DNA of 64,000 nucleotides from Pirellulales bacterium. GTDB lineage: Bacteria; Planctomycetota; Planctomycetia; Pirellulales; Thermoguttaceae. Where the stretch lies: the NCBI GenBank assembly GCA_016935315.1, contig JAFGRD010000081.1, forward strand, positions 62,001-126,000, in the 5' to 3' direction. The notes under the pieces were generated by a model, which saw only the letters and a list, made by a program, of their open reading frames with translations, was not told the DNA's origin and ran no database searches. The stretch's first letter is position 1. Every line of letters starts with the position of its first letter. Below are positions 1 to 64,000 of the stretch, piece after piece. The position numbers were made by a program, and so were the translations under genes.

Positions 1-1198
1 ACGCCCACCACACCAGATCGTCGCCGCGCTCGAACGTCCCGTGCGGCGGATCGAAGTGGTGCGCAAGGGAGAGCTGCGCCCGCGCGTCGCCCGGCGGGCA
101 GAATCCAGGCGGCGTCTTGCCGATGCCCAGGTAGAACGGCAGCAGCACGCTGGTAGCCGGTTCAGCGGTCATTCGCCAGTAGATGCAACCGATCGCCCGG
201 GGCATCCCGTCGCGAAGCTGGAAGACGGCGCCTTCCTGGGTGCCCGGTGTGCTGAGCGTCCGGCCCGGTCCGCCCGTGTCGCGGAGAATCGCCGCCACGG
301 CCGCCACGGTCATCTTCCGTGCGGGGCGGAGCCCCAACGGCGGCGGCTCGTCGGGAGGCCAGGGGATCCGCTCTGCGGAGACCAGTTGTCGGCCCCGCCA
401 GCGGCGCAGGTCAGGCGCGTCACGGCGATCGCGGCGATAGACCTTGCGGAAGTTGAACGGCTCGCCGCCGGCCGGGTCGAACCAGCCGCGTCCCACCGCG
501 TAGTCGATCAGATCGGCCGAGGCCAGGAATCGCTCCGTGTCGGCCAGGTCCACTTCGCCGATGAGATGGATGTTCGGCAGGCCCACGACGACGTCGTCGG
601 GCACGCGCTGGGCCACCCAGCGACGGCCGCGGACCACGGCCAGCAGCCACGCCTCCCGGGGATCGGCAATCACGTAGGTTCGGCCCGAATCGACGTAACC
701 GAACTGCTCGATCAGCTTGCCGGCCAGCCGCACGCCCTCGCGGGCCGTCGTCGCCCGTTGGGCCACCAGTCGGCGAAGCATGTAACCGATACCGCCTTGG
801 CGAATCTCGCCGCGCGCCACCAGCGCGGGATAGTCATCCTCTCGCGTCGGGCAGGCGTCGCTGACCACGGCGACTCCGTGCTCGTTGAGATATGCGTCGC
901 TGAACTCCAGGCCGGGGTTTTCGCTCCACAGTAGCGCCGCGGTCTCGGACGCCTGCGCAACCGTGCCGCCGCGCCGCAGCCGCACCACCGCTCCAGCGGG
1001 AAACTGCTGCCGCGGGATTCGCCGAAAATGGAGCACGCGCCGGCCGTAGTTCTGCTCGTTGTGTCCCACCAGCACGGAACCGTCGGCGGAGGCCTCCCGC
1101 CCGACGATCACGGCATAGCAGCCGTAGACCCGGCGGGCTCCTCCCATCGAGCCCATTCCCAGCAACAGCAACAGGACGACGCGAAGCGGCCGCACCAT
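1..1198 (-). CDS. C69-family dipeptidase, secreted, 3' end beyond window
   Basis: Predicted Ntn-hydrolase peptidase of family C69 (PepD-like dipeptidases), which cuts dipeptides or acyl-amino bonds with an N-terminal cysteine. I translated the minus strand directly: the frame is open from the ATG at 1198 to the left edge (about 399 codons), so the C-terminus is missing; family members are usually about 450-550 residues. Residues 1-26 form a signal-like segment (MVRPLRVVLLLLLGMG...), and Cys27 in the context YGCYAVIVG is the expected nucleophile exposed by processing. It is followed by the typical SADGSVLVGHNEQN stretch and later TYVIADPREAWLLAVV. A GGAGGAAA site lies just upstream of the ATG. 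The gene follows the alpha-2-macroglobulin stop by 54 nt on the same strand and is probably cotranscribed. Family assignment is firm; the natural substrate is unknown. Confidence 0.85.
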   Translation of the reverse strand, partial: MVRPLRVVLLLLLGMGSMGGARRVYGCYAVIVGREASADGSVLVGHNEQNYGRRVLHFRRIPRQQFPAGAVVRLRRGGTVAQASETAALLWSENPGLEFSDAYLNEHGVAVVSDACPTREDDYPALVARGEIRQGGIGYMLRRLVAQRATTAREGVRLAGKLIEQFGYVDSGRTYVIADPREAWLLAVVRGRRWVAQRVPDDVVVGLPNIHLIGEVDLADTERFLASADLIDYAVGRGWFDPAGGEPFNFRKVYRRDRRDAPDLRRWRGRQLVSAERIPWPPDEPPPLGLRPARKMTVAAVAAILRDTGGPGRTLSTPGTQEGAVFQLRDGMPRAIGCIYWRMTAEPATSVLLPFYLGIGKTPPGFCPPGDARAQLSLAHHFDPPHGTFERGDDLVWWA

Positions 1199-1252
1199 CA
1201 GGTTTCCTCCGACTCCAGACCCAGGGATGGCGCAGGACGCCAAGCACGCCGA

Positions 1253-4200
1253 TCAATCCTCGATCTTCAGCTTGATCTCATCCGAGTTGGCCTTCAGCTC
1301 GGGCGCATACATGGCCCAGGCCCGGGTGGGCAACGCGCTGAACTGGCCGGGAATCTCCGCCCGCATGCGATAAGCGACGCTGTGCTTGCCCCGGGCCAGC
1401 CGGCGGACGAACATCACCACGCGATTGTCGCGGAACTCCATGTAGGCCCCCAGGGCGTTGCCCGTGTAGCCGCTGCGGAGATCGACCGGCTCGAATCCGG
1501 CGGGCTTCATGTCCTCGAAGACCAGGTACTCGTAGTCGTTCTTGCTGTCGATCTCCAGCTCGATTTCGCAGAGATCGCCGCTTGCAAGGGTCGACAGGTT
1601 GGGCAGCTCCTCCCGCTCGTATTTCTCCACCCGCCGGTCGACCACCTGGCCGCGTGATCCGGCGTCCTTGACCGTGGCTTCCACGCGGCGGAGCCGGTAG
1701 TACTTACGGTCCACTTTGACCTCCAGGCCGGCTTTGGTGATGAAATCCTCCAGCGTGAAGTTGGTCAAATAGCCGTTGTAGTAGAGCGGCCCGGCGCCAC
1801 GCTTGCGGAGCTCGATCCGGTGTTCGCCGGCGGTGACCTCCGGCCCTGCGAGCACGAAGCGGTCGTCGAAGCGGAACAGGCTCTTGGGGGTGATCTCCAC
1901 CGCCTTTTGCATCTGGCCGTCCATCCAGATCTCGACGGTCATCTCCGGCTTGTCTTCGCCGCTGGCGCGCAGGAAATCGGCCATCGCCTCGATGCAGATT
2001 GCCGTGTCGCGGGTCGAGTTCCAGTAGCTGGCGTGCTTGCGGTTGTTCAACAGGTACTTGACCAGCCGGGGAGCCAGCGGGCCCTTGGGATCCGCGCGGC
2101 AGAGCAGCTTCAGAAAGTAGGCGTGGGCCTCGAACTCGCTGCCGTACCAGCACCACCAGCATCCGCCGGGCAGGTCGAGCCAGGCCGTCTGGTTCTCGTC
2201 GTCCTGCTGCACGTACTGGCCGATGTTCCGCATGACCATGGCCAGCTTTTCGTTCTCCGCCTGCTTTTGCAGGGCCAGCCCGTAGGCGGCCAGCGAATAG
2301 ACGGCCAGGCTGGTGCGGTCGCGGTAGAGGAAATCGCGCATCTCGGGGCTGGCTACCTCGGCATCGACCAGCACCATGTAGACCAGCGCGTCGAGGTTGT
2401 CGGCGTGTTGCTTCCAAGGCGTTTTCTTGGGCTCCTGCAGGGCGTTGTTCAGCCGCTCGATCTGCTCGCTCTGGTAGCGCTGCAGCCAGGCCACGCCCCG
2501 CTCGAGCACGCCGGGCACCAGGGCCACGTCGTTTTGCCGGGCGATCTGCAGGCCGTGGACGACCAGCGCGGTCGTGTGGGCGTCGGAGCGTTCACCCCAA
2601 CCGGAAAACCATCCCCAACCGCCGTCGGAAAGCTGCATCTCGGTCAGCCGCGTGACGCCCTCGGCGACCATCTTGCGGACCTCCGCCTGGTCGAAGACCG
2701 GGTTGCGGTCGTAGCGCTTCCACTGTTCGGCCCGCTGCCCCGCGTCACCCAACTCCTGGGCGTTGAGGTTGGCCCGCTTCTGTTTGATCTCGTCGAGATC
2801 CAGCCCCATGTCGATCAGGATCTTCTGCGTGATCACCGTCGGCAGGAAGCGGTTGAGCGTCTGCTCGGTGCACCCATAGGGGTAATTAGCCAGATACGGC
2901 AAGGCGTCGACCATCGCCCCCGCCAGCGTGGGCGAGTAGCGGATCTCCAGCCGCGATTGGGCCGGCCGCCGTTGCTCGGGCACCGCGAAGCGCATCGTGC
3001 CGGCCGTCTCGTCGGGTCGCAAGGCGCCGCTGCGGGCCTCCATCTTCAGCATCCCGTGAATGTAGCATGGGAAGGTCATCTGCATGGCGTCCGACTCCTC
3101 ATCGCTGAGGGCCTTCATCCGCACGACCGCCTCGCCCTCGTCCAGCACCCGCACGCGCCAATCCACGCGGGTCTCGCCGCCCGGCTCGATCTCGACGGCA
3201 TGCACCGCAGGCTGCTCGACGGGCGTAACCCTCTCGACCCACGGGGCCGGTTGCCCCTGTTGCGCCGGCGGCAGATGCGCGGCCACTGTCTCCAGCGGCT
3301 CCAGCACGTCGCCCTCCAATTCCAGGGCGATCTGAACGCTCTTCTTCGTCGTCAGGTAGTTGTGGACCACGGCCGACAGCACGACCTGGTCGCTCTGGAC
3401 GAAGAACCGCGGGGCCTGCAGGCGGACGATCAGGTCCTTCCGGGTGACCACGTCGGTGGCGCCCTCGCCGACCTTGGTGCCGTGGCCCATCGCCCAGACC
3501 TTGATTCGCCAGGTGGTGAGGTTCTCCGGCATCTCGAGCTCGACCTCGGCCGTGCCGTCCTTCTCCGTGGTCAGGGCTCCGACCCAAAGCGCCGTGTCGG
3601 CGAATTCCTTGCGGACGACCGCCTCGGCCATCGCCGGTTGGCCCGTCGCGGCGGCGTCCTGCGCGAGGCCCTTTGCGCGCAGACCCTCGCCCGGCGGGGC
3701 GGCCATGGGAGCTGCGGCTGCGCTCTCTGCGGGGGCCTCGGCCATGATCGCCATGCCACGCCGCGCGCCACCTCCAAAGCCGGGACCTGCGCCTGCCTTG
3801 GCAACCGCGTTCCGATTGAACTGAAGATCCGGCTCGCCTCCGACCGCTGATTCCGGGCGACCCAGCTCATCCATTTCCTCGGCCACGGTGGCGCCGAACA
3901 CACCCAGGTCGCCCATGCCGGGCTGATCCTTGGCCACCAGCGGTGGGCAGTAGCGGTCGAGACTGGTTTCCGCTTGCGGTCGGTGGTGACGCCGCCATTT
4001 CCAGAAGAACGCCTTGATCTCCGGGACGTTGCTCCCGCCGGAGATGTATTCGACCGCCTTGTCGTAGATGGCCACCACCGTGGAACCGACGAACGGCTCG
4101 CCGAACAGGTCGGCGAGTTTCACGCGGACCTTGGCCTTCTCCCCCGGCTTGTAGGTTTCGCTGGAAGGCAGCACTTCGACCGTCAGCACGCGTTTCTCCG

Positions 4201-7200
4201 GCGGGACCACGATCTCCCTCGACTCGGTGTGGACCCGGCCGTCGGCAACAGTAACCGCCTCGACGAAAAAGTTCGGCATATCCCTGGTGACTACGCCGAT
4301 CTCCTCGACCGTGCTCTTGCCGTCAAGCCGGATCACCTTCGGCGGCAGGTACACGCTGTTGGCCGGCCGCGCAAACAGCAGCACGGTCCCCCCGACGCGG
4401 TCCGTGTTGATTTGCAGCTTCACGGACTCGCCGGGGGCGTACTGCCGTTTGTCGGGGACCAGCTCGACGTGGTTGAAGCGATACTGCGAGCCGTCGAACC
4501 CTTCGCCGACGACCGTGAACAGATAGCCTCCCTCAAGGGTGTGCTCCTTCCGGTCGGTCAACTTGTACGAAAGGCGATACTGGCCTGCCTGCGAGGCCGT
4601 CAGTTGCAGCTCCGCCTGCCCCTCCTCGTTGGTCGGAAGCTGCCAGGTTTGCACGGGCGTCTCGACCGGCTTGCCGTCGGCGTAGGAGATCCGCAGCAGC
4701 GTGACCGCGCCTTCGCCCAGCACCGGCTTGCCGTCGAGCGTGCGGGCGGCGTAGCTGGAATGGATCGTGTCGCCGACGCGGTAGTAGCCGCGATCGAGCC
4801 AGGCGTAGACCTGAAACGGCTTGCGGGCCACGAGCACGTCGCCGGCGCCCACGATCGTGCGGCGCGATGCATCGACGACCTCGGCCGTGATCGAGTACTT
4901 GTGGTCCTGGTCGGGGTGAATCGCCTTGGCCAGAGCCGTGTCGATTTCGATCTTGATGGTCCCTTCGGGACCGATGTCGACTTCGCGTTCGGCCACCACC
5001 TCGGGCGGCCGCTGCCCTCGCGGCCACCAGAAGGGAATCGGCCGGCGGCAGCCCCAAGACCGGAAGCCGGGATACCAGTCGTAGTCGTAGCCGAACCACC
5101 AGTAGCCCGGCCCGTAGAACCAGTCCCACGGCCCCGGCGGGTACCACGGCTGGCTGTGCTCGGTGCGCAAGACCTTGTACTTCACCTTGGCTTCAGTCAC
5201 GGGCGAGCCGAAATAGTACTTCGCGGTGATCGTGGCCTCGACCTTCTCGCCGAGCATCACGGGTTCTTTCGGGGCGTCGATGGTGACCTCGAACTCGGGC
5301 TTCTTGTATTCTTCGACCCGGAAATGCCCCCCGCCGAGCCCGCGCGCGCCCTGCTTGACCTGCATCGGGTAGGTCCCCAGCGGCGCGTCGGCCGGCAAGG
5401 CCAACTCGCCCTCCAGGCCGCCGTAGGCGTCGGCCGCCACCGACTTCTGCACGATCCGCTCGCTCTTCGGGTTGTAGATTTCGATCGTGAAGGTCTGCCC
5501 GGCAAACTCGGACGTGTCCGCCATGTCGTACTTCGCATGGCCGACCCAGAACTTGTAGTGCACTGTCTGCTCGGGCCGGTAGACCGGACGGTCGGTGATC
5601 GCGAAGACCTTGGTCTGCTCATATTCCGCGTCGTGGCGCTGCCCGGACCAGACGCGGCTGAATCCCAGATAGGCGAAACGCCCCTGGTCGGTTCGGGCCG
5701 TGATGATCCACTGGTGATCGGGCGGCTGGCTGGCCGCGTCGAGCATCACCTGGCCGTCGGCGTCGGCCCCTTGGGCGAACTGCTTGGTGGAGACCTGGTA
5801 TTTGCGGGTGTCGGTCCGCCGCTGGCGGTAGCCGAAGAACTCGACCTTGGCCTTGGTCACCGGCCGGCCGGTGACCGCGTCGGCCACGTAGTAGTACGTC
5901 TTGCCGTCCAGCGGCTTCTTGACGATCGCCGTGTCGGCAAGCCAGACAATGATCTGGCAGGTGTTGCCGCCGGCCATCTTCGCCGTCAACAGGTAGGCCC
6001 CAGACCGCTGCAACGGCGTGGTGACCGTCACCCGCTTGTCGAAGTGATCGCGGCGGGGATTGACGACCATCTTCCATCGGGCGACCTGCCGGCCAACGTA
6101 CTGCCGCTGGTTCTCGTGGACCAGCCGGTAGCCCAGATTGCCGATGTTCATCCGCGTCCAGTCGAGCTGTTCCGGGTTCGACTTCAGATAGGCCTTCACG
6201 TCGTCCAGCAGCTTCTCGACGTTTACTTCGTGGGCGGTGAACTCGATCAGGTTCCCGTTCCGGAAGCGATACTCGACCGTGGCACCCCGGCCGGCCGGCT
6301 GAGTCATGATCGGCTCGAAGCGACCCCAGTTGCCGACGATCTGCTCCCGCCGCTGTTGCCATTGCGTGTTGTTCTGGTCGTACTGCTTAAGGCACTCCCG
6401 CCAGTGCTCGGCCGCCTTGGGATACTGCCGGCGGTTCTCGAAGACCTGGGCCAGGGCCGCGGTGGCCTCGCCGCCGAAGCCGGTCTTCGGCTCGGCGGCC
6501 ACCTGTTGATAGATCTTGATGAAGTTGAACTCCTCGGGCAGCTTCAGCCGCTTGATGCCGGTGGCCAGCCGGGCGATCGTCTCGTCTTCGCCCAGTGTGT
6601 GCAGGGCGTACGTGCCGCTCTCGTCCTGCTGCGAGTCGTCGGTCTGCGCGGCGCCGAAACGCCAGCCGTGCTGGGCCATGGTCTGCACGCCGAACTGGTT
6701 GTGCAGGAATTCCGCCAGTTGCATCCGCACCGAGTTGGTCCGCGCGGGATCCACCTCCATGGCCTGCATCAGACACCATCGCCAGCGTTGGCCGTCGGTC
6801 TCCGCGGCCTCGAACGTCTTGGGGACCTGGTGAAAGATCGGATTGCCGTCCGGATCGACCGGCGCCCCCGACATCGGCCGATAATACTCGGATTCGCCAA
6901 GGTAGTCCGGCAGCGTGCCCAGGTCGCTGAGATACTGCAACCGCCAGGCTTCGCCGTAGCCGCGGTTGTTCAGCAGCATACGCGACAGCGAGAGGAAGAA
7001 CTCGGCGACCGCCGAACGATCGTCGTCGCCGCGGGCGGCCGGCATCGCTTGGACCATCAACTGCAGCGCCTGGATCCGGTCACGCCCTACGACGTTGACC
7101 ACCTGGCCGCCGCCGCGATGCGGGCCGCGCTGGAACGTGCCGGCGATCATATAGCCGTAGTGGGGCGAGTCCATGCAGTTCTCGGCAGCGGCCCAAAGCA

Positions 7201-7507
7201 GCCGCCAGTTCTGCCGATGCACCTCGATCACGGCCTCGCGGAACGCGTCGATTTCGGCGACCCGATTCAGCCGCTGCAGACACTGCGTCGCCAGATTCAG
7301 GTCCTCGCCGACCCGCAGCGGATCGGCCGCCGGATCCAACGTCAGCTTCCGCAGGCCGTCATAGGCGTCCTTGTAGTTGCCATCCTTCATCGTCTGCTGC
7401 AACTGCTCGCGGGAGGCCGCGCCGTCGGCCGCCTCGGTGGCGGCGAAGGTGGCCGTCGCCAGACCGGCGGCCAGCGCCAGGCAACTCAGGTTCAGCGTGA
7501 TGTTCAT
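1253..7507 (-). CDS. alpha-2-macroglobulin family protein (thioester type)
   Basis: Large secreted protein of 2084 residues, in the range of bacterial alpha-2-macroglobulins, which trap proteases by cleavage of a bait region followed by covalent thioester capture. Visible parts: a signal peptide (residues 1-22, MNITLNLSCLALAAGLATATFA); an N-terminal helical/TPR-like region to about 480; MG domains with the MG2-type ITDRPVYRPEQTVHYKFWVG at about 630; an Ala/Met-rich low-complexity bait-like stretch at about 1240-1300; the A2M core (LWVGALTTEKDG, about 1305); the thioester motif GCTEQ at about 1545; an alpha-toroid that follows it; and a C-terminal receptor-like domain. There is no lipobox, so it is probably soluble in the periplasm or exported. 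Odd point: a Trp/Tyr/Gly-rich insert at about 782-829. The start ATG is preceded by GGAGAA. The usual PBP1C partner gene is not in view; the downstream neighbour is a C69 peptidase. Confidence 0.93.
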   Translation of the reverse strand: MNITLNLSCLALAAGLATATFAATEAADGAASREQLQQTMKDGNYKDAYDGLRKLTLDPAADPLRVGEDLNLATQCLQRLNRVAEIDAFREAVIEVHRQNWRLLWAAAENCMDSPHYGYMIAGTFQRGPHRGGGQVVNVVGRDRIQALQLMVQAMPAARGDDDRSAVAEFFLSLSRMLLNNRGYGEAWRLQYLSDLGTLPDYLGESEYYRPMSGAPVDPDGNPIFHQVPKTFEAAETDGQRWRWCLMQAMEVDPARTNSVRMQLAEFLHNQFGVQTMAQHGWRFGAAQTDDSQQDESGTYALHTLGEDETIARLATGIKRLKLPEEFNFIKIYQQVAAEPKTGFGGEATAALAQVFENRRQYPKAAEHWRECLKQYDQNNTQWQQRREQIVGNWGRFEPIMTQPAGRGATVEYRFRNGNLIEFTAHEVNVEKLLDDVKAYLKSNPEQLDWTRMNIGNLGYRLVHENQRQYVGRQVARWKMVVNPRRDHFDKRVTVTTPLQRSGAYLLTAKMAGGNTCQIIVWLADTAIVKKPLDGKTYYYVADAVTGRPVTKAKVEFFGYRQRRTDTRKYQVSTKQFAQGADADGQVMLDAASQPPDHQWIITARTDQGRFAYLGFSRVWSGQRHDAEYEQTKVFAITDRPVYRPEQTVHYKFWVGHAKYDMADTSEFAGQTFTIEIYNPKSERIVQKSVAADAYGGLEGELALPADAPLGTYPMQVKQGARGLGGGHFRVEEYKKPEFEVTIDAPKEPVMLGEKVEATITAKYYFGSPVTEAKVKYKVLRTEHSQPWYPPGPWDWFYGPGYWWFGYDYDWYPGFRSWGCRRPIPFWWPRGQRPPEVVAEREVDIGPEGTIKIEIDTALAKAIHPDQDHKYSITAEVVDASRRTIVGAGDVLVARKPFQVYAWLDRGYYRVGDTIHSSYAARTLDGKPVLGEGAVTLLRISYADGKPVETPVQTWQLPTNEEGQAELQLTASQAGQYRLSYKLTDRKEHTLEGGYLFTVVGEGFDGSQYRFNHVELVPDKRQYAPGESVKLQINTDRVGGTVLLFARPANSVYLPPKVIRLDGKSTVEEIGVVTRDMPNFFVEAVTVADGRVHTESREIVVPPEKRVLTVEVLPSSETYKPGEKAKVRVKLADLFGEPFVGSTVVAIYDKAVEYISGGSNVPEIKAFFWKWRRHHRPQAETSLDRYCPPLVAKDQPGMGDLGVFGATVAEEMDELGRPESAVGGEPDLQFNRNAVAKAGAGPGFGGGARRGMAIMAEAPAESAAAAPMAAPPGEGLRAKGLAQDAAATGQPAMAEAVVRKEFADTALWVGALTTEKDGTAEVELEMPENLTTWRIKVWAMGHGTKVGEGATDVVTRKDLIVRLQAPRFFVQSDQVVLSAVVHNYLTTKKSVQIALELEGDVLEPLETVAAHLPPAQQGQPAPWVERVTPVEQPAVHAVEIEPGGETRVDWRVRVLDEGEAVVRMKALSDEESDAMQMTFPCYIHGMLKMEARSGALRPDETAGTMRFAVPEQRRPAQSRLEIRYSPTLAGAMVDALPYLANYPYGCTEQTLNRFLPTVITQKILIDMGLDLDEIKQKRANLNAQELGDAGQRAEQWKRYDRNPVFDQAEVRKMVAEGVTRLTEMQLSDGGWGWFSGWGERSDAHTTALVVHGLQIARQNDVALVPGVLERGVAWLQRYQSEQIERLNNALQEPKKTPWKQHADNLDALVYMVLVDAEVASPEMRDFLYRDRTSLAVYSLAAYGLALQKQAENEKLAMVMRNIGQYVQQDDENQTAWLDLPGGCWWCWYGSEFEAHAYFLKLLCRADPKGPLAPRLVKYLLNNRKHASYWNSTRDTAICIEAMADFLRASGEDKPEMTVEIWMDGQMQKAVEITPKSLFRFDDRFVLAGPEVTAGEHRIELRKRGAGPLYYNGYLTNFTLEDFITKAGLEVKVDRKYYRLRRVEATVKDAGSRGQVVDRRVEKYEREELPNLSTLASGDLCEIELEIDSKNDYEYLVFEDMKPAGFEPVDLRSGYTGNALGAYMEFRDNRVVMFVRRLARGKHSVAYRMRAEIPGQFSALPTRAWAMYAPELKANSDEIKLKIED

Positions 7508-7857
7508 TGTATTCTCCGGCTTTGCGTGGGGGGTTAGGCTTCCCTCAGCGTGGCTGGGTGCGGCCCGGTGCTACCGAAGTGGACGGTTTTCCACGCCGCG
7601 AAGTTCCGCCGCCGAGCATAACGCCTCCATGTCGGAGATGCGATCCCTCTTGGGCGCGAAAAGAAGTGCCGCCTACAGTAATCGGGGGTACCTCAACGGG
7701 TCCATCCGTATCCCTTCGATTGCCTTCGGGAATAGAGGCACCCACGCCTCGCCGAATTCTCTTGTGCCACCGATCGCCCTCCGAATAATAATAGAACAGG
7801 AGAGGACAGGAGAGGCCTGCCCGGACGTTGCCCCGCCACCAACCCCCGAGAGCCTTT
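7508..7857. other. intergenic region, divergent A2M / J-like gene
   Basis: No gene is supported here. On the plus strand, TTGTGC at 7762-7767 followed by AATAAT/TAATAA at 7784-7791 (16-18 nt spacing) is a possible promoter for the J-like gene. Purine-rich AGGAGAGG-type sequence lies at about 7800-7815. No clear terminator or structured RNA was seen. Confidence 0.4.
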
Positions 7858-9915
7858 GTGCAAGACCCCTTTGACCCCTATTCCGAGTGGCTCGGGCTTC
7901 CGGACGCCCAACGGCCGCCGGATCATTACAGCCTGCTGGGGATTCCCCTGCTGGAGAGCGATCCGACGGTGATCTCCCACGCGGCCGACGTCCGCATGGC
8001 CCAGGTGCGTAAGATCCGGCCCGGCCAGCATCTGGGCGAATGGGGGCGCCTGCTCGATCAGCTCAACGCAGCCAAGGTCTGCTTGTCCAATCCCGCCAGC
8101 AAGACGGCCTACGACGCCTTTATTCGCAGAGGAGATGGGTCCCAGCCGCCGGCGGCCGGGCCGATCGCCGCCGGCGGCAGCAGCATCCTGGGCGCTTCCG
8201 CCGTCTTGCCGTCGACGACCGTCCGCCCGTCGTTTCCGGCCGAGAGCGACCAGTCGGCGTTGGCAGCCCCGCAACCACAGACCCCGCCACAGACGCCCGA
8301 CGGTCTGCCGGGCATTCCGCCGGCCACACCGGGCCAGCCGCTGCACCCGGCGATCGCCGAGGAACCGGCCGATTCGAACACCTCCGGATACCGCACGATG
8401 GCCGCCATGGTGGCCGTAGCACTGCTGCTGTTGGCGAGCGTCACTGCCTACGTCCTCAGCCGAAACTCGGTTCCGCTGGTGGTGGAGGCACCTGAGTCGA
8501 CATCGGCCGGACCGGACCTCCGGCAAGTATCCCGACCCGCAATCCCGCCTGCGGAAGTGTCCCAGCCAGACGGCATCTCGGATAATCCCCAACGGCCGGG
8601 GCCAAAGCCGCAGACAGACCCCTCGGGGCAAGCAGATCCAGGCCAGGGCGATCCACAGGTGGTTGGTCCGAATTCAGACGGTCTGAGCCCGGTCGAGCCA
8701 GCGCCGGTCGAGCCCGATCAGGCCGTTCCAGACCGGCCGGGTCCGACTCGGCCGGACCCGAGCCAGACGCCGCCCGACCCGGGCGCCAAGCCGGCCACCG
8801 ATCCGCCGATTCCGGATCCGCACGAACCGGCAGTGCCTGCGGATGCGCCCGCCGACCCCCGGAAGCAAGCGGCCCTTGCCAGGGCCGTATCCGACGCCCG
8901 GTTCTCCATGTCGGAGCGGGATCTGCCGGCCGCGCGCCGGCACCTGCAGGCGGCCGAATCGAACGTGCAAACGCCCGCCGACCGGGCTCAGCTCGAACGC
9001 CTGCGGACCATGCTGGCCTATCTGGACGAGTTCTGGAACGGCATGCGCCAAAGCGTGGCCCTGTTGAACGCCGGCCAGGAGCTGGAACTGAAGACCACGC
9101 GGGTGGTGGTGGTCGAGGCCAGCCGCGACCAGTTGACCGTGCGAGCGGTCGGCGAGAATCGCAGTTGGCCGATCGAGTTCATTCCGACGTCGTTGGTCCT
9201 GGCGATCGCAGGCACATCGTTTCCCGACGACGCCACGTCGAAGACCCACATCGGGACGTTCCTGGCGGTCGATCCTAAGGGCGATCGGGCCCGGGCGCGC
9301 CAGCTATGGCAAGAGGCCACCCAGGAGGGGATGGACATCGGCTCGCTGATGCCCGAGTTGGACGTCGCATGGCCGCCTGGCTCGACCAATAGCGCGGTCC
9401 CCACCAAGGCGCCGCCCGATCAGGCCGAACTGCAGCAGGCCGAACAGTCGTTCCGTGATCGGTATGCGAGTCGATTTGCCGCGGCCACCAGCGTCGCGAA
9501 GAAGCTCGCCCTGGCCCGGGAGTTGCTCGCCCAGGCAGACAGGATCAACGACGATCCGACCGCGCAACTGGTGATGTTGCGCGAAGCCCGCGACCTGGCC
9601 GTGGCCGCGGGCAAGCCGGCTTGGGCGTGCGAGATCGTCGATCGGATGGCCGAGTTGCACACGATTGATGTGGCGACGATGAAGGCCTTGGTCTTGGGGG
9701 AGGTCCAGAAGAACGCCCGTGGGCTTAGCAGCCATCGGGAGATTGCCACCGGCGCCTTGGAGCTGATCGAGCAGGCGGTCAAGGCGAACCGCCTGGACGA
9801 GGCGGGCCGTTTAGCGGCGCTGGCGCTGGACGCGGCGCAGAACTCTCGCAGCCCCACGCTGATACAGCAGGCGATTGCCGCCGGCCAGCGGGTTGAGGCC
9901 TTGCGGAAGCAGTAG
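7858..9915 (+). CDS. degenerate-J-domain membrane protein (paralogue 1)
   Basis: Planctomycete-type protein of unknown function, 685 residues from the GTG at 7858; a TTG at 7828 would add 10 residues. GTG is preferred because the conserved block FDPYSEWLGLP begins four residues later, exactly as in the paralogue at 16267, and a GAGAG sits five bases upstream. Residues 4-90 resemble a J domain (DHYSLLGIPLLESDP ... LNAAKVCLSNPASKTAYDAF), but the HPD tripeptide that stimulates Hsp70 is absent. A single membrane helix follows (about 181-200, MAAMVAVALLLLASVTAYVL), then a long Pro/Asp-rich linker (about 205-345), then an alpha-helical region with LREARDLAVAAGKP-type repeats. The topology suggests a cytoplasmic J-like head and a periplasmic tail. 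It stands alone between divergent A2M and the mutasome. Its role is unknown. Confidence 0.75.
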   Translation: MQDPFDPYSEWLGLPDAQRPPDHYSLLGIPLLESDPTVISHAADVRMAQVRKIRPGQHLGEWGRLLDQLNAAKVCLSNPASKTAYDAFIRRGDGSQPPAAGPIAAGGSSILGASAVLPSTTVRPSFPAESDQSALAAPQPQTPPQTPDGLPGIPPATPGQPLHPAIAEEPADSNTSGYRTMAAMVAVALLLLASVTAYVLSRNSVPLVVEAPESTSAGPDLRQVSRPAIPPAEVSQPDGISDNPQRPGPKPQTDPSGQADPGQGDPQVVGPNSDGLSPVEPAPVEPDQAVPDRPGPTRPDPSQTPPDPGAKPATDPPIPDPHEPAVPADAPADPRKQAALARAVSDARFSMSERDLPAARRHLQAAESNVQTPADRAQLERLRTMLAYLDEFWNGMRQSVALLNAGQELELKTTRVVVVEASRDQLTVRAVGENRSWPIEFIPTSLVLAIAGTSFPDDATSKTHIGTFLAVDPKGDRARARQLWQEATQEGMDIGSLMPELDVAWPPGSTNSAVPTKAPPDQAELQQAEQSFRDRYASRFAAATSVAKKLALARELLAQADRINDDPTAQLVMLREARDLAVAAGKPAWACEIVDRMAELHTIDVATMKALVLGEVQKNARGLSSHREIATGALELIEQAVKANRLDEAGRLAALALDAAQNSRSPTLIQQAIAAGQRVEALRKQ

Positions 9916-10160
9916 CTGCGACTGGTGGTTTCGGCTGCAATGCCCCGCGGGCCATGGTTTTGCGGCAAGGCCGCTGCGCGCCTTTCCTCTTTCATTTTCA
10001 TATAGGCCTCTGTGCCGTTTTCTCAGAAAGTGCAATTTCAGTTGTACCCAACTTGTTTTTCGATAGGCCCTTCTCGTTTCCTTTTCTCCCACCCATCTCC
10101 CCCATCCTTTCTGCTGCAGATGAATTCTGGACTTTTTGTCCCGATCCGCCGATACCCCAA
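9916..10160. other. pyrimidine-rich intergenic region before imuA
   Basis: Noticeably richer in A+T and pyrimidines than its surroundings, with a run of about 50 nt that is nearly all C and T at 10068-10117. No coding frame or clear terminator stem was recognised. The longer reading frame that enters imuA from here lacks protein-like composition and is not counted as coding. Confidence 0.4.
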
Positions 10161-10203
10161 TTGACGCCGATACGATACAGAAGTACAGTATTTATTGGAG
10201 GAG
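10161..10203 (+). promoter_or_regulatory. promoter of imuA with candidate damage-response operator
   Basis: TTGACG (10161-10166) and TACAGT (10184-10189) are separated by exactly 17 nt, a good sigma-70 type promoter. Two TACAG copies (10176-10180 and 10184-10188) with an 8-nt period overlap the -10 element and could bind a repressor such as LexA. The Shine-Dalgarno GGAGGAG follows at 10197-10203, so the untranslated leader would be very short. The promoter is seen in the sequence; the operator role is inference, since no LexA site is established here. Confidence 0.5.
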
Positions 10204-10211
10204 CGCCCCCA

Positions 10212-10940
10212 ATGACAACCCGGCAGCAAAACCCCGTGCAAATCGAAACGCTCCGCCGGCAGATTTCGCGGCTGGAAGGCGGGCAACGCCCCCGCGACAC
10301 CGCACCGGTCGCCACCGGCTGCGGCCCGTTGGATCGCCTCTTGCCCGAGCGGGGATTGCGCCGAGGGACTTTGGTCGAATGGCTGGCCGCCGGCGCGGGA
10401 AGCGGGGCCGAAACGCTGGCCTTGCAGGCTGCCCGACAGGCGTGCCGCGACGGCGGGACGCTGATCGTCTTGGACCGCCGCCGCGAGTTCTATCCGCCGG
10501 CGGCTGCCCGACTGGGAATCGAGCTGGAAAGGCTCATGCTGGTCTACGCCACCGGCGAGGCCGACAACGCCTGGGCGTTGGACCAGGCGCTGCGCTGCCC
10601 GGGTGTGGCCGCGATCGTGGCATGGCCCGAGCAACTCGACGGGCGGACCTTCCGGCGGCTGCAATTGGCCGCCGAACAGGGTCGTGGCCTGGGGCTGTTG
10701 ATCCGGCCGCCGGCGGCGCGTTCCGAACCCTCCTGGGCCGACGTGCGGCTACTGGTCGAGCCGCTGCCGGCCGAACCGTCGCAAGCCGAGAAACGGCGAT
10801 TGAGGATCTGTCTGCTTCGCTGCCGCGGTGGAACCGACGGCCGCAGCATCGATGTGGAAATCGACGATGAAACGCATCTTGTGCATCCGGCTTCCCGATT
10901 GGCCGCTGCAACGGCTCACCATCGCGCGGCCGGAGCTTAA
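10212..10940 (+). CDS. imuA: ImuA, RecA-like mutasome component
   Basis: RecA-fold accessory protein of translesion synthesis (also called ImuA' or SulA-like), which acts with ImuB and DnaE2 in damage-induced mutagenesis. The protein has 242 residues from the ATG at 10212, preceded by GGAGGAG. The N-terminal GCGPLDRLLPERGLRRGTLVEW block is the typical ImuA/RecA-fold start, but the P-loop region reads AGAGSGAETLA and lacks the GKT/S lysine, consistent with loss of canonical ATPase function in the family. LIVLDRRREFYPPAA and IVAWPEQLDGRTFRRLQLA match later RecA-core strands. Its end overlaps the start of imuB by 74 nt, indicating translational coupling. Family and operon context agree. Confidence 0.88.
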   Translation: MTTRQQNPVQIETLRRQISRLEGGQRPRDTAPVATGCGPLDRLLPERGLRRGTLVEWLAAGAGSGAETLALQAARQACRDGGTLIVLDRRREFYPPAAARLGIELERLMLVYATGEADNAWALDQALRCPGVAAIVAWPEQLDGRTFRRLQLAAEQGRGLGLLIRPPAARSEPSWADVRLLVEPLPAEPSQAEKRRLRICLLRCRGGTDGRSIDVEIDDETHLVHPASRLAAATAHHRAAGA

Positions 10941-12312
10941 GCAGTTGCCGGTGGCTATTCTCCCCGACGACCCGGCGGCCGACCGCGAGGCGTTGGAAAC
11001 CTTGGCCACCGAGTGTGGACGGTTCAGCCCCAGCGTGGCGGTGGAGGAATCCACGATGCCCGACAGCCTCTTGCTGGACGTCACCGGCCTGGCCGATCTG
11101 TTCGGCGGCGAGGTCTCGTTGGCCGCGGCGGTCGCCGACCACTTCCAGCAGCGCCACCTGGCCGTCCACGTGGCCGTCGCCGACACGCTCGGCGCCGCCT
11201 GGGCGGTGACCCATTTTTATCGGGTTCCCCAAGGGCCCGAGTCGGCCGGAACCGGTTTCCCGTGGGTCGTTCCGCCCGGCGGGTCTCTGGCGGCGTTGCG
11301 ACCGTTGCCGATCGAGGCCTTGCGGCTGGCCGACGAGGCGGTCGACTTGCTGCACCAGTTGGGCATCCGGCGGATCGAGCAGTTGGAGGCGTTGCCGCGC
11401 CGTGAGCTGGCCTCGCGATTCGGGCCGCCATTGTTGCGGCGCTGGGACCAGGCCGTCGGGCGGGCGGCCGAACCGCTGCCGACTCATCGGCCGGCGCCGC
11501 AGTTCCGGGCCGACTGGTCGCCGCCGCAGCCGACCGCCCGGCGCGACACGATCGAAGCGGCCCTGGAGCAACTGATTGGGCAGGTGGCGGCCGAGTTGGC
11601 CTTGGAAGACCGCGGGGCCATGCGATTGGACTGCCGGCTGGATTGCACCGCGACCGACTACGCCGGTATGGTGCCGGTGCCGGTTTGCGTGGGCCTGTTC
11701 GAGCCGACGGCTTCGGCCCGGCATTTGTTCGAGCTGGCCCAGGTGCAGTTGCAGCGGCTGCGGCTTCCCGGACCGCTGGCGGCCCTGTGCGTGACCGCGG
11801 CTGCCACGGCCCCACTGATCCATCGGCAGCAAGAGATGCCCTTTGGCGACGGCGGCGATTCACCCCGGCAACACGCGCGGCAACTGGCTGCCCTGGTCGA
11901 TCGGCTTTGCAGCCGGCTGGGGCGTCGGGCGGTGGTTCGCGCGCGGCTGGTTGCCGACGCCCAGCCGGAGTTGGCCTGGCGTCGCGATCCGCTGTTGCAG
12001 GACTCGCGTCGCCGCGGCATGCGAAAAGCGACGCCCGCCGACTTGCCGCCGCGTCCGTTGCGGCTGTTGCCGCGCCCGCTGGCCTTGGCCGCCGCGTCGC
12101 TGGTGCCGGACGGTCCGCCGCTGCAATTTTGCCTGCGCCGCCAGCCGTGTCGGGTGGCACACACCTGGGGCCCGGAACGCATTGAAACCGGCTGGTGGCG
12201 CGGCCGCACGGTCGGTCGCGACTATTATCGCGTGGAAACCACCGACGGCCGCCGCTTCTGGCTCTTTCGCCGGCTGCGCGATGGGCGGTGGTTTGCGCAT
12301 GGGGTGTTTTGA
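10867..12312 (+). CDS. imuB: ImuB, inactive Y-family polymerase-like mutasome hub
   Basis: Y-family DNA-polymerase homologue that recruits DnaE2 to the beta clamp rather than synthesising DNA. The protein has 481 residues from the ATG at 10867 (MKRILCIRLPDWPLQRL), inside imuA; a further in-frame ATG at 10852 is possible. The palm region lacks the usual DCDxFFAxVE acidic motif, as expected for ImuB. The family-typical C-terminal series PRPLRLLPRPLAL, then GPERIETGWWRG, then RDYYRVETTDGRRFWLFRRL and GRWFAHGVF is present. The last roughly 50 residues resemble the separate DUF6504 protein encoded downstream. No clear clamp-binding pentapeptide was identified by eye. The 241-nt gap after the stop is unusual for this operon and holds an SDR-like remnant. 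Confidence 0.88.
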   Translation: MKRILCIRLPDWPLQRLTIARPELKQLPVAILPDDPAADREALETLATECGRFSPSVAVEESTMPDSLLLDVTGLADLFGGEVSLAAAVADHFQQRHLAVHVAVADTLGAAWAVTHFYRVPQGPESAGTGFPWVVPPGGSLAALRPLPIEALRLADEAVDLLHQLGIRRIEQLEALPRRELASRFGPPLLRRWDQAVGRAAEPLPTHRPAPQFRADWSPPQPTARRDTIEAALEQLIGQVAAELALEDRGAMRLDCRLDCTATDYAGMVPVPVCVGLFEPTASARHLFELAQVQLQRLRLPGPLAALCVTAAATAPLIHRQQEMPFGDGGDSPRQHARQLAALVDRLCSRLGRRAVVRARLVADAQPELAWRRDPLLQDSRRRGMRKATPADLPPRPLRLLPRPLALAAASLVPDGPPLQFCLRRQPCRVAHTWGPERIETGWWRGRTVGRDYYRVETTDGRRFWLFRRLRDGRWFAHGVF

Positions 12313-12395
12313 TGAGAGGTTGAGGGTTCAGGGATTCGCCCTGTCACTTTCCGGCCAGAAACCACACAAGACGTAGTCCGACGGGAGCGAAAGAC

Positions 12396-12482
12396 ATGAC
12401 ACGCCAAGGCAGAGTGGCCCTCGTGACCGGTGCCGCCGGCAACTTCATTTCGGGAGCCGTTCTTCCGTACGTGTATCGCTGA
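12396..12482 (+). pseudogene. 28-codon remnant resembling an SDR N-terminus
   Basis: ATG at 12396 with GGGAG upstream encodes MTRQGRVALVTGAAGNF, followed by 11 more residues and a TGA at 12480-12482. The first half is a textbook start of a short-chain dehydrogenase (K/RVALVTGAAG nucleotide-binding loop), but the frame stops at 28 codons and no continuation is visible. It is read as a truncated gene fragment stranded inside the mutasome operon. A translated leader peptide is an alternative. Confidence 0.45.
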
Positions 12483-12553
12483 GCGAGACAGGCGCGCCCG
12501 TGAGTGCAACGGCTGATCACGGGCCGGATGATCACTATGGGAGTTACTAATCC

Positions 12554-12877
12554 ATGAACACATTTGTCGGCGAATCGATTACGCCCCTGTTTGACGAGGG
12601 AACCGGCACGTCGATTGCCCTTGGCGAACCCATCGTCCCGTCAGGGTTCATTTGGCGGGAGAAGGAATATCGGATCCAGTCCGTTCTGGAAACGTGGAAA
12701 GAGTCAGGGCCGTGCAAGTCCGGCAGTCCGGAGCGATACCTGCGAAAACACTGGTATCGAGTCCGGATGACTGACGGCACGGAAATGGAGATCTATTTCG
12801 AACGACAGGCCAGGTCGCCGAAGCAACGCAAGAGAAGATGGTGGCTGTTTAGTGTTTCCGACGAGAAGCAGGTCTGA
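12554..12877 (+). CDS. DUF6504-like small protein of the mutasome operon
   Basis: 107-residue protein resembling the DUF6504 family, small proteins often encoded next to error-prone polymerase genes. Key features: FIWREKEYRIQSVLETWKE, then KHWYRVRMTDGTEMEIYFER, then a basic stretch ending KRRWWLFSV. The order W..R.Y.V, W.E, YRVR..DG, W.L matches the last part of ImuB. The start ATG at 12554 has GGGAG about 10 nt upstream. The 3' end overlaps the GTG start of dnaE2 by 26 nt, so translation is probably coupled. Base composition is visibly less GC-rich than imuB or dnaE2, which with the adjacent SDR remnant hints at rearrangement. The molecular role is unknown; a mutasome accessory is inferred. 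Confidence 0.75.
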   Translation: MNTFVGESITPLFDEGTGTSIALGEPIVPSGFIWREKEYRIQSVLETWKESGPCKSGSPERYLRKHWYRVRMTDGTEMEIYFERQARSPKQRKRRWWLFSVSDEKQV

Positions 12878-15800
12878 CAAGCGTCGCCCCTACGCCGAGT
12901 TGCACGCCAAAACGAACTTCTCCTTTCTCGAAGGGGCCTCGCACCCGGACGAATTGGTCCGCCGGGCGGCCGAGTTGGAGTATGCGGCCCTGGCGGTGAC
13001 CGACCGCCACAGCCTGGCCGGCGTGGTCCGCGCGCACGGAGCGGCCAAGGACCTCGGGCTGAAGTTGCTCATCGGGGCCGAAGTCACGCCCGAGGACGCC
13101 CCGCCGCTGGTGCTGCTGGCCACCGATCGGGCCGCTTACGGGCGGTTGGCGCGGTTGATCACCCTCGGGCGGCGCCGAGTGGAAAAGGGCCACTGCCGGT
13201 TGGCGTTCGAGGACGTGGTCGAACATGCGGCCGGGCTGATCGCCCTGGTGAAGCCGCCACGTGGAACTGCCGACGCACGGCCGGTCGACGACGCTCTGCA
13301 AACCGTCGGCCCCTACCGCGCGGTCTTCGGCGATCGCGGCTATCTGCTGGCCGAATTGCACCACGGCCCGGACGACCGGGGACAACTGCGGCGGTGGCAA
13401 CAACTGGCCCGGCGGGCCGGCATGCCGCTGGTGGCCGCCGGCGACGTGCACTATCACGTGTCCGGGCGGCGCCCGCTTGGCGACGTGCTGACGGCCGTCC
13501 GCCACGGCACGACGGTGGCCGCGGCGGGCGACCATCTCTTCCCCAACGCCCAACGCCACTTGCAATCGCCCCGGACCATGGCCGCACGGTTCGCCGACGC
13601 GCCCGAGGCGATCGGCCGCACGGTGGAGATCGCCGAGCGTTGCACGTTTTCGCTCGACGAGCTGCGTTACGAATATCCCGAGGAGCTGGCCCCGCCGGGC
13701 CAAACGCCGATCGAGCACCTTACGCGGCTCGCCTGGGCCGGGGCGCGAAAACGCTATCCGCGCGGCGTGCCCGAAAAGGTGCGGCGGCTGATCGAGCACG
13801 AGCTGCGCCTGATCGAAGAGCTGCACTACGAGGCCTACTTTCTCACCGTCTGGGACTTGGTCCGCTTCGCCCGGGGCCGCGGCATTCTCTGCCAGGGCCG
13901 CGGCTCGGCGGCCAACTCGGCCGTCTGCTACTGCCTGGGCGTCACCTCGGTCGATCCCCAGCGGATGGACGTGCTCTTCGAGCGGTTCGTCAGCCGCGAG
14001 CGGAACGAGGCCCCCGACATCGACGTGGATTTCGAGCACCAGCGGCGTGAGGAGGTGCTTCAATACCTCTACGACAAATACGGTCGCCAGCGAGCCGGGA
14101 TGACCGCCGAGGTGATCACCTATCGGCCGCGTTCGGCGGTTCGCGACGTGGGCAAGGCCTTGGGGCTTTCGCTCGATCGGGTCGACGCCTTGGCCAGGCG
14201 GATCGAGCACTTCCACGAAGAGCCCGAGCTGGACCGGCGATGTCGCGAGGCGGGCATCAATCCCGAGACCGATCCGGGGCGGCAACTGGTCGAGCTGGTC
14301 GGCCAATTGGTCGGCTTCCCGCGCCACCTTTCGCAGCACACCGGCGGCATGGTGATGACTCAGGGCCCTTTGTGCGAGCTGGTGCCCATCGAGAACGCCG
14401 CCATGCCCGATCGGACCGTGATCCAGTGGAACAAAGACGATTTGGACGAGCTGGGCATCCTCAAGGTCGATTGCCTGGCCCTGGGTATGCTCTCGGCCAT
14501 CCGCCGCTGTTTTCAACTGGTGCGGAAACACGATGGCCGGGAGCTCACGCTGGCCAACATCCCGGAAGGCGACCGGCGGGTCTACGAGATGATCTGCCGC
14601 GCCGATACGATGGGCGTGTTCCAGATCGAGAGCCGGGCGCAGATGAGCATGCTTCCCCGGCTGCGGCCGCAATGCTTCTACGACCTGGTGATCGAGGTGG
14701 CCATCGTGCGGCCCGGACCGATTCAGGGAAACATGGTCCATCCCTACCTGCGCCGCCGCAACGGCCAGGAAACGGTGGCCTATCCCAACGAGGCGATCCG
14801 CCAGGTGCTCGGCAAGACGCTGGGCGTGCCGCTGTTCCAGGAACAGGCGATGCGGCTGGCGGTGGTGGCCGCCGACTTCACGCCCGGCGAGGCCGATCAG
14901 CTACGCCGGGCCATGGGGGCCTGGCGGCGGCCGGGGCTGATCGACCGGTTCCGTAAAAAGCTGATCGAGGGCATGCGAACCAACGGATTCTCCGACGAGT
15001 ATGCCGAGGCCGTGTTTACACAGATCCGCGGCTTCGGCGATTACGGGTTCCCCGAGTCGCACGCCGCCAGCTTCGCGCTGCTGGTCTACGTTTCGGCCTG
15101 GCTGAAGTGCCACTATCCGGCCGCCTTTACCTGCGCGTTGTTGAATAGCCAGCCCATGGGCTTCTACGCCCCTGCCCAGTTGGTCCGCGACGCCCGGCAG
15201 CACGGCGTCGAGGTGTTGCCCTGCGACGTGAATTTCAGCGATTGCGATTCGACGCTGGAAGCGGTCGCCGCGCCCGCGGGACCGCAAAGGACCGTTGCGC
15301 CTGCAAAGCCGCAGGCAGACTCGCGGTTTGCCCTGCGCCTGGGATGGAAGATGCTGCATGGCCTCGCTTCAGCGCATGCCGAGCGGATCGTGGATGCCCG
15401 GGGCGATCGGCCGTTTCGCTCGCTGGACGATTTCTCCCGTCGCAGCGGATTGAGCCGGGCGGTCCTCGCGCGTCTGGCCAAGGCCGGCGCGTTCGGCTCG
15501 CTGAAACTGAACCGCCGCGAAGCACTCTGGCACACCCTGGACCAGGACCAGCGGGAGCTCCCCCTGTTCGACCAGGCCGAACATGCCGAAAAAGAAGACG
15601 CGTTCGGCCGGGAAGTGCCTCTGCCCGAGATGTCGGAGGCCGAAGAGGTATGGGCCGACTACCGAACCACCGGGCTGTCGCTTCGGGCCCATCCGCTGGA
15701 GTTCTTGCGCGTCGAGTTGAGCAAGAAAGACGTGGTGCCGGCCGGGGAACTTCAGAATCTGCCCGACGGAAAACCGGTCCGCGTGGCCGGCATCGTGTTG

Positions 15801-16070
15801 GTCCGCCAACGGCCCGGCACGGCCAAGGGAATCACGTTCGTCACGCTGGAGGACGAGACGGGCATCGCCAATCTGATCATCCGCCCCGCGGTCTGGAAGC
15901 GTTACCGCCCGGCGGCCTTGGGGGCAACGTTGCTGTTGGCCCAAGGTCGGCTGCAGCGTCAAGGAGCGATCCTCCACGTGCTGACCACGAAGCTGGAGAA
16001 TCTCTCGGAGTCTCTAGGCGAGCCGGAGTCTCTAGGCGAGATGGAATCGCAGTCGCGGGATTTCTGCTAA
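12852..16070 (+). CDS. dnaE2: error-prone DNA polymerase III alpha (DnaE2/ImuC)
   Basis: C-family DNA polymerase for lesion bypass, the catalytic member of the ImuA-ImuB-DnaE2 mutasome. 1072 residues, normal for DnaE2. It starts at GTG 12852, since the conserved YAELHAKTNFSFLEGASHP block of the PHP domain begins 13 residues later. Polymerase motifs: CQGRGSAANSAVCY at about 348; the catalytic PDIDVDFE at about 387-394; SQHTGGMVMTQGPL; GYVSAWLK-type fingers near 750; and a C-terminal OB fold (about 970-1050, VRVAGIVLVRQRPGTAKG). The initial PHP domain is retained. The last codons contain an exact 17-bp repeat with an 18-bp period, giving ESLGEPESLGEME. No gene follows on the same transcript until a new promoter at 16196. 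Confidence 0.95.
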   Translation: MFPTRSRSDKRRPYAELHAKTNFSFLEGASHPDELVRRAAELEYAALAVTDRHSLAGVVRAHGAAKDLGLKLLIGAEVTPEDAPPLVLLATDRAAYGRLARLITLGRRRVEKGHCRLAFEDVVEHAAGLIALVKPPRGTADARPVDDALQTVGPYRAVFGDRGYLLAELHHGPDDRGQLRRWQQLARRAGMPLVAAGDVHYHVSGRRPLGDVLTAVRHGTTVAAAGDHLFPNAQRHLQSPRTMAARFADAPEAIGRTVEIAERCTFSLDELRYEYPEELAPPGQTPIEHLTRLAWAGARKRYPRGVPEKVRRLIEHELRLIEELHYEAYFLTVWDLVRFARGRGILCQGRGSAANSAVCYCLGVTSVDPQRMDVLFERFVSRERNEAPDIDVDFEHQRREEVLQYLYDKYGRQRAGMTAEVITYRPRSAVRDVGKALGLSLDRVDALARRIEHFHEEPELDRRCREAGINPETDPGRQLVELVGQLVGFPRHLSQHTGGMVMTQGPLCELVPIENAAMPDRTVIQWNKDDLDELGILKVDCLALGMLSAIRRCFQLVRKHDGRELTLANIPEGDRRVYEMICRADTMGVFQIESRAQMSMLPRLRPQCFYDLVIEVAIVRPGPIQGNMVHPYLRRRNGQETVAYPNEAIRQVLGKTLGVPLFQEQAMRLAVVAADFTPGEADQLRRAMGAWRRPGLIDRFRKKLIEGMRTNGFSDEYAEAVFTQIRGFGDYGFPESHAASFALLVYVSAWLKCHYPAAFTCALLNSQPMGFYAPAQLVRDARQHGVEVLPCDVNFSDCDSTLEAVAAPAGPQRTVAPAKPQADSRFALRLGWKMLHGLASAHAERIVDARGDRPFRSLDDFSRRSGLSRAVLARLAKAGAFGSLKLNRREALWHTLDQDQRELPLFDQAEHAEKEDAFGREVPLPEMSEAEEVWADYRTTGLSLRAHPLEFLRVELSKKDVVPAGELQNLPDGKPVRVAGIVLVRQRPGTAKGITFVTLEDETGIANLIIRPAVWKRYRPAALGATLLLAQGRLQRQGAILHVLTTKLENLSESLGEPESLGEMESQSRDFC
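16006..16040 (+). repeat. two-copy 18-bp tandem repeat in dnaE2 3' end
   Basis: CGGAGTCTCTAGGCGAG occurs at 16006-16022 and 16024-16040, separated by one base. It is in frame and duplicates the peptide ESLGEP/ESLGEM just before the dnaE2 stop. Confidence 0.85.
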
Positions 16071-16195
16071 GCGACCGACGTGCCCAGCACACCGCGTCGC
16101 CACAGACTCATGCCCGCAACCCGATGGGGGTGCATTGAGCGGCAGGACCAGACCACCTGGATTCGTGCCGAGAGGTCCGACATTCGGGCGATTCA

Positions 16196-16224
16196 TTGTC
16201 AAGTCGGCGGGGCCAAGACATAAT
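16196..16224 (+). promoter_or_regulatory. promoter of J-like paralogue 2
   Basis: TTGTCA (16196-16201) and CATAAT (16219-16224) with a 17-nt spacer. It lies inside the longest reading frame and about 40 nt before the ATG at 16267, which supports that ATG as the real start. Confidence 0.55.
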
Positions 16225-16266
16225 GCTGTGAGGGCTTATCGTTTCTGTGATCGTCGACCCACTGCG

Positions 16267-18708
16267 ATGGCGAACTTCGATCCATATCGAATATGGCTGG
16301 GGATTCCGCCGGAGGAACAGCCGCCGAACCACTACCGGCTGTTGGGGATCGGACTGTTCGAATCCGACCCGGACGTGGTTTCCAATGCGGCCGACCGGCA
16401 AATGGTCCACGTCAGGACGTTCCAATCCGGCAAGCACTCCGAGCTATCGCAACAAATCCTCAACGAACTATCGGCTGCCCGAGTCTGCCTGCTTGACCCC
16501 CGGAAGCGGGCGTCTTATAACGCCCAGTTGAGGCAGGACCTGGCCGCTTCGCAACCGGCGTCTCCCCCGCCGCCCGTATCCGCGCCGCCTCCTCAACCGC
16601 CAGGCTCCCCCCCCTCTGTAGCCACCCATTCGCAGGGAGGCGCGCCTCTGGTGCAAACCAGAGGACCATCGGCGAGCACCCGCAGTCCTACCGCTTATGC
16701 CCGTCGACGGAAGAAATCGTCGTGGCGAGGGCCGCTTGTCGCTGTCATTGTGGCCATCGGCGCGTTGGCTCTGGTAGTGTGGGCCCTGAGCAATACGAAC
16801 CGGGAATCGACGCCGAAGCCCTCGGGCGAGAACTCCCACGGCATCGGGGCGTCGCTTGAGGGGACGCTGGCCGGAAACGGCGGCCTGCAAAACGGCAGGC
16901 CCACCCGGCCGCAGCGGCTGGACCCCAGCGGCCCTGGTCGCGGTCCCGCGTTGCGCGACCTCGGGTCCCCGTTTGGCGACCGGCCACGCCGCTTCGACGC
17001 CTTCAAGCCCCCGGAAGACCAGCGCCGGCCGCCCGTTTCCTCGGCACAAGACGCGACGCCGGCTGGCTCGACGTCCGGGACTGTCCAGAATTCCCCCGGG
17101 GATACTGCCGGCAGCCAGCCAGCAGTCGCCGGCCCCCTCGAAGTTCCCGTCGAGGAAGCGATCCGGCAGGCCACCGAGGCCATCCGGCGGGACACACAAT
17201 TCCAATCCGACTTTGCGGCGACCGCCCGGCCCGCAAAGCAGGCGTTGGTACAGAGGCTGCTGGACGAACAGGGCGATCCGGCCCGGCGCTATGCGGCGCT
17301 GCGGTTGGCTCAGCAGGAAGCCGTCGCCCTGGGCGAGATCGACTCGGCCTTCGCGGCGGTAGACGCATTGGGCGAGCAGTTTCAGATCGACAACGTGCTC
17401 GTCGAAAAGACAAACACTTTGAAGGCTGCTCTGAGCTCGACGACGAATTCGGGGAAGGGGCACCTGCTTCCCCGTATCCTGGCACTTCAGTGCGATGCCC
17501 TTGCGGCCGGTGATGTTCCCACCAGCGACCAACTGACGCTCCTGGCGCTCCAGGCGGCCAAGGAGTTCCCCGAAGGGACTCTCCGCCGAACGATTCTTAT
17601 GGATTCGCTGAAGGATCATAACGGGAGAGTCGCGGCCTACAAGAAAGACCCGAAGGCTGCCTCGCCCGAAGCCGTCGAAAGGTTGAAGGCCCTGAGTTCG
17701 TCCCCTCTGTTTGGCGGCAGCGCGGAGAGCGAGGCTGCGATCGATCGGGCATTGGACTGGCTGGCCCGACATCAAAACCCAGAAGGCAGTTGGACGTTCC
17801 GCCAAAGGCGGACCGGCTCGCTGCCATCGCCCCAGTGCTTGTCGGAGTGCGCACCGCTGGGCAATCTGGGCCCGAATGCGGGGACGGCCTTGGCGATCCT
17901 GCCTTTCTTGGGCAGGGGGATTGGACCCGGGCGCGGAGAGTACGGAGAGAAAGTCGAGAAAGGGCTCACCTTTCTGCTCCTGCGGATAAGCAGTCTCGGC
18001 AATCTGCACGAGAATCTGATGCCGCAACTGCCCGCGCACGCCTTGGGGACGATCGCCCTGTGCGAAGCCTGCACGGCCGGCTCCTCGCGAGCTCAGCGAC
18101 AGATCCGGCAGGCCGCGCAAGTCGCCGTGCAGGTCGTCGTCAACACCCAGAACACCGACGGGGGTTGGGCGGCCGCCCCGGCGAGACCGAGGCAGCCCGC
18201 GGGCGGAAGCGACGTCTGCACGACCGGCTGGAACATCGCTGCCCTGAGGGCGGCCAAGTGGGCGGGCCTCAGTTTCGACGAGAAGCTGGTCTTCTCCAAG
18301 GCCCGCGAGTACCTCGAAAAACAGGTCGCCTCGACCGACCCAAGCGGCGCCGCCGTCGTCATGCTCTCGCGGATGTACTGCGGTCTGCCGCGCGACGACC
18401 AGTCGTTGAGCGATTATCTGGCGTCGTTGAGCAGCCCAACCGTGGCGCCGAACAGGCTGTTCCCCGTCTATGGCATCTACCACAACTGCCAGGTGGTGCG
18501 TCACGACGGCGGGGCTGCCTGGGATCGCTGGAACCCCGACCTCCGCGACGCGCTGGTACAAACCCAGGAGCAGACGGGACACGCAGCCGGCAGTTGGTTC
18601 TTCCGCAGCAACGAGCCCATGACCCTCGGCGGCGGGCGTCTGTTCTGCACCGTGATGGCCACGTTGATGCTGGAAGTCTACTATCGGCATCCGCCGTTGT
18701 ACGAGTAG
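16267..18708 (+). CDS. degenerate-J-domain membrane protein with cyclase-like C-terminus (paralogue 2)
   Basis: 813 residues from the ATG at 16267 (MANFDPYRIWLGIPP), placed just after a good promoter. Residues 1-90 share the J-like block with the gene at 7858 (NHYRLLGIGLFESDPDVVSN ... LNELSAARVCLLDPRKRASYN), again without HPD. A membrane helix lies at about 155-177 (LVAVIVAIGALALVVWALS), then a low-complexity Gly/Pro/Arg linker to about 290, then an alpha-helical region with RYAALRLAQQEAVALGEID, the same type as in paralogue 1. From about 487 a new domain begins with AIDRALDWLARHQNPEGSW, GTALAILPFLG and NTQNTDGGWA, resembling the prenyltransferase/squalene-oxidase alpha/alpha-barrel repeats. 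Catalytic DxDD-type motifs were not seen, so binding rather than cyclisation is likely. TrmL follows 23 nt downstream. Confidence 0.78.
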   Translation: MANFDPYRIWLGIPPEEQPPNHYRLLGIGLFESDPDVVSNAADRQMVHVRTFQSGKHSELSQQILNELSAARVCLLDPRKRASYNAQLRQDLAASQPASPPPPVSAPPPQPPGSPPSVATHSQGGAPLVQTRGPSASTRSPTAYARRRKKSSWRGPLVAVIVAIGALALVVWALSNTNRESTPKPSGENSHGIGASLEGTLAGNGGLQNGRPTRPQRLDPSGPGRGPALRDLGSPFGDRPRRFDAFKPPEDQRRPPVSSAQDATPAGSTSGTVQNSPGDTAGSQPAVAGPLEVPVEEAIRQATEAIRRDTQFQSDFAATARPAKQALVQRLLDEQGDPARRYAALRLAQQEAVALGEIDSAFAAVDALGEQFQIDNVLVEKTNTLKAALSSTTNSGKGHLLPRILALQCDALAAGDVPTSDQLTLLALQAAKEFPEGTLRRTILMDSLKDHNGRVAAYKKDPKAASPEAVERLKALSSSPLFGGSAESEAAIDRALDWLARHQNPEGSWTFRQRRTGSLPSPQCLSECAPLGNLGPNAGTALAILPFLGRGIGPGRGEYGEKVEKGLTFLLLRISSLGNLHENLMPQLPAHALGTIALCEACTAGSSRAQRQIRQAAQVAVQVVVNTQNTDGGWAAAPARPRQPAGGSDVCTTGWNIAALRAAKWAGLSFDEKLVFSKAREYLEKQVASTDPSGAAVVMLSRMYCGLPRDDQSLSDYLASLSSPTVAPNRLFPVYGIYHNCQVVRHDGGAAWDRWNPDLRDALVQTQEQTGHAAGSWFFRSNEPMTLGGGRLFCTVMATLMLEVYYRHPPLYE

Positions 18709-18731
18709 AGGCGATCGACGGCCGGCTCCCC

Positions 18732-19184
18732 ATGCACATCGTTCTCTATCAGCCCGAAATCCCCTACAACGCCGGCAGTGTGGGCCGGACGTGCGTCGCC
18801 GTGGGGGCCAAGCTCTGGCTGGTCCGGCCGTTGGGGTTTCAGCTCGACGACCGTCGTTTGCGGCGGGCGGGACTCGATTACTGGCAGCACCTCGATTGGG
18901 AAGTGGTCGCCGATTGGGACACCTTGCTGGGTCGCCTCCCGCGGCACCGGATCTGGTTCTTTTCCAGGCATGCCGCCGCTTGCTACACCGACGCCCGATT
19001 CCAGTCGGACGACGTGCTGGTCTTCGGCAGCGAATCGCAGGGACTGCCCCCGTCGATGATCGAGACCCATCAGGATCACTGCCTGAGAATCCCGATCCAT
19101 CCCGATGCGCGAAGTCTCAACTTGTCGGTCTCCGTGGCGGTGATTGCCTTCGAGGCGAAGCGGCAGTGGCGGCAAGGCCACTGA
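18732..19184 (+). CDS. trmL: tRNA (cytidine/uridine-2'-O-)-methyltransferase TrmL
   Basis: SPOUT-family methyltransferase that 2'-O-methylates the wobble base of certain leucine tRNAs using S-adenosylmethionine. 150 residues, the normal TrmL length, from the ATG at 18732 (MHIVLYQPEIPYNAGSVGRT). Hallmarks: the N-terminal I..P.NAG..GRTC; FGSESQGLP in the knot; and IPIHPDARSLNLSVSVAVIA at the C-terminus, where the usual LNLSNSVAV has Val in place of the second Asn. It lies 23 nt after the J-like gene and may share its transcript. A much longer in-frame upstream extension runs antisense-like through the previous gene in another frame and was discarded. Confidence 0.9.
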   Translation: MHIVLYQPEIPYNAGSVGRTCVAVGAKLWLVRPLGFQLDDRRLRRAGLDYWQHLDWEVVADWDTLLGRLPRHRIWFFSRHAAACYTDARFQSDDVLVFGSESQGLPPSMIETHQDHCLRIPIHPDARSLNLSVSVAVIAFEAKRQWRQGH

Positions 19185-19208
19185 CCCATCGTCCCGAGAT
19201 TCGGCCGG

Positions 19209-20036
19209 CTACCGAATCTCCGCCACAATCAGCGTCATGTCGTCGTCCGTCGGCTCGTGCTGATACTCGGCAACCCGTCGCAGGACCAGGTCGGCCATGT
19301 CGAACAGCTCGACGGACATCGCCTCGGCGGCAATCTCGGCCAGTCCGTCCAGACCGAGTTGGCGTCCTTCCGAGTCGGCCGTCTCGGTCAGCCCGTCGGT
19401 GTAGAAGAGCAAGCGATCCCCCGTTGCGAGCTGCGCCGAATGCTCCGGCTCGTCGGACATGATGTCCCTCTGCACGCCGACGAGCATATTCTGGCTGCGC
19501 AGCCGCTGCACGGACGTCCCGCCTCGGTGGATCAGCAAGACGGCCGGATGGCCGGCGCCGCTCCAGGTGATTCGCCGGCGAGCCAGGTCGATCTGCGCCG
19601 CCAGGAAGCTCAAGTACAGCCCCGCTTCGGAAAAGTGGTCGCAGATGAACGTATTCAACGACCGGATGATATCGCGCGGCGGGCGGCCGTAGAGGATGCC
19701 GTACCGCACCTCGCTGCTGACTCGCGTGGCCAGCAGCGCCGGCCCGATGCCGTGCCCGGTCACGTCGGAGATCGTAAGGTACAGCGTCTCCCGGTCGGAA
19801 AACTTCACTTGGCAGTAATCGCCCCCGACCTGCTCGATCGGAAGATATCGCAAATCGAGGAAGATGCGCTCGTGATGGATGGGCTTCGGCAGCAAGCTGC
19901 GATGCACGTTGGCGGCCAGCTCTAATTGCCGCCGCAGCCGTTCGCGATGGACGTGCAACTCCCGTTCCCTGGCGGCGAGTTGCTGGCGGAGCCGCTCCAT
20001 TTCCGTTTCGATATCGGCGACGGCCGTGTGTTGCAC
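19209..20036 (-). CDS. RsbU/SpoIIE-type PP2C serine phosphatase with coiled coil
   Basis: Cytoplasmic serine/threonine phosphatase of the PPM/SpoIIE class, which usually dephosphorylates anti-anti-sigma factors in partner-switching stress signalling. 275 residues from a GTG at 20036 with AAGGA upstream. Residues 5-45 form a heptad-like coiled coil (ETEMERLRQQLAARERELHV). The phosphatase domain follows: SLLPKP, then GGDYCQVKF (metal-binding Asp), TISDVTGHGIGPALLA, and FYTDGLTETADSEG, ending TDDDMTLIVAEI with the late metal Asp residues. There is no receiver or PAS domain, so the input probably comes through the coiled coil. It converges with trmL, 24 nt between stops. No partner STAS or anti-sigma gene is in the window. 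Confidence 0.9.
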   Translation of the reverse strand: MQHTAVADIETEMERLRQQLAARERELHVHRERLRRQLELAANVHRSLLPKPIHHERIFLDLRYLPIEQVGGDYCQVKFSDRETLYLTISDVTGHGIGPALLATRVSSEVRYGILYGRPPRDIIRSLNTFICDHFSEAGLYLSFLAAQIDLARRRITWSGAGHPAVLLIHRGGTSVQRLRSQNMLVGVQRDIMSDEPEHSAQLATGDRLLFYTDGLTETADSEGRQLGLDGLAEIAAEAMSVELFDMADLVLRRVAEYQHEPTDDDMTLIVAEIR

Positions 20037-20416
20037 CGTGATGTTCCTTTTGATTGCCCCAGTGATGACTTGTCATTGTGTGACCTCGGTCAATCCTCGC
20101 CATAATTCTACACCATGCGATCGCTTCCATCTGTGGCTTCGACAGGTTTTTGGCCGGACGGCCGGAGATTCGTATAGCTGGTCGCGGCTCGGAGACAAGC
20201 GGGCCCGTGGTAGACACTTGAAATTGCGGAGCCGAAAGAGGGAAGGTGATTCCCGGAGCATCGACTCCCGAAGCTCCCCGTGCTGGACGGATGAGTGTAA
20301 TCCCGCTATCATTGCATTTCGAGAATGCGTTCCGAGTTCGGGCAAGCGGTCTGGCCGCCTTCCGATCCGACGGAATGCCCCGCTTGTTTCTTGACAGGCC
20401 CAAAGGAGTGCCCGCT
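20037..20416. other. intergenic region between divergent phosphatase and Ldh2 genes
   Basis: No gene is supported. TAGAAT on the minus strand (20105-20110) may be a -10 element for the phosphatase. TGGACG/TATCAT at 20284-20312 faces the dehydrogenase. Longer frames entering from this region lack conserved sequence. Confidence 0.35.
20284..20312 (+). promoter_or_regulatory. possible promoter of the Ldh2-family gene
   Basis: TGGACG (20284-20289) and TATCAT (20307-20312), 17-nt spacer, about 105 nt before the preferred GTG start. Moderate match. Confidence 0.35.
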
Positions 20417-21481
20417 GTGCCCACCTTCTCCACCGAAGCCTTGACGGACTTTGCCGCCCACCTGCTTGCCTCCGCGGGACTCGGCCCTGAGGAGGTCACC
20501 ACCCTGGCCCGCAGCCTCGTTGGGGCGAACCTCCGCGGCTACGACTCGCACGGCGTGATGCGGATTCCGCAGTACCTCGAGCAGATTGCCCAGGGCGAAA
20601 TTACCCCGGGCGCGCCGCTGGAGGTGTTGCGGGAAACGTCGTCGCTGCTGACCGCCGACGGCCATTGGGGCTTCGGCCAGGTGCAGGCCGGGCGGTTGCT
20701 GGAGCGGCTGATCGAGAAGGCCGAGGCCGGCGGGGTGGGCGTCGGAACGATGATCCGCTGCGCCCATACCGGACGGCTCGGCCAGTACTGCGAAGAGGCG
20801 GCCGAGGCGGGCCTGGTGGCCATGGTGATGGTCAACAACCACGGCGGCGTGATGCGCGTCGCGCCACCAGGGGGCAAAGCCCCCCGGCTGAGCACCAACC
20901 CGATCGCCGTGGGAATCCCCCGTGGCGACGAGCCGATCGTGATGGACTTCTGCACCTGCATGGCGGCCGAGGGCAAGGTCCGCGTGAAGCGGATCGCCGG
21001 CGAGTTGTGTCCCGACGGGTGGCTGTTGGACCACGAAGGCCGACCTACCAACGACCCCAACGACCTCTACGACGATCCGCCGGGAACGATTCTCCCGGTC
21101 GGAGGGACGCAGCCCTACAAGGGGTTCGCGCTGGGGCTGATGGTGGAAATCCTCTCCGGCGCGCTCTCCGGAGGCGTCTGTGCCCGGCCGGTTCCCGTCA
21201 ACCAGATCGGCAACTGCGTGTTCATGATGGTGCTCAGCCCGGCACATTTCGGCGGGAGCGACCATTTTGCCGCCGAAGTCTCCCATCTGGCCGAGTTCAT
21301 CCGCGGTTGCCCGCGCATCGACGGGGTCGACGAGATCCTCCTGCCAGGCGATCCCGAGCGGCGCACGCTGGCTCGCAAGTCGGCCGAAGGCATCACGCTC
21401 GACGAGGGGAACTTCGCCAAGCTGGCCGCCTTGGCTCGGCAACGGGGCGTCGCCTTGCCGGAATCGGCGGAGCCGGCGTAG
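20417..21481 (+). CDS. Ldh2/malate dehydrogenase-type oxidoreductase
   Basis: NAD(P)-dependent reductase of the Ldh_2 superfamily (L-lactate/malate/sulfolactate/2,3-diketogulonate reductases), unrelated to classical Rossmann LDH. 354 residues from the GTG at 20417, chosen because AAAGGAG lies 8 nt upstream and family members begin near TFSTEALTDFAAHLLASAGL. Conserved points: ANLRGYDSHGVMRIPQYLE (catalytic His in SHG), the TADGHWGFGQVQA strand, GTMIRCAHTGRLGQY, NHGG, STNPIAVGIPRG and the late KGFALGLMVEILSGALSG. The substrate cannot be told from sequence; a sugar-acid or 2-keto acid is likely because the convergent minus-strand cassette holds a DHDPS-family aldolase. The stops of the two converge, 27 nt apart. 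Confidence 0.88.
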   Translation: MPTFSTEALTDFAAHLLASAGLGPEEVTTLARSLVGANLRGYDSHGVMRIPQYLEQIAQGEITPGAPLEVLRETSSLLTADGHWGFGQVQAGRLLERLIEKAEAGGVGVGTMIRCAHTGRLGQYCEEAAEAGLVAMVMVNNHGGVMRVAPPGGKAPRLSTNPIAVGIPRGDEPIVMDFCTCMAAEGKVRVKRIAGELCPDGWLLDHEGRPTNDPNDLYDDPPGTILPVGGTQPYKGFALGLMVEILSGALSGGVCARPVPVNQIGNCVFMMVLSPAHFGGSDHFAAEVSHLAEFIRGCPRIDGVDEILLPGDPERRTLARKSAEGITLDEGNFAKLAALARQRGVALPESAEPA

Positions 21482-21508
21482 GGGCCCACACCCGGACCGG
21501 CCGCCTCG

Positions 21509-22579
21509 CTATCCGCTAAGCCACTGGTCGAGGTGCTCGGCCACAAAGGCGTCGTCGGTCAGGTGGGGGTAGGCCCGGCCAACACGGTCGATCTGCCGGG
21601 CCTGACCGGGGCTCAGTCCTTCTCTGGTGTCAAGGCACCAGACGCCCTCGAGCAGGCCCTGTCTCCGCAGCACCTCGTGCACCCCGGCGATGACCCCAGC
21701 GAACCCGTGGGCGGCGTCGAACACGGCTGCGTTGCAGTCGGTGATTTCGACGGCCCGTTGCAGGAGATCCCTTGGGATGGGGCCGCCGGATTCCGCCGCC
21801 GCGTGGCAGGCGTCGAGCAGCTGCACGGCCCGGCTGGTCCAAACGGCCCAGTGCCCCAGCAGCCCGCCGACCATCCGAAGCGTCACGGGGTGACCGTTCA
21901 CGTCGAAGCGATGCGGCGTAATCAGGTCCATCACGATGTTGTCGTCGTTGCCGGTGTACAGCGCGACGTCCTCGCGCCCCGACTCGGCGACGGCCCGAAT
22001 CACGTCGAGCGTCTGGTAGCGGTTGAAGGGGGCGATTTTGATTGCGACCACCTCCTCGATTTCCGCGAATCGCCGCCAGAACCCATGGCTGAGCACCCGT
22101 CCCCCGACCGCCGGCTGCAGGTAGAAGCCGACCAGAGGAGCCACTTCGGCCACGGCGCGGCAATGGGCAATCATTGCGTCCTCGCTGGCCTCGGTCAGGG
22201 CGGCCAGGCTCAACAGCACGGCATGGTAGCCCAGTCGCACGGCCGTTTCCGCCTCGGCAACGGCCTGCGCCGTCGGCCCGATGGCTCCGGCAACCCGCAC
22301 CAGCGGTTTAGCCCGGCCGGCGTCGGCACGATCCATCTCCTCGGCGGCCAGCGACAAGACCGGCTCGTAAAGACCGTGGCGGGGATCGCGAATCGCGAAT
22401 TGCGTGGTGTGCACGCCGACGGCCAGCCCACCGGCCCCGGCGGCGGTGTAGTAGCGGCTCAGCGCCCGTTGACGGCGGACGTCCAGTTTCCGCTCCGCGG
22501 TCAGGGCCAGCGGATGCGCGGGAATAGCGACGCCGCGGCGGAGCACCTCGGCAACGGCCGAATCGAGGGAAACGCTCAT
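21509..22579 (-). CDS. dihydrodipicolinate synthase (DapA/NAL) family aldolase
   Basis: Class I aldolase of the DHDPS/N-acetylneuraminate lyase superfamily, a TIM barrel that forms a Schiff base with 2-keto acids. 356 residues, longer than DapA (about 290). Visible: GVAIPAHPLALTAERKLD at the start; AAGAGGLAVGVHTTQF where DapA has G..G....GTTGE; GFYLQPAVGG (Tyr); and the lysine in VVAIKIAPFNRY. The loss of the TTGE signature and the extended C-terminus argue against lysine biosynthesis, and a 2-keto-sugar-acid aldolase is more likely. Last gene of a five-gene minus-strand run; starts 24 nt after the VOC gene, with AAAGG upstream of the ATG. Confidence 0.82.
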   Translation of the reverse strand: MSVSLDSAVAEVLRRGVAIPAHPLALTAERKLDVRRQRALSRYYTAAGAGGLAVGVHTTQFAIRDPRHGLYEPVLSLAAEEMDRADAGRAKPLVRVAGAIGPTAQAVAEAETAVRLGYHAVLLSLAALTEASEDAMIAHCRAVAEVAPLVGFYLQPAVGGRVLSHGFWRRFAEIEEVVAIKIAPFNRYQTLDVIRAVAESGREDVALYTGNDDNIVMDLITPHRFDVNGHPVTLRMVGGLLGHWAVWTSRAVQLLDACHAAAESGGPIPRDLLQRAVEITDCNAAVFDAAHGFAGVIAGVHEVLRRQGLLEGVWCLDTREGLSPGQARQIDRVGRAYPHLTDDAFVAEHLDQWLSG

Positions 22580-22603
22580 GAGCTTGCCTTTCGGATCCGA
22601 ACA

Positions 22604-22972
22604 TCACGGCTTCGCGGAAGGAGGGCGTCCTGCGTCGGCGGCCGCCGCGCTCGTGCCGGGCTGCTTGTATTGGACGAATTCCACCACGGCCCCGTCGGAA
22701 GTCTGATAGAAGCCGACCACCCGCGGCCCGACGTCAAACGGCTCCAGCAACACCCGCATCCCCGCGGCCGCGCTTTCGATGTCGTCGACGCGATACGCGA
22801 CGTGCGGCATCTCGCGCACCGGTCCGGTCACCGGGCTGTCGGGCGCGAATCGCAGCCACTCGATGCGGAACGGGTGCTGCCGGAAATCGGTTCGCCAGAC
22901 GCCCGTGGCCGCCACGTAGCTCTCTCCCGGCTTCTTCTCGGTGGTCACAATGCCGATGTGGTCGAATTGCAT
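22604..22972 (-). CDS. VOC (glyoxalase/bleomycin-resistance) superfamily protein
   Basis: Small 122-residue protein with the beta-alpha-beta-beta-beta fold of the vicinal oxygen chelate family. Putative metal ligands are in the expected order: His5 (MQFDHIGIVT), Glu38 (FRIEWLRF), His57 (EMPHVAYRV) and Glu98 (GAVVEFVQYK), as in glyoxalase I or methylmalonyl-CoA epimerase. Reads DIESAAAGMRVLLEPF in the second half. The C-terminal 20 residues are Ala/Pro-rich and probably disordered. It sits between an SDR (58 nt upstream) and a DHDPS-family aldolase (24 nt downstream), suggesting an epimerase or isomerase acting on a sugar-derived keto acid. The Shine-Dalgarno is weak. Confidence 0.82.
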   Translation of the reverse strand: MQFDHIGIVTTEKKPGESYVAATGVWRTDFRQHPFRIEWLRFAPDSPVTGPVREMPHVAYRVDDIESAAAGMRVLLEPFDVGPRVVGFYQTSDGAVVEFVQYKQPGTSAAAADAGRPPSAKP

Positions 22973-23030
22973 GATGAGGGGTCCACGGCGCCGTGCGCGC
23001 GTTGTTGCAGGTCCTCTTGTGGAAGCCGGA

Positions 23031-24077
23031 TCAGAACTTCCCGTCGCGGGTTTGAAAATGCGTCGGTTTGTCGAGTGTGGGACCGCCTCGCAGCAGCCAG
23101 TCGGCGATCCAATGGACCATCTGATCGACGGGAACGCCGGGCCGCCCGAGCAGTTCGTAGCCGAGCCAGCCGTTGCTGAGCAAGGCGTCGGGCGCCTCGC
23201 TGCCCGAGAACGTCACCGGCCTGCCGAGAAGGCGGCTGAATTCCTCGGCCACTTCCCGGACGCTGGTGCGCTCCGGACCGGCCACGTTGACCGCCAGCGC
23301 CGGCGTGGCCGCGTGCTCCAGCGCCCGCAGCGTCATCGCGCTGGCGTCGCCTTGCCAGATCGCGTTGAAGTAGCCCATGGTCAGGTCGATCGCCTCGGCG
23401 GCCAGCACCTGCCGGGCCAGATCAACCAAGACACCGTAGCGGAGCTCGTTGGCGTAGTTCAGCCGCAGCAGCGTGACGGGAATCTCCAGGGCTTCGCTGA
23501 AATGGCTGAAGATCCGCTCGCGGCCAACGCAGCTCGCCGCGTAGTCGCCGTCGGGCCGCAGCGGATCGCTCTCGACCGAGCCGCCCCGGTCGACCGGCAC
23601 CATCCCGTAAACGTTCCCGGTCGAGAAGGCGGCAATCCGGCTCCGGCGGAATCGTTCGCAGACCATGCCGGGCAGATAGGTGTTGGTTGCCCAGGCCAGG
23701 GGCTCCCGGCCGGTGGCGTCGAACTTCAACGCCGGCATGTAGATCACGTTGGCCGCGTCGGGCAGTCCCTCCAATTGCCGCCGGTCGAGCAGGTCGCAGT
23801 CGATCCATTGGATCCGCTGCGCGGCCAGCGCCGAGCGCAGTTCGGGTGTCGCGCGCCGGCCCACGCCGATGATGCGACGATCGATCCCGGCCGCGTCGGT
23901 GGCGCGGCGTGCCATGCGGGCGAGCGTCGGGCCCATCTTGCCCCCGGCGCCGAGCAACAGCAGATCCCCCTCCAATCGGCGCATGGCCTGGACCACGTCT
24001 TCCCGGGGCTCGCTCAGCCGGCGCTCCAGGTGTTCCACGTCGCGTGTCAGATCATCTGCATCGTGCAAATCGCTCAT
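23031..24077 (-). CDS. NAD-dependent epimerase/dehydratase-like SDR
   Basis: Extended-type short-chain dehydrogenase of 348 residues, starting at ATG 24077 (MSDLHDADDLTR) with a purine-rich GGGAGAGAG upstream. The dinucleotide loop reads LLLLGAGGKMGPTLARMA at about 40-57. The catalytic Ser region is AFSTGNVYG. The Tyr appears in DGDYAASCVGRERIF, where the usual YxxxK has Cys instead of Lys, so this is an atypical SDR and activity may differ. The family also includes sugar epimerases and uronate dehydrogenases. It lies 143 nt after the kinase gene and 58 nt before the VOC gene. The first 35 residues form a charged helix not usual for the family. Confidence 0.8.
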   Translation of the reverse strand: MSDLHDADDLTRDVEHLERRLSEPREDVVQAMRRLEGDLLLLGAGGKMGPTLARMARRATDAAGIDRRIIGVGRRATPELRSALAAQRIQWIDCDLLDRRQLEGLPDAANVIYMPALKFDATGREPLAWATNTYLPGMVCERFRRSRIAAFSTGNVYGMVPVDRGGSVESDPLRPDGDYAASCVGRERIFSHFSEALEIPVTLLRLNYANELRYGVLVDLARQVLAAEAIDLTMGYFNAIWQGDASAMTLRALEHAATPALAVNVAGPERTSVREVAEEFSRLLGRPVTFSGSEAPDALLSNGWLGYELLGRPGVPVDQMVHWIADWLLRGGPTLDKPTHFQTRDGKF

Positions 24078-24220
24078 CGGCAATCGCTCTCTCCCGTGGG
24101 CTTGCGCGCTGTCTCTGCCTCAGGCGGTAACACCCACCAAAGCAGCCTGAATCCGATTATCCGCTCTGGGGGCGATTTCCGCAAGGATCGGCGAAGGGGA
24201 AGGCCGACAAGTGCATTTGC

Positions 24221-25609
24221 CTAGAGAACGCGCATCGCCGCCGGGCCGGCCCTGGTGACGAAGAACGAGGACGACTCGGCGTGTCGCGGGAACCGCTTGC
24301 GATAGGTTTCGGCCCAGGCTGCGAGGAACGCCTCGGCCCTCGCGGTCTCGACCATGGCCCAAACGCTGCCGCCGAAACCGGCGCCGAACGCCGACGCCGC
24401 AACCGCCCCGCGCTCTCGGGCCGCCACGGCCAGGTAGCTCGTCTCGGGCACCTGGTTTCCCAGAAGATCTTCCGCGGCCCGCTGCGAGCGGTCGACCAGC
24501 CGCCCGAACTCGCCCAGGTGACCGTGCGCCAGCGCGTCGCCGGCGGCGGGAATGATCTCCGTGTTCTCGGCGATGAAATGCTCCAGACGGGCCGACAGCG
24601 CGGCCGATGGCAACGCTGAATGCTGGGCGGCTGCAAGGACCGCCCGCAAGCGTGCGGCCGCATCCGGCGAACCGGCCAGCGCCGCCGCAAGATGCGGCTC
24701 GTCGCGTCCGGCTTCGCGCTGCCAGACGGCCGCGACCGCGGCTGCCAGTTGCGAGGCCGTGTTGTATCGGTCCCGGGCCGCTCCCGTCTTTTCCGCTACC
24801 ACGCCACTGACGCCGACGGCAAACGTCTGGCCGGCCGGCAGCGAGATGGACCGCTCGTGGGTCACCGGACAATAGGAGAACTGCTCGATCCGGCCGGGCC
24901 TGGCGAAGAGGATTGCCGTATGGTCTTCGCTGCCGCCGAGGGTCCCCACGCCGCGATCGCCTGCCAGGGTCTTGAAGCTCCGGCCGTTTTCCACCGTCGC
25001 CAGGTAGCCCGCCAGATCGAAGCCGCCGTGGATGATGCTCTCGCGATATTCCGGCCGATTCGGCAAGGTATTGACGGCCGAGAGGACGGCAAAGAAACCC
25101 ACGATCATCGCGCTGGAACTGCTCATACCGGCCGCGCAGGGCAAGTCGCTGGCCAACGCGATCTCGGCCCCGCGACGCGCGCCGGGAAAATTCCGGGCCA
25201 CGCGGCGTGCGACGGTCATGGGGTAGTTTGACCAGTGCCCGGACCGCGGAGTCATGTCCGGATCAAGGCCGAAACGAATCGCCTCCTTGCGGCACACGTC
25301 GGTCACCACGACTTGCCGGTCGGAACACGCCCGCGCCACCAGGCAGAATCCTCGTTCGGCCGCTACGACCATGCTGCTGCCGCCGGCGTAGTCGGTGTGC
25401 TTACCCAAGACTTCGATTCGGCCGGGCACGTAGTGCGCTTGCAGCGGCGAGGCGTCGTTTCCTCCGGCGCCGGGCGACAAGGCCGTTGCCGCCTCGGCAA
25501 ACATCACCGCCTTTCGCCGGGCCTCCTTCGGGCTAAGTCCGCGGTCGGTCAGCCGCCGGGCCGTCGCCTCGCGGTCGGTCAACGACGTCGGATCTTCGGA
25601 ATCGGTCAT
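24221..25609 (-). CDS. galactokinase-like GHMP kinase
   Basis: ATP-dependent sugar-1-kinase of the GHMP family, 462 residues, longer than GalK (about 385) because of an N-terminal 65-residue helical extension (ARRLTDRGLSPKEARRKAVM). The signature reads PGRIEVLGKHTDYAGG, where canonical GalK has GR.N.IGEHTDYN.G; the Lys for Glu and the Asn loss are notable. The ATP loop DLPCAAGMSSSSAM and the GAGFGGSVWAMVE C-terminal motif are intact. Its ATG at 25609 overlaps the TGA of the upstream nucleotidyltransferase (ATGA), so the two are translationally coupled. The pair suggests sugar to sugar-1-phosphate to NDP-sugar or the reverse salvage route. The sugar specificity is not certain to be galactose. 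Confidence 0.85.
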   Translation of the reverse strand: MTDSEDPTSLTDREATARRLTDRGLSPKEARRKAVMFAEAATALSPGAGGNDASPLQAHYVPGRIEVLGKHTDYAGGSSMVVAAERGFCLVARACSDRQVVVTDVCRKEAIRFGLDPDMTPRSGHWSNYPMTVARRVARNFPGARRGAEIALASDLPCAAGMSSSSAMIVGFFAVLSAVNTLPNRPEYRESIIHGGFDLAGYLATVENGRSFKTLAGDRGVGTLGGSEDHTAILFARPGRIEQFSYCPVTHERSISLPAGQTFAVGVSGVVAEKTGAARDRYNTASQLAAAVAAVWQREAGRDEPHLAAALAGSPDAAARLRAVLAAAQHSALPSAALSARLEHFIAENTEIIPAAGDALAHGHLGEFGRLVDRSQRAAEDLLGNQVPETSYLAVAARERGAVAASAFGAGFGGSVWAMVETARAEAFLAAWAETYRKRFPRHAESSSFFVTRAGPAAMRVL

Positions 25610-26430
25610 AGTTCGACTCGCGTTCCCACCAGCTTCGCGGCGACCGGAGCCACGTCCTGGCGGCTGGATAGGTCGAGGACGGCCTCCCGAGCTTGAACGA
25701 CCGCGAACGGCTCGCCCAGGACGTCGATCGCGTGCCGTACCGCGCAAGGGATCTCCCATTCGCCCCGCGGCGACGGTTCGATGGCCCGGCAGGCGTCAAA
25801 GATCACCGGCCGGAACCGCCAGCAGTTCATGCTCACCCAGAGCGGCCGGGGCAAGCCGGCCAACGTCTCCTCGTCGGGCTTTTCCAAAATGCGGCGCAGC
25901 CGGCCGCGGCCGTCGATCTGACCGACGGCGAACCGCCGCAGCCGCTGTTCGGACACGTTGCCGCCGGAGAGCATGCTCTGCTGGTCGAACAGGGCGACCG
26001 CGGAGCCGGCTTGGCGACGCATGGTCCGCAGCACGCCCGCCGGGTAGTAGTTGTCGGAGTTGATTACCAGGACCGGATCGCCGTCGGCAAACGACTCGGC
26101 GGCCAGCAAGGCATCGGCCGTGCCCCGGGGCTCCGGTTGGACGGCAAACCCGATCGACAGCCGCTGTGTCTGGATCTGCCGGCCGTAGTAGTCGCGCAAG
26201 GTCTCGTGTTCGGGCCCCACGATCAGGCACACCCGGCGATAGCCGGCGTCGGCCGCCGCGGAAAGCACGTAATCAAGAAACGGCCGATCGATGGGGATCA
26301 TGGCCTTGGTTCCGGTCTCGGCGACCGCCGCCTGCCGATCGTCGAGCGACGCGGACTCATCAGCCCGCCGCATCCGCGTTCCCAGCCCGCGTGCCAGAAC
26401 GACCACTTTGTCCGTCGAGGTTGCTGTCAT
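25606..26430 (-). CDS. sugar-phosphate nucleotidyltransferase (NTP_transferase family)
   Basis: 274-residue nucleotidyltransferase of the GlmU/RmlA-like fold, which makes NDP-sugars from sugar-1-phosphates. The N-terminal loop VVVLARGLGTRMRR matches the GxGTRM signature; KAMIPIDRPFLDYVL gives the KP-like motif (K, I/P); LVINSDNYYPAG contains the metal-binding Asp; RILEKPDEE the later E-K-P. No left-handed beta-helix domain is present, so it lacks an acyltransferase half. The first gene of the run: a TATAAG at 26466-26471 on the minus strand with TTGCTC/TTTTGC about 15-17 nt upstream may be its promoter. It is coupled to the GHMP kinase by a 4-nt ATGA overlap. The nucleotide and the sugar are unknown. 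Confidence 0.85.
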   Translation of the reverse strand: MTATSTDKVVVLARGLGTRMRRADESASLDDRQAAVAETGTKAMIPIDRPFLDYVLSAAADAGYRRVCLIVGPEHETLRDYYGRQIQTQRLSIGFAVQPEPRGTADALLAAESFADGDPVLVINSDNYYPAGVLRTMRRQAGSAVALFDQQSMLSGGNVSEQRLRRFAVGQIDGRGRLRRILEKPDEETLAGLPRPLWVSMNCWRFRPVIFDACRAIEPSPRGEWEIPCAVRHAIDVLGEPFAVVQAREAVLDLSSRQDVAPVAAKLVGTRVEL

Positions 26431-26666
26431 GGCGTCGTCAAGAACCGGACCTCGGCAAATGTCCCCTTATATCACGATTTGCCGGCGAGCAAAACTCCCC
26501 CGCGGCCCGAGTGGTTGCCCGGGGCCGTGCGCCGTGCGACAATCCGGTAAGTGTCGCCCCGTTGGATCGTGTCGGGCGGTGTCCCGGTTTTCGCGCAGCG
26601 ATCATGGGGCCGTCCCGGCACACCCGAAACCGCGTATCCCACCGCCCTTGATGAGGAGTGTCTGCC

Positions 26667-27854
26667 ATGCGACGCCCCTGGTTCCCGCCGACACTGATAC
26701 TGCTGCTGGCCCTTCTGTCTTGCCGCGCGCGAGCCGAAACGGTGGTGAAGGTCGCCGACGACGCGTCGCTGCGAGCGGCCCTTCGCGACGCCGGGCCCGG
26801 AACGCACATCCAGATTGCCCCGGGTCGCTACTCCCCCGGTGTTTGGATCTCGAACCTCCGCGGCACCGAGGAGAACCCGATTCTGATCGGCGGCACTGAA
26901 GCCGGGCCGCCGCCGCTGTTCGAGGGCGGTAGCGAAGGCTGGCACCTGAGCGATTGTGCCTTCGTCACGCTGCAACGTATGATCGTCAGCGGCGCCAGCG
27001 GCAACGGGGTCAACGTCGACGACGGCGGCAGCTACGAGACGCCCTCGCACCACATCGTGCTGCAGTGGATTCGTGTCAGCGACACGGGGCCGCAGGGGAA
27101 CCACGATGCCGTGAAACTGTCGGGCGTCGATGATTTCGTAGTCCGGCACTGCTCGTTCGACGGTTGGGGCGGACAGGCGCCCGACATGGTCGGCTGCCAT
27201 CGCGGCCTGATCGACCGCTGCATGTTCCGCGGCAAGGAGGGGTTCTCGCAACATACCGGCCCCCAGACCAAGGGCGGTTCGAGCCAGATCACCGTCCGCC
27301 GCTGTCTGTTCCTCGACGCGGCCCAGCGCGGCGTGCAGATGGGCGGCTCGACCGGCCTGGCCTACTTCCGCCCCAAGGGCGCTCTGCACGAAGCCAAGGA
27401 CATCACGGTCGAGGGTTGCGTCTTTGTGGGCTGCCAGGCGCCGCTGGCCTTCGTCGGCGTCGACGGCGCCGTCGTCCGCTACAACACGTTCTACCGGCCG
27501 AACAAGTGGATCATGCGGATTTTGCAGGAGACCACCGAGGAGGGCTTTGTGCCGTGCCGCAACGGGCGCTTCGAACACAATATCGTGGTGTTTCGCCGTG
27601 GGGACGTCGGCGTGTTTGTAAACATCGGACCGCACACCCGGCCCGAGACGTTTGTCTTCTCCGACAACCTCTGGTATTGCGAAGACCGCCCCGAGGCGAG
27701 CAAGCCCGAGCTGCCCGCCGCGGAAAGCAACGGTCTGTACGGCGTCGATCCGCAGTTCAGCAATCCCCGGGGCAACATCTTCAAGCCGCAGGCCGCCTCG
27801 GCGGTCGGTCTGGGAGCCTATGCCTGGAAACCCCCGGCCGAGGAAGATCGGTAA
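26667..27854 (+). CDS. secreted right-handed parallel beta-helix protein
   Basis: 395 residues from the ATG at 26667, with GAGGAG at 26653-26658 eight nt upstream. Signal peptide about 1-24 (PTLILLLALLSCRARA; a Cys near the cleavage site is not in a clear lipobox). The rest shows the pattern of pectate-lyase-like beta-helices: repeated short strands ending in turn residues, e.g. LSDCAFVTLQRMIVSG, VDDFVVRHCSFDGWGG, SSQITVRRCLFLDAAQRG and AKDITVEGCVFVGCQ, and a C-terminal VGLGAYAW typical of chondroitinase/pectin-lyase-like proteins. Probable role: binding or cleavage of acidic polysaccharides outside the cell; no specific catalytic triad was identified. The stop is 4 nt from the convergent kinase stop. 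Confidence 0.8.
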   Translation: MRRPWFPPTLILLLALLSCRARAETVVKVADDASLRAALRDAGPGTHIQIAPGRYSPGVWISNLRGTEENPILIGGTEAGPPPLFEGGSEGWHLSDCAFVTLQRMIVSGASGNGVNVDDGGSYETPSHHIVLQWIRVSDTGPQGNHDAVKLSGVDDFVVRHCSFDGWGGQAPDMVGCHRGLIDRCMFRGKEGFSQHTGPQTKGGSSQITVRRCLFLDAAQRGVQMGGSTGLAYFRPKGALHEAKDITVEGCVFVGCQAPLAFVGVDGAVVRYNTFYRPNKWIMRILQETTEEGFVPCRNGRFEHNIVVFRRGDVGVFVNIGPHTRPETFVFSDNLWYCEDRPEASKPELPAAESNGLYGVDPQFSNPRGNIFKPQAASAVGLGAYAWKPPAEEDR

Positions 27855-27858
27855 GCCG

Positions 27859-29166
27859 TCAGCCCGCAAGCGATTTGCGCGGCTTTCGCTTGCTGCTGCC
27901 GGCCGAGGATCCTCTGCCCCAATGCGGTCGCCGGGCCAACGACTTGACGGCCGGCTTCTCGACCTCGGGCCCCAGCGTCACGAAGAAGGTCGTGCCCCGG
28001 CCGGGCTCCGATTCGAGCCAGATCCGCCCGCCGTGCGCCTGGACGATCTTGCGGACGATCGTCAGCCCGGCCCCGGAGCCCTCATACTCCCGGCGGCTGT
28101 GCAGCCGGCGGAAGATCGTGAAGATCTCCTCGTGATACTTCCGCTCGATCCCGATGCCGTTGTCGCGGATGTAGAGCGTTGCCGGGCTGGTGGGCAGCGA
28201 GCCGATTTCCACCCGCGGCCGGGCGTCCTGGTTAAACTTCAGGCCGTTGGCGATGAGGTTGCCCAGTGCCGTGCCGATCAGCGTCGCGTCGCCGGTCACC
28301 GTGGGAAGGCGCCCCGCCACGCGGACCGAGGCGTTTCGCCGGTCGATGGCCGGGCGAAGCGTTTCGAGCACCTCGGCCACCACCTCGTCGAGTCGGATGT
28401 CCATTTGCGCCGGGTGCGCGCCTCCCACCCGGCAGTACGTGAGCAAATCCGCGATCAATGTTTCCAGGCGGTCGCACAACTTGACCAGCATCTTCAGGCG
28501 ACGCTGGCCCTCGGCGTCGAATCCGTCCGCGTAATCCTCCAGCAGCAGACCGCAGTAGGCGGCGATTCCGTGCAACGGCTCTTTCAGATCGTGGGATGCG
28601 ATGTACGTGAAGTCATCCAGCTCGCGGTTGATGCGATCCAGCTCTTCCGCTCGCGCCTTCAACTCGGCGGCCTGCTGTTGGATGCGGGCGTGTGCTGCCT
28701 CCAGTTCCCCGGCGCGGCGCAGCAGTTGCACCTCGGCGCGCTTCCGCTCGATGGCGTGCCGGATGGTGCGCGCCAACACGCGTTCGTCGAGATGATCCTT
28801 GGCCAGGTAGTCTTGGGCGCCGCTCTGGATGACCGACAGCGCGATCCCGTCGTCGTCCAGTCCGGTCATCACGATGATCGGCACGTCCTCGGCGGCGGTC
28901 TTGACCCTGGTCAGGGTCTCCAGGCCGTCGGAGTCGGGCAGTTGCAGGTCGAGCAGCACAACGTCGAAGTCCGCGCGGGCCAACCGGTCCAGCGCGGAGG
29001 CCAGGCGGTCGGCGCGAGTGACCTCGAACAACCCGTGCCGGACCTCCATCGCCCCGCGCGCCTGGCGCAACAAGAACTGCACAACGCGGGCGTCGGTAGG
29101 ACAGTCCTCGATCAACAGGACCCTCACCCGCTCGACCTCAGGATGATGCGTCTGCTCGTGCATCAT
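27859..29166 (-). CDS. receiver-histidine kinase (REC-HisKA-HATPase)
   Basis: 435-residue soluble signalling protein from the ATG at 29166 (a second ATG follows immediately). The N-terminal receiver domain at about 12-135 has VRVLLIEDCPTDARV, the phosphoacceptor in VVLLDLQLPDSDG and the Lys in YLAKDHL. A coiled coil of about 50 residues follows (ERKRAEVQLLRRAGELEAAH), then the HisKA phosphohistidine IASHDLKEPLHG, and the HATPase boxes GNLIANGLKFNQ, IRDNGIGI, GSGAGLTIVRKIVQAHGG and GTTFFVTLGP. No membrane segment or PAS domain, so the receiver is the only visible input: a phosphorelay node rather than a sensor. The C-terminus is basic (KRKPRKSLAG). A minus-strand promoter is seen at 29251-29278. 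Confidence 0.92.
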   Translation of the reverse strand: MMHEQTHHPEVERVRVLLIEDCPTDARVVQFLLRQARGAMEVRHGLFEVTRADRLASALDRLARADFDVVLLDLQLPDSDGLETLTRVKTAAEDVPIIVMTGLDDDGIALSVIQSGAQDYLAKDHLDERVLARTIRHAIERKRAEVQLLRRAGELEAAHARIQQQAAELKARAEELDRINRELDDFTYIASHDLKEPLHGIAAYCGLLLEDYADGFDAEGQRRLKMLVKLCDRLETLIADLLTYCRVGGAHPAQMDIRLDEVVAEVLETLRPAIDRRNASVRVAGRLPTVTGDATLIGTALGNLIANGLKFNQDARPRVEIGSLPTSPATLYIRDNGIGIERKYHEEIFTIFRRLHSRREYEGSGAGLTIVRKIVQAHGGRIWLESEPGRGTTFFVTLGPEVEKPAVKSLARRPHWGRGSSAGSSKRKPRKSLAG

Positions 29167-29250
29167 GTTGCCCAACCTGCTCTTCTGCGAGTGCTTGATT
29201 GCAGGTGGCCCGTGTTGACGAAAGAAGACACACGGCGCCGCCTCTCTGCA

Positions 29251-29278
29251 ACCATAGGTCACATTTGGGGGGTGTCAA
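29251..29278 (-). promoter_or_regulatory. promoter of the receiver-kinase gene
   Basis: On the minus strand TTGACA (29273-29278, perfect consensus) and TATGGT (29251-29256), 16-nt spacer, about 85 nt upstream of the start. Confidence 0.5.
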
Positions 29279-29401
29279 ACGAAGAGGTAATGCATTCGGG
29301 ATGTGCGGGTATGCCGGCCCTCCGACCGGCCGTGAGGCACCTTGCTACCCAGAGAGCGGGGACCAAGGCCCTTTTCTGGTGTGCAACGGTGGCGGATCGG
29401 C

Positions 29402-29474
29402 GTAGCGCCTCAGCCGAAGGGCGGCTGCCGAGGCTTCGCCTGACGCTACCCCCTGCCCGGCAGACAGGCGGGGC
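29402..29474. repeat. REP-like palindromic element at the uxaA-like stop
   Basis: GTAGCG at 29402-29407 pairs with CGCTAC at 29444-29449 around an imperfect inner stem (CAGCCGAAGG / CTTCGCCTGA type). A second small palindrome, CTGCCCGGCAG, lies at 29453-29463. The stop codon of the UxaA-family gene (29446-29448, minus) lies within the first element and its last codons in the second. This could be a REP element or a terminator; no run of T was seen. Confidence 0.5.
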
Positions 29475-30639
29475 CGAGGGGCGCGAACGATTTGTACGTC
29501 AGGATGAACTCCTGGTGCCCCAGCCGCTCGGAAAGCGTCGGCGCGCCGGCGGCGGTCCTGACGATCCGGTCGAAAACCTCGCGGCCCACTTCGTCCAGCG
29601 TGGCGTCGCCGCCCAGAATGCGGCCGGCGTCGATGTCCATGTCGTCGGCCATGTTCCGATAGGTTTCGGGGTTGGCACAGATCTTGATCACCGGCGAGAT
29701 GGCCGAGCCGACCACCGAGCCGCGCCCCGTAGTGAACAGCAGCAGGTGGCACCCGCAGGCGATCAGCTCCACGATCTCCGCGTTATCGCAGATATTGGGG
29801 AATCCGAAGCGGACTTCGCCGTCGGGCACGACGTCGAGCAGAAACAGCCCGCCACGGGGAGGCGTATCGCCGGGCTTGATCAGTCCGGAAATCGTGGAGC
29901 TGCCGCTCTTGCTGTATGCCCCCAACGATTTTTCCTCGATCGTAGTCAAACCCCCGTCCGCGTTTCCCGGCGCGAAGCTGCTGTGTCCGAGGGTCTCGTA
30001 GTAGCGGGCCGCCTTTTCCACCGAAGCGACGATCTCGCGCCCCAGCGGCTCGGTCGCCGCCCGTCCGGCCATCAGGTGCTCGCAACCGATCAACTCGCCG
30101 GTCTCCTCGAAAACGGCGGTGCCCCCTTGCTCCATCAGCAAGTCAAAAGCACGGCCGGCCGCCGGGTTGGCCGTCAGACCGCTGGTGGCGTCGGAACCGC
30201 CGCAGATCGTGCCCACCACCAGTTCGCGGATCGCCATTTCGGCGCGCGGCGTCTCCTCCAGCCGTTTCAGCGCCTTCTCGATCCAATCGCAACCCGCCTC
30301 GATCGTCTTGACCGTGCCTCCCGCTTGCTGAATGACCAGCGTCTCGACAGGCCGTCCGGAAGCGGCGATCGCCTCGGCCAACCGCGCTCGATCGAAACTC
30401 TCGCATCCCAGCGACACCAGCAACACGGCCCCGACGTTCGGGTGCGTACAGACCTGCTCCATCACGCGGGCAGCGTAGGCGTTCGGAAAGCAGCCCGGAA
30501 ACCCGATGAGATGAACGCCCCGCTGGCGAAAGGGGAGTGCGATTTCCCGGGCAACGTGGTGAGCACACTCGACCAGGTAGGCGACCGCAACCACGTTTCG
30601 GACGCCCTTGCTGCCGTTGTCCCTCAAGTATCCTTGCAT
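29446..30639 (-). CDS. UxaA-family hydratase (altronate/galactarate dehydratase-like)
   Basis: 397-residue protein of the UxaA/GarD C-terminal family, which dehydrates sugar acids such as altronate or galactarate, or forms the large part of related sulfolactate lyases. The start MQGYLRDNGSKGVRNVVAV is the usual GY.R.DGR.GVRN opening; then FPGCFPNAYAARVMEQVCTHPNVG, LLVSLGCESF (conserved Cys), TIEAGCDWI, VGTICGGSDATSGLTANPA, SGLIKPGDTPPRGGLFLLD and FTTGRGSVVGSAISPVIKICANP. The separate SAF N-terminal domain (UxaA-N) is not encoded here, so it should work with a small partner from elsewhere. The last codons fall in a palindromic repeat. It diverges from the sialidase-like gene, sharing a compact promoter region. 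Confidence 0.87.
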   Translation of the reverse strand: MQGYLRDNGSKGVRNVVAVAYLVECAHHVAREIALPFRQRGVHLIGFPGCFPNAYAARVMEQVCTHPNVGAVLLVSLGCESFDRARLAEAIAASGRPVETLVIQQAGGTVKTIEAGCDWIEKALKRLEETPRAEMAIRELVVGTICGGSDATSGLTANPAAGRAFDLLMEQGGTAVFEETGELIGCEHLMAGRAATEPLGREIVASVEKAARYYETLGHSSFAPGNADGGLTTIEEKSLGAYSKSGSSTISGLIKPGDTPPRGGLFLLDVVPDGEVRFGFPNICDNAEIVELIACGCHLLLFTTGRGSVVGSAISPVIKICANPETYRNMADDMDIDAGRILGGDATLDEVGREVFDRIVRTAAGAPTLSERLGHQEFILTYKSFAPLGPACLPGRG

Positions 30640-30682
30640 GGGTTTCTCGCTGGAGGACGCGCATCTTCGGAACGCAGGCCCG

Positions 30683-30712
30683 ATTCTACATCGTAACGGA
30701 CGGCGCCGGCAA
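30683..30712 (-). promoter_or_regulatory. promoter of the UxaA-family gene
   Basis: Minus strand: TTGCCG (30707-30712) and TAGAAT (30683-30688), 18-nt spacer, about 45 nt before the ATG. Its -35 element is only 4 nt from that of the divergent plus-strand promoter. Confidence 0.45.
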
Positions 30713-30716
30713 CCAC

Positions 30717-30745
30717 TTGCAGCGCACGTCGATTCCGGCTACAAT
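30717..30745 (+). promoter_or_regulatory. promoter of the sialidase-like gene
   Basis: TTGCAG (30717-30722) and TACAAT (30740-30745), 17-nt spacer. It leaves a leader of about 160 nt that includes a tandem duplication at 30824-30867. Confidence 0.45.
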
Positions 30746-30823
30746 CGACCAGGCGTCACGTGGGAGCGGGCGGGTGGCAATGGACGGGACCGTCCGCTGC
30801 ACGAGACCTCAGACGATCGCCAG

Positions 30824-30867
30824 GCCCGCCGTCCGTCTCCTGCAAGCCCGCCGTCCGTCTCCTGCAA
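30824..30867 (+). repeat. perfect 22-bp tandem duplication in 5' leader
   Basis: GCCCGCCGTCCGTCTCCTGC plus AA occurs at 30824-30845 and again immediately at 30846-30867, about 45 nt before the start of the sialidase-like gene. Function unknown. Confidence 0.85.
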
Positions 30868-30910
30868 GATCGGACCAACCTCAGAATCAGTCGCACCGAG
30901 GAGCCCGCCC

Positions 30911-32125
30911 ATGATTCGCATTCTTCTTGGCGTGGCCGTCACGACGCTGGCGGCACTCGCGGCGACGCCGGCGATGGCCGAGGAGGTTCCCGGCGTCGTG
31001 GTTGCCCATACCCCCGCATCCTCACGGATCTACTTCGGCTCGGCGGGAATCGTCAGCCTGCGCCGGGGCGTCTATCTGACCAAGTGCGATGAGTTCGGAC
31101 CCGGCTCGACCGAGCACCGCCGGGCCGTCACGCGCGTGTTCCGCTCCGACGACCGCGGCGCGACCTGGCGCCCCGTCGCGCGCATCGACGGCCTCTTCTG
31201 GGCCGGCATCTTCAAGCATGGCGACGCCGTGTATCTGCTGGGCACCGAGAAACACCACGGGCGGATCGTCGTCATGCGCAGCGATGACGAAGGCCGCACG
31301 TGGACGGAGCCGACCGACGAGAATCACGGCCTGCTGACCACCGAAGGCGAGTATCACACCGCGCCGATGCCGATCATCTCCCATGACGGCCGTCTCTGGC
31401 GGGCCGTCGAAGACGCCATGGGCGGGACGCGCTGGGGTGAACGCTATCGGGCGAGAATGCTCAGCGCCGCGCTGGAGGCCGATCTGTTGAAGCAGCAGAG
31501 CTGGACGCTCAGCAGCCCGCTGGCCCGCGACCCCCAGTGGCTCGGCGGCACCTTCGGCGGCTGGTTGGAGGGCAACGCCGTAGCAACGCCCGACGGCCAA
31601 ATCGTGGACGTCCTCCGCGTTGCCTGCCCCACCGGCGGCAAGGCGGCCGTCGTACACCTCAGCCCAGACGGCCGGACCGCTTCCTTCGACCCCGAGCGCG
31701 ACTTCATCGACCTTCCCGGCGGGGCCAAGAAGTTTCTGATTCGCTACGACGCGCAAGCGAAGGCCTACTGGGCGCTGGCCAATCCCGTCATGCCGCGCCA
31801 TGCCGGCCAGGCCGCCGCCGCGTCGATCCGCAACACGCTGGCCCTGCTGCGGTCGGACGACCTGCGTACCTGGCAAATCCGCTGCATCCTCCTCTATCAC
31901 CCCGACATCCGCAAACACGGATTTCAGTACCCCGACTGGCTCTTCGAGGGCGACGATATGATCGCGGCGGTCCGAACCGCCTACGACGACGGTCACGGCG
32001 GCGCCCACAACGCCCACGACGCCAACTACCTGACCTTCCACCGCTTCGCCGATTTCCGCGCGCTGACCATGGACGATTCCGTCGTCGACCCCGCCGAGTT
32101 GCGCGCCGCGCCGGTCGGGCGCTGA
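30911..32125 (+). CDS. secreted BNR/sialidase-like protein
   Basis: 404 residues from the ATG at 30911, with GAGGAG eight nt upstream. Signal peptide 1-23 (MIRILLGVAVTTLAALAATPAMA). The body fits a six-bladed BNR propeller: Asp-box motifs in RVFRSDDRGATWRPV and VVMRSDDEGRTWTEP, a weaker LLRSDDLRTWQIR, and HTAPMPIISHDGRLWRAVE, PDWLFEGDDMIAAVRTAYDD near the end. Likely exo-acting sialidase or a related glycoside hydrolase of the outer surface or periplasm; a full set of catalytic Arg/Tyr/Glu residues was not assigned, so the substrate is open. Divergent from the UxaA-family gene. The stop lies inside a 16-bp direct repeat. Confidence 0.83.
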   Translation: MIRILLGVAVTTLAALAATPAMAEEVPGVVVAHTPASSRIYFGSAGIVSLRRGVYLTKCDEFGPGSTEHRRAVTRVFRSDDRGATWRPVARIDGLFWAGIFKHGDAVYLLGTEKHHGRIVVMRSDDEGRTWTEPTDENHGLLTTEGEYHTAPMPIISHDGRLWRAVEDAMGGTRWGERYRARMLSAALEADLLKQQSWTLSSPLARDPQWLGGTFGGWLEGNAVATPDGQIVDVLRVACPTGGKAAVVHLSPDGRTASFDPERDFIDLPGGAKKFLIRYDAQAKAYWALANPVMPRHAGQAAAASIRNTLALLRSDDLRTWQIRCILLYHPDIRKHGFQYPDWLFEGDDMIAAVRTAYDDGHGGAHNAHDANYLTFHRFADFRALTMDDSVVDPAELRAAPVGR

Positions 32126-32148
32126 GTGAACCGGGCGCTGCGTGAACC
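32117..32148 (+). repeat. 16-bp direct repeat spanning a stop codon
   Basis: GGGCGCTGAGTGAACC (32117-32132) is followed immediately by GGGCGCTGCGTGAACC (32133-32148), one mismatch. The first copy contains the TGA stop of the sialidase-like gene. Confidence 0.8.
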
Positions 32149-32212
32149 AGGGGCTGCATGCCGGAAGGCTGTCGCCGTCTGAGAGAACGCTCCCACCCGG
32201 AAACGCCCGCGC

Positions 32213-35200
32213 CTACAGCCAGCCTGAGATGAGCCACGGGTCAACGCGGTCGGCCGTCTTGCCGGATGGTCTCTTGCTGCTGCCTGCCAAGGCCAGCTCG
32301 TAGAACCAGTCCGGCCGGTCTGCCGCTCGACAAAGGGCGCCCACCGCTTCGAGGCTCAGGCTGAAGTGGAGCAGGTACTCGCCTTGGCCCGCGGCGGCCG
32401 AGATTCGTACCAGATAGGTGCCGGTCTGTGCGGCGACGAATCTCGCGATCACCCCCCGGCCCTCGGGGACCGGCTCGACCACGCAGTCGACGGCGCCGCC
32501 GGTCGGGGTGAGCACGTGCAGTTGCACGTCCAGGTCATTGAGCGGCGTGCCGGCCGGATCGTCCGATGCCCTGCGGGCCACGATTTGCACGGAGTCATCG
32601 GCCGCCAGCGCCAACGCGTACCAGTCGCCGTCGGTATCCTCTGCGTCGAGATAGCCCAACGCCGCGTCGACGTCGCCGAGGCTTCGCAGCGGATCGGTCG
32701 GCTGGCCGTCAGGCTCGCTCTCGAAGGCCAGCCGGTCGGTGACCACGATCCCGTACTCGCCGAGCGTCGCGCTGGTTAGTCGCAGGGTATACACCCCGTC
32801 GGCCGGCACCAGGAATCCCAGAACGCCCAGATCGTAGCTGGCCGCCGGCGTGCCCAACGGATCGACTGCGGCGGTCGCCAGCACGCTTACCCCGTCGGGC
32901 CCGATCAACTCCAGCAGCTCGCCGGAAAAATCGGCGAGCCCCTGGCTGGCCAGCACGATATCGAGCGCATGCCCTGCCTTGCCCGTCAGGTCGAGCGTGT
33001 AGGCGTCCACCTCCGGCGGATCGAGCGCGCCCGGAACGACCGTCAGTCGCACCTCGTCCAGCTCCAGCAGCGCCGGCCCCGTATAGGATTCGGGCACCCA
33101 CTCGGCGAAGACGATGCCGACCGTCTTGCCGGCGTGCTCGGCGAGCTCGAAGGTCTGGGTGGTCCACCCCAAGTCGAGCTCGGGGCCGCTGACCCAGACC
33201 GGCTGTTCGTACGACGCCAACAGCACCTCCTCGACCGCGTCCCAGACCTCGATGTTGAAGGTCCGCAGCTCGGCGGCCGAACCGCCTTCGCCATACGTGA
33301 TGCGGTGGTTGGTCGTCAGCGTCGCTTCACGCGCGTGGGCCGGAATGGTGATCTCCTGTCGCAGCGTGTAGTGCAAACCCGACTGGCCGTCGAAGCCGTT
33401 GTAAGCGCTGTACCGGCCGGCAAGCGGCTGGCTGTCGAAGAAGAACCCGCCCCCGGCCGGCCCGACGGTCCAGCGCGTCAGCTCGCCCAGTCCATTGCTC
33501 TCGGCCTGCCACCCGCTGAAATCGCCCGTCTCGAAGCCGCCGTTGATGATCAGGTCTTCCGTAATCGTCTCGAAGCGGCCGAGCACGCCGTAGCGGCCCG
33601 AGCCCAAGGCCACCAGCGAGCCGTCGATGGCCAACGGGGCGCCGTCGTCCGTGTCGGAAACCTCTTGAATCAGGTTCTTGCCCACGGTCAGCCGGTAGTC
33701 GGTCGCCATGTCGCCGCCGGTGCGCAGCGGGTAATCGCTGTCGTCGGGGATCGTCACCGGCGGCAAGACGGCCGGCTGGCCCGGCCCCGGGGCGACAAAC
33801 GGTCCGGCCAGCCCTCGCAGCTCGATCCAGAGCGTGGCGCCGGGGTCGTCGGGCACCGCCACGGCCGAGATCGTCTGGCCGGCCTCCGCCGACACCCTAG
33901 CCGTGTCCGGCTCGCCGGCCGTGCGAAGTGTCCCCACGTTGTCGCGGCTTAGCGACATCAAGGAGCCCGGCGGCGCGATCCGCTCGAAGGCCGCAATGCC
34001 ATGGTGGGGCCGCAGGTTCATCAGCTTCAAGGCACTGAGGAAGTGCGTCTGGTTGTTCCGCGCCAACAGCACGTCGGTGGCGTTGACCCGCGCGTCGCGG
34101 TTGTAGTCGTAGGGGAAATCGACCGCCGCAGGCTGCAAGAACGTCCGCGGGTTGTTCCGCGCCAGCAGCATATCGGTCGCGTTGACCCGCGCGTCGGTCG
34201 GCGAATTGCCTGCGTCGGCCACGGCGTTGCCGAAGTAGAACACGTCCGGCTCGGCCAGCCCGGTACTGGCGTTGGCCAGCACCATCATCTCCAGCCACTG
34301 CTTCTGGATCGCGCCGTCCTCCCAGACGATCGTTACGCGGTCGGAGCCGTCGGTGCCGGCGCCCTGCCGCACCGTGATGCCGGTCGGCTGCGGCGCGTCG
34401 GCCCAGCCGGCCGGCTCCTCGTCGTTGCCGACGCGGAACTCGAAATCGGCGGCGGCGATGCCGGGCCCGTCGGGCAGGCCGGCCAGGTCGACCATCACGC
34501 CGTTGATTCCCCGGCTGTAGCTGGTGTAGTTGGCGACAGTCGCCGCATGGCCCGGCAGCAAGGCCTGCTTGTCGGTCGCAATCGCCGTATCGTCCTGTCC
34601 GTTGGCCGCCGGGTCGTTGCCGTCGAAGGCCGAGTTGTTGTAGAAGACGTGCCGGTCGACCACCTGCGGCGGCCCCGTGTAATGCTGGCCGAACTGAACG
34701 CCCTGGACCGTCCCGCCGGGGTCCAACTCGACCTGATGGGCCCCCGGGTGGCCGTCGTCGTGACGGAAGGGGACGAGTCTATCGCTTCCAGAATACGCAA
34801 AGTAGACACATTCGCCTTGCGGGCTGACAACGACCGACGCGGGGCAATCCAAGCCGTAGCCGGCCCTGTCCAGGAGACTGAGTTCTCCGGTAGCGGGATC
34901 TCGACGGCAGACGACGACCATGGGAGCAAAGTACGGTGCCACGTAGAGGCGACTTCCGTCGGGACTGATCGCAATCCCGTGCGGACCGTCCACCACCCCG
35001 TAGCCAGCTTCGTCTTCATCGAAGGCCTGCACGAAGCTAAGTTCGCCGGTGGCCGGATCGCGGCGAAACACGACGACCGCGTCCCCCAGATATCCAGCTA
35101 CGTAGATGTGGTTTCCGTCGGGCGATTCGATCACGTCGCGGGCACTCCCAAGCCCGGCGACGCCCTTGACAACCTGTACGAACATGAGATCGTCCGAGGT

Positions 35201-38200
35201 GGCACTGCGGCGAAACACGGCGACCGCGGCTTCGCCCCTGCCAGCCACGTAGACGTGGTTGCCGTCGCGGCTGACAATGACCGAATCGGCGGCGGCAAGC
35301 CCGTCGATGCCCTCTTCGTTATCCCTGAGCACTTGCACGAAATCCAGTTCTCCAGTGTCGGCGTCTCGGCGGAATACAGTGACGGAATCGTCGTTCAGTG
35401 AAGCCGCATAGACGTGGTGGCCTTCGGGGCTGACGGTCACCGAATAAACGCGACCCAGCCCATCCACATCGTTCTCATCACCGCGGACCACCTGGACCAG
35501 GCTCAACTCGCCCGTCTCCTGGTTGCGTGCGAAGACGCCCACCGCGTTCTCGTCTTTCCCGGCCAGGTACACATGGCGGCCATCCGGGCTGACGGTGACC
35601 TCGAAGGCGTCTGTCAAACCGGGTATTCCACCTTGCCCATCGACGACGACCTGGACGAGGCTCAGTCCGAGCAGGCTGAGGTCTCGGCGGAACACGCTCA
35701 CGGCGCCATCATGGCGTCCGGCCACGTAGACGAAATTGCCGTCCGGGCTGGTCGCGACGGAATAGGCTCCCCCTATGCCGCCAATGTATCCCGAATAGAC
35801 CAGTGTCCCCGTACCGGGCACAAAGGCGGGCGAGCTCTGTTGCCAACCGTCTGGCGGGATCGTGCTGACCACAGGCGCACCGGGGCACACGCCGCTGATT
35901 GAAAAACGCCCCTCGGTGTCGGACCAGGTCTTCGGCTCTTCCAGCGTCCATCGGCCGTTCTGATCCACGTCCACGTAGACCTCGCGGCCTGCCAGCGGAG
36001 GCTCGTCGGCGCCCCACTGGCCGTCGCCGTCGAAGTCGTTCCAGACAGCTCCCTCGATGGATCCCGGATAGCATTCGATTTGCGCGAGGTAGTCTTCCAC
36101 CTCGCCGTCGGGCGCCAGGCCGGTCGGCGACAACCCGCTCTGTGTGCTGAGGCGAAAGCGGGCGAAGGTCGGGCCGAGGGCGGCCGTCGCCGGTACCGAG
36201 AAGCTCAACGAGTGAACGGCCCCCGCCGCCAGCATCTCGTCGGCGAAGATCTGCTCGTCCGGGTCGTCCCAGTCGCCGTCGGCGTTGAAGTCGATCCACG
36301 CGTTCAAGAAACCGCCGGTCGGCGAGGCACTCAGGTCGACGTCCACGCCCGCCGGCGGCCCGCTCGCCGTCAGGGGCGTCGTCCAGGCAACGCCGTCCTC
36401 GTCGGCCGTGCCGTGGTGATCGTCGCCCGTGGCGCCCGAATCCGGCTGGCCGTTCGGCTCGGGATCGACCGTGGCGCCCATCCGCGGCCCGCCCGCCAAC
36501 AGCATGTGCCCCGCACCCCGGTTGATCGCCAGGACCGGATAGGTCGGGTCCGGGGCGTCGCCGAAGTCGATCGAGGCATGGCTACCGAAGTCGACGTCAC
36601 GCTCGGTCTCGCCCGCCGCCAGGTCCAACACGTGGGGACCGCCCCGTCGCAATGAAAGCAGTCTGCTGCTGCTGGTTACATACATATGGTTGCCATCCGG
36701 GCTGGCGCCGAGGCCCGTGACGGTTGCCAGCCCCTCGACACCGCGCTCACCGTTTCTGAGCGTGTCAATTAATTGGAGCTCGCCGGTAGCCGGGTCGCAC
36801 GAGTACACCGAGATCGAGTCGCTGGCGACGTACACATGGCGGCCGTTCGGGCCGGTGACCACCACGCGGGCGCCAAATGACGGGAAACGCCGGGCGAAAG
36901 CCAGCCTTCCAGTCAGCTCGCTGCGACGGAACACGTTGAGAGAATGGTCGTCGGACGCAGCCGCGTAGACACTCCTGCCGTCCGGGCTCACGGCGACCCA
37001 CCTGACGCCGGCCAGCCGACTGACGTCCTGGTCGTCGTAGAAGACCTGCTCAAGGCTGAGCCGGCCGGTGGCCGGGTCGCGCCGAAATGCGGCCAAGGCG
37101 TTGTCGACGTCGGCGGCCGTGTAGACGTGGCTGCCGTCGGGACTGACGGCAATCGAGACGACGTGGCCCAGGCCCTCGACCCCGTCCACGCCGTTATGGA
37201 TCATTTGCACGAAGACCAGCTCGCCGGTGGCCGGGTCGCGCCGAAACAGGGCCACGGCATTCTCACCGCTGCCGGCAACGTAGACGTGGCTGTTGTCGGG
37301 ACTGACTGCCACCGACTGAGGGTCGTTCAGCCCGTCGACCCCGGCCTGGCCGTCGCGAAGAAGCTGGCGAAAGCTCAGTTCGCCCGAGGCGGCGTCGCGA
37401 GAGAACACGACCAGGGCGTCGTCGTCTGCCCCGGTTGCATACACGTAGGCGCCGTCGGGGCTGAGCGTGACAGAACTCGCGCCGCCCAGGCCCTCAACGC
37501 CCTGTTGTCCATCCTCGATTGCCTGGACGAACTCCACGTGTCCCGTGGTCGCGTCGCGACGGAAGACCGCCACGGCGTTGTCGCGCTGGCCGGCAACATA
37601 GACGTGGTTACCGTCGGGACTCACTGTAGCGGAACGTGCGCCGGCCAGGCCGTCGACGCCGCCTTGGCCGTCCGTGATCACTTGGACGAAATCCAACTCG
37701 CCAGTGGTTGTGTCGCGGACAAACGTGGCGACCGCCGAGTCGAGGAATGCGGCGCAATAGAGGTGATTTCCGTCGGGAGAGATCGCCACGGCCATCGCTC
37801 CAACCAGTCCCTCGACCCCGTCACGGCCGTCGAAAAGTGCTCCGGCGAAAGTGAGTTGACCGGTCACGGCATCTCGGTCGAACGTGGCCACCGCGTTGTC
37901 GAAGTTTGCGGCCGTGTAGACGTGCCTGCCGTCCGGGCTAACCCGTGTGCAACTGATGTAACTCAACCCGTCGATCCCGTCCTCATGGTTGCGCAGAACC
38001 TGGAGGGGGGTCAGGCTGCCGGTGGCCGGGTCGCGCCGAAACACGACCACGGCGCTGTCTGAACGGCCGGTCGCGTAGACGTGGTTTCCGTCGGGGCTGA
38101 CGGTGACGTCGACGGCGCTGTCCATGCCCTCCACGCCGCCCTGGCCGTCTTTGAGGACCTCCAAAAGACTCAACTGGCCAGTGGCCGGGTCGCGCTGAAA

Positions 38201-39244
38201 CACGGCCAGCGCATCGTCCAATTCGCCGGTTGCATAGACATGGTTCCCATCGGGACTGATTGCCACGGAGCTGGCGCCGTCCAGTCCGTCGACACCATCT
38301 TGGCCGTCGTAGAGGGCCTGCACATAGTTCAGTTGCCCCGTGTCTGGGGCGCGGCCAAAGACGACCAGCGCGCTGTCAGAGGTTACCACGTAGACGTGGT
38401 CACCGTCAGGGCTGAAGGCCGGTGAACAGACACAGTCCCACCCGGACACCCTAATCGCCTGCACGAACGAAAGCGTGCCCGTCGTCAAATCGCGTCGAAA
38501 CATGTTTACGTAGTTGTGACTTGTGCCGACGCACACGTAGGCGTCATCCGGACTGACGGCGACCGAGATGGGACCGTCCAGACTCGAAATGCCTCCCTGA
38601 CCATGCTTCAGAACCTGTATCTGGGTCAACTCACCCGTGATCGCGTCTCGCCGGAAGACACTGAGCGTATCGTCCCAGTTTCCGGTCACATAGACGTCTC
38701 TGCCATCGGAACTTACGGCAACCGAGGAGGCCATCCGCAGCCCATCCACTTCCTGAATGTGCTCGATGTAGTTGAGTTGCCCCGCCGGATACGTCCGCTG
38801 CCAGCCGTCCTGCGGCACCTCGTCCACCGTGTATGTGCCCGGCGCCAATCCGGCGATGGCGTAGTTCCCGTCGGCGTCGGTCCATGCGTCGGGCTCGTCG
38901 GCGTCCCATTGGCCGTTTTCGTTCGCATCGACGTAGACGTGCCAGTCGGCCAGGCCGGGCTCGTCGGCGTCCGCTTGTCCGTCTCCATTGAGGTCGTGCC
39001 ACTTGCGACCGCGGATCTCGCCGAGATCCAATTCCTCCGCGGCGGGGACGCCTTCGTTGTCCGGCGGAAAGTCGAGCATCGCGGCCGGAGCCGACCAGGT
39101 GTCGACCGACAGCAAGCGACGCTGTTCGAGCACTTCCAGATGCAGCGGGCGGAAACGACCGGAGCCGCACCAGCGGCGAGAAGACTCCCTTGCGTTGTGA
39201 CCGCCACGGCGACGAACCAACGGCACACGGCGACGCGTCTTCAT
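32213..39244 (-). CDS. giant LEPR-XLL-type secreted protein: three propellers, SdrD-B, GEVED, dockerin-like
   Basis: 2343 residues from the ATG at 39244 (MKTRRRVPLVRRR), with GGGAG upstream. Residues about 34-46 carry LHLEVLEQRRLLSVD, the LEPR-XLL-type N-terminal signature of planctomycete exported proteins. Order of parts (approximate): an SdrD/CNA-B-like domain 73-155; 14 YVTN/lactonase-type blades 160-870 (pattern VSPDGNHVYVAG..D.AVAVFRRDPATGEL, about 51 residues each); a GEVED domain 890-1060 (IDFGDAPDPTYP ... GEVEDYLAQ); a second SdrD-B-like domain 1065-1135; seven more blades 1135-1500; a module beginning HVFYNNSAFDGND at about 1520; two dockerin-like loops (RVNATDMLLARNN, RVNATDVLLARNN) at 1680-1735; then a galactose-binding-like region (NGGFETGDFSGW) and PPC-like domains to the end. 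Probably cell-surface or matrix, protein-protein binding. No catalytic motif was seen. Confidence 0.9.
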   Translation of the reverse strand: MKTRRRVPLVRRRGGHNARESSRRWCGSGRFRPLHLEVLEQRRLLSVDTWSAPAAMLDFPPDNEGVPAAEELDLGEIRGRKWHDLNGDGQADADEPGLADWHVYVDANENGQWDADEPDAWTDADGNYAIAGLAPGTYTVDEVPQDGWQRTYPAGQLNYIEHIQEVDGLRMASSVAVSSDGRDVYVTGNWDDTLSVFRRDAITGELTQIQVLKHGQGGISSLDGPISVAVSPDDAYVCVGTSHNYVNMFRRDLTTGTLSFVQAIRVSGWDCVCSPAFSPDGDHVYVVTSDSALVVFGRAPDTGQLNYVQALYDGQDGVDGLDGASSVAISPDGNHVYATGELDDALAVFQRDPATGQLSLLEVLKDGQGGVEGMDSAVDVTVSPDGNHVYATGRSDSAVVVFRRDPATGSLTPLQVLRNHEDGIDGLSYISCTRVSPDGRHVYTAANFDNAVATFDRDAVTGQLTFAGALFDGRDGVEGLVGAMAVAISPDGNHLYCAAFLDSAVATFVRDTTTGELDFVQVITDGQGGVDGLAGARSATVSPDGNHVYVAGQRDNAVAVFRRDATTGHVEFVQAIEDGQQGVEGLGGASSVTLSPDGAYVYATGADDDALVVFSRDAASGELSFRQLLRDGQAGVDGLNDPQSVAVSPDNSHVYVAGSGENAVALFRRDPATGELVFVQMIHNGVDGVEGLGHVVSIAVSPDGSHVYTAADVDNALAAFRRDPATGRLSLEQVFYDDQDVSRLAGVRWVAVSPDGRSVYAAASDDHSLNVFRRSELTGRLAFARRFPSFGARVVVTGPNGRHVYVASDSISVYSCDPATGELQLIDTLRNGERGVEGLATVTGLGASPDGNHMYVTSSSRLLSLRRGGPHVLDLAAGETERDVDFGSHASIDFGDAPDPTYPVLAINRGAGHMLLAGGPRMGATVDPEPNGQPDSGATGDDHHGTADEDGVAWTTPLTASGPPAGVDVDLSASPTGGFLNAWIDFNADGDWDDPDEQIFADEMLAAGAVHSLSFSVPATAALGPTFARFRLSTQSGLSPTGLAPDGEVEDYLAQIECYPGSIEGAVWNDFDGDGQWGADEPPLAGREVYVDVDQNGRWTLEEPKTWSDTEGRFSISGVCPGAPVVSTIPPDGWQQSSPAFVPGTGTLVYSGYIGGIGGAYSVATSPDGNFVYVAGRHDGAVSVFRRDLSLLGLSLVQVVVDGQGGIPGLTDAFEVTVSPDGRHVYLAGKDENAVGVFARNQETGELSLVQVVRGDENDVDGLGRVYSVTVSPEGHHVYAASLNDDSVTVFRRDADTGELDFVQVLRDNEEGIDGLAAADSVIVSRDGNHVYVAGRGEAAVAVFRRSATSDDLMFVQVVKGVAGLGSARDVIESPDGNHIYVAGYLGDAVVVFRRDPATGELSFVQAFDEDEAGYGVVDGPHGIAISPDGSRLYVAPYFAPMVVVCRRDPATGELSLLDRAGYGLDCPASVVVSPQGECVYFAYSGSDRLVPFRHDDGHPGAHQVELDPGGTVQGVQFGQHYTGPPQVVDRHVFYNNSAFDGNDPAANGQDDTAIATDKQALLPGHAATVANYTSYSRGINGVMVDLAGLPDGPGIAAADFEFRVGNDEEPAGWADAPQPTGITVRQGAGTDGSDRVTIVWEDGAIQKQWLEMMVLANASTGLAEPDVFYFGNAVADAGNSPTDARVNATDMLLARNNPRTFLQPAAVDFPYDYNRDARVNATDVLLARNNQTHFLSALKLMNLRPHHGIAAFERIAPPGSLMSLSRDNVGTLRTAGEPDTARVSAEAGQTISAVAVPDDPGATLWIELRGLAGPFVAPGPGQPAVLPPVTIPDDSDYPLRTGGDMATDYRLTVGKNLIQEVSDTDDGAPLAIDGSLVALGSGRYGVLGRFETITEDLIINGGFETGDFSGWQAESNGLGELTRWTVGPAGGGFFFDSQPLAGRYSAYNGFDGQSGLHYTLRQEITIPAHAREATLTTNHRITYGEGGSAAELRTFNIEVWDAVEEVLLASYEQPVWVSGPELDLGWTTQTFELAEHAGKTVGIVFAEWVPESYTGPALLELDEVRLTVVPGALDPPEVDAYTLDLTGKAGHALDIVLASQGLADFSGELLELIGPDGVSVLATAAVDPLGTPAASYDLGVLGFLVPADGVYTLRLTSATLGEYGIVVTDRLAFESEPDGQPTDPLRSLGDVDAALGYLDAEDTDGDWYALALAADDSVQIVARRASDDPAGTPLNDLDVQLHVLTPTGGAVDCVVEPVPEGRGVIARFVAAQTGTYLVRISAAAGQGEYLLHFSLSLEAVGALCRAADRPDWFYELALAGSSKRPSGKTADRVDPWLISGWL

Positions 39245-39388
39245 GCTGCGTTCTCCCTTGCCGACGACACGCACGGGCCCCGACGAAACCAGCAACGCGA
39301 TCAGGCACCCATCCCGGTTCGTTCTCCGCCGGCCCCGCTTGCGAACAGAGAGCGGGGGTCAGCGGGCGGGGGTGGGCTCATAGTCAAA

Positions 39389-39417
39389 ATGGTAGTTGTA
39401 TATGCGTTCCATGTCAA
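39389..39417 (-). promoter_or_regulatory. promoter of the giant propeller gene
   Basis: Minus strand TTGACA (39412-39417, perfect) and TACCAT (39389-39394), 17-nt spacer, in a locally AT-rich stretch. Confidence 0.55.
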
Positions 39418-39590
39418 AGGGGCGATGTTCGCATGGCTGGGATGGCTTCCCCCGAAAGACCGGTCCGGGGTTTGGGCATCGCGGGGTGATTCCGGGTATC
39501 GGACTATGTGTCGGCCGGCTGCGGCGGTGGCGAGAACGCTGGAACGCATCTGACGAGCCCGACTCGCGCTGACGAAGCGAGGAATGCCTG

Positions 39591-39619
39591 TTGGCACGTT
39601 GTCGGCTGGCAGGTAGACT
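39591..39619 (+). promoter_or_regulatory. possible promoter of first PQQ-type gene
   Basis: TTGGCA (39591-39596) and TAGACT (39614-39619), 17-nt spacer, about 42 nt before the GTG start at 39661. Confidence 0.4.
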
Positions 39620-39660
39620 TCAGCAGCAACGTCTCCCCCCCCGATGCAGGAGGACCGACC

Positions 39661-40923
39661 GTGATCAAGCGCCGTGCCACCGTTGCGGCCCTCTTGGCCA
39701 GTCTGTTGGCGATCGCAATCCCGTCCGGCCCGGCGGCCGCCGACGATTGGCCCGCCTGGCGGGGCCCCAACCGCGACGGCATCTGCCAGGAAACCGGCCT
39801 GCTGAAGGTCTGGCCGCGCGGCGGACCGCCGCTGGTGTGGAAGACGGCCAGCATCGGCGAGGGCTTCAGCGGCCCGGCCGTGGTCGGCGATGTGCTCTAC
39901 ACGATGGGCAACGGAAACGGCAAGGAGTGGGTCGTGGCGCTGGACCTGAAGCAGGGCGGCCGGCAGATTTGGGCCTCGGCCACGGGCCCGATCGGGCACG
40001 ACGGCGGGGGGTATCCCGGCCCGCGCTGCACGCCGTCGCTCGACGGCAAGCGCCTGTACGCCCTGGGGATTGGCGGTGAGCTGGTCTGCATGAACACGGC
40101 CGACGGGCAGATCGTCTGGCACCGCAACCTGGTTGGCGACTTCGGGGGCAGCGTGCCGGAGTGGGGATACAGCGAGTCGGTGCTGGTCGACGGGCCTTGG
40201 GTGATTTGCACCCCCGGCGGGCGCCGGGCCACAATCGCTGCCTTGGACAAAACCGACGGCCGCCCGGTCTGGACATCGCCCATCGGCGACCCGGCCGCGT
40301 ACAGCTCGGTCATTTCCGTTTCCATCGGCCGGGTGAAGCAGTACGTGGCCTTCACGGCCAAAGGCGTCGTGGGCGTCGCCGCCGACGACGGAACGCCGCT
40401 TTGGCGATATGGCCGCCCGGCCAACCGCACGGCCGTCATTCCCACGCCCGTCTGGTGGGGACAAACCGTTTTCGCCGCCAGCGGATACGGCACCGGCGGC
40501 GGCCTGGTCTGGGTCCGGGCCACGCCGCAAGGCTTTCTCCCGCAGGAGCTCTACTTCACCAAGGACATGCAAAACCACCATGGCGGCGTGATCCGCGTCG
40601 GCGGCTATCTCTACGGGTGCAGCAACCCGGGCATCCTTACGTGCCTCGACTACAAGACGGGCAGAACGCTGTGGCAGGACCGCGGCCCGGGCAAGTGCTC
40701 GCTGCTGTACGCCGATGGTCTGCTCTATTGCCGCAGTGAGAAGGGACCGATCAGCCTGGTCGAGGCCACGCCGGAGGGCTTTCGGCTGAAGGGCCGCTTC
40801 GACCAGCCCGACCGCAGCAACAAGAACGCCTGGCCCCATCCGGTCATCGCCGACGGCATGATGTACCTCCGCGACCAAAACGTGTTGCTCTGCTACGACG
40901 TCCGCGCCCGCAGACGGCGATGA
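39661..40923 (+). CDS. secreted PQQ-type beta-propeller protein (1)
   Basis: 420 residues from the GTG at 39661, with AGGAGG about 8 nt upstream; longer frames have no signal peptide at their start. Signal peptide 1-28 (VAALLASLLAIAIPSGPAAA) followed by DDWPAWRGPNRDGICQETG, the hallmark opening of planctomycete PQQ/BamB-like propellers. Recurrent blade motifs: ALDLKQGGRQIW, CMNTADGQIVWHRN, ALDKTDGRPVWTS, CLDYKTGRTLWQDRG. It lacks the residues of true quinoprotein dehydrogenases (Cys-Cys disulfide, Glu/Asp at the active site were not seen), so a scaffold or binding role is likely. A sulfatase gene follows 148 nt downstream on the same strand. Confidence 0.85.
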   Translation: MIKRRATVAALLASLLAIAIPSGPAAADDWPAWRGPNRDGICQETGLLKVWPRGGPPLVWKTASIGEGFSGPAVVGDVLYTMGNGNGKEWVVALDLKQGGRQIWASATGPIGHDGGGYPGPRCTPSLDGKRLYALGIGGELVCMNTADGQIVWHRNLVGDFGGSVPEWGYSESVLVDGPWVICTPGGRRATIAALDKTDGRPVWTSPIGDPAAYSSVISVSIGRVKQYVAFTAKGVVGVAADDGTPLWRYGRPANRTAVIPTPVWWGQTVFAASGYGTGGGLVWVRATPQGFLPQELYFTKDMQNHHGGVIRVGGYLYGCSNPGILTCLDYKTGRTLWQDRGPGKCSLLYADGLLYCRSEKGPISLVEATPEGFRLKGRFDQPDRSNKNAWPHPVIADGMMYLRDQNVLLCYDVRARRRR

Positions 40924-41071
40924 GGTCGGCCGGCAGGCCGTTGCCTGTTGCCCGCGGCCCATCTTGACAAGCAGTCGTCCGTCGGCCAGTCTGCTATGCT
41001 TGTACTGGACTCGTGTAAAATGACTCCGGTTCGCAGTTTCGCGAAAGTCCAGCTCGCAGGCAGGAGAAGCG

Positions 41072-42721
41072 ATGAAGAGAGCCCGATTTCCCGCGGCGCG
41101 GACCTTGCTCGCCTGGTTGCCGGCTCTGGCTTGGACGGCAACCGAGAGCGCCCCGCCGTTTGCCGGGCAGCCGGACATCGTCGTGATCATGGCCGACGAC
41201 ATGGGCTTCTCCGATATCGGGTGCTACGGGGGTGAAATCCACACCCCGAATCTCGACCGTCTGGCCGACGGCGGGCTGCGCTTCACGCAGTTCTACAACA
41301 TGGGTCGATGCTGTCCGACGCGGGCGGCGCTGCTGACCGGGCTCTACCCGCATCAGGCTGGCGTCGGACACATGGTGACTGACTACGGTCTGCCGGCCTA
41401 CCGCGGCCGGCTGAGCGACCGCTGCGTGACGCTTGCCGAGGCCCTGGCCCGGGGCGGCTACCGCACGTCGATGGTCGGCAAATGGCACGTCACGCCGTTC
41501 GACTATCGAACGCGCCGGGGCACCGACCGGGCGACCTGGCCGCTGCAACGCGGTTTCGAGACGTTTTACGGAACGCTGGCCGGCGGCGGCAGTTTCTTCG
41601 ATCCGCCGGGGCTGATGCGCGACAACGACCCGATCCGACCGATCACCACCGACTACTACTACACCGACGCGATCAGCGACGAGGCGGCCCGGACCATCCG
41701 CCGACACGGCGACCAGGAGCGACCGCTGTTTCTGTATGTGGCCTACACCTGCCCACACTGGCCGCTGCACGCGCGCAGCGAAGAGATCGCCCGATACGAA
41801 GGCATGTACGGCGTCGGCTGGGACGCCGTCCGCCGCGAGCGGCTGAAGCGGATGGTGCGCATGGGATTGGTCGATCCCGACTCGGAGCTCACGCCGCGCG
41901 ACCGGACCGTGCCGCCTTGGGAGAAGGTGCCGCATCCGGAGTGGGAGGCCAGCCGCATGGCCGTCTACGCCGCGCAGATCGATCGCATGGACCAGGGCGT
42001 CGGTCGGATCGTCGTCGCGTTGGAGGAGACCGGCCGGCTGCAGAACACGCTGCTGCTGTTCCTGGCCGACAACGGCGGCTGTGCCGAGGTGCTGCGGCGC
42101 GGTGATTGGCTGGAGCGCGTCGGCATCGTCGATCCGGCGTCGCCTCGGGGCGAGCCGATGCAGGTAGGCAACGACCCGACGGTTCCTCCGGGATCGCCCG
42201 AGACATTTGCCAGCTACGGCGTCGGGTGGGCCAACGCCAGCAACACGCCCTTCCGGCTCTACAAACACTGGGTCCACGAAGGCGGCGTCGCCACGCCGTT
42301 GATCGTCCATTGGCCGCGGCAGATGACGGCCCGGGGTGAGCTGTGTCGGCAGCCGGCCCACGTGCTCGACATCATGGCCACCTGCCTGGAAGTGGCCGCC
42401 ATCGGCTACCCCCGGCAGGTCAACGGCCGAGAGATCATCCCGCTGGAGGGGAAAAGCCTGGTGCCCGCCTTCAGCGGTCGGGCGATCCGCCGCGAAGCGA
42501 TCTACTGGGAGCACGAGGGCAATCGGGCGGTGCGCACCGGCGACTGGAAGCTCGTCGCCCGCCACGGCCGGCCTTGGGAGCTTTACGACTTGAAGGCCGA
42601 CCGCACCGAAACAGACAACCTGGTCCAACAACAGCCGGAGCTGGTAGAGAGGATGATCGCTATGTACGAGCGTTGGGCCCGGCGATGCGGGGTGGCGCCG
42701 TGGCCTCCGAAACCGCCGTAG
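41072..42721 (+). CDS. secreted sulfatase (type I, formylglycine-dependent)
   Basis: 549-residue arylsulfatase-family hydrolase, which removes sulfate esters from sugars or aryl groups. The ATG at 41072 has AGGAGA 5 nt upstream. Signal peptide about 1-22. Metal residues Asp42/Asp43 (VIMADDMGFSDIG). The modification motif CxPxR is Cys80-Cys81-Pro82-Thr83-Arg84 (NMGRCCPTRAALLTG), so Cys80 should be turned into formylglycine by a maturase not in this window. Later motifs: MVGKWH (Lys/His), LFLADNGG (Asp/Asn metal ligands), and a Lys/His pair around FRLYKHWVHEGG. Likely acts on sulfated polysaccharides in the periplasm. TAAAAT at 41016-41021 could be a -10. It ends 15 nt from the convergent protease gene. 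Confidence 0.93.
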   Translation: MKRARFPAARTLLAWLPALAWTATESAPPFAGQPDIVVIMADDMGFSDIGCYGGEIHTPNLDRLADGGLRFTQFYNMGRCCPTRAALLTGLYPHQAGVGHMVTDYGLPAYRGRLSDRCVTLAEALARGGYRTSMVGKWHVTPFDYRTRRGTDRATWPLQRGFETFYGTLAGGGSFFDPPGLMRDNDPIRPITTDYYYTDAISDEAARTIRRHGDQERPLFLYVAYTCPHWPLHARSEEIARYEGMYGVGWDAVRRERLKRMVRMGLVDPDSELTPRDRTVPPWEKVPHPEWEASRMAVYAAQIDRMDQGVGRIVVALEETGRLQNTLLLFLADNGGCAEVLRRGDWLERVGIVDPASPRGEPMQVGNDPTVPPGSPETFASYGVGWANASNTPFRLYKHWVHEGGVATPLIVHWPRQMTARGELCRQPAHVLDIMATCLEVAAIGYPRQVNGREIIPLEGKSLVPAFSGRAIRREAIYWEHEGNRAVRTGDWKLVARHGRPWELYDLKADRTETDNLVQQQPELVERMIAMYERWARRCGVAPWPPKPP

Positions 42722-42736
42722 TAGGCCCGGCGCGGC

Positions 42737-44806
42737 CTAGTTGGCCTTGGCCACTTGGCGAAGGTTCAGATAATCGATGGTGATGGCCAGCGCCTCGTCG
42801 AGGTAGTAGTCGCGCTCGATCGGCGGCTGGTTGGGATCGTTGATTTCCTCGATCGTCTTCTGCTCTTCCTTGTCGGCGTCGAGCTCGGCCCGCTCCTTGC
42901 GGAACTGTTCTTCATTGAGCGTGACGTACTTCTTCGCCTTCTGCTCTTTGTAGCGATCGATGTTCTTGAGCACCTCCTGGAACTTCTCCGAGGCGCGACA
43001 GCGCTGTTGCGAAAGGTACTGGAGCCGGTCGCGAATGGTCGGATTGATGTAGCTGAGCCGTTCGAACGGGGCCGGATCCACGTGGTCGAAGGCAAGGGGG
43101 TAGTCCAGATCGGCTTCGCCGACGTCCAGATGCGTGGTCAGGGAGGGCAGTTCCACGTCGGCCTCGACGCCCCGGTTCTGGGTGCTGTCGCCGTTGGGGC
43201 GGTAGAACTGCTGCATGGTAATCTTCAACGCCCCCATCGAGGGCGAATTGGGGATTTCGAGCAGCCGCTGGCCCAGATCCATCAGGCTCTGGACGGTTCC
43301 CTTTCCGTGCGTGGAACGATCGCCGATGATCAGGCCGCGGCCGTAATCCTGGATCGCTCCGGCCAGGATCTCGCTGGCGCTGGCGCTGAACTTGCTGGTG
43401 AGAACGACCAGCGGCCCCGACCAGGCGGCGCCGGGGCTGAGGTCGCGATAGGGGCGAACCCGGCCGTCGGCGTCCTTCACCTGGACCACCGGCCCCTCGT
43501 CGATGAACAATCCCGTCAGGTTGATCGCCTCGGTCAACGAGCCCCCGCCGTTGCGCCGCAGGTCGAGAACCAGCGCATCGACGTGCTGGCGGTTGAAGTC
43601 GTCGAGAAGTCGACGGACGTCCCGGGTGGTGCTCTTGTAATCGGGATCGCCGCGCTTCGCGCCGTCCATGTCCATGTAGAAGCTGGGCAGATCGATCACG
43701 CCGATGCGGTACGGCTGGCCGTCGGCTTTGTGACCGTCGTTGAAGATCACGCCCCGGGCTTCGCTGTCTTTCAACTCGATCTTGTCCCGCGTGATGTCAA
43801 TCTCCTTGCGCTCCGCGCTGTCGACCGATTCCACCTCCAGCCGCACGACCGTCCCCCGTTTGCCGCGGATCATCTGCACCACGTCGGAGAGCTTCATGTC
43901 GATCGTGTCGACGGTCTCCCCGTCGGTGCCCTGGCCAACGCCGACGATCTTGTCCTCGACCTTCAATCGGCCGTCTTTATCGGCGGCCCCACCGGGAATG
44001 ACCTTCTTGACCACCGTATAGCCGTCGACCAATTGCAGCGACGCCCCGATCCCCTCCAGCGCCAGACGCATGATGATTTCGAAGTTCTCCAGCGTGGCCG
44101 GCGACATGTAGCTGGTGTGCGGATCGAACGAGGTCGCCATCGCCGTCAGATACATCTCCAACAATTCCTCGCTGTCGGTCTGGTGCATCCGCTTGGCAAA
44201 GCTATGGTAGCGCCGGGTCAGCTTCTCCCGCGCCTCCTCGCCTTCCTTGTCGTCCAACTTCAACACCAGCAGGTCGTACTTGATCCGCTTTCGCCATCGG
44301 TCGAAGGCCTCGGCGCGATCCTGAGGATACCGGGCCTCGTCGCGATCGCTGATCATCTTCTCGTCGAGGGTGAAGTCGTGTTGCATCGTCAGCAATTCGT
44401 CGACCCAAGTCACCCGTTCGTCCACTCGGCGAAGAAAGACGTTGAAGACCTCGTAGGCGAAGCTGATGTCGCCCTTGCGAACCATGTCGTCCAGATCGCT
44501 CTGGCGCCGCATGAACTGGTCAACGTCGGACTGATAGAAATAAACCTTCCACGGATCCAGCGATTGCAGGAAGGTCTTCAAACACCGCTGCGAGATCTCA
44601 TCGTCCAGATCGTGGCGCGAGAGGTGCTCGTGCCGCAGCAACGAAGCAACGGCCAAAGTGATCCGCCGATCCGCCGATGTCGGTCCCACCGGATCGGCCC
44701 ACGCCGGCCAGCACGTGCACGAGACGGTGAGCAGACCAAGCAGCAAACCGGTAACGTACCGGCGGGCGAAGGCAGAGGACGACGGGACCATAGTCATTCG
44801 GGTCAT
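42737..44806 (-). CDS. tail-specific (C-terminal processing) protease, S41
   Basis: 689-residue periplasmic serine protease of the Tsp/Prc type, which degrades proteins by their C-termini. Start at ATG 44806, with GAGGGG 6 nt upstream and a promoter at 44879-44907; the longer frame (44848) lacks these. Signal peptide LLLGLLTVSCTCWPAWA about 20-36. The N-terminal helical region follows; a PDZ domain at about 225-320 (GIGASLQLVDGYTVVKKVIP); the catalytic core with LVLDLRRNGGGSLTEA, the Ser in SKFSASASEILAGAIQDYG and the Lys in THGKGTVQSL about 26 residues later. The DUF3340-like C-terminal region is present. It converges on the sulfatase. Function by family: protein quality control. Confidence 0.94.
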   Translation of the reverse strand: MTRMTMVPSSSAFARRYVTGLLLGLLTVSCTCWPAWADPVGPTSADRRITLAVASLLRHEHLSRHDLDDEISQRCLKTFLQSLDPWKVYFYQSDVDQFMRRQSDLDDMVRKGDISFAYEVFNVFLRRVDERVTWVDELLTMQHDFTLDEKMISDRDEARYPQDRAEAFDRWRKRIKYDLLVLKLDDKEGEEAREKLTRRYHSFAKRMHQTDSEELLEMYLTAMATSFDPHTSYMSPATLENFEIIMRLALEGIGASLQLVDGYTVVKKVIPGGAADKDGRLKVEDKIVGVGQGTDGETVDTIDMKLSDVVQMIRGKRGTVVRLEVESVDSAERKEIDITRDKIELKDSEARGVIFNDGHKADGQPYRIGVIDLPSFYMDMDGAKRGDPDYKSTTRDVRRLLDDFNRQHVDALVLDLRRNGGGSLTEAINLTGLFIDEGPVVQVKDADGRVRPYRDLSPGAAWSGPLVVLTSKFSASASEILAGAIQDYGRGLIIGDRSTHGKGTVQSLMDLGQRLLEIPNSPSMGALKITMQQFYRPNGDSTQNRGVEADVELPSLTTHLDVGEADLDYPLAFDHVDPAPFERLSYINPTIRDRLQYLSQQRCRASEKFQEVLKNIDRYKEQKAKKYVTLNEEQFRKERAELDADKEEQKTIEEINDPNQPPIERDYYLDEALAITIDYLNLRQVAKAN

Positions 44807-44878
44807 TCGATACCCCTCGAATATCTGGAGAACATGGGTAAACGGCATAGCTCTGACGGGTTAAGCTATCTTGTATGT

Positions 44879-44907
44879 ATATTACTCGGGAGCCGCTACA
44901 GGAGCAA
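44879..44907 (-). promoter_or_regulatory. promoter of the tail-specific protease gene
   Basis: Minus strand TTGCTC (44902-44907) and TAATAT (44879-44884), 17-nt spacer, AT-rich local context, about 73 nt before ATG 44806. Confidence 0.5.
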
Positions 44908-45082
44908 GATCGGTGAATTCGCCGCGCGATGCAGCCCATTCGCACACGTGGGGACTTTCTCCGTTGAAACGCCCGGCCAGAGAGAATAGGAAAGAATGGG
45001 CGACTATGGCCCTCGCCCCGCTCTGCCCCTACAATCAGACGTAATTGCCTGCCATCGGGTTCCCCGCGAAAGGACATATCAG

Positions 45083-46324
45083 ATGACGCCGCGCCGCGCC
45101 CTCCCCTTACTACGTTGCTTGCTGCTGTTTTGGTTCGCCTGCCCGGCCTTTGGCCAGGAGTGGACCCGGTTCCGCGGCCCGAATGGCTCGGGCGAAAGCG
45201 ACGCCACCACGCTTCCCGACGCTTGGACCATAAGCGACTGCAATTGGCGGGTTAAGCTGCCGGGAATCGGCTATTCCTCGCCGGTAATTTGGGGTGGGCG
45301 TGTTTTCGTCACCTGTTCGCCGGAAGAGAACGCCACCCGGATGATCCGCTGCCTGGACACCTCGGACGGGGGGCTCGTCTGGGAGCGACAGTTCGATTCG
45401 TCCACGCACCCGAAGAATGACCTGAACTGCTACGCGGCCGCCACGCCCGTGGTCGACGGGGACCGTGTCTACATGACGTGGACCACGCCGAAGGAGTACA
45501 TCGTGCTGGCGCTGGATCAGGACAAAGGTGACGAAGTGTGGCGTCGCGACCTGGGACCGTTTGCGGCCCAGCACGGCTATGGGGCGTCGCCGATCTTGTT
45601 CGACGGCAGGCTAATCGTCACCAACGATCAGGACAACGAGAGCTTCACGATTGCTTTGGACTGCGTCACCGGTGAGACACGTTGGAAGGCTGCGCGGCGG
45701 ACTGAGAAGGCCGCCTACTCGACGCCGTGCATCTATCGGCCCGAGAGCGGCCTGCCGGAGCTGATCCTCACCAGTTGGGCCCATGGCGTCAACAGCCTCG
45801 ATCCGACCACCGGCAAGGTGAATTGGGAAGTGCCCGTGCTGAGGTATCGGGTGGTCTGCTCGCCGGTGGTCGCCGGCGGGTTGATCTTCACCAGTTGCGG
45901 CTCCGGTAGCAGCGGCAAGCAGATGGTGGCCGTGCGGCCGGGCAACGCCGCGCAGGGCATCGCGGGGGAGGTCGCCTACGAGATCAAGGGCTCCCTGCCC
46001 TATGTGCCCACGTCGGTCGGCTACGGCCGATTGTTGTTCCTCTGGGGCGATACCGGCGTGGTCACGTGCCTGGACGCCCCCACCGGCAACATCCACTGGC
46101 GGGAGCGGATCGGCGGACGTTTCTTCGGCTCGCCGGTCCGGGTGGCCGATCGGCTCTACTGCATGTCCCGCGACGGCGAAATGGTGGTGCTGGCCGCCGC
46201 CGACCAGTATCAGCTGCTGGCACGGATCGATTTGGAAGAGCCCAGCAACAGCAGCCCGGCCGTGGCCGACGGCGTGATGTACCTGCGCACCGCGTCGCAC
46301 TTGATGGCGATTGGGGAGAAGTAG
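45083..46324 (+). CDS. secreted PQQ-type beta-propeller protein (2)
   Basis: 413 residues from the ATG at 45083 (MTPRRALPLLRCLLLFWFAC), with AAGGA about 8 nt upstream. Signal peptide to about residue 25 (FACPAFGQ), then EWTRFRGPNGSGESDA, the same opening as the protein at 39661. Blades: CLDTSDGGLVWERQFD, ALDQDKGDEVWRRDL, ALDCVTGETRWKAARR, SLDPTTGKVNWEVPV, CLDAPTGNIHWRERIG. No quinoprotein active-site residues were recognised. A TACAAT at 45030-45035 may be the -10. It diverges from the protease gene and is followed by a convergent GH127 gene. Function unknown; perhaps assembly or ligand binding. Confidence 0.85.
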   Translation: MTPRRALPLLRCLLLFWFACPAFGQEWTRFRGPNGSGESDATTLPDAWTISDCNWRVKLPGIGYSSPVIWGGRVFVTCSPEENATRMIRCLDTSDGGLVWERQFDSSTHPKNDLNCYAAATPVVDGDRVYMTWTTPKEYIVLALDQDKGDEVWRRDLGPFAAQHGYGASPILFDGRLIVTNDQDNESFTIALDCVTGETRWKAARRTEKAAYSTPCIYRPESGLPELILTSWAHGVNSLDPTTGKVNWEVPVLRYRVVCSPVVAGGLIFTSCGSGSSGKQMVAVRPGNAAQGIAGEVAYEIKGSLPYVPTSVGYGRLLFLWGDTGVVTCLDAPTGNIHWRERIGGRFFGSPVRVADRLYCMSRDGEMVVLAAADQYQLLARIDLEEPSNSSPAVADGVMYLRTASHLMAIGEK

Positions 46325-46447
46325 ACCGTTGCCGGCGGCTCGCCGAGCTTATTGATGTTTGCACGGCAAATAATCCAGGCCGAACAACGGGACGCCGGAC
46401 AAGTCGGGCTTCCGTTGGTCGCCCTCGCGCGTTGAGTGTGCGCGTCC

Positions 46448-48778
46448 TTACTCCGGCCTCAGGATACGGCAGCCGAACAGGCCGCCCGCCGTATTGCCGG
46501 CGTGCGACTGAAAACGCACGGTCACCGTTTGCTTGCCCTCCGTAAGCTCTTGGGGAATCGGGTACTCCACGTCGAAGAACTCGTCGGGCCGGTTCGTTTC
46601 CAGCTTCTGCGTGGCGATCTTCTGGCCCTCCACGAGGACGTCGAACTCGCGCAGATGGCGGTCGCTGCCCCAATACGTACACGACAGCACGCTGGGCCCG
46701 TCCGGGACCACTTGCATCTCGAACGAGAACCAGCCGTCCTTGGCGTCTCGGTACTTGCGGGCGTTGAACTCGCCGGCCGTCGTGTTTTCGCCCTGGAAAT
46801 GGTGGTCTCGCTCCGGCTGCATCTCGCCGGGGCGGACGGAGTCGATCTGGCGTGCCTCCAGGCGGCGCTGGTGCTCCTGCCGCGCCTGATACTCCGCCTC
46901 CCGCTCGGCCCATTGCTGCGGCGTGAAGACGTCCCAATACACGCTGTAGCGGCGGTGGTGGGTGGCGAACAGGGGGCTCAGCGTCACGTCGTTCGGCCGG
47001 CCAACGTCCTTGGTGCGCCAGCACAGCGGCCGGTCGGCCACCGGCTTCAGCCACTGCCGGGGCGCCCTGCCTTCGGTCAGCAACACGGGGATGCGCGGCG
47101 GCGGCTGGTCGATCGGGCCCAGGTCTCCGGCCAAAACGAGCGGCCCGTACAGCACGGCGATCCGTGCCGGATTGTCCGGCATCGACTCCAGACGCAAATC
47201 CATCGGCAGCCGCATCTCGACGACGTCGCCGGCGGTCCACCGGCGTCGGATCGAAGCGTAGCCGCCGCGGCGCGTGCTCCGTTCGGCCGCCTTGTCGTTG
47301 ATGGTGATGGCGGGCAGATCGGCAAGCCAGCCCGGGCAGCGGAGGTGCAGCGTCAGCTCGGTATCCGGCGGGCAATCGAACACCCATCGCACGCGGTCCT
47401 CGTAGGGAAACCGCGTTTCCTGCCGGAGCTTGAGGGCCTTTTCCTTCCAGGTCAACTCCGAGGCGATGAAGAGATTGACCAGCAGTTCGTCGTCCGTGTG
47501 GTGATAGATGAACTCGCCGTAGCGGGCGTGGTTTTCCATGCCGGTTCCGGTGCAACACCAGAACGAGTCGAAGGGCGTCGAGTAAGACTTGAAGTGGCCC
47601 GGCTTCAGCGGCAGCGGGTAACACATCATGCCGTCTTCGGGGTTCTGCGATGCCAGAATGTGGTTGTAAAGGGCCCGCTCGTAGAAGTCGGCCGCCTCGA
47701 CCGTGGGCGACCAGGCGTAGACGTGCGTGGTCAGCTTGAGCATGTTGTAGGTGTTGCAGGTCTCGGCCGAGTGGGTGCCCAACCGGTCGTTGAGCCGGTC
47801 GGGCGGTCCGAAATGCTCGCCGTTGCCATGGCCGCCGATGACGTAGCTGTGGTGTTGGACGACGCGATCCCAGAAAAACTCGGCAATTGCCCGATCGGTC
47901 CGGTCGGCCGTCAACTCATAGCGCCTGGCCACGCCGATGATCTTGGGAATCTGCGTGTTGCCGTGCAACCCGGGCAGGCAATCCTTGCCTTCGGACAGCG
48001 GATCGAGCACCGCCCGGTGATGGAACCGGCGGGAGAGCTCCAGATAGCGTTTCTCGCCCGTCCGGGCGTACAACTCGGCCAGCGACTCGTTGATCCCGCC
48101 GTGCTCACAGGCCAGCATCTTCTGGAACTTCTCGGCGTCCAGCTTGGCCGTTACCGCTTCGGCCCAATCGGCGAGCTTCCCGGCGACTTGCAGGCCCGGC
48201 TCACTGCCGCAGTACCGCTGGGCGTCGAGCAGGCCGGCCAGCAGCTTGTGCAGCGTGTACCACGGCACCCAGCAGCCGTTGAGGTCGAAGCCTTTCGAGC
48301 GAATCTCGCCGGCCGCCACCTCTTGGAAGACCTGCTTACCGTTGGGGATCCCCGCCACGTAGCCGTTGCCGTTGGCGTCCTGGCACTGCCGCAACTCCTC
48401 GACGATGTAGTCGACGCGTCGGCGAAGCTCCTCATCGCCGGTGGCGGCGTACATCAAGGCAGACGCCGAGAGATAATGGCCCAGCGAATGCCCCGAGATC
48501 GTCTGTTTCTCCCAGCCGCCGTACTCCGGCGCCTTGGGCTCCAGGCCGGCGTCCTTGCGGAACCGGTGCAGGAGCCGATCCGGCTCGAGCTTCAGCAGAT
48601 ACTGGCGATCCATTTCCATCGCGTGGCGAAACGGGCCGTCCAGCAGTCGCACGCAGGAAAGGTCGAACGATTGGGCCGACAGCGACACCGTGTCGCCGGG
48701 GACCGGCGCGGCGGCGACAGGCACCGCGTGGGCTAGAAGCATCAGCGCCGTCGCGCCGCAAAAACCATACCGCGTCAT
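46448..48778 (-). CDS. GH127-family glycosidase (beta-L-arabinofuranosidase-like)
   Basis: 776 residues from ATG 48778, with GGGAGAGAG upstream. Signal peptide about 1-24 ([14 protein letters not shown]). The (alpha/alpha)6-barrel of DUF1680/GH127 is evident: [45 protein letters not shown], then [14 protein letters not shown] and [19 protein letters not shown]. The zinc set matches the family: Glu339, Cys341, Cys408, Cys409 (in characterised GH127 enzymes the cysteine at the second pair is the nucleophile). A beta-sandwich and a C-terminal domain ([19 protein letters not shown]) follow. Should release L-arabinofuranose or a related sugar from plant or algal polysaccharides in the periplasm. 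Ends convergent with the PQQ-type gene. Confidence 0.93.
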
Positions 48779-48993
48779 GGCTCTCTCCCTTGTTGTCTGG
48801 TGTGCCGCGGGTGTTGCCAATACACACTCGCCCCCGGAGTCTCCACGCTTCCGCCTGGACTCTGGCACGATGGCGAGTCCGGGACACCGGTAGAAGTCCT
48901 GTCTCACCATAGTGGCTCCCGGCGCCGTCCGCAATCCAAAAACGCGCAACCGAATCCCACAATTGCGCAACGGCGGCCGCGTACGGCGGGCAA

Positions 48994-50496
48994 TCATTGC
49001 TCCCGCCCCTCTTCCGAAGCGTATCGCTCGAGGTACTCCGTCAGCTTGAGCTTGCGGGCCGTGTTCCGCGAACTCATATAGCGAATCTTGCCGAAGATCG
49101 GTCGCTGCGGGCCCCATGGCCGATCGTAGCGGCCGAGCACCCAGAAGATGCCCGAGTAGGAGTTCGGATCCTGGCCGTCCAGGGCGTACTTGTTGTTCAG
49201 CTCGATCATCACCGCCAGCGCCTCGCGGGGATCGGCCGACCATTGGAGAATCTTCTTGCCCCAGAGCATCCGCAGGTAGTTGTGCATCCGGCCCTCGCAA
49301 ACGAGCTGCGCTTGGGCAGCGTTCCAGAGTCGATCGTGCGTGCGGCCGTGCTCGAATTGCCCGAGGGCATAGACGTATTCGCGCCGGTCGGCCGCGTGCT
49401 CGGCCAGCGTTGCCTTGGCCCAGTCGGGCAGCGAGTCGTACCGATCGCAGTCTTCCGCGTGGGCGCACCGGTTCAGCCCGACTTCCCGCCAGGTCACCAG
49501 CTCGTCGAGAAAACCCTCGGCCGATTCGGACATACCCCACCAACCCTCGCGTCGACCGGTGGTCGTGTCGGCCACCGCCGGCGGCGACCAGCCTTCTGCC
49601 TTGGCCAACTCCCGGGACACCTCGTGTACCGAGATGTGCCCGAAGTGCAGAAAGGGCGAGAGGCCGCTGGTGCCGTCCAGGTCCGGATGATTCCGATTGC
49701 CCGCGTAGCCGGCCAGCTTGTGCTTAAGGAATTGCCTCAGTGTCTTGCGCGCCGACAAGGTTCCACCTCGGATCGCGACCCGGCCGATGGTGTGGGTAAT
49801 CGGCAAGCCTGCCAAAGCGGTCGGATCGGCCGCCAGCAACCGCGACGCCGCCGGGGGCCAGCGTCGCGTGATCTCGCGCGGCAGACCGCCGGCGCGCGGC
49901 AAGCCAACTCGGGCCAGCGGATTCGGCTTCGGCATCTCGGGAAGGTAATCGGGCAAGGTCCGCTGCAGGAAGCGGCGAAAGGCACTGGCCGTGGGAAAGA
50001 CCCGATCCGCCGCACGCAACGGCATCAGGCCGTTCGAGTCGACCTCCTCCAGCCGGACGTTCACCCGCCCGGCGACGCGCCGGACCCCGGCGGAGACAGA
50101 CTCGATCGGAAAGTCGTCGGCGATGATCGCGCAGGCTTGCGAGCCGAGGGCCACCAGCAGATCGATCTGCTCGCCGGGCTGCCGTTCGACGTAGGGATAG
50201 TATCGGATGTCCGCCCGTCGGCACGCCGCCGCGTTGTCGGCCATGCCGTCAAGCACGAAGGCGTGGTGGCGATCGCTCGCCCAGCGCTGGTCGCAGGAGA
50301 GCGTCTCGACGATCAGCAGCGGCTTGCGCAACTGCCTGGCCCATGCAACCGCGTGCTCCAAGGCGAAGTTCGAGGCCGTGCGTCGGAACGCGGTCATCCA
50401 ATAGACCACGAAGCGGGCCTTGGGATCGGCCGGCCGTTGGTTGGACGGACGCACGCGGATGTCGGGAACATGCGTCGTGAGAGGTTGGCTTGCCAT
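48994..50496 (-). CDS. class II CPD photolyase
   Basis: Blue-light enzyme repairing cyclobutane pyrimidine dimers with FADH-, class II (metazoan/plant-like) type. 500 residues from ATG 50496 ([19 protein letters not shown]); an upstream ATG at 50562 with GAGGGG is an alternative. Core features: [20 protein letters not shown], the antenna-domain [10 protein letters not shown]-like part, [36 protein letters not shown] and, most telling, the FAD/DNA region [18 protein letters not shown] then [19 protein letters not shown]-terminal [22 protein letters not shown] is class II-specific. Cytoplasmic. It diverges from the large glycosidase-like gene. Its gene symbol would be phr/phrB-like but not class I. 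Confidence 0.93.
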
Positions 50497-50647
50497 GGGG
50501 CCTTCTCGCAACTCCGAGCGTTCTTGCCGGATCGTAGCCGAAATCGCTACACTCCGGTCCATTGTAGGCCCCTCGCCGCCGTGACGACACCGAGACCGCC
50601 GGTTTCGGGCACTCGGCCGGGCCCCGTTGCGAGGCATCCCGGGCTGG

Positions 50648-50676
50648 TTGCCCCCCGCCTCGGCGAGCGGTATCAT
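50648..50676 (+). promoter_or_regulatory. promoter of the large glycosidase-like gene
   Basis: TTGCCC (50648-50653) and TATCAT (50671-50676), 17-nt spacer, about 70 nt before the GTG start. Confidence 0.45.
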
Positions 50677-50747
50677 GCGGACCGTGTGTCAGGTCCCTGC
50701 CCTTTCATGTATGTCCAACCTGTTTGCGAGTCCAAAGGAGGGCCATC

Positions 50748-53700
50748 GTGAATCCGTCAACTTGCTGGCGTGTCGTATCCATGCTCTTTGTCTTATTGGT
50801 GCTTGTCGCGCCGACCTTGGCCTACAACCCGCCGGTCGATACGGCCGGACCGCTTTCGGTGCGAATTGAAGGGCCGGAGGTCGTGCGCGAGATCGACGCG
50901 TTGCTGCCGGTCCGCGTGGTCCTGGAGAATTCGGGCGCGGAGCCGATCCGAGGCTCCGTCGAAATCCAACTGGTGGACCGTTGGCGGGTGGAGCCGTCCG
51001 AAGCCGTGTCGTTCTCGGTCGACGGCAAAGGCCGGTCCGTGCAACGGTTCAAGGTGCTGGCCGGCAAGGGGACCTACAGTGCCCATTACCCGATCCATGC
51101 CGTGGTCCGCTTCACGGTCGACGGCAAACCGTACACGGCCCATCCGATTCTGATCCTGCAAACGGAGCTTCCGCAGCCGCCGCGGGCCGCCGTGCCGGTC
51201 GAGTGGAAGCCGCTGACGGTGCCCGCCAATGCCGAACTGGCCATCTGGCGGATGCCGGTGCGGCGGGCGGTGGTGCGCGTATTCGACCAGCCGCCGCTGA
51301 GCATGCCGGTCGGCTGGCAAGGGGCCGAACCGCGGAGCAAGGCGTCGCTTGCCGTGCGATCGGAGACCCTGGCCGGAGAGGCCCGGGAGGTGATCGGCGT
51401 CCACCCACCGTGGTTTGAAGGCCGCGTCGGCACGATGCTGGTGGAGTTTCCGCTGCAACTGCCCGAGACGACGCCGATTCGCTTGCGATTTGCCCATGCC
51501 GTGACGCCCACCGGCCAGGGCGACGGTGTGACGTTTCGCGTGCGGGTGGCCCCCTTGGACGCAGCGGAAGGCGACCTCGGCCGAGTCGCGTTCGAGCGGC
51601 ACTCGGCCGCCAAAACCTGGCAGGACGCCGTGGCCGACCTGAGCCCGTTCGCCGGACAGGCCGTGCGGCTGCAGCTCGAATCGCACCCCGGGCCCCGCAA
51701 CGACACCGGCTGGGACCAGTCGTATTGGGCCGAGCCCACGCTGATCGTCGGCAGTCCCCCGCCGCCGGCGCCGTTTCCCCCGGGCCCCGAAGCGGTCGCC
51801 CAGCGGCTGGGAACCATCGAACGGGCCGCACAGCGTTACCAGGTTCTGCTCTGGCCGGGACGCCGTGGATTGCTCGACGCGGTGATCGGTTTTTCCCAAG
51901 GCGAAAAGCGGCTGTGCTTCCGCGGGTTTGAAGTCCGCGTGCTCGGCGGCCGCATCGACGACGCCCGCTCGCCGATCGTCTTACTCGAAACGGTCGACGA
52001 GCCCTGCGAGCACGGCCGCCAGGTCCGCCACCGTTTCCAGAGCCCCTTGGGCACCTTCGACCTGGTCGGCCGGCTGGGCGTCGAGCGGGGGACGTTGCAG
52101 GCGAGCTTCCACCTGGAAAACACCCCGCCGCCACGGCCCTGGTCGGTCGTCTATCTGGAAGACGTGGCCGCCGGCCCGTGGAGCGAGACGGTCCGGCAGG
52201 TCTACGCGGGCCACGGCAACGTGGTGCGCGACCCGCAATCGTACCAACTGAGCTTCGACGGCCACCGCCTGGCCACGTCGTTCGTCGGGTTCGATTTCGC
52301 CGAGACGTTTTCGCTGGTGCAGGCCTCCAGCGTGCCGCCGAGCCGTTTGGACTTCCGCCCCGCCGAGCGGCACTACACGCTCCATGTCCCGCATGCCTCG
52401 ACGCTGACGTTCATTCCCGCCGAGAATGCCTTCGAGGCGGCCAAAACCTGGCGAGAGGTCAACGGCCTTGCGGCGGGCGGCGGCGTGCGGAAGCTGGCCG
52501 GGCGGTTCGTTTTCGACCTCTGGGGCGGACGCTACCGCGAAAGTGACGAGGCACTACAGCGGGCGTTTCGCTATGGGCTGACCGACGCGGCCGTCGTTTG
52601 GCACAACTGGCAACGCTGGGGATACGACTACCGGCTGCCGGACATCTATCCGGCCAATCCCCAATGGGGCACGCACGACGAGTTGCAGCGACTGATCGAA
52701 ACCTGCAAGCAGGCCGGCGTGCTGTTCGCCCTGCACGACAATTACATTGATTTTTATCCCGATGCCGAGGGCTTCTCCTACGAGAAGCAGATCGCCTTCC
52801 ATCGCGAAGGCACACCGGTCGAGGCTTGGTTGAACGAGGGGCGCGGCGCCCGCTCGTACCGCTACCGGGCCGACGCGGTCGAGCCGTTCCTGCGGCGCAA
52901 CCTGGAGCGGATCCGCAAGGGCCTGGCCCCCGATGCCTACTTCATCGACGTCTGGACCAGCATTTGCCCCTACGACTACTGGACGGCCGACGGGCAGTTC
53001 TTCACGCGGCAGTTTACCAACGAAAGTTGGGGCCGCCATTTCGCCTGGATCCGCGACCTGCTCGGCGGCCACGCCCCGCAGATCTCCGAGAGCGGCCACG
53101 ACGGGCTGATCGGCTACGTCGACGGGGCCCAGACGAATCATCTTCGCGTGGGCAATCCCGTGTCCGGCGGCCGAAACAGTTGGTGTGTCCTGGATTGGCG
53201 ATGCGCCGACGCCGAGCGGACGCCCTGGTTCGACGTCGCCCACCGCGACCGCTTCATCCTGCACGGGGCCGGCTATCCGTCGCGGTATCCCGGCGGGCTC
53301 GACCCCCGGTTGCACGGCATCTACAGCGACGACTACATGGCCACCGAAGTGCTCACCGGCCATCCGGCCATGGTGCCGCGAGCCTTCGATCGCGACGTGG
53401 TCCGCAAGTACTGGCTGCTGAGCGAGCTGATGCGGGCGCTGGCCTTGCGGCGGATCCAGCAGGTGGAGTTCGTCGGCGACGACCTGCACCGGCAACACGT
53501 CGTCTACGACGGCGGCGGCGAGGTCTGGGTCAACCGGGGTCTTTCCGACTGGGACGTGGCCGGGGTGACGCTGCCGCCATACGGTTTCCTGGCCCGAGCA
53601 CCCGGCGAAAAGGGACCGGTGGAAGCGGCGATCGTGCGTCGCGACGGACTGGTGGTCGAGACGGCTCGATCGGCCGAAACGCTCTATTTCAACGGGCGCC

Positions 53701-54440
53701 GGGTGGTTGACCGGCGGTTGCCGATCCGCGCGGCGGTCGAGAAGATACGGCTCGGCGAGGGACGCCGTTTCGACGTGGACCTGACATGGCAACTCGGCGT
53801 GCCCGTCCCCGCCGATTACCGCCCCTTTCTGCACTTCGTCGACGCCGAGGGCGAGATCCTCTTTCAGGCCCATCAACAGCCGGCGCCGCTGTCCGCGGCC
53901 CAAACCGGCAAACTCTCGACCACGGCCGGGGGCTTCGTGCCGGAGGATCTGCCCGTGGCCGAGTCATGCGAGCTTTGCGTCGGCTTCTATCGTCCCTCCG
54001 ACGGAAATCGGCTGTCGCTGACGGGTGCCGACGACGGCACGCGGCGAATCCGGCTGGGAAGCGTGTGTTTCGAAGGCGACGGCTCGACGCTGCGCGACGT
54101 GTCCTGGACGCCGCATCGGCCGGAGCCCGATCCGTGGCTGGCCCGGCAGAACCCCGACGGCAAGCCGATCGACTTCGGCCCGGCCGTCACCGCCGGCGGC
54201 TGTCGCCTGACGCGAGAGGGTGCCGCGTTGGTGGTCACGCCGCTGCCGACCGACCGCGGGCCCAAGCTCACGGTGCGACTGCGCCCCGGGGCGCTGCCCT
54301 GGCGGTTGCCCGGGCTGAAGCACATCGAAGCGATGGGCGAAGATGGCCGGGCATCGGACCGACGGCCCGTGAACGGTGCCGGCGATCTGCTGGTGATCGA
54401 GTGTGAGCCGGGCGTGTTTGCGTACCGGCTAAGCCCATGA
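50748..54440 (+). CDS. large secreted glycoside-hydrolase-like protein, family unassigned
   Basis: 1230 residues from the GTG at 50748, with GGAGG seven nt upstream. Signal peptide about 1-26 (MLFVLLVLVAPTLAY). Residues 30-130 look like an Ig/fn3-type beta-sandwich (VVLENSGAEPIRGSVEIQL). A carbohydrate-binding-like stretch follows (about 190-330), then from about 580 a TIM-barrel-like region: FVFDLWGGRYRESDEALQRA, VWHNWQRWGYDYRLPDIYP, VLFALHDNYIDFYPDAEG, YFIDVWTSICPYDYWTADG and ISESGHDGLIGYVDGAQTN, then GIYSDDYMATEVLTGHPAMV. The Asp in YFIDVW and Glu in ISESGHDG are plausible nucleophile and acid/base, as in GH101-like or DUF5696-like enzymes, but family was not established. A beta-rich C-terminus ends at 1230. 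Its TGA overlaps an ATG of the next frame. Confidence 0.7.
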   Translation: MNPSTCWRVVSMLFVLLVLVAPTLAYNPPVDTAGPLSVRIEGPEVVREIDALLPVRVVLENSGAEPIRGSVEIQLVDRWRVEPSEAVSFSVDGKGRSVQRFKVLAGKGTYSAHYPIHAVVRFTVDGKPYTAHPILILQTELPQPPRAAVPVEWKPLTVPANAELAIWRMPVRRAVVRVFDQPPLSMPVGWQGAEPRSKASLAVRSETLAGEAREVIGVHPPWFEGRVGTMLVEFPLQLPETTPIRLRFAHAVTPTGQGDGVTFRVRVAPLDAAEGDLGRVAFERHSAAKTWQDAVADLSPFAGQAVRLQLESHPGPRNDTGWDQSYWAEPTLIVGSPPPPAPFPPGPEAVAQRLGTIERAAQRYQVLLWPGRRGLLDAVIGFSQGEKRLCFRGFEVRVLGGRIDDARSPIVLLETVDEPCEHGRQVRHRFQSPLGTFDLVGRLGVERGTLQASFHLENTPPPRPWSVVYLEDVAAGPWSETVRQVYAGHGNVVRDPQSYQLSFDGHRLATSFVGFDFAETFSLVQASSVPPSRLDFRPAERHYTLHVPHASTLTFIPAENAFEAAKTWREVNGLAAGGGVRKLAGRFVFDLWGGRYRESDEALQRAFRYGLTDAAVVWHNWQRWGYDYRLPDIYPANPQWGTHDELQRLIETCKQAGVLFALHDNYIDFYPDAEGFSYEKQIAFHREGTPVEAWLNEGRGARSYRYRADAVEPFLRRNLERIRKGLAPDAYFIDVWTSICPYDYWTADGQFFTRQFTNESWGRHFAWIRDLLGGHAPQISESGHDGLIGYVDGAQTNHLRVGNPVSGGRNSWCVLDWRCADAERTPWFDVAHRDRFILHGAGYPSRYPGGLDPRLHGIYSDDYMATEVLTGHPAMVPRAFDRDVVRKYWLLSELMRALALRRIQQVEFVGDDLHRQHVVYDGGGEVWVNRGLSDWDVAGVTLPPYGFLARAPGEKGPVEAAIVRRDGLVVETARSAETLYFNGRRVVDRRLPIRAAVEKIRLGEGRRFDVDLTWQLGVPVPADYRPFLHFVDAEGEILFQAHQQPAPLSAAQTGKLSTTAGGFVPEDLPVAESCELCVGFYRPSDGNRLSLTGADDGTRRIRLGSVCFEGDGSTLRDVSWTPHRPEPDPWLARQNPDGKPIDFGPAVTAGGCRLTREGAALVVTPLPTDRGPKLTVRLRPGALPWRLPGLKHIEAMGEDGRASDRRPVNGAGDLLVIECEPGVFAYRLSP

Positions 54441-54466
54441 CACTACGCAACCTGGGAGGTGTAATC

Positions 54467-54724
54467 ATGGCCGACAAACCCGAGGGCATCGGTTTCTTCG
54501 ACCCCGATTTCTGCGAGCGTCGATGTCCGATCTGCACGCGGGCCCGCCAGGGGAACCGCTTGGCCCGCTGGCTGCAGACGATCGAGCTGATCGTTACCTT
54601 TGGCGGGTGTCCTTGGGGTAGGGCACGGCAGCGAAAGTACGGCGTTAGGCCCCATGAGCCGCTGCCGCCGGGCAGCGCGGCAAATGCTTCGCCACCAGAT
54701 TCAGCAGCGTCTGGCGGTCGATAG
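54467..54724 (+). CDS. small Cys-rich protein of unknown function
   Basis: 85 residues from the ATG at 54467, with a strong GGGAGGTG 6 nt upstream; an ATG at 54437 overlaps the stop of the large upstream gene (ATGA), but the downstream site is better. Four cysteines lie in CERRCPICTRARQGNR and FGGCPWGRARQRK, a C-x3-C-x2-C group plus one, reminiscent of a small metal-binding site; PICTRARQGNRLARWL and TIELIVTFGGCPWG appear non-random. No signal peptide or membrane helix. The last 27 codons overlap the 3' end of the convergent histidine kinase by 80 nt and are low-complexity (Pro/Ala/Ser), so the useful domain is probably residues 1-58. I do not recognise a named family. Confidence 0.6.
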   Translation: MADKPEGIGFFDPDFCERRCPICTRARQGNRLARWLQTIELIVTFGGCPWGRARQRKYGVRPHEPLPPGSAANASPPDSAASGGR

Positions 54725-56768
54725 GCTTGGTCATGTAGTCGCTACAGCCGGCGTCGAGGCACTTCTCCCGGTCGCCCGCCATGGCATGGGCCGTCAGGGC
54801 GATGATGGGACCGTCGTAGCCCTCGTCGCGCAGAATCTTGGTTGCCTGGAACCCGTCGGTCACCGGCATTTGCATGTCCATCAGGACGACGTCGAACGGT
54901 CTTTCCGCCTTCCAGTCTGCAAGGACTCGATCGACGGCGCGTTGCCCGTTGTCGACAATCACCACCTCGGCTCCCACCTTCTTGAGCAGGATGGAGATCA
55001 GCCGCTGATTGTCCACGCCGTCTTCGGCCAGGAGAACACGGCAATCGACGAGCGTGTGGCCACCTTCGGCGCACGTGTAGGCTGGCGGGGAGTCGTGCTC
55101 AGTTTCCCGGCGGTGATCGATCAACGGAACGCCGTCGAGAGAGCCGGTCGGGATTGTCAGGGTCAACGTGCTTCCCCGGCCCGGCGTGCTGGCGACGCGG
55201 ATATCGCCGCCGAGCGTTTCCGCCAGCCGCTTGGTGATCGTCAGTCCCAGCCCCGTGCCCCCATACTCCCGCGTGGTCGAGCTGTCCGCCTGGGTGAACG
55301 GACGGAACAAGCTGTTCATCTCGGCGTCGGACATGCCGATGCCCGTGTCGACGACTCGAATCTCCAGCCGCGGCTGCTGGCTATTGGCGTCGAGCAGGCG
55401 TCCGACGATCTCCACGGTGCCGACCTCGGTGAACTTCACGGCGTTCCCGACGAGGTTCAGCAGCATTTGTCGGAATCTCGTCGGATCCGTGCGGATCGTC
55501 TGCGGCACGGCCGTGTCGTGCCTGACCATCAAAGTGAGGCCCTTGGCTACCGCGCGGGCTCTCATCAGCGAGACCACGTCGTTGACGATTTGACAGGGCG
55601 AGCACGCGGTCTGCTCGACGGCCAGCTTGCCGGCCTCGATCTTGGACAGATCGAGGATGCTGTTGAGTAATTCCAGCAGATGGTCACCGTTTCGCCGGAT
55701 GGTGTTGACGGCTTCGAGCCCCTCGGCCGACGTGACGTACTCCGCCGCGACGTCGGCAAATCCCAGGATGGCGGTCATGGGCGTGCGGATCTCGTGGCTC
55801 ATATTGGCCAGGAATTCGCTCTTGGCCCGGTTGGCGACTTCCGCCGCCTGTTTGGCAATTCGCAGCCTCTGCTCGCTGTCTCGCAGCGCTTCCAGCGCCT
55901 GCTTGCGCTCCGTGATATCTCGGATGATGGCCACGGCCCCCCAGCCGCCGTCCACGGTGAGCGACGAAAGGGAAATCTCCATCGGAAACAGGGAACCGTC
56001 CTTTCTCTGGGCCTCCAACTCCACCGTCTTCCCGATCACCGGGCCGCGGCCCGATTGGGCATGTTCCGACAGGCCTCGATTGGCCTGTTGCCTGTAGAGC
56101 TCCGGGGTGAGGATCTCGTGAACCGCAACTCCCATGATCTCCTGGCGGCAGTAGCCGAACATGGTTTCAGCAGCCGGATTCCAATGCACCACGTGCCCGG
56201 TGGGGTCGATCATGATGACCGCGTCCAGCGCGGCGTCGCTGATCGTCCGCATCTTCTCCTCGCTGGCCCGCAACTGCTCTTCGGCCAGCTTCCGCTCGGT
56301 CACGTCGCGGACGAAGGCCACCAGGCACCGCCGGCCATGGTAGACGGAGAGGTGACTGGCGATGTCGCCGTAGAAAACGCTGCGGTCGGACCTGAAAAGG
56401 GGGATGTTCCCGGAGAGGGACTTCCGGCCTTCCGTTTGGGCGGTGAATTCGACCATCACCTCGGCGAGGTCATCCGGCGGGTGGATATCCTCGACATGCA
56501 GCGACAGCAACTCGTCCTCGGAATATCCCAGCAATCGGCACATCGACCGGTTGGTGCGGACGAGCCGCCTGGTCTGGATGTCGATCACCAGCAGGCCGTC
56601 CTGCATGCCATCGGAGATGCCGCGAAGCTCCCGGATACTCTCTCGCAGGCGCCTTCGCCGCATGAGCAGCAGCAACCCCAAAGCCAGGGCGATCGCAGAG
56701 AGGAACAGGCCCGTCGCGGGCACCAGACGCAACTCTGCCGGGATGTTTTGGAGAAGTAGTTCGTTCAT
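54645..56768 (-). CDS. PAS hybrid histidine kinase with C-terminal receiver
   Basis: 707 residues from ATG 56768 (MNELLLQNIPAEL); no good Shine-Dalgarno was seen, and a longer frame to 56873 is possible. One membrane helix at about 15-35 (TGLFLSAIALALGLLLL) anchors it; then two PAS domains (GMQDGLLVIDIQTRRLVR; ALDAVIMIDPTGHVVHWNPA) each ending in a DVTERK/DITERK boundary. HisKA: EFLANMSHEIRTPMTAILGF. HATPase: LVGNAVKFTEVGTVE, DTGIGM, FRPFTQADSSTTREYGGTGL. The receiver domain at about 575-700 has VLLAEDGVDNQRL, VVLMDMQMPVTDG (phosphoacceptor Asp) and YMTKPID. A full phosphorelay kinase; an external HPt would be needed. No cognate regulator is adjacent. Its 3' end overlaps the small Cys protein on the other strand. 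Confidence 0.93.
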   Translation of the reverse strand: MNELLLQNIPAELRLVPATGLFLSAIALALGLLLLMRRRRLRESIRELRGISDGMQDGLLVIDIQTRRLVRTNRSMCRLLGYSEDELLSLHVEDIHPPDDLAEVMVEFTAQTEGRKSLSGNIPLFRSDRSVFYGDIASHLSVYHGRRCLVAFVRDVTERKLAEEQLRASEEKMRTISDAALDAVIMIDPTGHVVHWNPAAETMFGYCRQEIMGVAVHEILTPELYRQQANRGLSEHAQSGRGPVIGKTVELEAQRKDGSLFPMEISLSSLTVDGGWGAVAIIRDITERKQALEALRDSEQRLRIAKQAAEVANRAKSEFLANMSHEIRTPMTAILGFADVAAEYVTSAEGLEAVNTIRRNGDHLLELLNSILDLSKIEAGKLAVEQTACSPCQIVNDVVSLMRARAVAKGLTLMVRHDTAVPQTIRTDPTRFRQMLLNLVGNAVKFTEVGTVEIVGRLLDANSQQPRLEIRVVDTGIGMSDAEMNSLFRPFTQADSSTTREYGGTGLGLTITKRLAETLGGDIRVASTPGRGSTLTLTIPTGSLDGVPLIDHRRETEHDSPPAYTCAEGGHTLVDCRVLLAEDGVDNQRLISILLKKVGAEVVIVDNGQRAVDRVLADWKAERPFDVVLMDMQMPVTDGFQATKILRDEGYDGPIIALTAHAMAGDREKCLDAGCSDYMTKPIDRQTLLNLVAKHLPRCPAAAAHGA

Positions 56769-57245
56769 CGTGACGTCGAGCAGGATGCAGCCTCGCCAAA
56801 CGTGAGCACCAATCGTCGTAGCTGGCGAAGCCTCAAGAGGCGGCAAGCGGCTGTGCCCCGGCACTCCCCGCAAATGCCATCGAAGAGACAGCGAATGCTG
56901 CCGTTCATGTATTCTACTTCACGGATGGCCGGCACGACGGGTGATCGGGTGGTTCGGCCGGCGTGCCGAGGACCGCTTACCATGATCGCGACGGTCGTGC
57001 CCCACTGTCTGAGGCATCCATGCCCCGGCCGGGGCGCTGGGGCCAGGTAGGCCGCTGGAAAACCCTTGGGGTCTCGGCTCGGATCCCGGAGCCACGGTTT
57101 CCGTCTCGTCGAGGAGGCAGACGATGGCCTCGCTGGCGTTCGCAACACGATCCCGGCTATAATCCGTGCAACCCATTGGCCCATCGACGGAACCGGTTTA
57201 TGCGGGACTGGCCGTTTTGCGGGAGTCCCCACAGGAGAAACAGCC
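56769..57245. other. intergenic region between kinase and aldose epimerase genes
   Basis: 477 nt without a supported gene. A perfect 14-bp palindrome GCCCCGGCCGGGGC lies at 57022-57035 and a TATAAT at 57158-57163 (plus). Short frames here look random. Confidence 0.4.
57158..57163 (+). promoter_or_regulatory. -10 element of the aldose epimerase gene
   Basis: Perfect TATAAT in the context CGGCTATAATCC, 82 nt before the ATG. No clear -35 at 16-18 nt (GGCGTT at 17). Confidence 0.4.
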
Positions 57246-58352
57246 ATGATCGGACGAGTGGTACTGGTTGGTGTGTTGCTGCTGGCCACCGGTGGCGCAC
57301 GCGGTGAGAACCGCTGGCAGAAGTCGGTCTTCGGCACCATGCCCGACGGCACGGCGATCGAGCGCTACACGTTGACCAACTCCCACGGCCTCGAAGTCCA
57401 GGTGATGACCTATGGAGCCACGCTCACGTCGGTCAAGGTGCCCGACCGCGACGGCAAGCTGCAAAACGTGACTCTCTACCTCGACCGCTTCGAGGACTAT
57501 CTGCGCGGCCACCCGTTGTTCGGATCGGTCGTGGGCCGCTATGCCAATCGTATCGCCGGCGCGACGTTCACCCTCGATGGGCGCAAGTACCCGCTGAGTC
57601 CCAACGCCGGTGCGAACCACATCCACGGCGGCCGGCAGGGCTTCGCAACGATCGTGTTTCAGGCCGAGCCGCTGCACGAGCCTGGAAGCGCCGGTGTCGT
57701 GCTTTCCCACACCAGTCCCGACGGCCACGAGGGCTATCCCGGGACCCTGAAAGTGCAAGTGGTTTACCAGCTCAACGACGACAACGAGCTGCGGATGCGG
57801 TACACGGCCGAAACCGACAAGCCCACGCACGCGAACCTGACCAATCATGCCTACTGGAACCTGGCCGGCGCCGGCACCGGCGACGTGCTTGAGCACGTGC
57901 TGCTGCTTAACGCCGACCGTTACCTCCCGGCCGACGCGCAGAAGATCCCCACCGGGCAGCTTGCCGCCGTGCGCGGCACGCCCATGGACTTCACCCGTCC
58001 CCAGACGATCGGCTCCCGCCTCGAGCAAGTCGAAGGCGCCAACTACGATCACTGTTACGTGCTGAACAAGACTCCCGGCGAGCGACTCTCCTTGGCCGCC
58101 CGAGTCGCGGAACCGAAGAGCGGCCGGGTGATGGAAGTGTTTACCACGCAGCCGGGCGTGCAACTCTACACGGCCAAGGGCCTCAACGATCGGCTGAAAG
58201 CAGCCGGCGGCCCCTATGGCCCCTATCACGGCCTGTGTCTGGAGACCCAGCACTTCCCCGACTCGCCGAACCGGGCGGACTTTCCCTCCACCGTTCTGCG
58301 GCCGGGTGAGACCTACCGAGAGGTCACCGTCCACAAATTCAGTGTGCAGTAG
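57246..58352 (+). CDS. galM: secreted aldose 1-epimerase
   Basis: Mutarotase that interconverts alpha and beta anomers of glucose/galactose. 368 residues from ATG 57246, with AGGAGAA 6 nt upstream. Signal peptide about 1-20 (MIGRVVLVGVLLLATGGARG), so it acts in the periplasm. Family motifs: TYGATLTSVKVPDRDG, HPLFGSVVGRYANRIAGATF, NHIHGGRQGF, SPDGHEGYPG, LTNHAYWNLAGAG (catalytic His), NYDHCYVLN, and the late PYGPYHGLCLETQHFPDSPN with the catalytic Glu. It is read from a TATAAT-type promoter. The stop overlaps the stop of the convergent lamin-tail gene by 14 bp. It fits with the galactokinase-like kinase at 24221 in hexose use. Confidence 0.93.
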   Translation: MIGRVVLVGVLLLATGGARGENRWQKSVFGTMPDGTAIERYTLTNSHGLEVQVMTYGATLTSVKVPDRDGKLQNVTLYLDRFEDYLRGHPLFGSVVGRYANRIAGATFTLDGRKYPLSPNAGANHIHGGRQGFATIVFQAEPLHEPGSAGVVLSHTSPDGHEGYPGTLKVQVVYQLNDDNELRMRYTAETDKPTHANLTNHAYWNLAGAGTGDVLEHVLLLNADRYLPADAQKIPTGQLAAVRGTPMDFTRPQTIGSRLEQVEGANYDHCYVLNKTPGERLSLAARVAEPKSGRVMEVFTTQPGVQLYTAKGLNDRLKAAGGPYGPYHGLCLETQHFPDSPNRADFPSTVLRPGETYREVTVHKFSVQ

Positions 58353-61300
58353 CGTACGTGGCCAACAGCACGTCCAGCGCCTCGTCGCCACGTTGGTCCT
58401 TTTCGGCCGGGCGCTGCTCGGCGTCGGCCAACACGAATCTGTAGAGCGGGTCCCACGCGTCCGAAGCCGGCGGTCGGTCCTCCGTTCGCGCTTCACGCGT
58501 CGGCTGCAACGGATCGCCTTCGGCAAACGCCCGGTCGATTCCTTCGGACCGCTTGCCGGCTTGCGGCATGGTGAGCAATCGCAATGCGTTGGCGAAATGC
58601 GTCGTGTTGTCTCGGGCGAGTAACATGTCGAAGGCGTTGACTCGCGCATCGCGATTGTAGTCGTAGTGGAAGTCGATCGGGGCCGGGTTGAGGAAGCTGC
58701 GGGGGTTGTTGCGGGCCAGCAACATGTCGATGGCGTTGACCTTGGCGTCGCCGACCGAGTTGCCCGCCTCGCCCACCGCGTTGCCGAAGTAAAACACGTC
58801 GTCGGCTGTCAGGCCCGTGTCGGCGCCGGCCAGCACCGTGACCTGCAGCCACTGCTTGGCAATGGCCAGATCCTCCCAGACGACTGTTACCCGATCGGAG
58901 CCGCCGGTCCCGTCGCCGCGGCGAACGGCAATTTCCGCCGGCGCCGCGGCGGCCGGCCAGTTCGACGGATCCTCGTCGTTGCCCACCCGGAAGCGAAAAG
59001 CGGCGGCGTCCAAGACCGCGTCGGCAGGCAGGCCGGCCAAGTCGATCATGATCCCGTTGATGCCGCGGCTGTAGTTGGTGTAGTTCTCCCGGGTAGCGGT
59101 CTGGCCGGGCAACAAGGCCCGTTTGTCGGGGGCAATGGCCAGGTCGTCCTGCGCGTCGGCCGACGCACGGTTTCCATCGAAAACCGACCGGTTGTAGAAG
59201 ACGTGGCGCCCGACCACGCCCGCGCCGGCCAGACCGGCGGCCAGGCCAGGTGTAGGCAGGCCGGCAATCCAACCGGCCCCGTCATGGCCCCAAACATCGA
59301 CCGCCGTTCGGTTGAGCGAACGGCCGCTGCCGTCGGCCTCGACGGGCCAGGCGCCCTCGTCACTGTAGAGCACTTCGTCTTCCAGCAGCCGCGGAATGAA
59401 ATTGGGCTCTTCCAGCGGCGGGTCGTCGGGCCGCTGCAATTGCACGCGATCGCCGCCGTCGGCCAGCCGGCCCGAATAGCCGCCGAGGATCAGCGCGTCT
59501 GGTGCGACGTCGTACCAGGCGCAAAACGCGTCGAGCTTGTCGCCGTCGCCCGGGTCGAACGGCACCAGCACCATGGCCGCTCCGGGCGCCAGCCAGGCGC
59601 CGGCGGCGAAGTCGTATTCGATTCCGCCGCGGACCCGCCAGCCGGTCAGGTCGACCGCCGCGGTGGTCGAGTTGTAGATTTCCACGAACTCACGGTCGTC
59701 GGCCCCGGCGAAGTCGCCGGGGTTGTAGTGGATTTCGCTGATCACGACCGGCCCGACGCGGGGGCCGCTGTTTCGGCCGTTTTGCGGATCCAGGGTGGTG
59801 CTGATCATCGGCGCCAGCGCGCCGCTGCCGTTGGGCCAGCGGCCGAAGGATTCGCCGCCGCGGGCCGCCCCGAACTCGACGTGATCGATGAAGAAGGTCA
59901 GGCGGCCGGAGACGTCGGCCTGGCACAGCCAGACTTCGTCGCCATGGGCGCCGTCCAGCGCGAAGTCGTTCGGGCCGGGATCGGTAGGCGTCGGGTTGAA
60001 GTCGTCCTCGTCGAAGACAACGTATCCGCCGGCGGCCACGGTCGTGCCGTCCGGAACGCGGAACTTGAGATAGTTGGCGTTGGAGTCGCTGAGGTGCCAG
60101 CCGGTCAAGTCGATGGTCTCGGCGGTCGTGTTGTACAACTCGATCGCGTCGACCAGGGGTGGATCCGTGTGGGTGAGGACCTCGTTGATCACCACCGTGT
60201 GGATCGGGCCGATGCCGGCCGAACCGGGTGTGCCGCGATACTCGCTGCTGGGACGCCAGTTGTCGCTGTCGCCATAGTCGCCGCGGAGGTCGACGACTTC
60301 CAAAGAGCTGCCGTTGCCGTCGGCCCGGCCGGGCCAGTCGCCCGAGTCATCGTAGCGGAATTCGTGAATCGTGCGGTCGACCGGGTCCTTCAACAAAAGC
60401 GTCTCGCCGCCGTTTTGCAGCCCGCCGCGAAACGTCCCGGCCACGGGGACATCCGTGCCATACCGGGCCTCGAAGGCGGCCAGGTTCCGCACGACGACGA
60501 CGAACTCGCCGGGCGCCAGCTCGGCGACCTTGCTGCCCGTGAAGTCGAATTGGACGCCCTCGGCCAGCTCGAACCCGGTCAGATTCAGCGTGGTGCCGCC
60601 CGTGTTTTGCAGCTCGATGTACTCGAAGTCGTCGGCCAGGAAGTTGGGATCCACCGCCAGCTCGTCGAAGGTCGGTTCGGTCGGATGGTACATGATCTCG
60701 GTGATGCGCAACTGGTCCATCACCGGCTCGGCCGGCTCGGTCGCGATGAACTGCACCGGCGCGGACCAGTGGCTCCAGCGACCGGTGTTGTCCTTCGTGC
60801 GAACGCGGGCCCGATAGGCGTGGCCGACCTCCAGGGCCCCGGGCGGGACGGTGGCGGCGTCGGAGAAGGCGGCCAGCTCGCCGCTCTCCCAGACCGTGGT
60901 GAGCTCGTAGACCCGGGGCGCATCGGCGTCGTAGGCCGGCGCGGCCGGATCGGTCACCTCACCGATCCGCCACTCCATGGCAGCAAACGTCTCGTCGCCT
61001 TGGGGGTCGCTGAACGGGCCGGTCTGGAAGCTCAACTGGTCGATGGGGAAACCGGGCGGCGAGGTGGAGACGATCGTGGGCGTGTTGGGGATGTTGGTCG
61101 CGTCGCCTTCCGCGTTGGCCAGCGAGTCGAGATAGGCCGCCCGTCCGCCGGCGGGCACCGTGGGGCCCGTGCTGCCCGACCAACTCACGAAGGCGAAGTT
61201 CTTCATGTCCTGGATCTTCCACTCGATGGTCCCGAAGTCCTGGTAGCCGGCGTCGGCCGGGGCGCTTCGCCAACGGTCGCGATCAGCCTGCGAGAATCCG

Positions 61301-64000
61301 ATCACAAACGCCGCCAGGTCGTCGATCATCTGGAAGATGACCTCCTGCGTCCACACTAGGTCGCGGAACTCGCGGAGCGTGTTGCGGTACTCCTGTTTGT
61401 AGGCCGGCTTGCCGCCGCCGCCGAAGATGGCGTTCTTCGAATAGTCGATGCCTTCGTTCCAGTTGGGGCCCCAACTGGCATCGGAATCCCAGGGCAGCGT
61501 CCAGAGCCGTCCGTATTGGCTGCCTTCGTACGGCTCGAAGAACCAGGCCCGGTTCTTCGAGTGGCTGTCGGCCGGGACGAAATCGTAGTGGCGAACACCC
61601 TCGACCACCGCATGGTAGGCGTACCAGCGGTCGTAGTCGACGTTGGCGTCGAGCCAGGCGTCCGACCGCTCCGGCCGCAGGCTGCTGCGGATGTTCTGGA
61701 AGTCGGCGTCGGTGGTCGTCGAATTGCTGCCTTGGTGGCGCCGCAACTCGTTGCCGTTGAAGATGCCGTCCTTGAGCTTGTACAGATTCCCGTCGGCCAT
61801 TTCGTGGGCCGCGACGAACCGGGCATCATAGTCCTCGATGGCCAAGTGCATTCCCCAGAAATCGCCGTAATACTGGCCGTTGGCCCCCGCCGGCGCCTCA
61901 TCGAGACCGTCGACCACGCGGAAGTGGAAGGTGTGCATCCAGGGCGACGGCACGCCCATCAGGTTCCAGAGCTGGTCGTTGAGCGTTTCCGTAAGGCCGA
62001 AATTGCCCACGTCCTTGTTGTCGAACATCTTGCCGGTGTTCAGCGTCCGCCACTTCTGGGGATACTCGTTTCCGTAGTTGTCGTGGGCCACCAGGTATTG
62101 ACCCTTGTTGAAGCGGATCCGCATGGAGCGCTTGCCGTGTAAACCATAGCGGTCGTTGGCCTGGCGCAAACGGTAGTGAACGTGATCGTAGACCACGCCG
62201 TTGTAGACGAACGCCCCTTCCCAATTGAACCGGTCGCGGGCCCCCTCGTTCGACTTGGGAATCTGGTAGGCACCGTCGTAGGCGATGCAGTGGCTCAAAT
62301 CGGTGGCGTCGGTAATCAGCGTGTAGACCGGCAGCGAGTCCATCAACTCGCTGCTGTAGGTGTAGCCGGCGCCTTCGGGACGGACCGAGCGGATCGTAGT
62401 CTGATACTCCGGAACGCCGTTGTACACGTAGAAGGCGAAGTTCCTCGACGGATCGTCGAGATAGGGGGCCGTCACCGACGAAGCCACCGCGTCGGTGGCC
62501 GTAATCCGATAGCGGACCAGCGTGCGGTTGCCCTGCGAAGGAATTTGCGCCGTGTAGACATGGTCGCCGGCCACCGCGTCGCCCCCGGTGCCGTCGTCGA
62601 CCATCGGCAGGACGGTCCATTGGGCCGGGTCGTGGTACGCGGGATTGGGATCGAACGGACGCGTCGGATTGCCCAGCAGCGTGCCCTGCGGCAAGGCCAG
62701 ATCGGCCGGAACGTAGCTGCCCGGCAAGACGATCTGGTAGCTCAGCAGCACTTCGACGACCTCGTCGGGATCGGTCGCCTTGGCCGTCACCATGATCGAC
62801 TCGCCGGCCAGCGGTTGCTGGGGCTCATGGTGAACCTGACGGATTTGCGGCGGCGCGGTCAGAGAGAAAACGCTGTTTTGCCGCCCGGGCGTGGGGACCG
62901 CCCCGGGATGGCCGTCCAGGGTCCGCGCTTCACCGGTCGCCAGGAGGTTGTATCCCGACGGTCGCCAGCTCCCCCCCAGGTCGTTATCCAGCGAAGGGTG
63001 AATCAGCTCCATCGAGCTGCCGTCGCCCCGCGGCACAATCGGCCAGGGGGCTTCGCTCTTGTAGTCGACCTCGTCTTCCGTGTGGCCCGCCGCACCGATC
63101 AATTCGATGTGCTCGCCGTCGTTGTTGAGTAAGCCGGTCCAGGGGCCCAAGGCGGGCACACCGTACTTCGCCTGGATCGTGCCCGGGTCTTCGGCCACCA
63201 CAACGTAGCCGCCGCCGGGAATCGACGCCCCGACCGGGAACGTGTATTGCACGGCGTCGTCGATCCGCCAACCGGAAAGGTCGATGCTTTCGCCGGTGGT
63301 ATTGTGCAGCTCGATGAACTCGCCGCGCTCCGTTTGATCCTCCGGGTCGTAGTGGATTTCGTTGATCACGATCAGGCCGGTCGAATTGGGGTCGCCGGGG
63401 GTGGGCACGGAGAAATACCGCTCGGTTCCCTGGATATTGGCGCCGACCAGATTTGGCAGGATCAGGAAGTCGTCGTCGGTCGCGCCGATGTTCAGCCCGT
63501 GGACGGCCAACAGGTTCACGCCGGCCTGCAGCAGGCCGAGCGAGTCGGTCACGTCGATCTTCTCGTAGCCCAGCGACTGCTGGGGGCTTTGCGAGTCCGT
63601 GGCGCGGGAGTCCCACGCGAGCGTGTCGGGGGCGTTGCGGCGGGCGATCTCCTGGCCGTTGAGATAGGCCACGAACCCGTCGTTGTATTGCATCCTCAGT
63701 TCGAGCGAGCTCAGCGCCGTGGGGTCTTCCACCTCGAAGGGTATCCGCGCCAAGAGCGAGGCGTTGATGCCGTGCAGGTCCAATTCGACGTTGGTCGCGA
63801 TGGCGGCGTCCAGGCCGGAGGAGCCGGCATCGAAGCCGATGCCCGTCGTCGGACCGCTGGAAAAGGGCGTGAGCAGCTCGGCGTTGACTTCGCCTTGGGA
63901 GGGCGGCGTGGTAAACGCCCAGTCGGCCGCGACGCCATGGTCCGCCTCGCCGCTGCGTTGCAGCGAGTTGCCCGACCCCGTGTTGTTGGCGGCGCCCGGT
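58339..64000 (-). CDS. secreted lamin-tail / CotH protein with dockerin-like end, 5' end beyond window
   Basis: The frame is open from the right edge (64000) to the TGA at 58339-58341, about 1886 codons; the apparent start at 63783 is an internal TTG, since the frame continues to the edge (TTPPSQGEVNAELLTPFSSG), so the N-terminus is missing. At least four lamin-tail-like domains: IVINEIHYDPEDQTERGEF, LRITEIMYHPTEP, HTVVINEVLTHTDPP and VVISEIHYNPGDFAG. A CotH-like kinase domain lies between the first two (YGLHGKRSMRIRFNKGQ, GMHLAIEDYDARFV, YKLKDGIFNG, RLWTLPWDSDASWG). The last part has the module starting HVFYNRSVFDGN and two dockerin-like loops (KVNAIDMLLARNN, RVNAFDMLLARDN), as in the giant gene at 32213. 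Surface-attached or secreted; a CotH kinase role is inferred from the family. Confidence 0.85.
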   Translation of the reverse strand, partial: PGAANNTGSGNSLQRSGEADHGVAADWAFTTPPSQGEVNAELLTPFSSGPTTGIGFDAGSSGLDAAIATNVELDLHGINASLLARIPFEVEDPTALSSLELRMQYNDGFVAYLNGQEIARRNAPDTLAWDSRATDSQSPQQSLGYEKIDVTDSLGLLQAGVNLLAVHGLNIGATDDDFLILPNLVGANIQGTERYFSVPTPGDPNSTGLIVINEIHYDPEDQTERGEFIELHNTTGESIDLSGWRIDDAVQYTFPVGASIPGGGYVVVAEDPGTIQAKYGVPALGPWTGLLNNDGEHIELIGAAGHTEDEVDYKSEAPWPIVPRGDGSSMELIHPSLDNDLGGSWRPSGYNLLATGEARTLDGHPGAVPTPGRQNSVFSLTAPPQIRQVHHEPQQPLAGESIMVTAKATDPDEVVEVLLSYQIVLPGSYVPADLALPQGTLLGNPTRPFDPNPAYHDPAQWTVLPMVDDGTGGDAVAGDHVYTAQIPSQGNRTLVRYRITATDAVASSVTAPYLDDPSRNFAFYVYNGVPEYQTTIRSVRPEGAGYTYSSELMDSLPVYTLITDATDLSHCIAYDGAYQIPKSNEGARDRFNWEGAFVYNGVVYDHVHYRLRQANDRYGLHGKRSMRIRFNKGQYLVAHDNYGNEYPQKWRTLNTGKMFDNKDVGNFGLTETLNDQLWNLMGVPSPWMHTFHFRVVDGLDEAPAGANGQYYGDFWGMHLAIEDYDARFVAAHEMADGNLYKLKDGIFNGNELRRHQGSNSTTTDADFQNIRSSLRPERSDAWLDANVDYDRWYAYHAVVEGVRHYDFVPADSHSKNRAWFFEPYEGSQYGRLWTLPWDSDASWGPNWNEGIDYSKNAIFGGGGKPAYKQEYRNTLREFRDLVWTQEVIFQMIDDLAAFVIGFSQADRDRWRSAPADAGYQDFGTIEWKIQDMKNFAFVSWSGSTGPTVPAGGRAAYLDSLANAEGDATNIPNTPTIVSTSPPGFPIDQLSFQTGPFSDPQGDETFAAMEWRIGEVTDPAAPAYDADAPRVYELTTVWESGELAAFSDAATVPPGALEVGHAYRARVRTKDNTGRWSHWSAPVQFIATEPAEPVMDQLRITEIMYHPTEPTFDELAVDPNFLADDFEYIELQNTGGTTLNLTGFELAEGVQFDFTGSKVAELAPGEFVVVVRNLAAFEARYGTDVPVAGTFRGGLQNGGETLLLKDPVDRTIHEFRYDDSGDWPGRADGNGSSLEVVDLRGDYGDSDNWRPSSEYRGTPGSAGIGPIHTVVINEVLTHTDPPLVDAIELYNTTAETIDLTGWHLSDSNANYLKFRVPDGTTVAAGGYVVFDEDDFNPTPTDPGPNDFALDGAHGDEVWLCQADVSGRLTFFIDHVEFGAARGGESFGRWPNGSGALAPMISTTLDPQNGRNSGPRVGPVVISEIHYNPGDFAGADDREFVEIYNSTTAAVDLTGWRVRGGIEYDFAAGAWLAPGAAMVLVPFDPGDGDKLDAFCAWYDVAPDALILGGYSGRLADGGDRVQLQRPDDPPLEEPNFIPRLLEDEVLYSDEGAWPVEADGSGRSLNRTAVDVWGHDGAGWIAGLPTPGLAAGLAGAGVVGRHVFYNRSVFDGNRASADAQDDLAIAPDKRALLPGQTATRENYTNYSRGINGIMIDLAGLPADAVLDAAAFRFRVGNDEDPSNWPAAAAPAEIAVRRGDGTGGSDRVTVVWEDLAIAKQWLQVTVLAGADTGLTADDVFYFGNAVGEAGNSVGDAKVNAIDMLLARNNPRSFLNPAPIDFHYDYNRDARVNAFDMLLARDNTTHFANALRLLTMPQAGKRSEGIDRAFAEGDPLQPTREARTEDRPPASDAWDPLYRFVLADAEQRPAEKDQRGDEALDVLLATYATAH

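Follow-up and report, generated by a model that had tools for sequence, protein, structure and literature searches.

In the accessible parts of their paper, Aravind et al. (2013; PMC3765255) relate the C-terminus of ImuB to small standalone proteins and name the domain ImuB-C. Operons in which a standalone ImuB-C accompanies DnaE2 and a Y-family protein, whether active or inactive, are described in the available sections of Timinskas and Venclovas (2019; PMC6511836) and of a 2026 survey (PMC12926913); in those of the former, imuA is reported as not found in standalone ImuB-C operons or genomes, and the groups assembled in 2019 may have excluded the DUF6504 family. For Deinococcus, the accessible text of another report gives the order lexA-imuY-imuB-C-dnaE2 (PMC8072749). 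The 2026 survey, as far as its text was available, models ImuB-C as a β-barrel that contacts the PHP domain of DnaE2 and ImuA. In M. smegmatis, ImuA′ binding is weakened but not lost when ImuB-C is removed, according to the accessible portion of that study (PMC11791113).

Here we analyzed a 64,000-nucleotide stretch of DNA (the window) in which imuA, imuB and dnaE2 follow one another in cassette order on one strand. A DUF6504 gene is flanked by imuB and dnaE2, which is the SOS-operon context of a standalone ImuB-C. The features of the locus are:

9954-10940, plus strand: imuA frame, encoding a RecA-like ImuA; true start uncertain, 10209-10937 scanned
10867-12312, plus strand: imuB, 481 aa, a Y-family polymerase homolog with its own ImuB-C tail
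12076-12309, plus strand: ImuB-C domain forming the ImuB tail, about residues 404-481, with the best-matching core from residue 418
12313-12553, plus strand: spacer between imuB and the DUF6504 gene, 241 nt, GC 59.3%, containing a 28-codon frame
12554-12877, plus strand: DUF6504 gene, 107 aa, best read as a standalone ImuB-C protein
12852-16070, plus strand: dnaE2, error-prone DNA polymerase, with a 26-nt overlap with the DUF6504 gene

The product of the imuA frame matches the ImuA model NF033429 (E 2.7e-34) with 118.7 bits, below the cut-off of 150, and RecA in the Pfam scan (E 5.7e-6). In the same scan the imuB product gives weak IMS and IMS_C matches; its tail is canonical. PF20114 covers residues 2-103 of the 107 in the DUF6504 protein (profile positions 3-103 of 103; E 4.4e-27; 94.8 bits against a curated cut-off of 24.2), and the dnaE2 product scores 1467.8 bits with NF004225. 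Of the possible ATG, GTG and TTG starts in the dnaE2 frame, the earliest is the GTG at 12852, within the DUF6504 gene, and the second is a TTG that already belongs to the conserved YAELHAK stretch; in two relatives (L152 and L153) an ATG stands immediately 5′ of the conserved FAEIHA/FAEIYA of DnaE2. Because the sole start ahead of the conserved part lies within the DUF6504 gene, the window DnaE2 seems to depend on it, and translation of the two genes may be coupled.

Around these genes, the one LexA-box pattern scanned across the window, GTTCN4-7GAAC, does not occur near the operon; its two matches, at 3809 and 41497, are fewer than expected by chance, and LexA boxes vary between phyla. Rfam gave no match within 9500-16500. 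The 28-codon frame of the spacer (12397-12480) starts MTRQGRVALVTGAAGN, which we take to resemble the start of a short-chain dehydrogenase; a Pfam scan of this frame gave zero matches at E ≤ 1, and the compared loci gave no telling match to it. By eye, the large plus-strand ORFs that flank the cassette, 7828-9915 and 16135-18708, have similar N-termini of the PPDHYRLLGI type (PPDHYSLLGIPLLESDP and PPNHYRLLGIGLFESDP).

The preliminary description had set the end of the ImuB encoded by 10867-12312 (GWWRG, RDYYRVETTDGRRFWLF and GRWFAHGVF) beside the ORF at 12554-12877 (YRIQSVLETWKE, KHWYRVRMTDGTEMEIYF and RRWWLFSV), and all of these motifs are found where it placed them. The resemblance is real, but the pairing is partly different, with YRIQSVLETWKE aligning to CRVAHTWGPERI instead of GWWRG. 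The match also takes in an earlier block (VPSGFIWRE against PPLQFCLRR). Taken alone, the window pair is marginal: BLASTP gives 20.4 bits (E 0.021 for a single comparison) and hhalign 20.9% for the two single sequences. Against a profile of the other family, hhalign gives 14.3% for the single window DUF6504 (tail profile) and 86.9% for the single window ImuB tail (DUF6504 profile); a four-sequence DUF6504 profile against the single window tail gives 9.4%, in register. As sole proof of kinship, we rejected the pairwise evidence (0.021, 20.9% and 9.4%) as too weak.

For the comparison of families we drew on whole genomes of the same phylum and on named contigs, which supplied 31 DUF6504-like standalones and, after reduction of 79 ImuB frames, 48 distinct ImuB sequences. 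The strict DUF6504 profile and the column table were built from 24 of the 31 standalones and exclude the divergent L100, L101, L103, L105, L107, L108 and L109. Profile against profile, the strict DUF6504 set aligns with the 48 ImuB tails at 97.3% probability (P 2e-11, score 64.0, 68 columns), which bears out the proposed resemblance; a first profile that kept the seven divergent standalones gave 97.6%. All 26 control segments of ImuB that start before column 312 stay at or below 0.6% (score ≤ 13.4), while across six segments that reach into the tail the probability climbs from 76.8 to 97.5%. The reversed tail gives 0.7%, and 291 column shuffles reach a top score of 24.6 and a top probability of 29.1%.

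Six ImuB tails (G058, G533, G465, G564, G393 and G590) score above the cut-off of the Pfam DUF6504 model itself, with positions checked in the ImuB frames, and 5 of its 31 matches in the phylum search fall in ImuB frames (G058, G087, G111, G183 and G277). Run against the 48 ImuBs, the DUF6504 profile places its match in the window protein (E 3.9e-4, with Z set to 1000) at residues 414-477, which are 419-482 of the 486-residue stretch searched. The match is uneven: 2 of 46 rows peak outside the tail, the weakest tails reach only E about 1, and some ImuB tails, as well as the window DUF6504, score poorly alone. Columns common to both families include P29/P418, F32/F421, W34 (L423 in the window ImuB), G75/G461 and W96/W475. 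They thus include the conserved tryptophan near the C-terminus that characterizes the ImuB-C superfamily, W96 being present in 23/23 strict standalones with a letter there and the W475 column in 90% of the 48 tails; K49/R438 stands at 58% in standalones and 85% in tails, and R64 is found in 96% of standalones and 44% of tails, with G in the window ImuB. DUF6504 and the ImuB tail are, with near certainty, one homologous domain. The window DUF6504 displays the profile homology to the ImuB C-terminal domain that defines the ImuB-C superfamily, and as a family DUF6504 is best taken to be standalone ImuB-C.

Structure prediction agrees with this relationship. The AlphaFold2 model of the DUF6504 protein, made with three relatives (pLDDT 77.2, pTM 0.69), has six predicted strands at 2-12, 31-34, 37-52, 63-72, 77-84 and 95-102. 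The last 80 residues of ImuB were folded alone to avoid bias; their model is weaker (pLDDT 62.4) and shows strands at 18-21, 27-33, 44-47, 52-56, 62-67 and 74-78. The two predictions, made separately, agree in strand number, six, and in strand order. Every DUF6504 strand but the first corresponds to a tail strand at the aligned position; for the first, the tail model, with pLDDT below 50 in the equivalent stretch, shows no counterpart. Foldseek found no match to the DUF6504 model in the PDB at E ≤ 0.001, and the best VIA-align 2 hit, to engineered cystatin-like Affimers, has Z 6.0, below the 8 needed for more than a common arrangement; neither result shows a new fold. The outcome of this PDB comparison agrees with a remark in the accessible text of the 2026 survey that ImuB-C lacks close PDB relatives (PMC12926913). 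Searching solved structures brought up no ImuB-like chain (E ≤ 0.01) with the window ImuB as query and none that was convincing with DUF6504. Profiles, the Pfam model on ImuB tails and the matching predicted strand order together uphold the view that the same domain occurs twice in one operon.

The preliminary description had also suggested that the second copy was duplicated and freed as a separate subunit. Neighboring genes that share a domain, with motifs in equal order, are what one would expect if the ImuB tail of this operon had been copied. However, a tree of the 79 domains (82 columns, many unresolved forks, the seven divergent standalones included) splits the 31 standalones from the 48 tails by one branch (SH-aLRT 95). 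It places the window DUF6504 within a 24-row standalone clade (SH-aLRT 99), on the opposite side of that branch from its neighbor. With the tail of its own ImuB the window DUF6504 shares only 18% identity (78 columns), but with L002, a standalone from elsewhere, as much as 61% (82 columns), a large gap despite the short tree. A local duplication is therefore highly improbable, and identity and tree together led us to reject it.

The nearest named relatives of the DUF6504 protein belong to planctomycete MAGs and lie at unrelated places. Between imuB and dnaE2, tblastn with the window DUF6504 (E ≤ 1e-3, a threshold that misses divergent copies) found it in 0 of 27 other loci (23 plus L152-L155), which form a non-random set chosen for a found ImuB. 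Most of these gaps are too short for the domain; length leaves room for it at L136 (423 nt), L141 (3067 nt) and L155, where the gap, counted from the last ImuB match, is about 6.8 kb. From the imuB stop to the conserved DnaE2 start there are 8-203 nt in 20/23 measured loci, compared with 578 in the window. The nearest relatives, G575 and G576, encode a DnaE2 about 70% identical to that of the window and carry a standalone DUF6504 elsewhere in the genome. The window gene is GC-poor (55.5% against 66.3%; 0.3 percentile of equal-sized pieces of the window). Low GC alone is no proof of foreign origin, since two relatives have a GC-poor imuB-dnaE2 gap too (0.529 and 0.567), but combined with the absence from the relatives' site it suggests that an older standalone gene was inserted. 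The copy is thus very probably an inserted standalone gene rather than a local duplicate, and insertion would be the actual event.

Could the gene instead be the remnant of an older arrangement, with the order of a split system? Its place equals that in the Deinococcus cassette (PMC8072749), and the split systems have been proposed, in the available parts of two papers, to be older than ImuB (PMC6511836, PMC12926913). Against such retention stand the missing DUF6504 at every one of the compared junctions, the unrelated places of its nearest relatives and the low GC of the gene, which make this explanation very unlikely.

Other material occupies the same junction in relatives; in the nearest ones, G575 and G576, it is an IS200-like transposase remnant. 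The imuB-dnaE2 gap of L153 (about 5208-5633) contains a remnant of an IS200-like transposase (Y1_Tnp, E 9.7e-16, over a 92-residue stretch), and that of L152 holds a shorter IS200-like piece, seen by eye. In genome G489 (L134:3448-4086, plus strand) a SRAP gene lies between imuB and dnaE2 on the strand opposite to them (PF02586, E 9.1e-19, for a 140-residue stretch of a 212-aa frame). SRAP is the other SOS accessory domain in the accessible text of Aravind et al. (2013; PMC3765255), and L134 puts one at this junction.

Standalone DUF6504 is scattered, occurring in 26/294 phylum, 3/297 class and 5/119 family genomes; the phylum count is the 31 matches minus the five ImuB tails and includes the weak G188, G177 and G253. 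The window ImuB matches 64/294 phylum genomes at E ≤ 1e-8, at least five of these matches, near 1e-9, being frames of about 400 aa that have no tail match and look like DinB. ImuA was called by its position beside ImuB because the family search mostly matches RecA-like genes (279/294 phylum genomes at E ≤ 1e-4, 1 over the cut-off). A plasmid search gave no hit for DUF6504 (E ≤ 0.01); for ImuB it gave 657 records, which, among the matches listed, are named 'DNA polymerase Y family protein' or unnamed. DnaE2 exceeds its cut-off in only 3/23 scored standalone-bearing genomes, and the other five carriers in two of the samples (G000, which is the window genome, G027, G052, G162 and G220) have a DnaE2 by tblastn or, for the window, NF004225. 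Standalone ImuB-C can coexist with imuA, as it does in five genomes: in one operon in the window and at separate places in G220, G162, G575 and G576.

Near 33 standalone loci, several of which end at contig ends, there was no ImuA or ImuB match and a DnaE-like match only at L107. Twenty neighbors scanned at 19 loci include two LexA genes, both beside divergent members (L107 and L108), one PolB-type exonuclease (L125) and one restriction-enzyme gene (L090); the rest are mixed or unmatched. Unlike the window, the other strict DUF6504 loci showed no adjoining lexA, Y-family polymerase or dnaE2. At L107 (about 2244-7797) and L108 (about 3184-4081) the divergent ImuB-C-like genes lie downstream of lexA. 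At L107 they are followed by a DnaE-like polymerase of 994 aa that shares about 31% identity with the window DnaE2, an arrangement that resembles published split systems. In G500, of the same family as the window genome, the PolB-type 3′-5′ exonuclease gene (L125:5653-6729; PF10108, E 2.7e-54) lies upstream of a standalone DUF6504 on the same strand.

In the best explanation overall, to which we assign a probability of roughly 0.6, an ordinary imuA-imuB-dnaE2 cassette received an old standalone gene between imuB and dnaE2, and this gene has come to overlap the dnaE2 start. The operon would then make ImuB-C both tethered, as the ImuB tail, and free, the free copy being produced together with DnaE2 and offering a surface of the same kind as the tail. 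It might sit at the PHP site of DnaE2 or on the ImuA/RecA side of the complex, where it could be an additional subunit for docking and stabilization or a competitor that tunes assembly. The chance that the free copy, through whatever binding it may have, acts on the window mutasome is slightly below even. The other idea of the preliminary description, that the mutasome holds one binding domain in two copies, is possible. An unlikely, more specific form is a mutasome with two ImuB-C domains in which the free copy, produced in step with DnaE2 by way of the gene overlap, competes with or doubles the tail at the PHP domain of DnaE2, setting the amount of active mutagenic polymerase. If true, this would be an added regulatory or stoichiometric subunit absent from the 11 module types in the accessible part of the 2026 survey.

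Elsewhere DUF6504 shows no tie to DnaE2, so its usual partner may be something else, and this together with the co-occurrence of Y-family genes makes a passenger role or service to another polymerase a serious rival to a part in the window mutasome. The imuB-dnaE2 junction looks prone to insertions. A gene dropped there, with no mutasome role and only an incidental overlap with dnaE2, would fit the transposase remnants (L153 and the shorter L152) and the SRAP gene (L134) in relatives' junctions, as well as the mixed genes that DUF6504 adjoins elsewhere. Such a passenger is plausible, at clearly less than even odds, given that the frame is intact and retains all 38 positions that are invariant across it and the three closest named relatives (as it must, since these four define the set). 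Moreover, dnaE2 has no other ATG, GTG or TTG before its conserved part, which argues that the junction is built into the operon. We consider it rather unlikely that the free copy works for RecA or for a different Y-family polymerase instead of DnaE2, as in operons of Pol IV with standalone ImuB-C. A Y-family match occurs in 25/26 standalone-bearing and 204/268 other phylum genomes (Fisher p 0.014, ignoring kinship), the window genome has a second Y-family gene elsewhere (G000:C152), and in the accessible text of Aravind et al. (2013; PMC3765255) standalone ImuB-C most often accompanies DinB. The association is weak, however, Y-family genes are common, and none was found among the 20 scanned neighbors.

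Since the kinship of ImuB-C was published in 2013, the preliminary description rediscovered a known relation. The standalones described there (GSU0042 and kin) are, in the available text, small all-β proteins with a conserved late tryptophan like the window copy, and their relation to the ImuB tail is of comparable strength (HMM E about 1e-4 to 1e-5, against 1e-4 to 1e-6 here with the Pfam model per genome). The name DUF6504 is absent from the literature searched on ImuB-C, and profile statistics with controls now give this family a meaning, as standalone ImuB-C. The contexts listed by Aravind et al. in the accessible part of the paper are DinB, DnaE2, UmuC, Ku-ligase, SplB and SRAP, whereas the window copy shares an operon with imuA and a tailed imuB.

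Compared with the ImuA-ImuB-DnaE2 cassette, the window has all three genes in the same order on the same strand and adds the DUF6504 gene that is missing in the 27 other loci. With the Deinococcus cassette it shares the order of Y-family homolog, free ImuB-C and dnaE2, but in the accessible description ImuY has no ImuB-C tail and there is no imuA, while the window has imuA and a tailed ImuB. A free ImuB-C likewise adjoins dnaE2 in the DnaE2X-iPolY-ImuB-C-RecA systems (PMC12926913), whose genomes, in the part of the survey available, lack imuA and imuB, both of which are present here. The window therefore falls outside the DnaE2X/ImuY split type, which is marked by the lack of imuA and of a tailed ImuB. 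No operon that joins imuA and an imuB with intact tail to a free ImuB-C is described in the accessible portions of these papers. The window operon offers a natural test of whether ImuB-C acts in trans on DnaE2 and is, in comparison with the described systems, a new arrangement of known parts.
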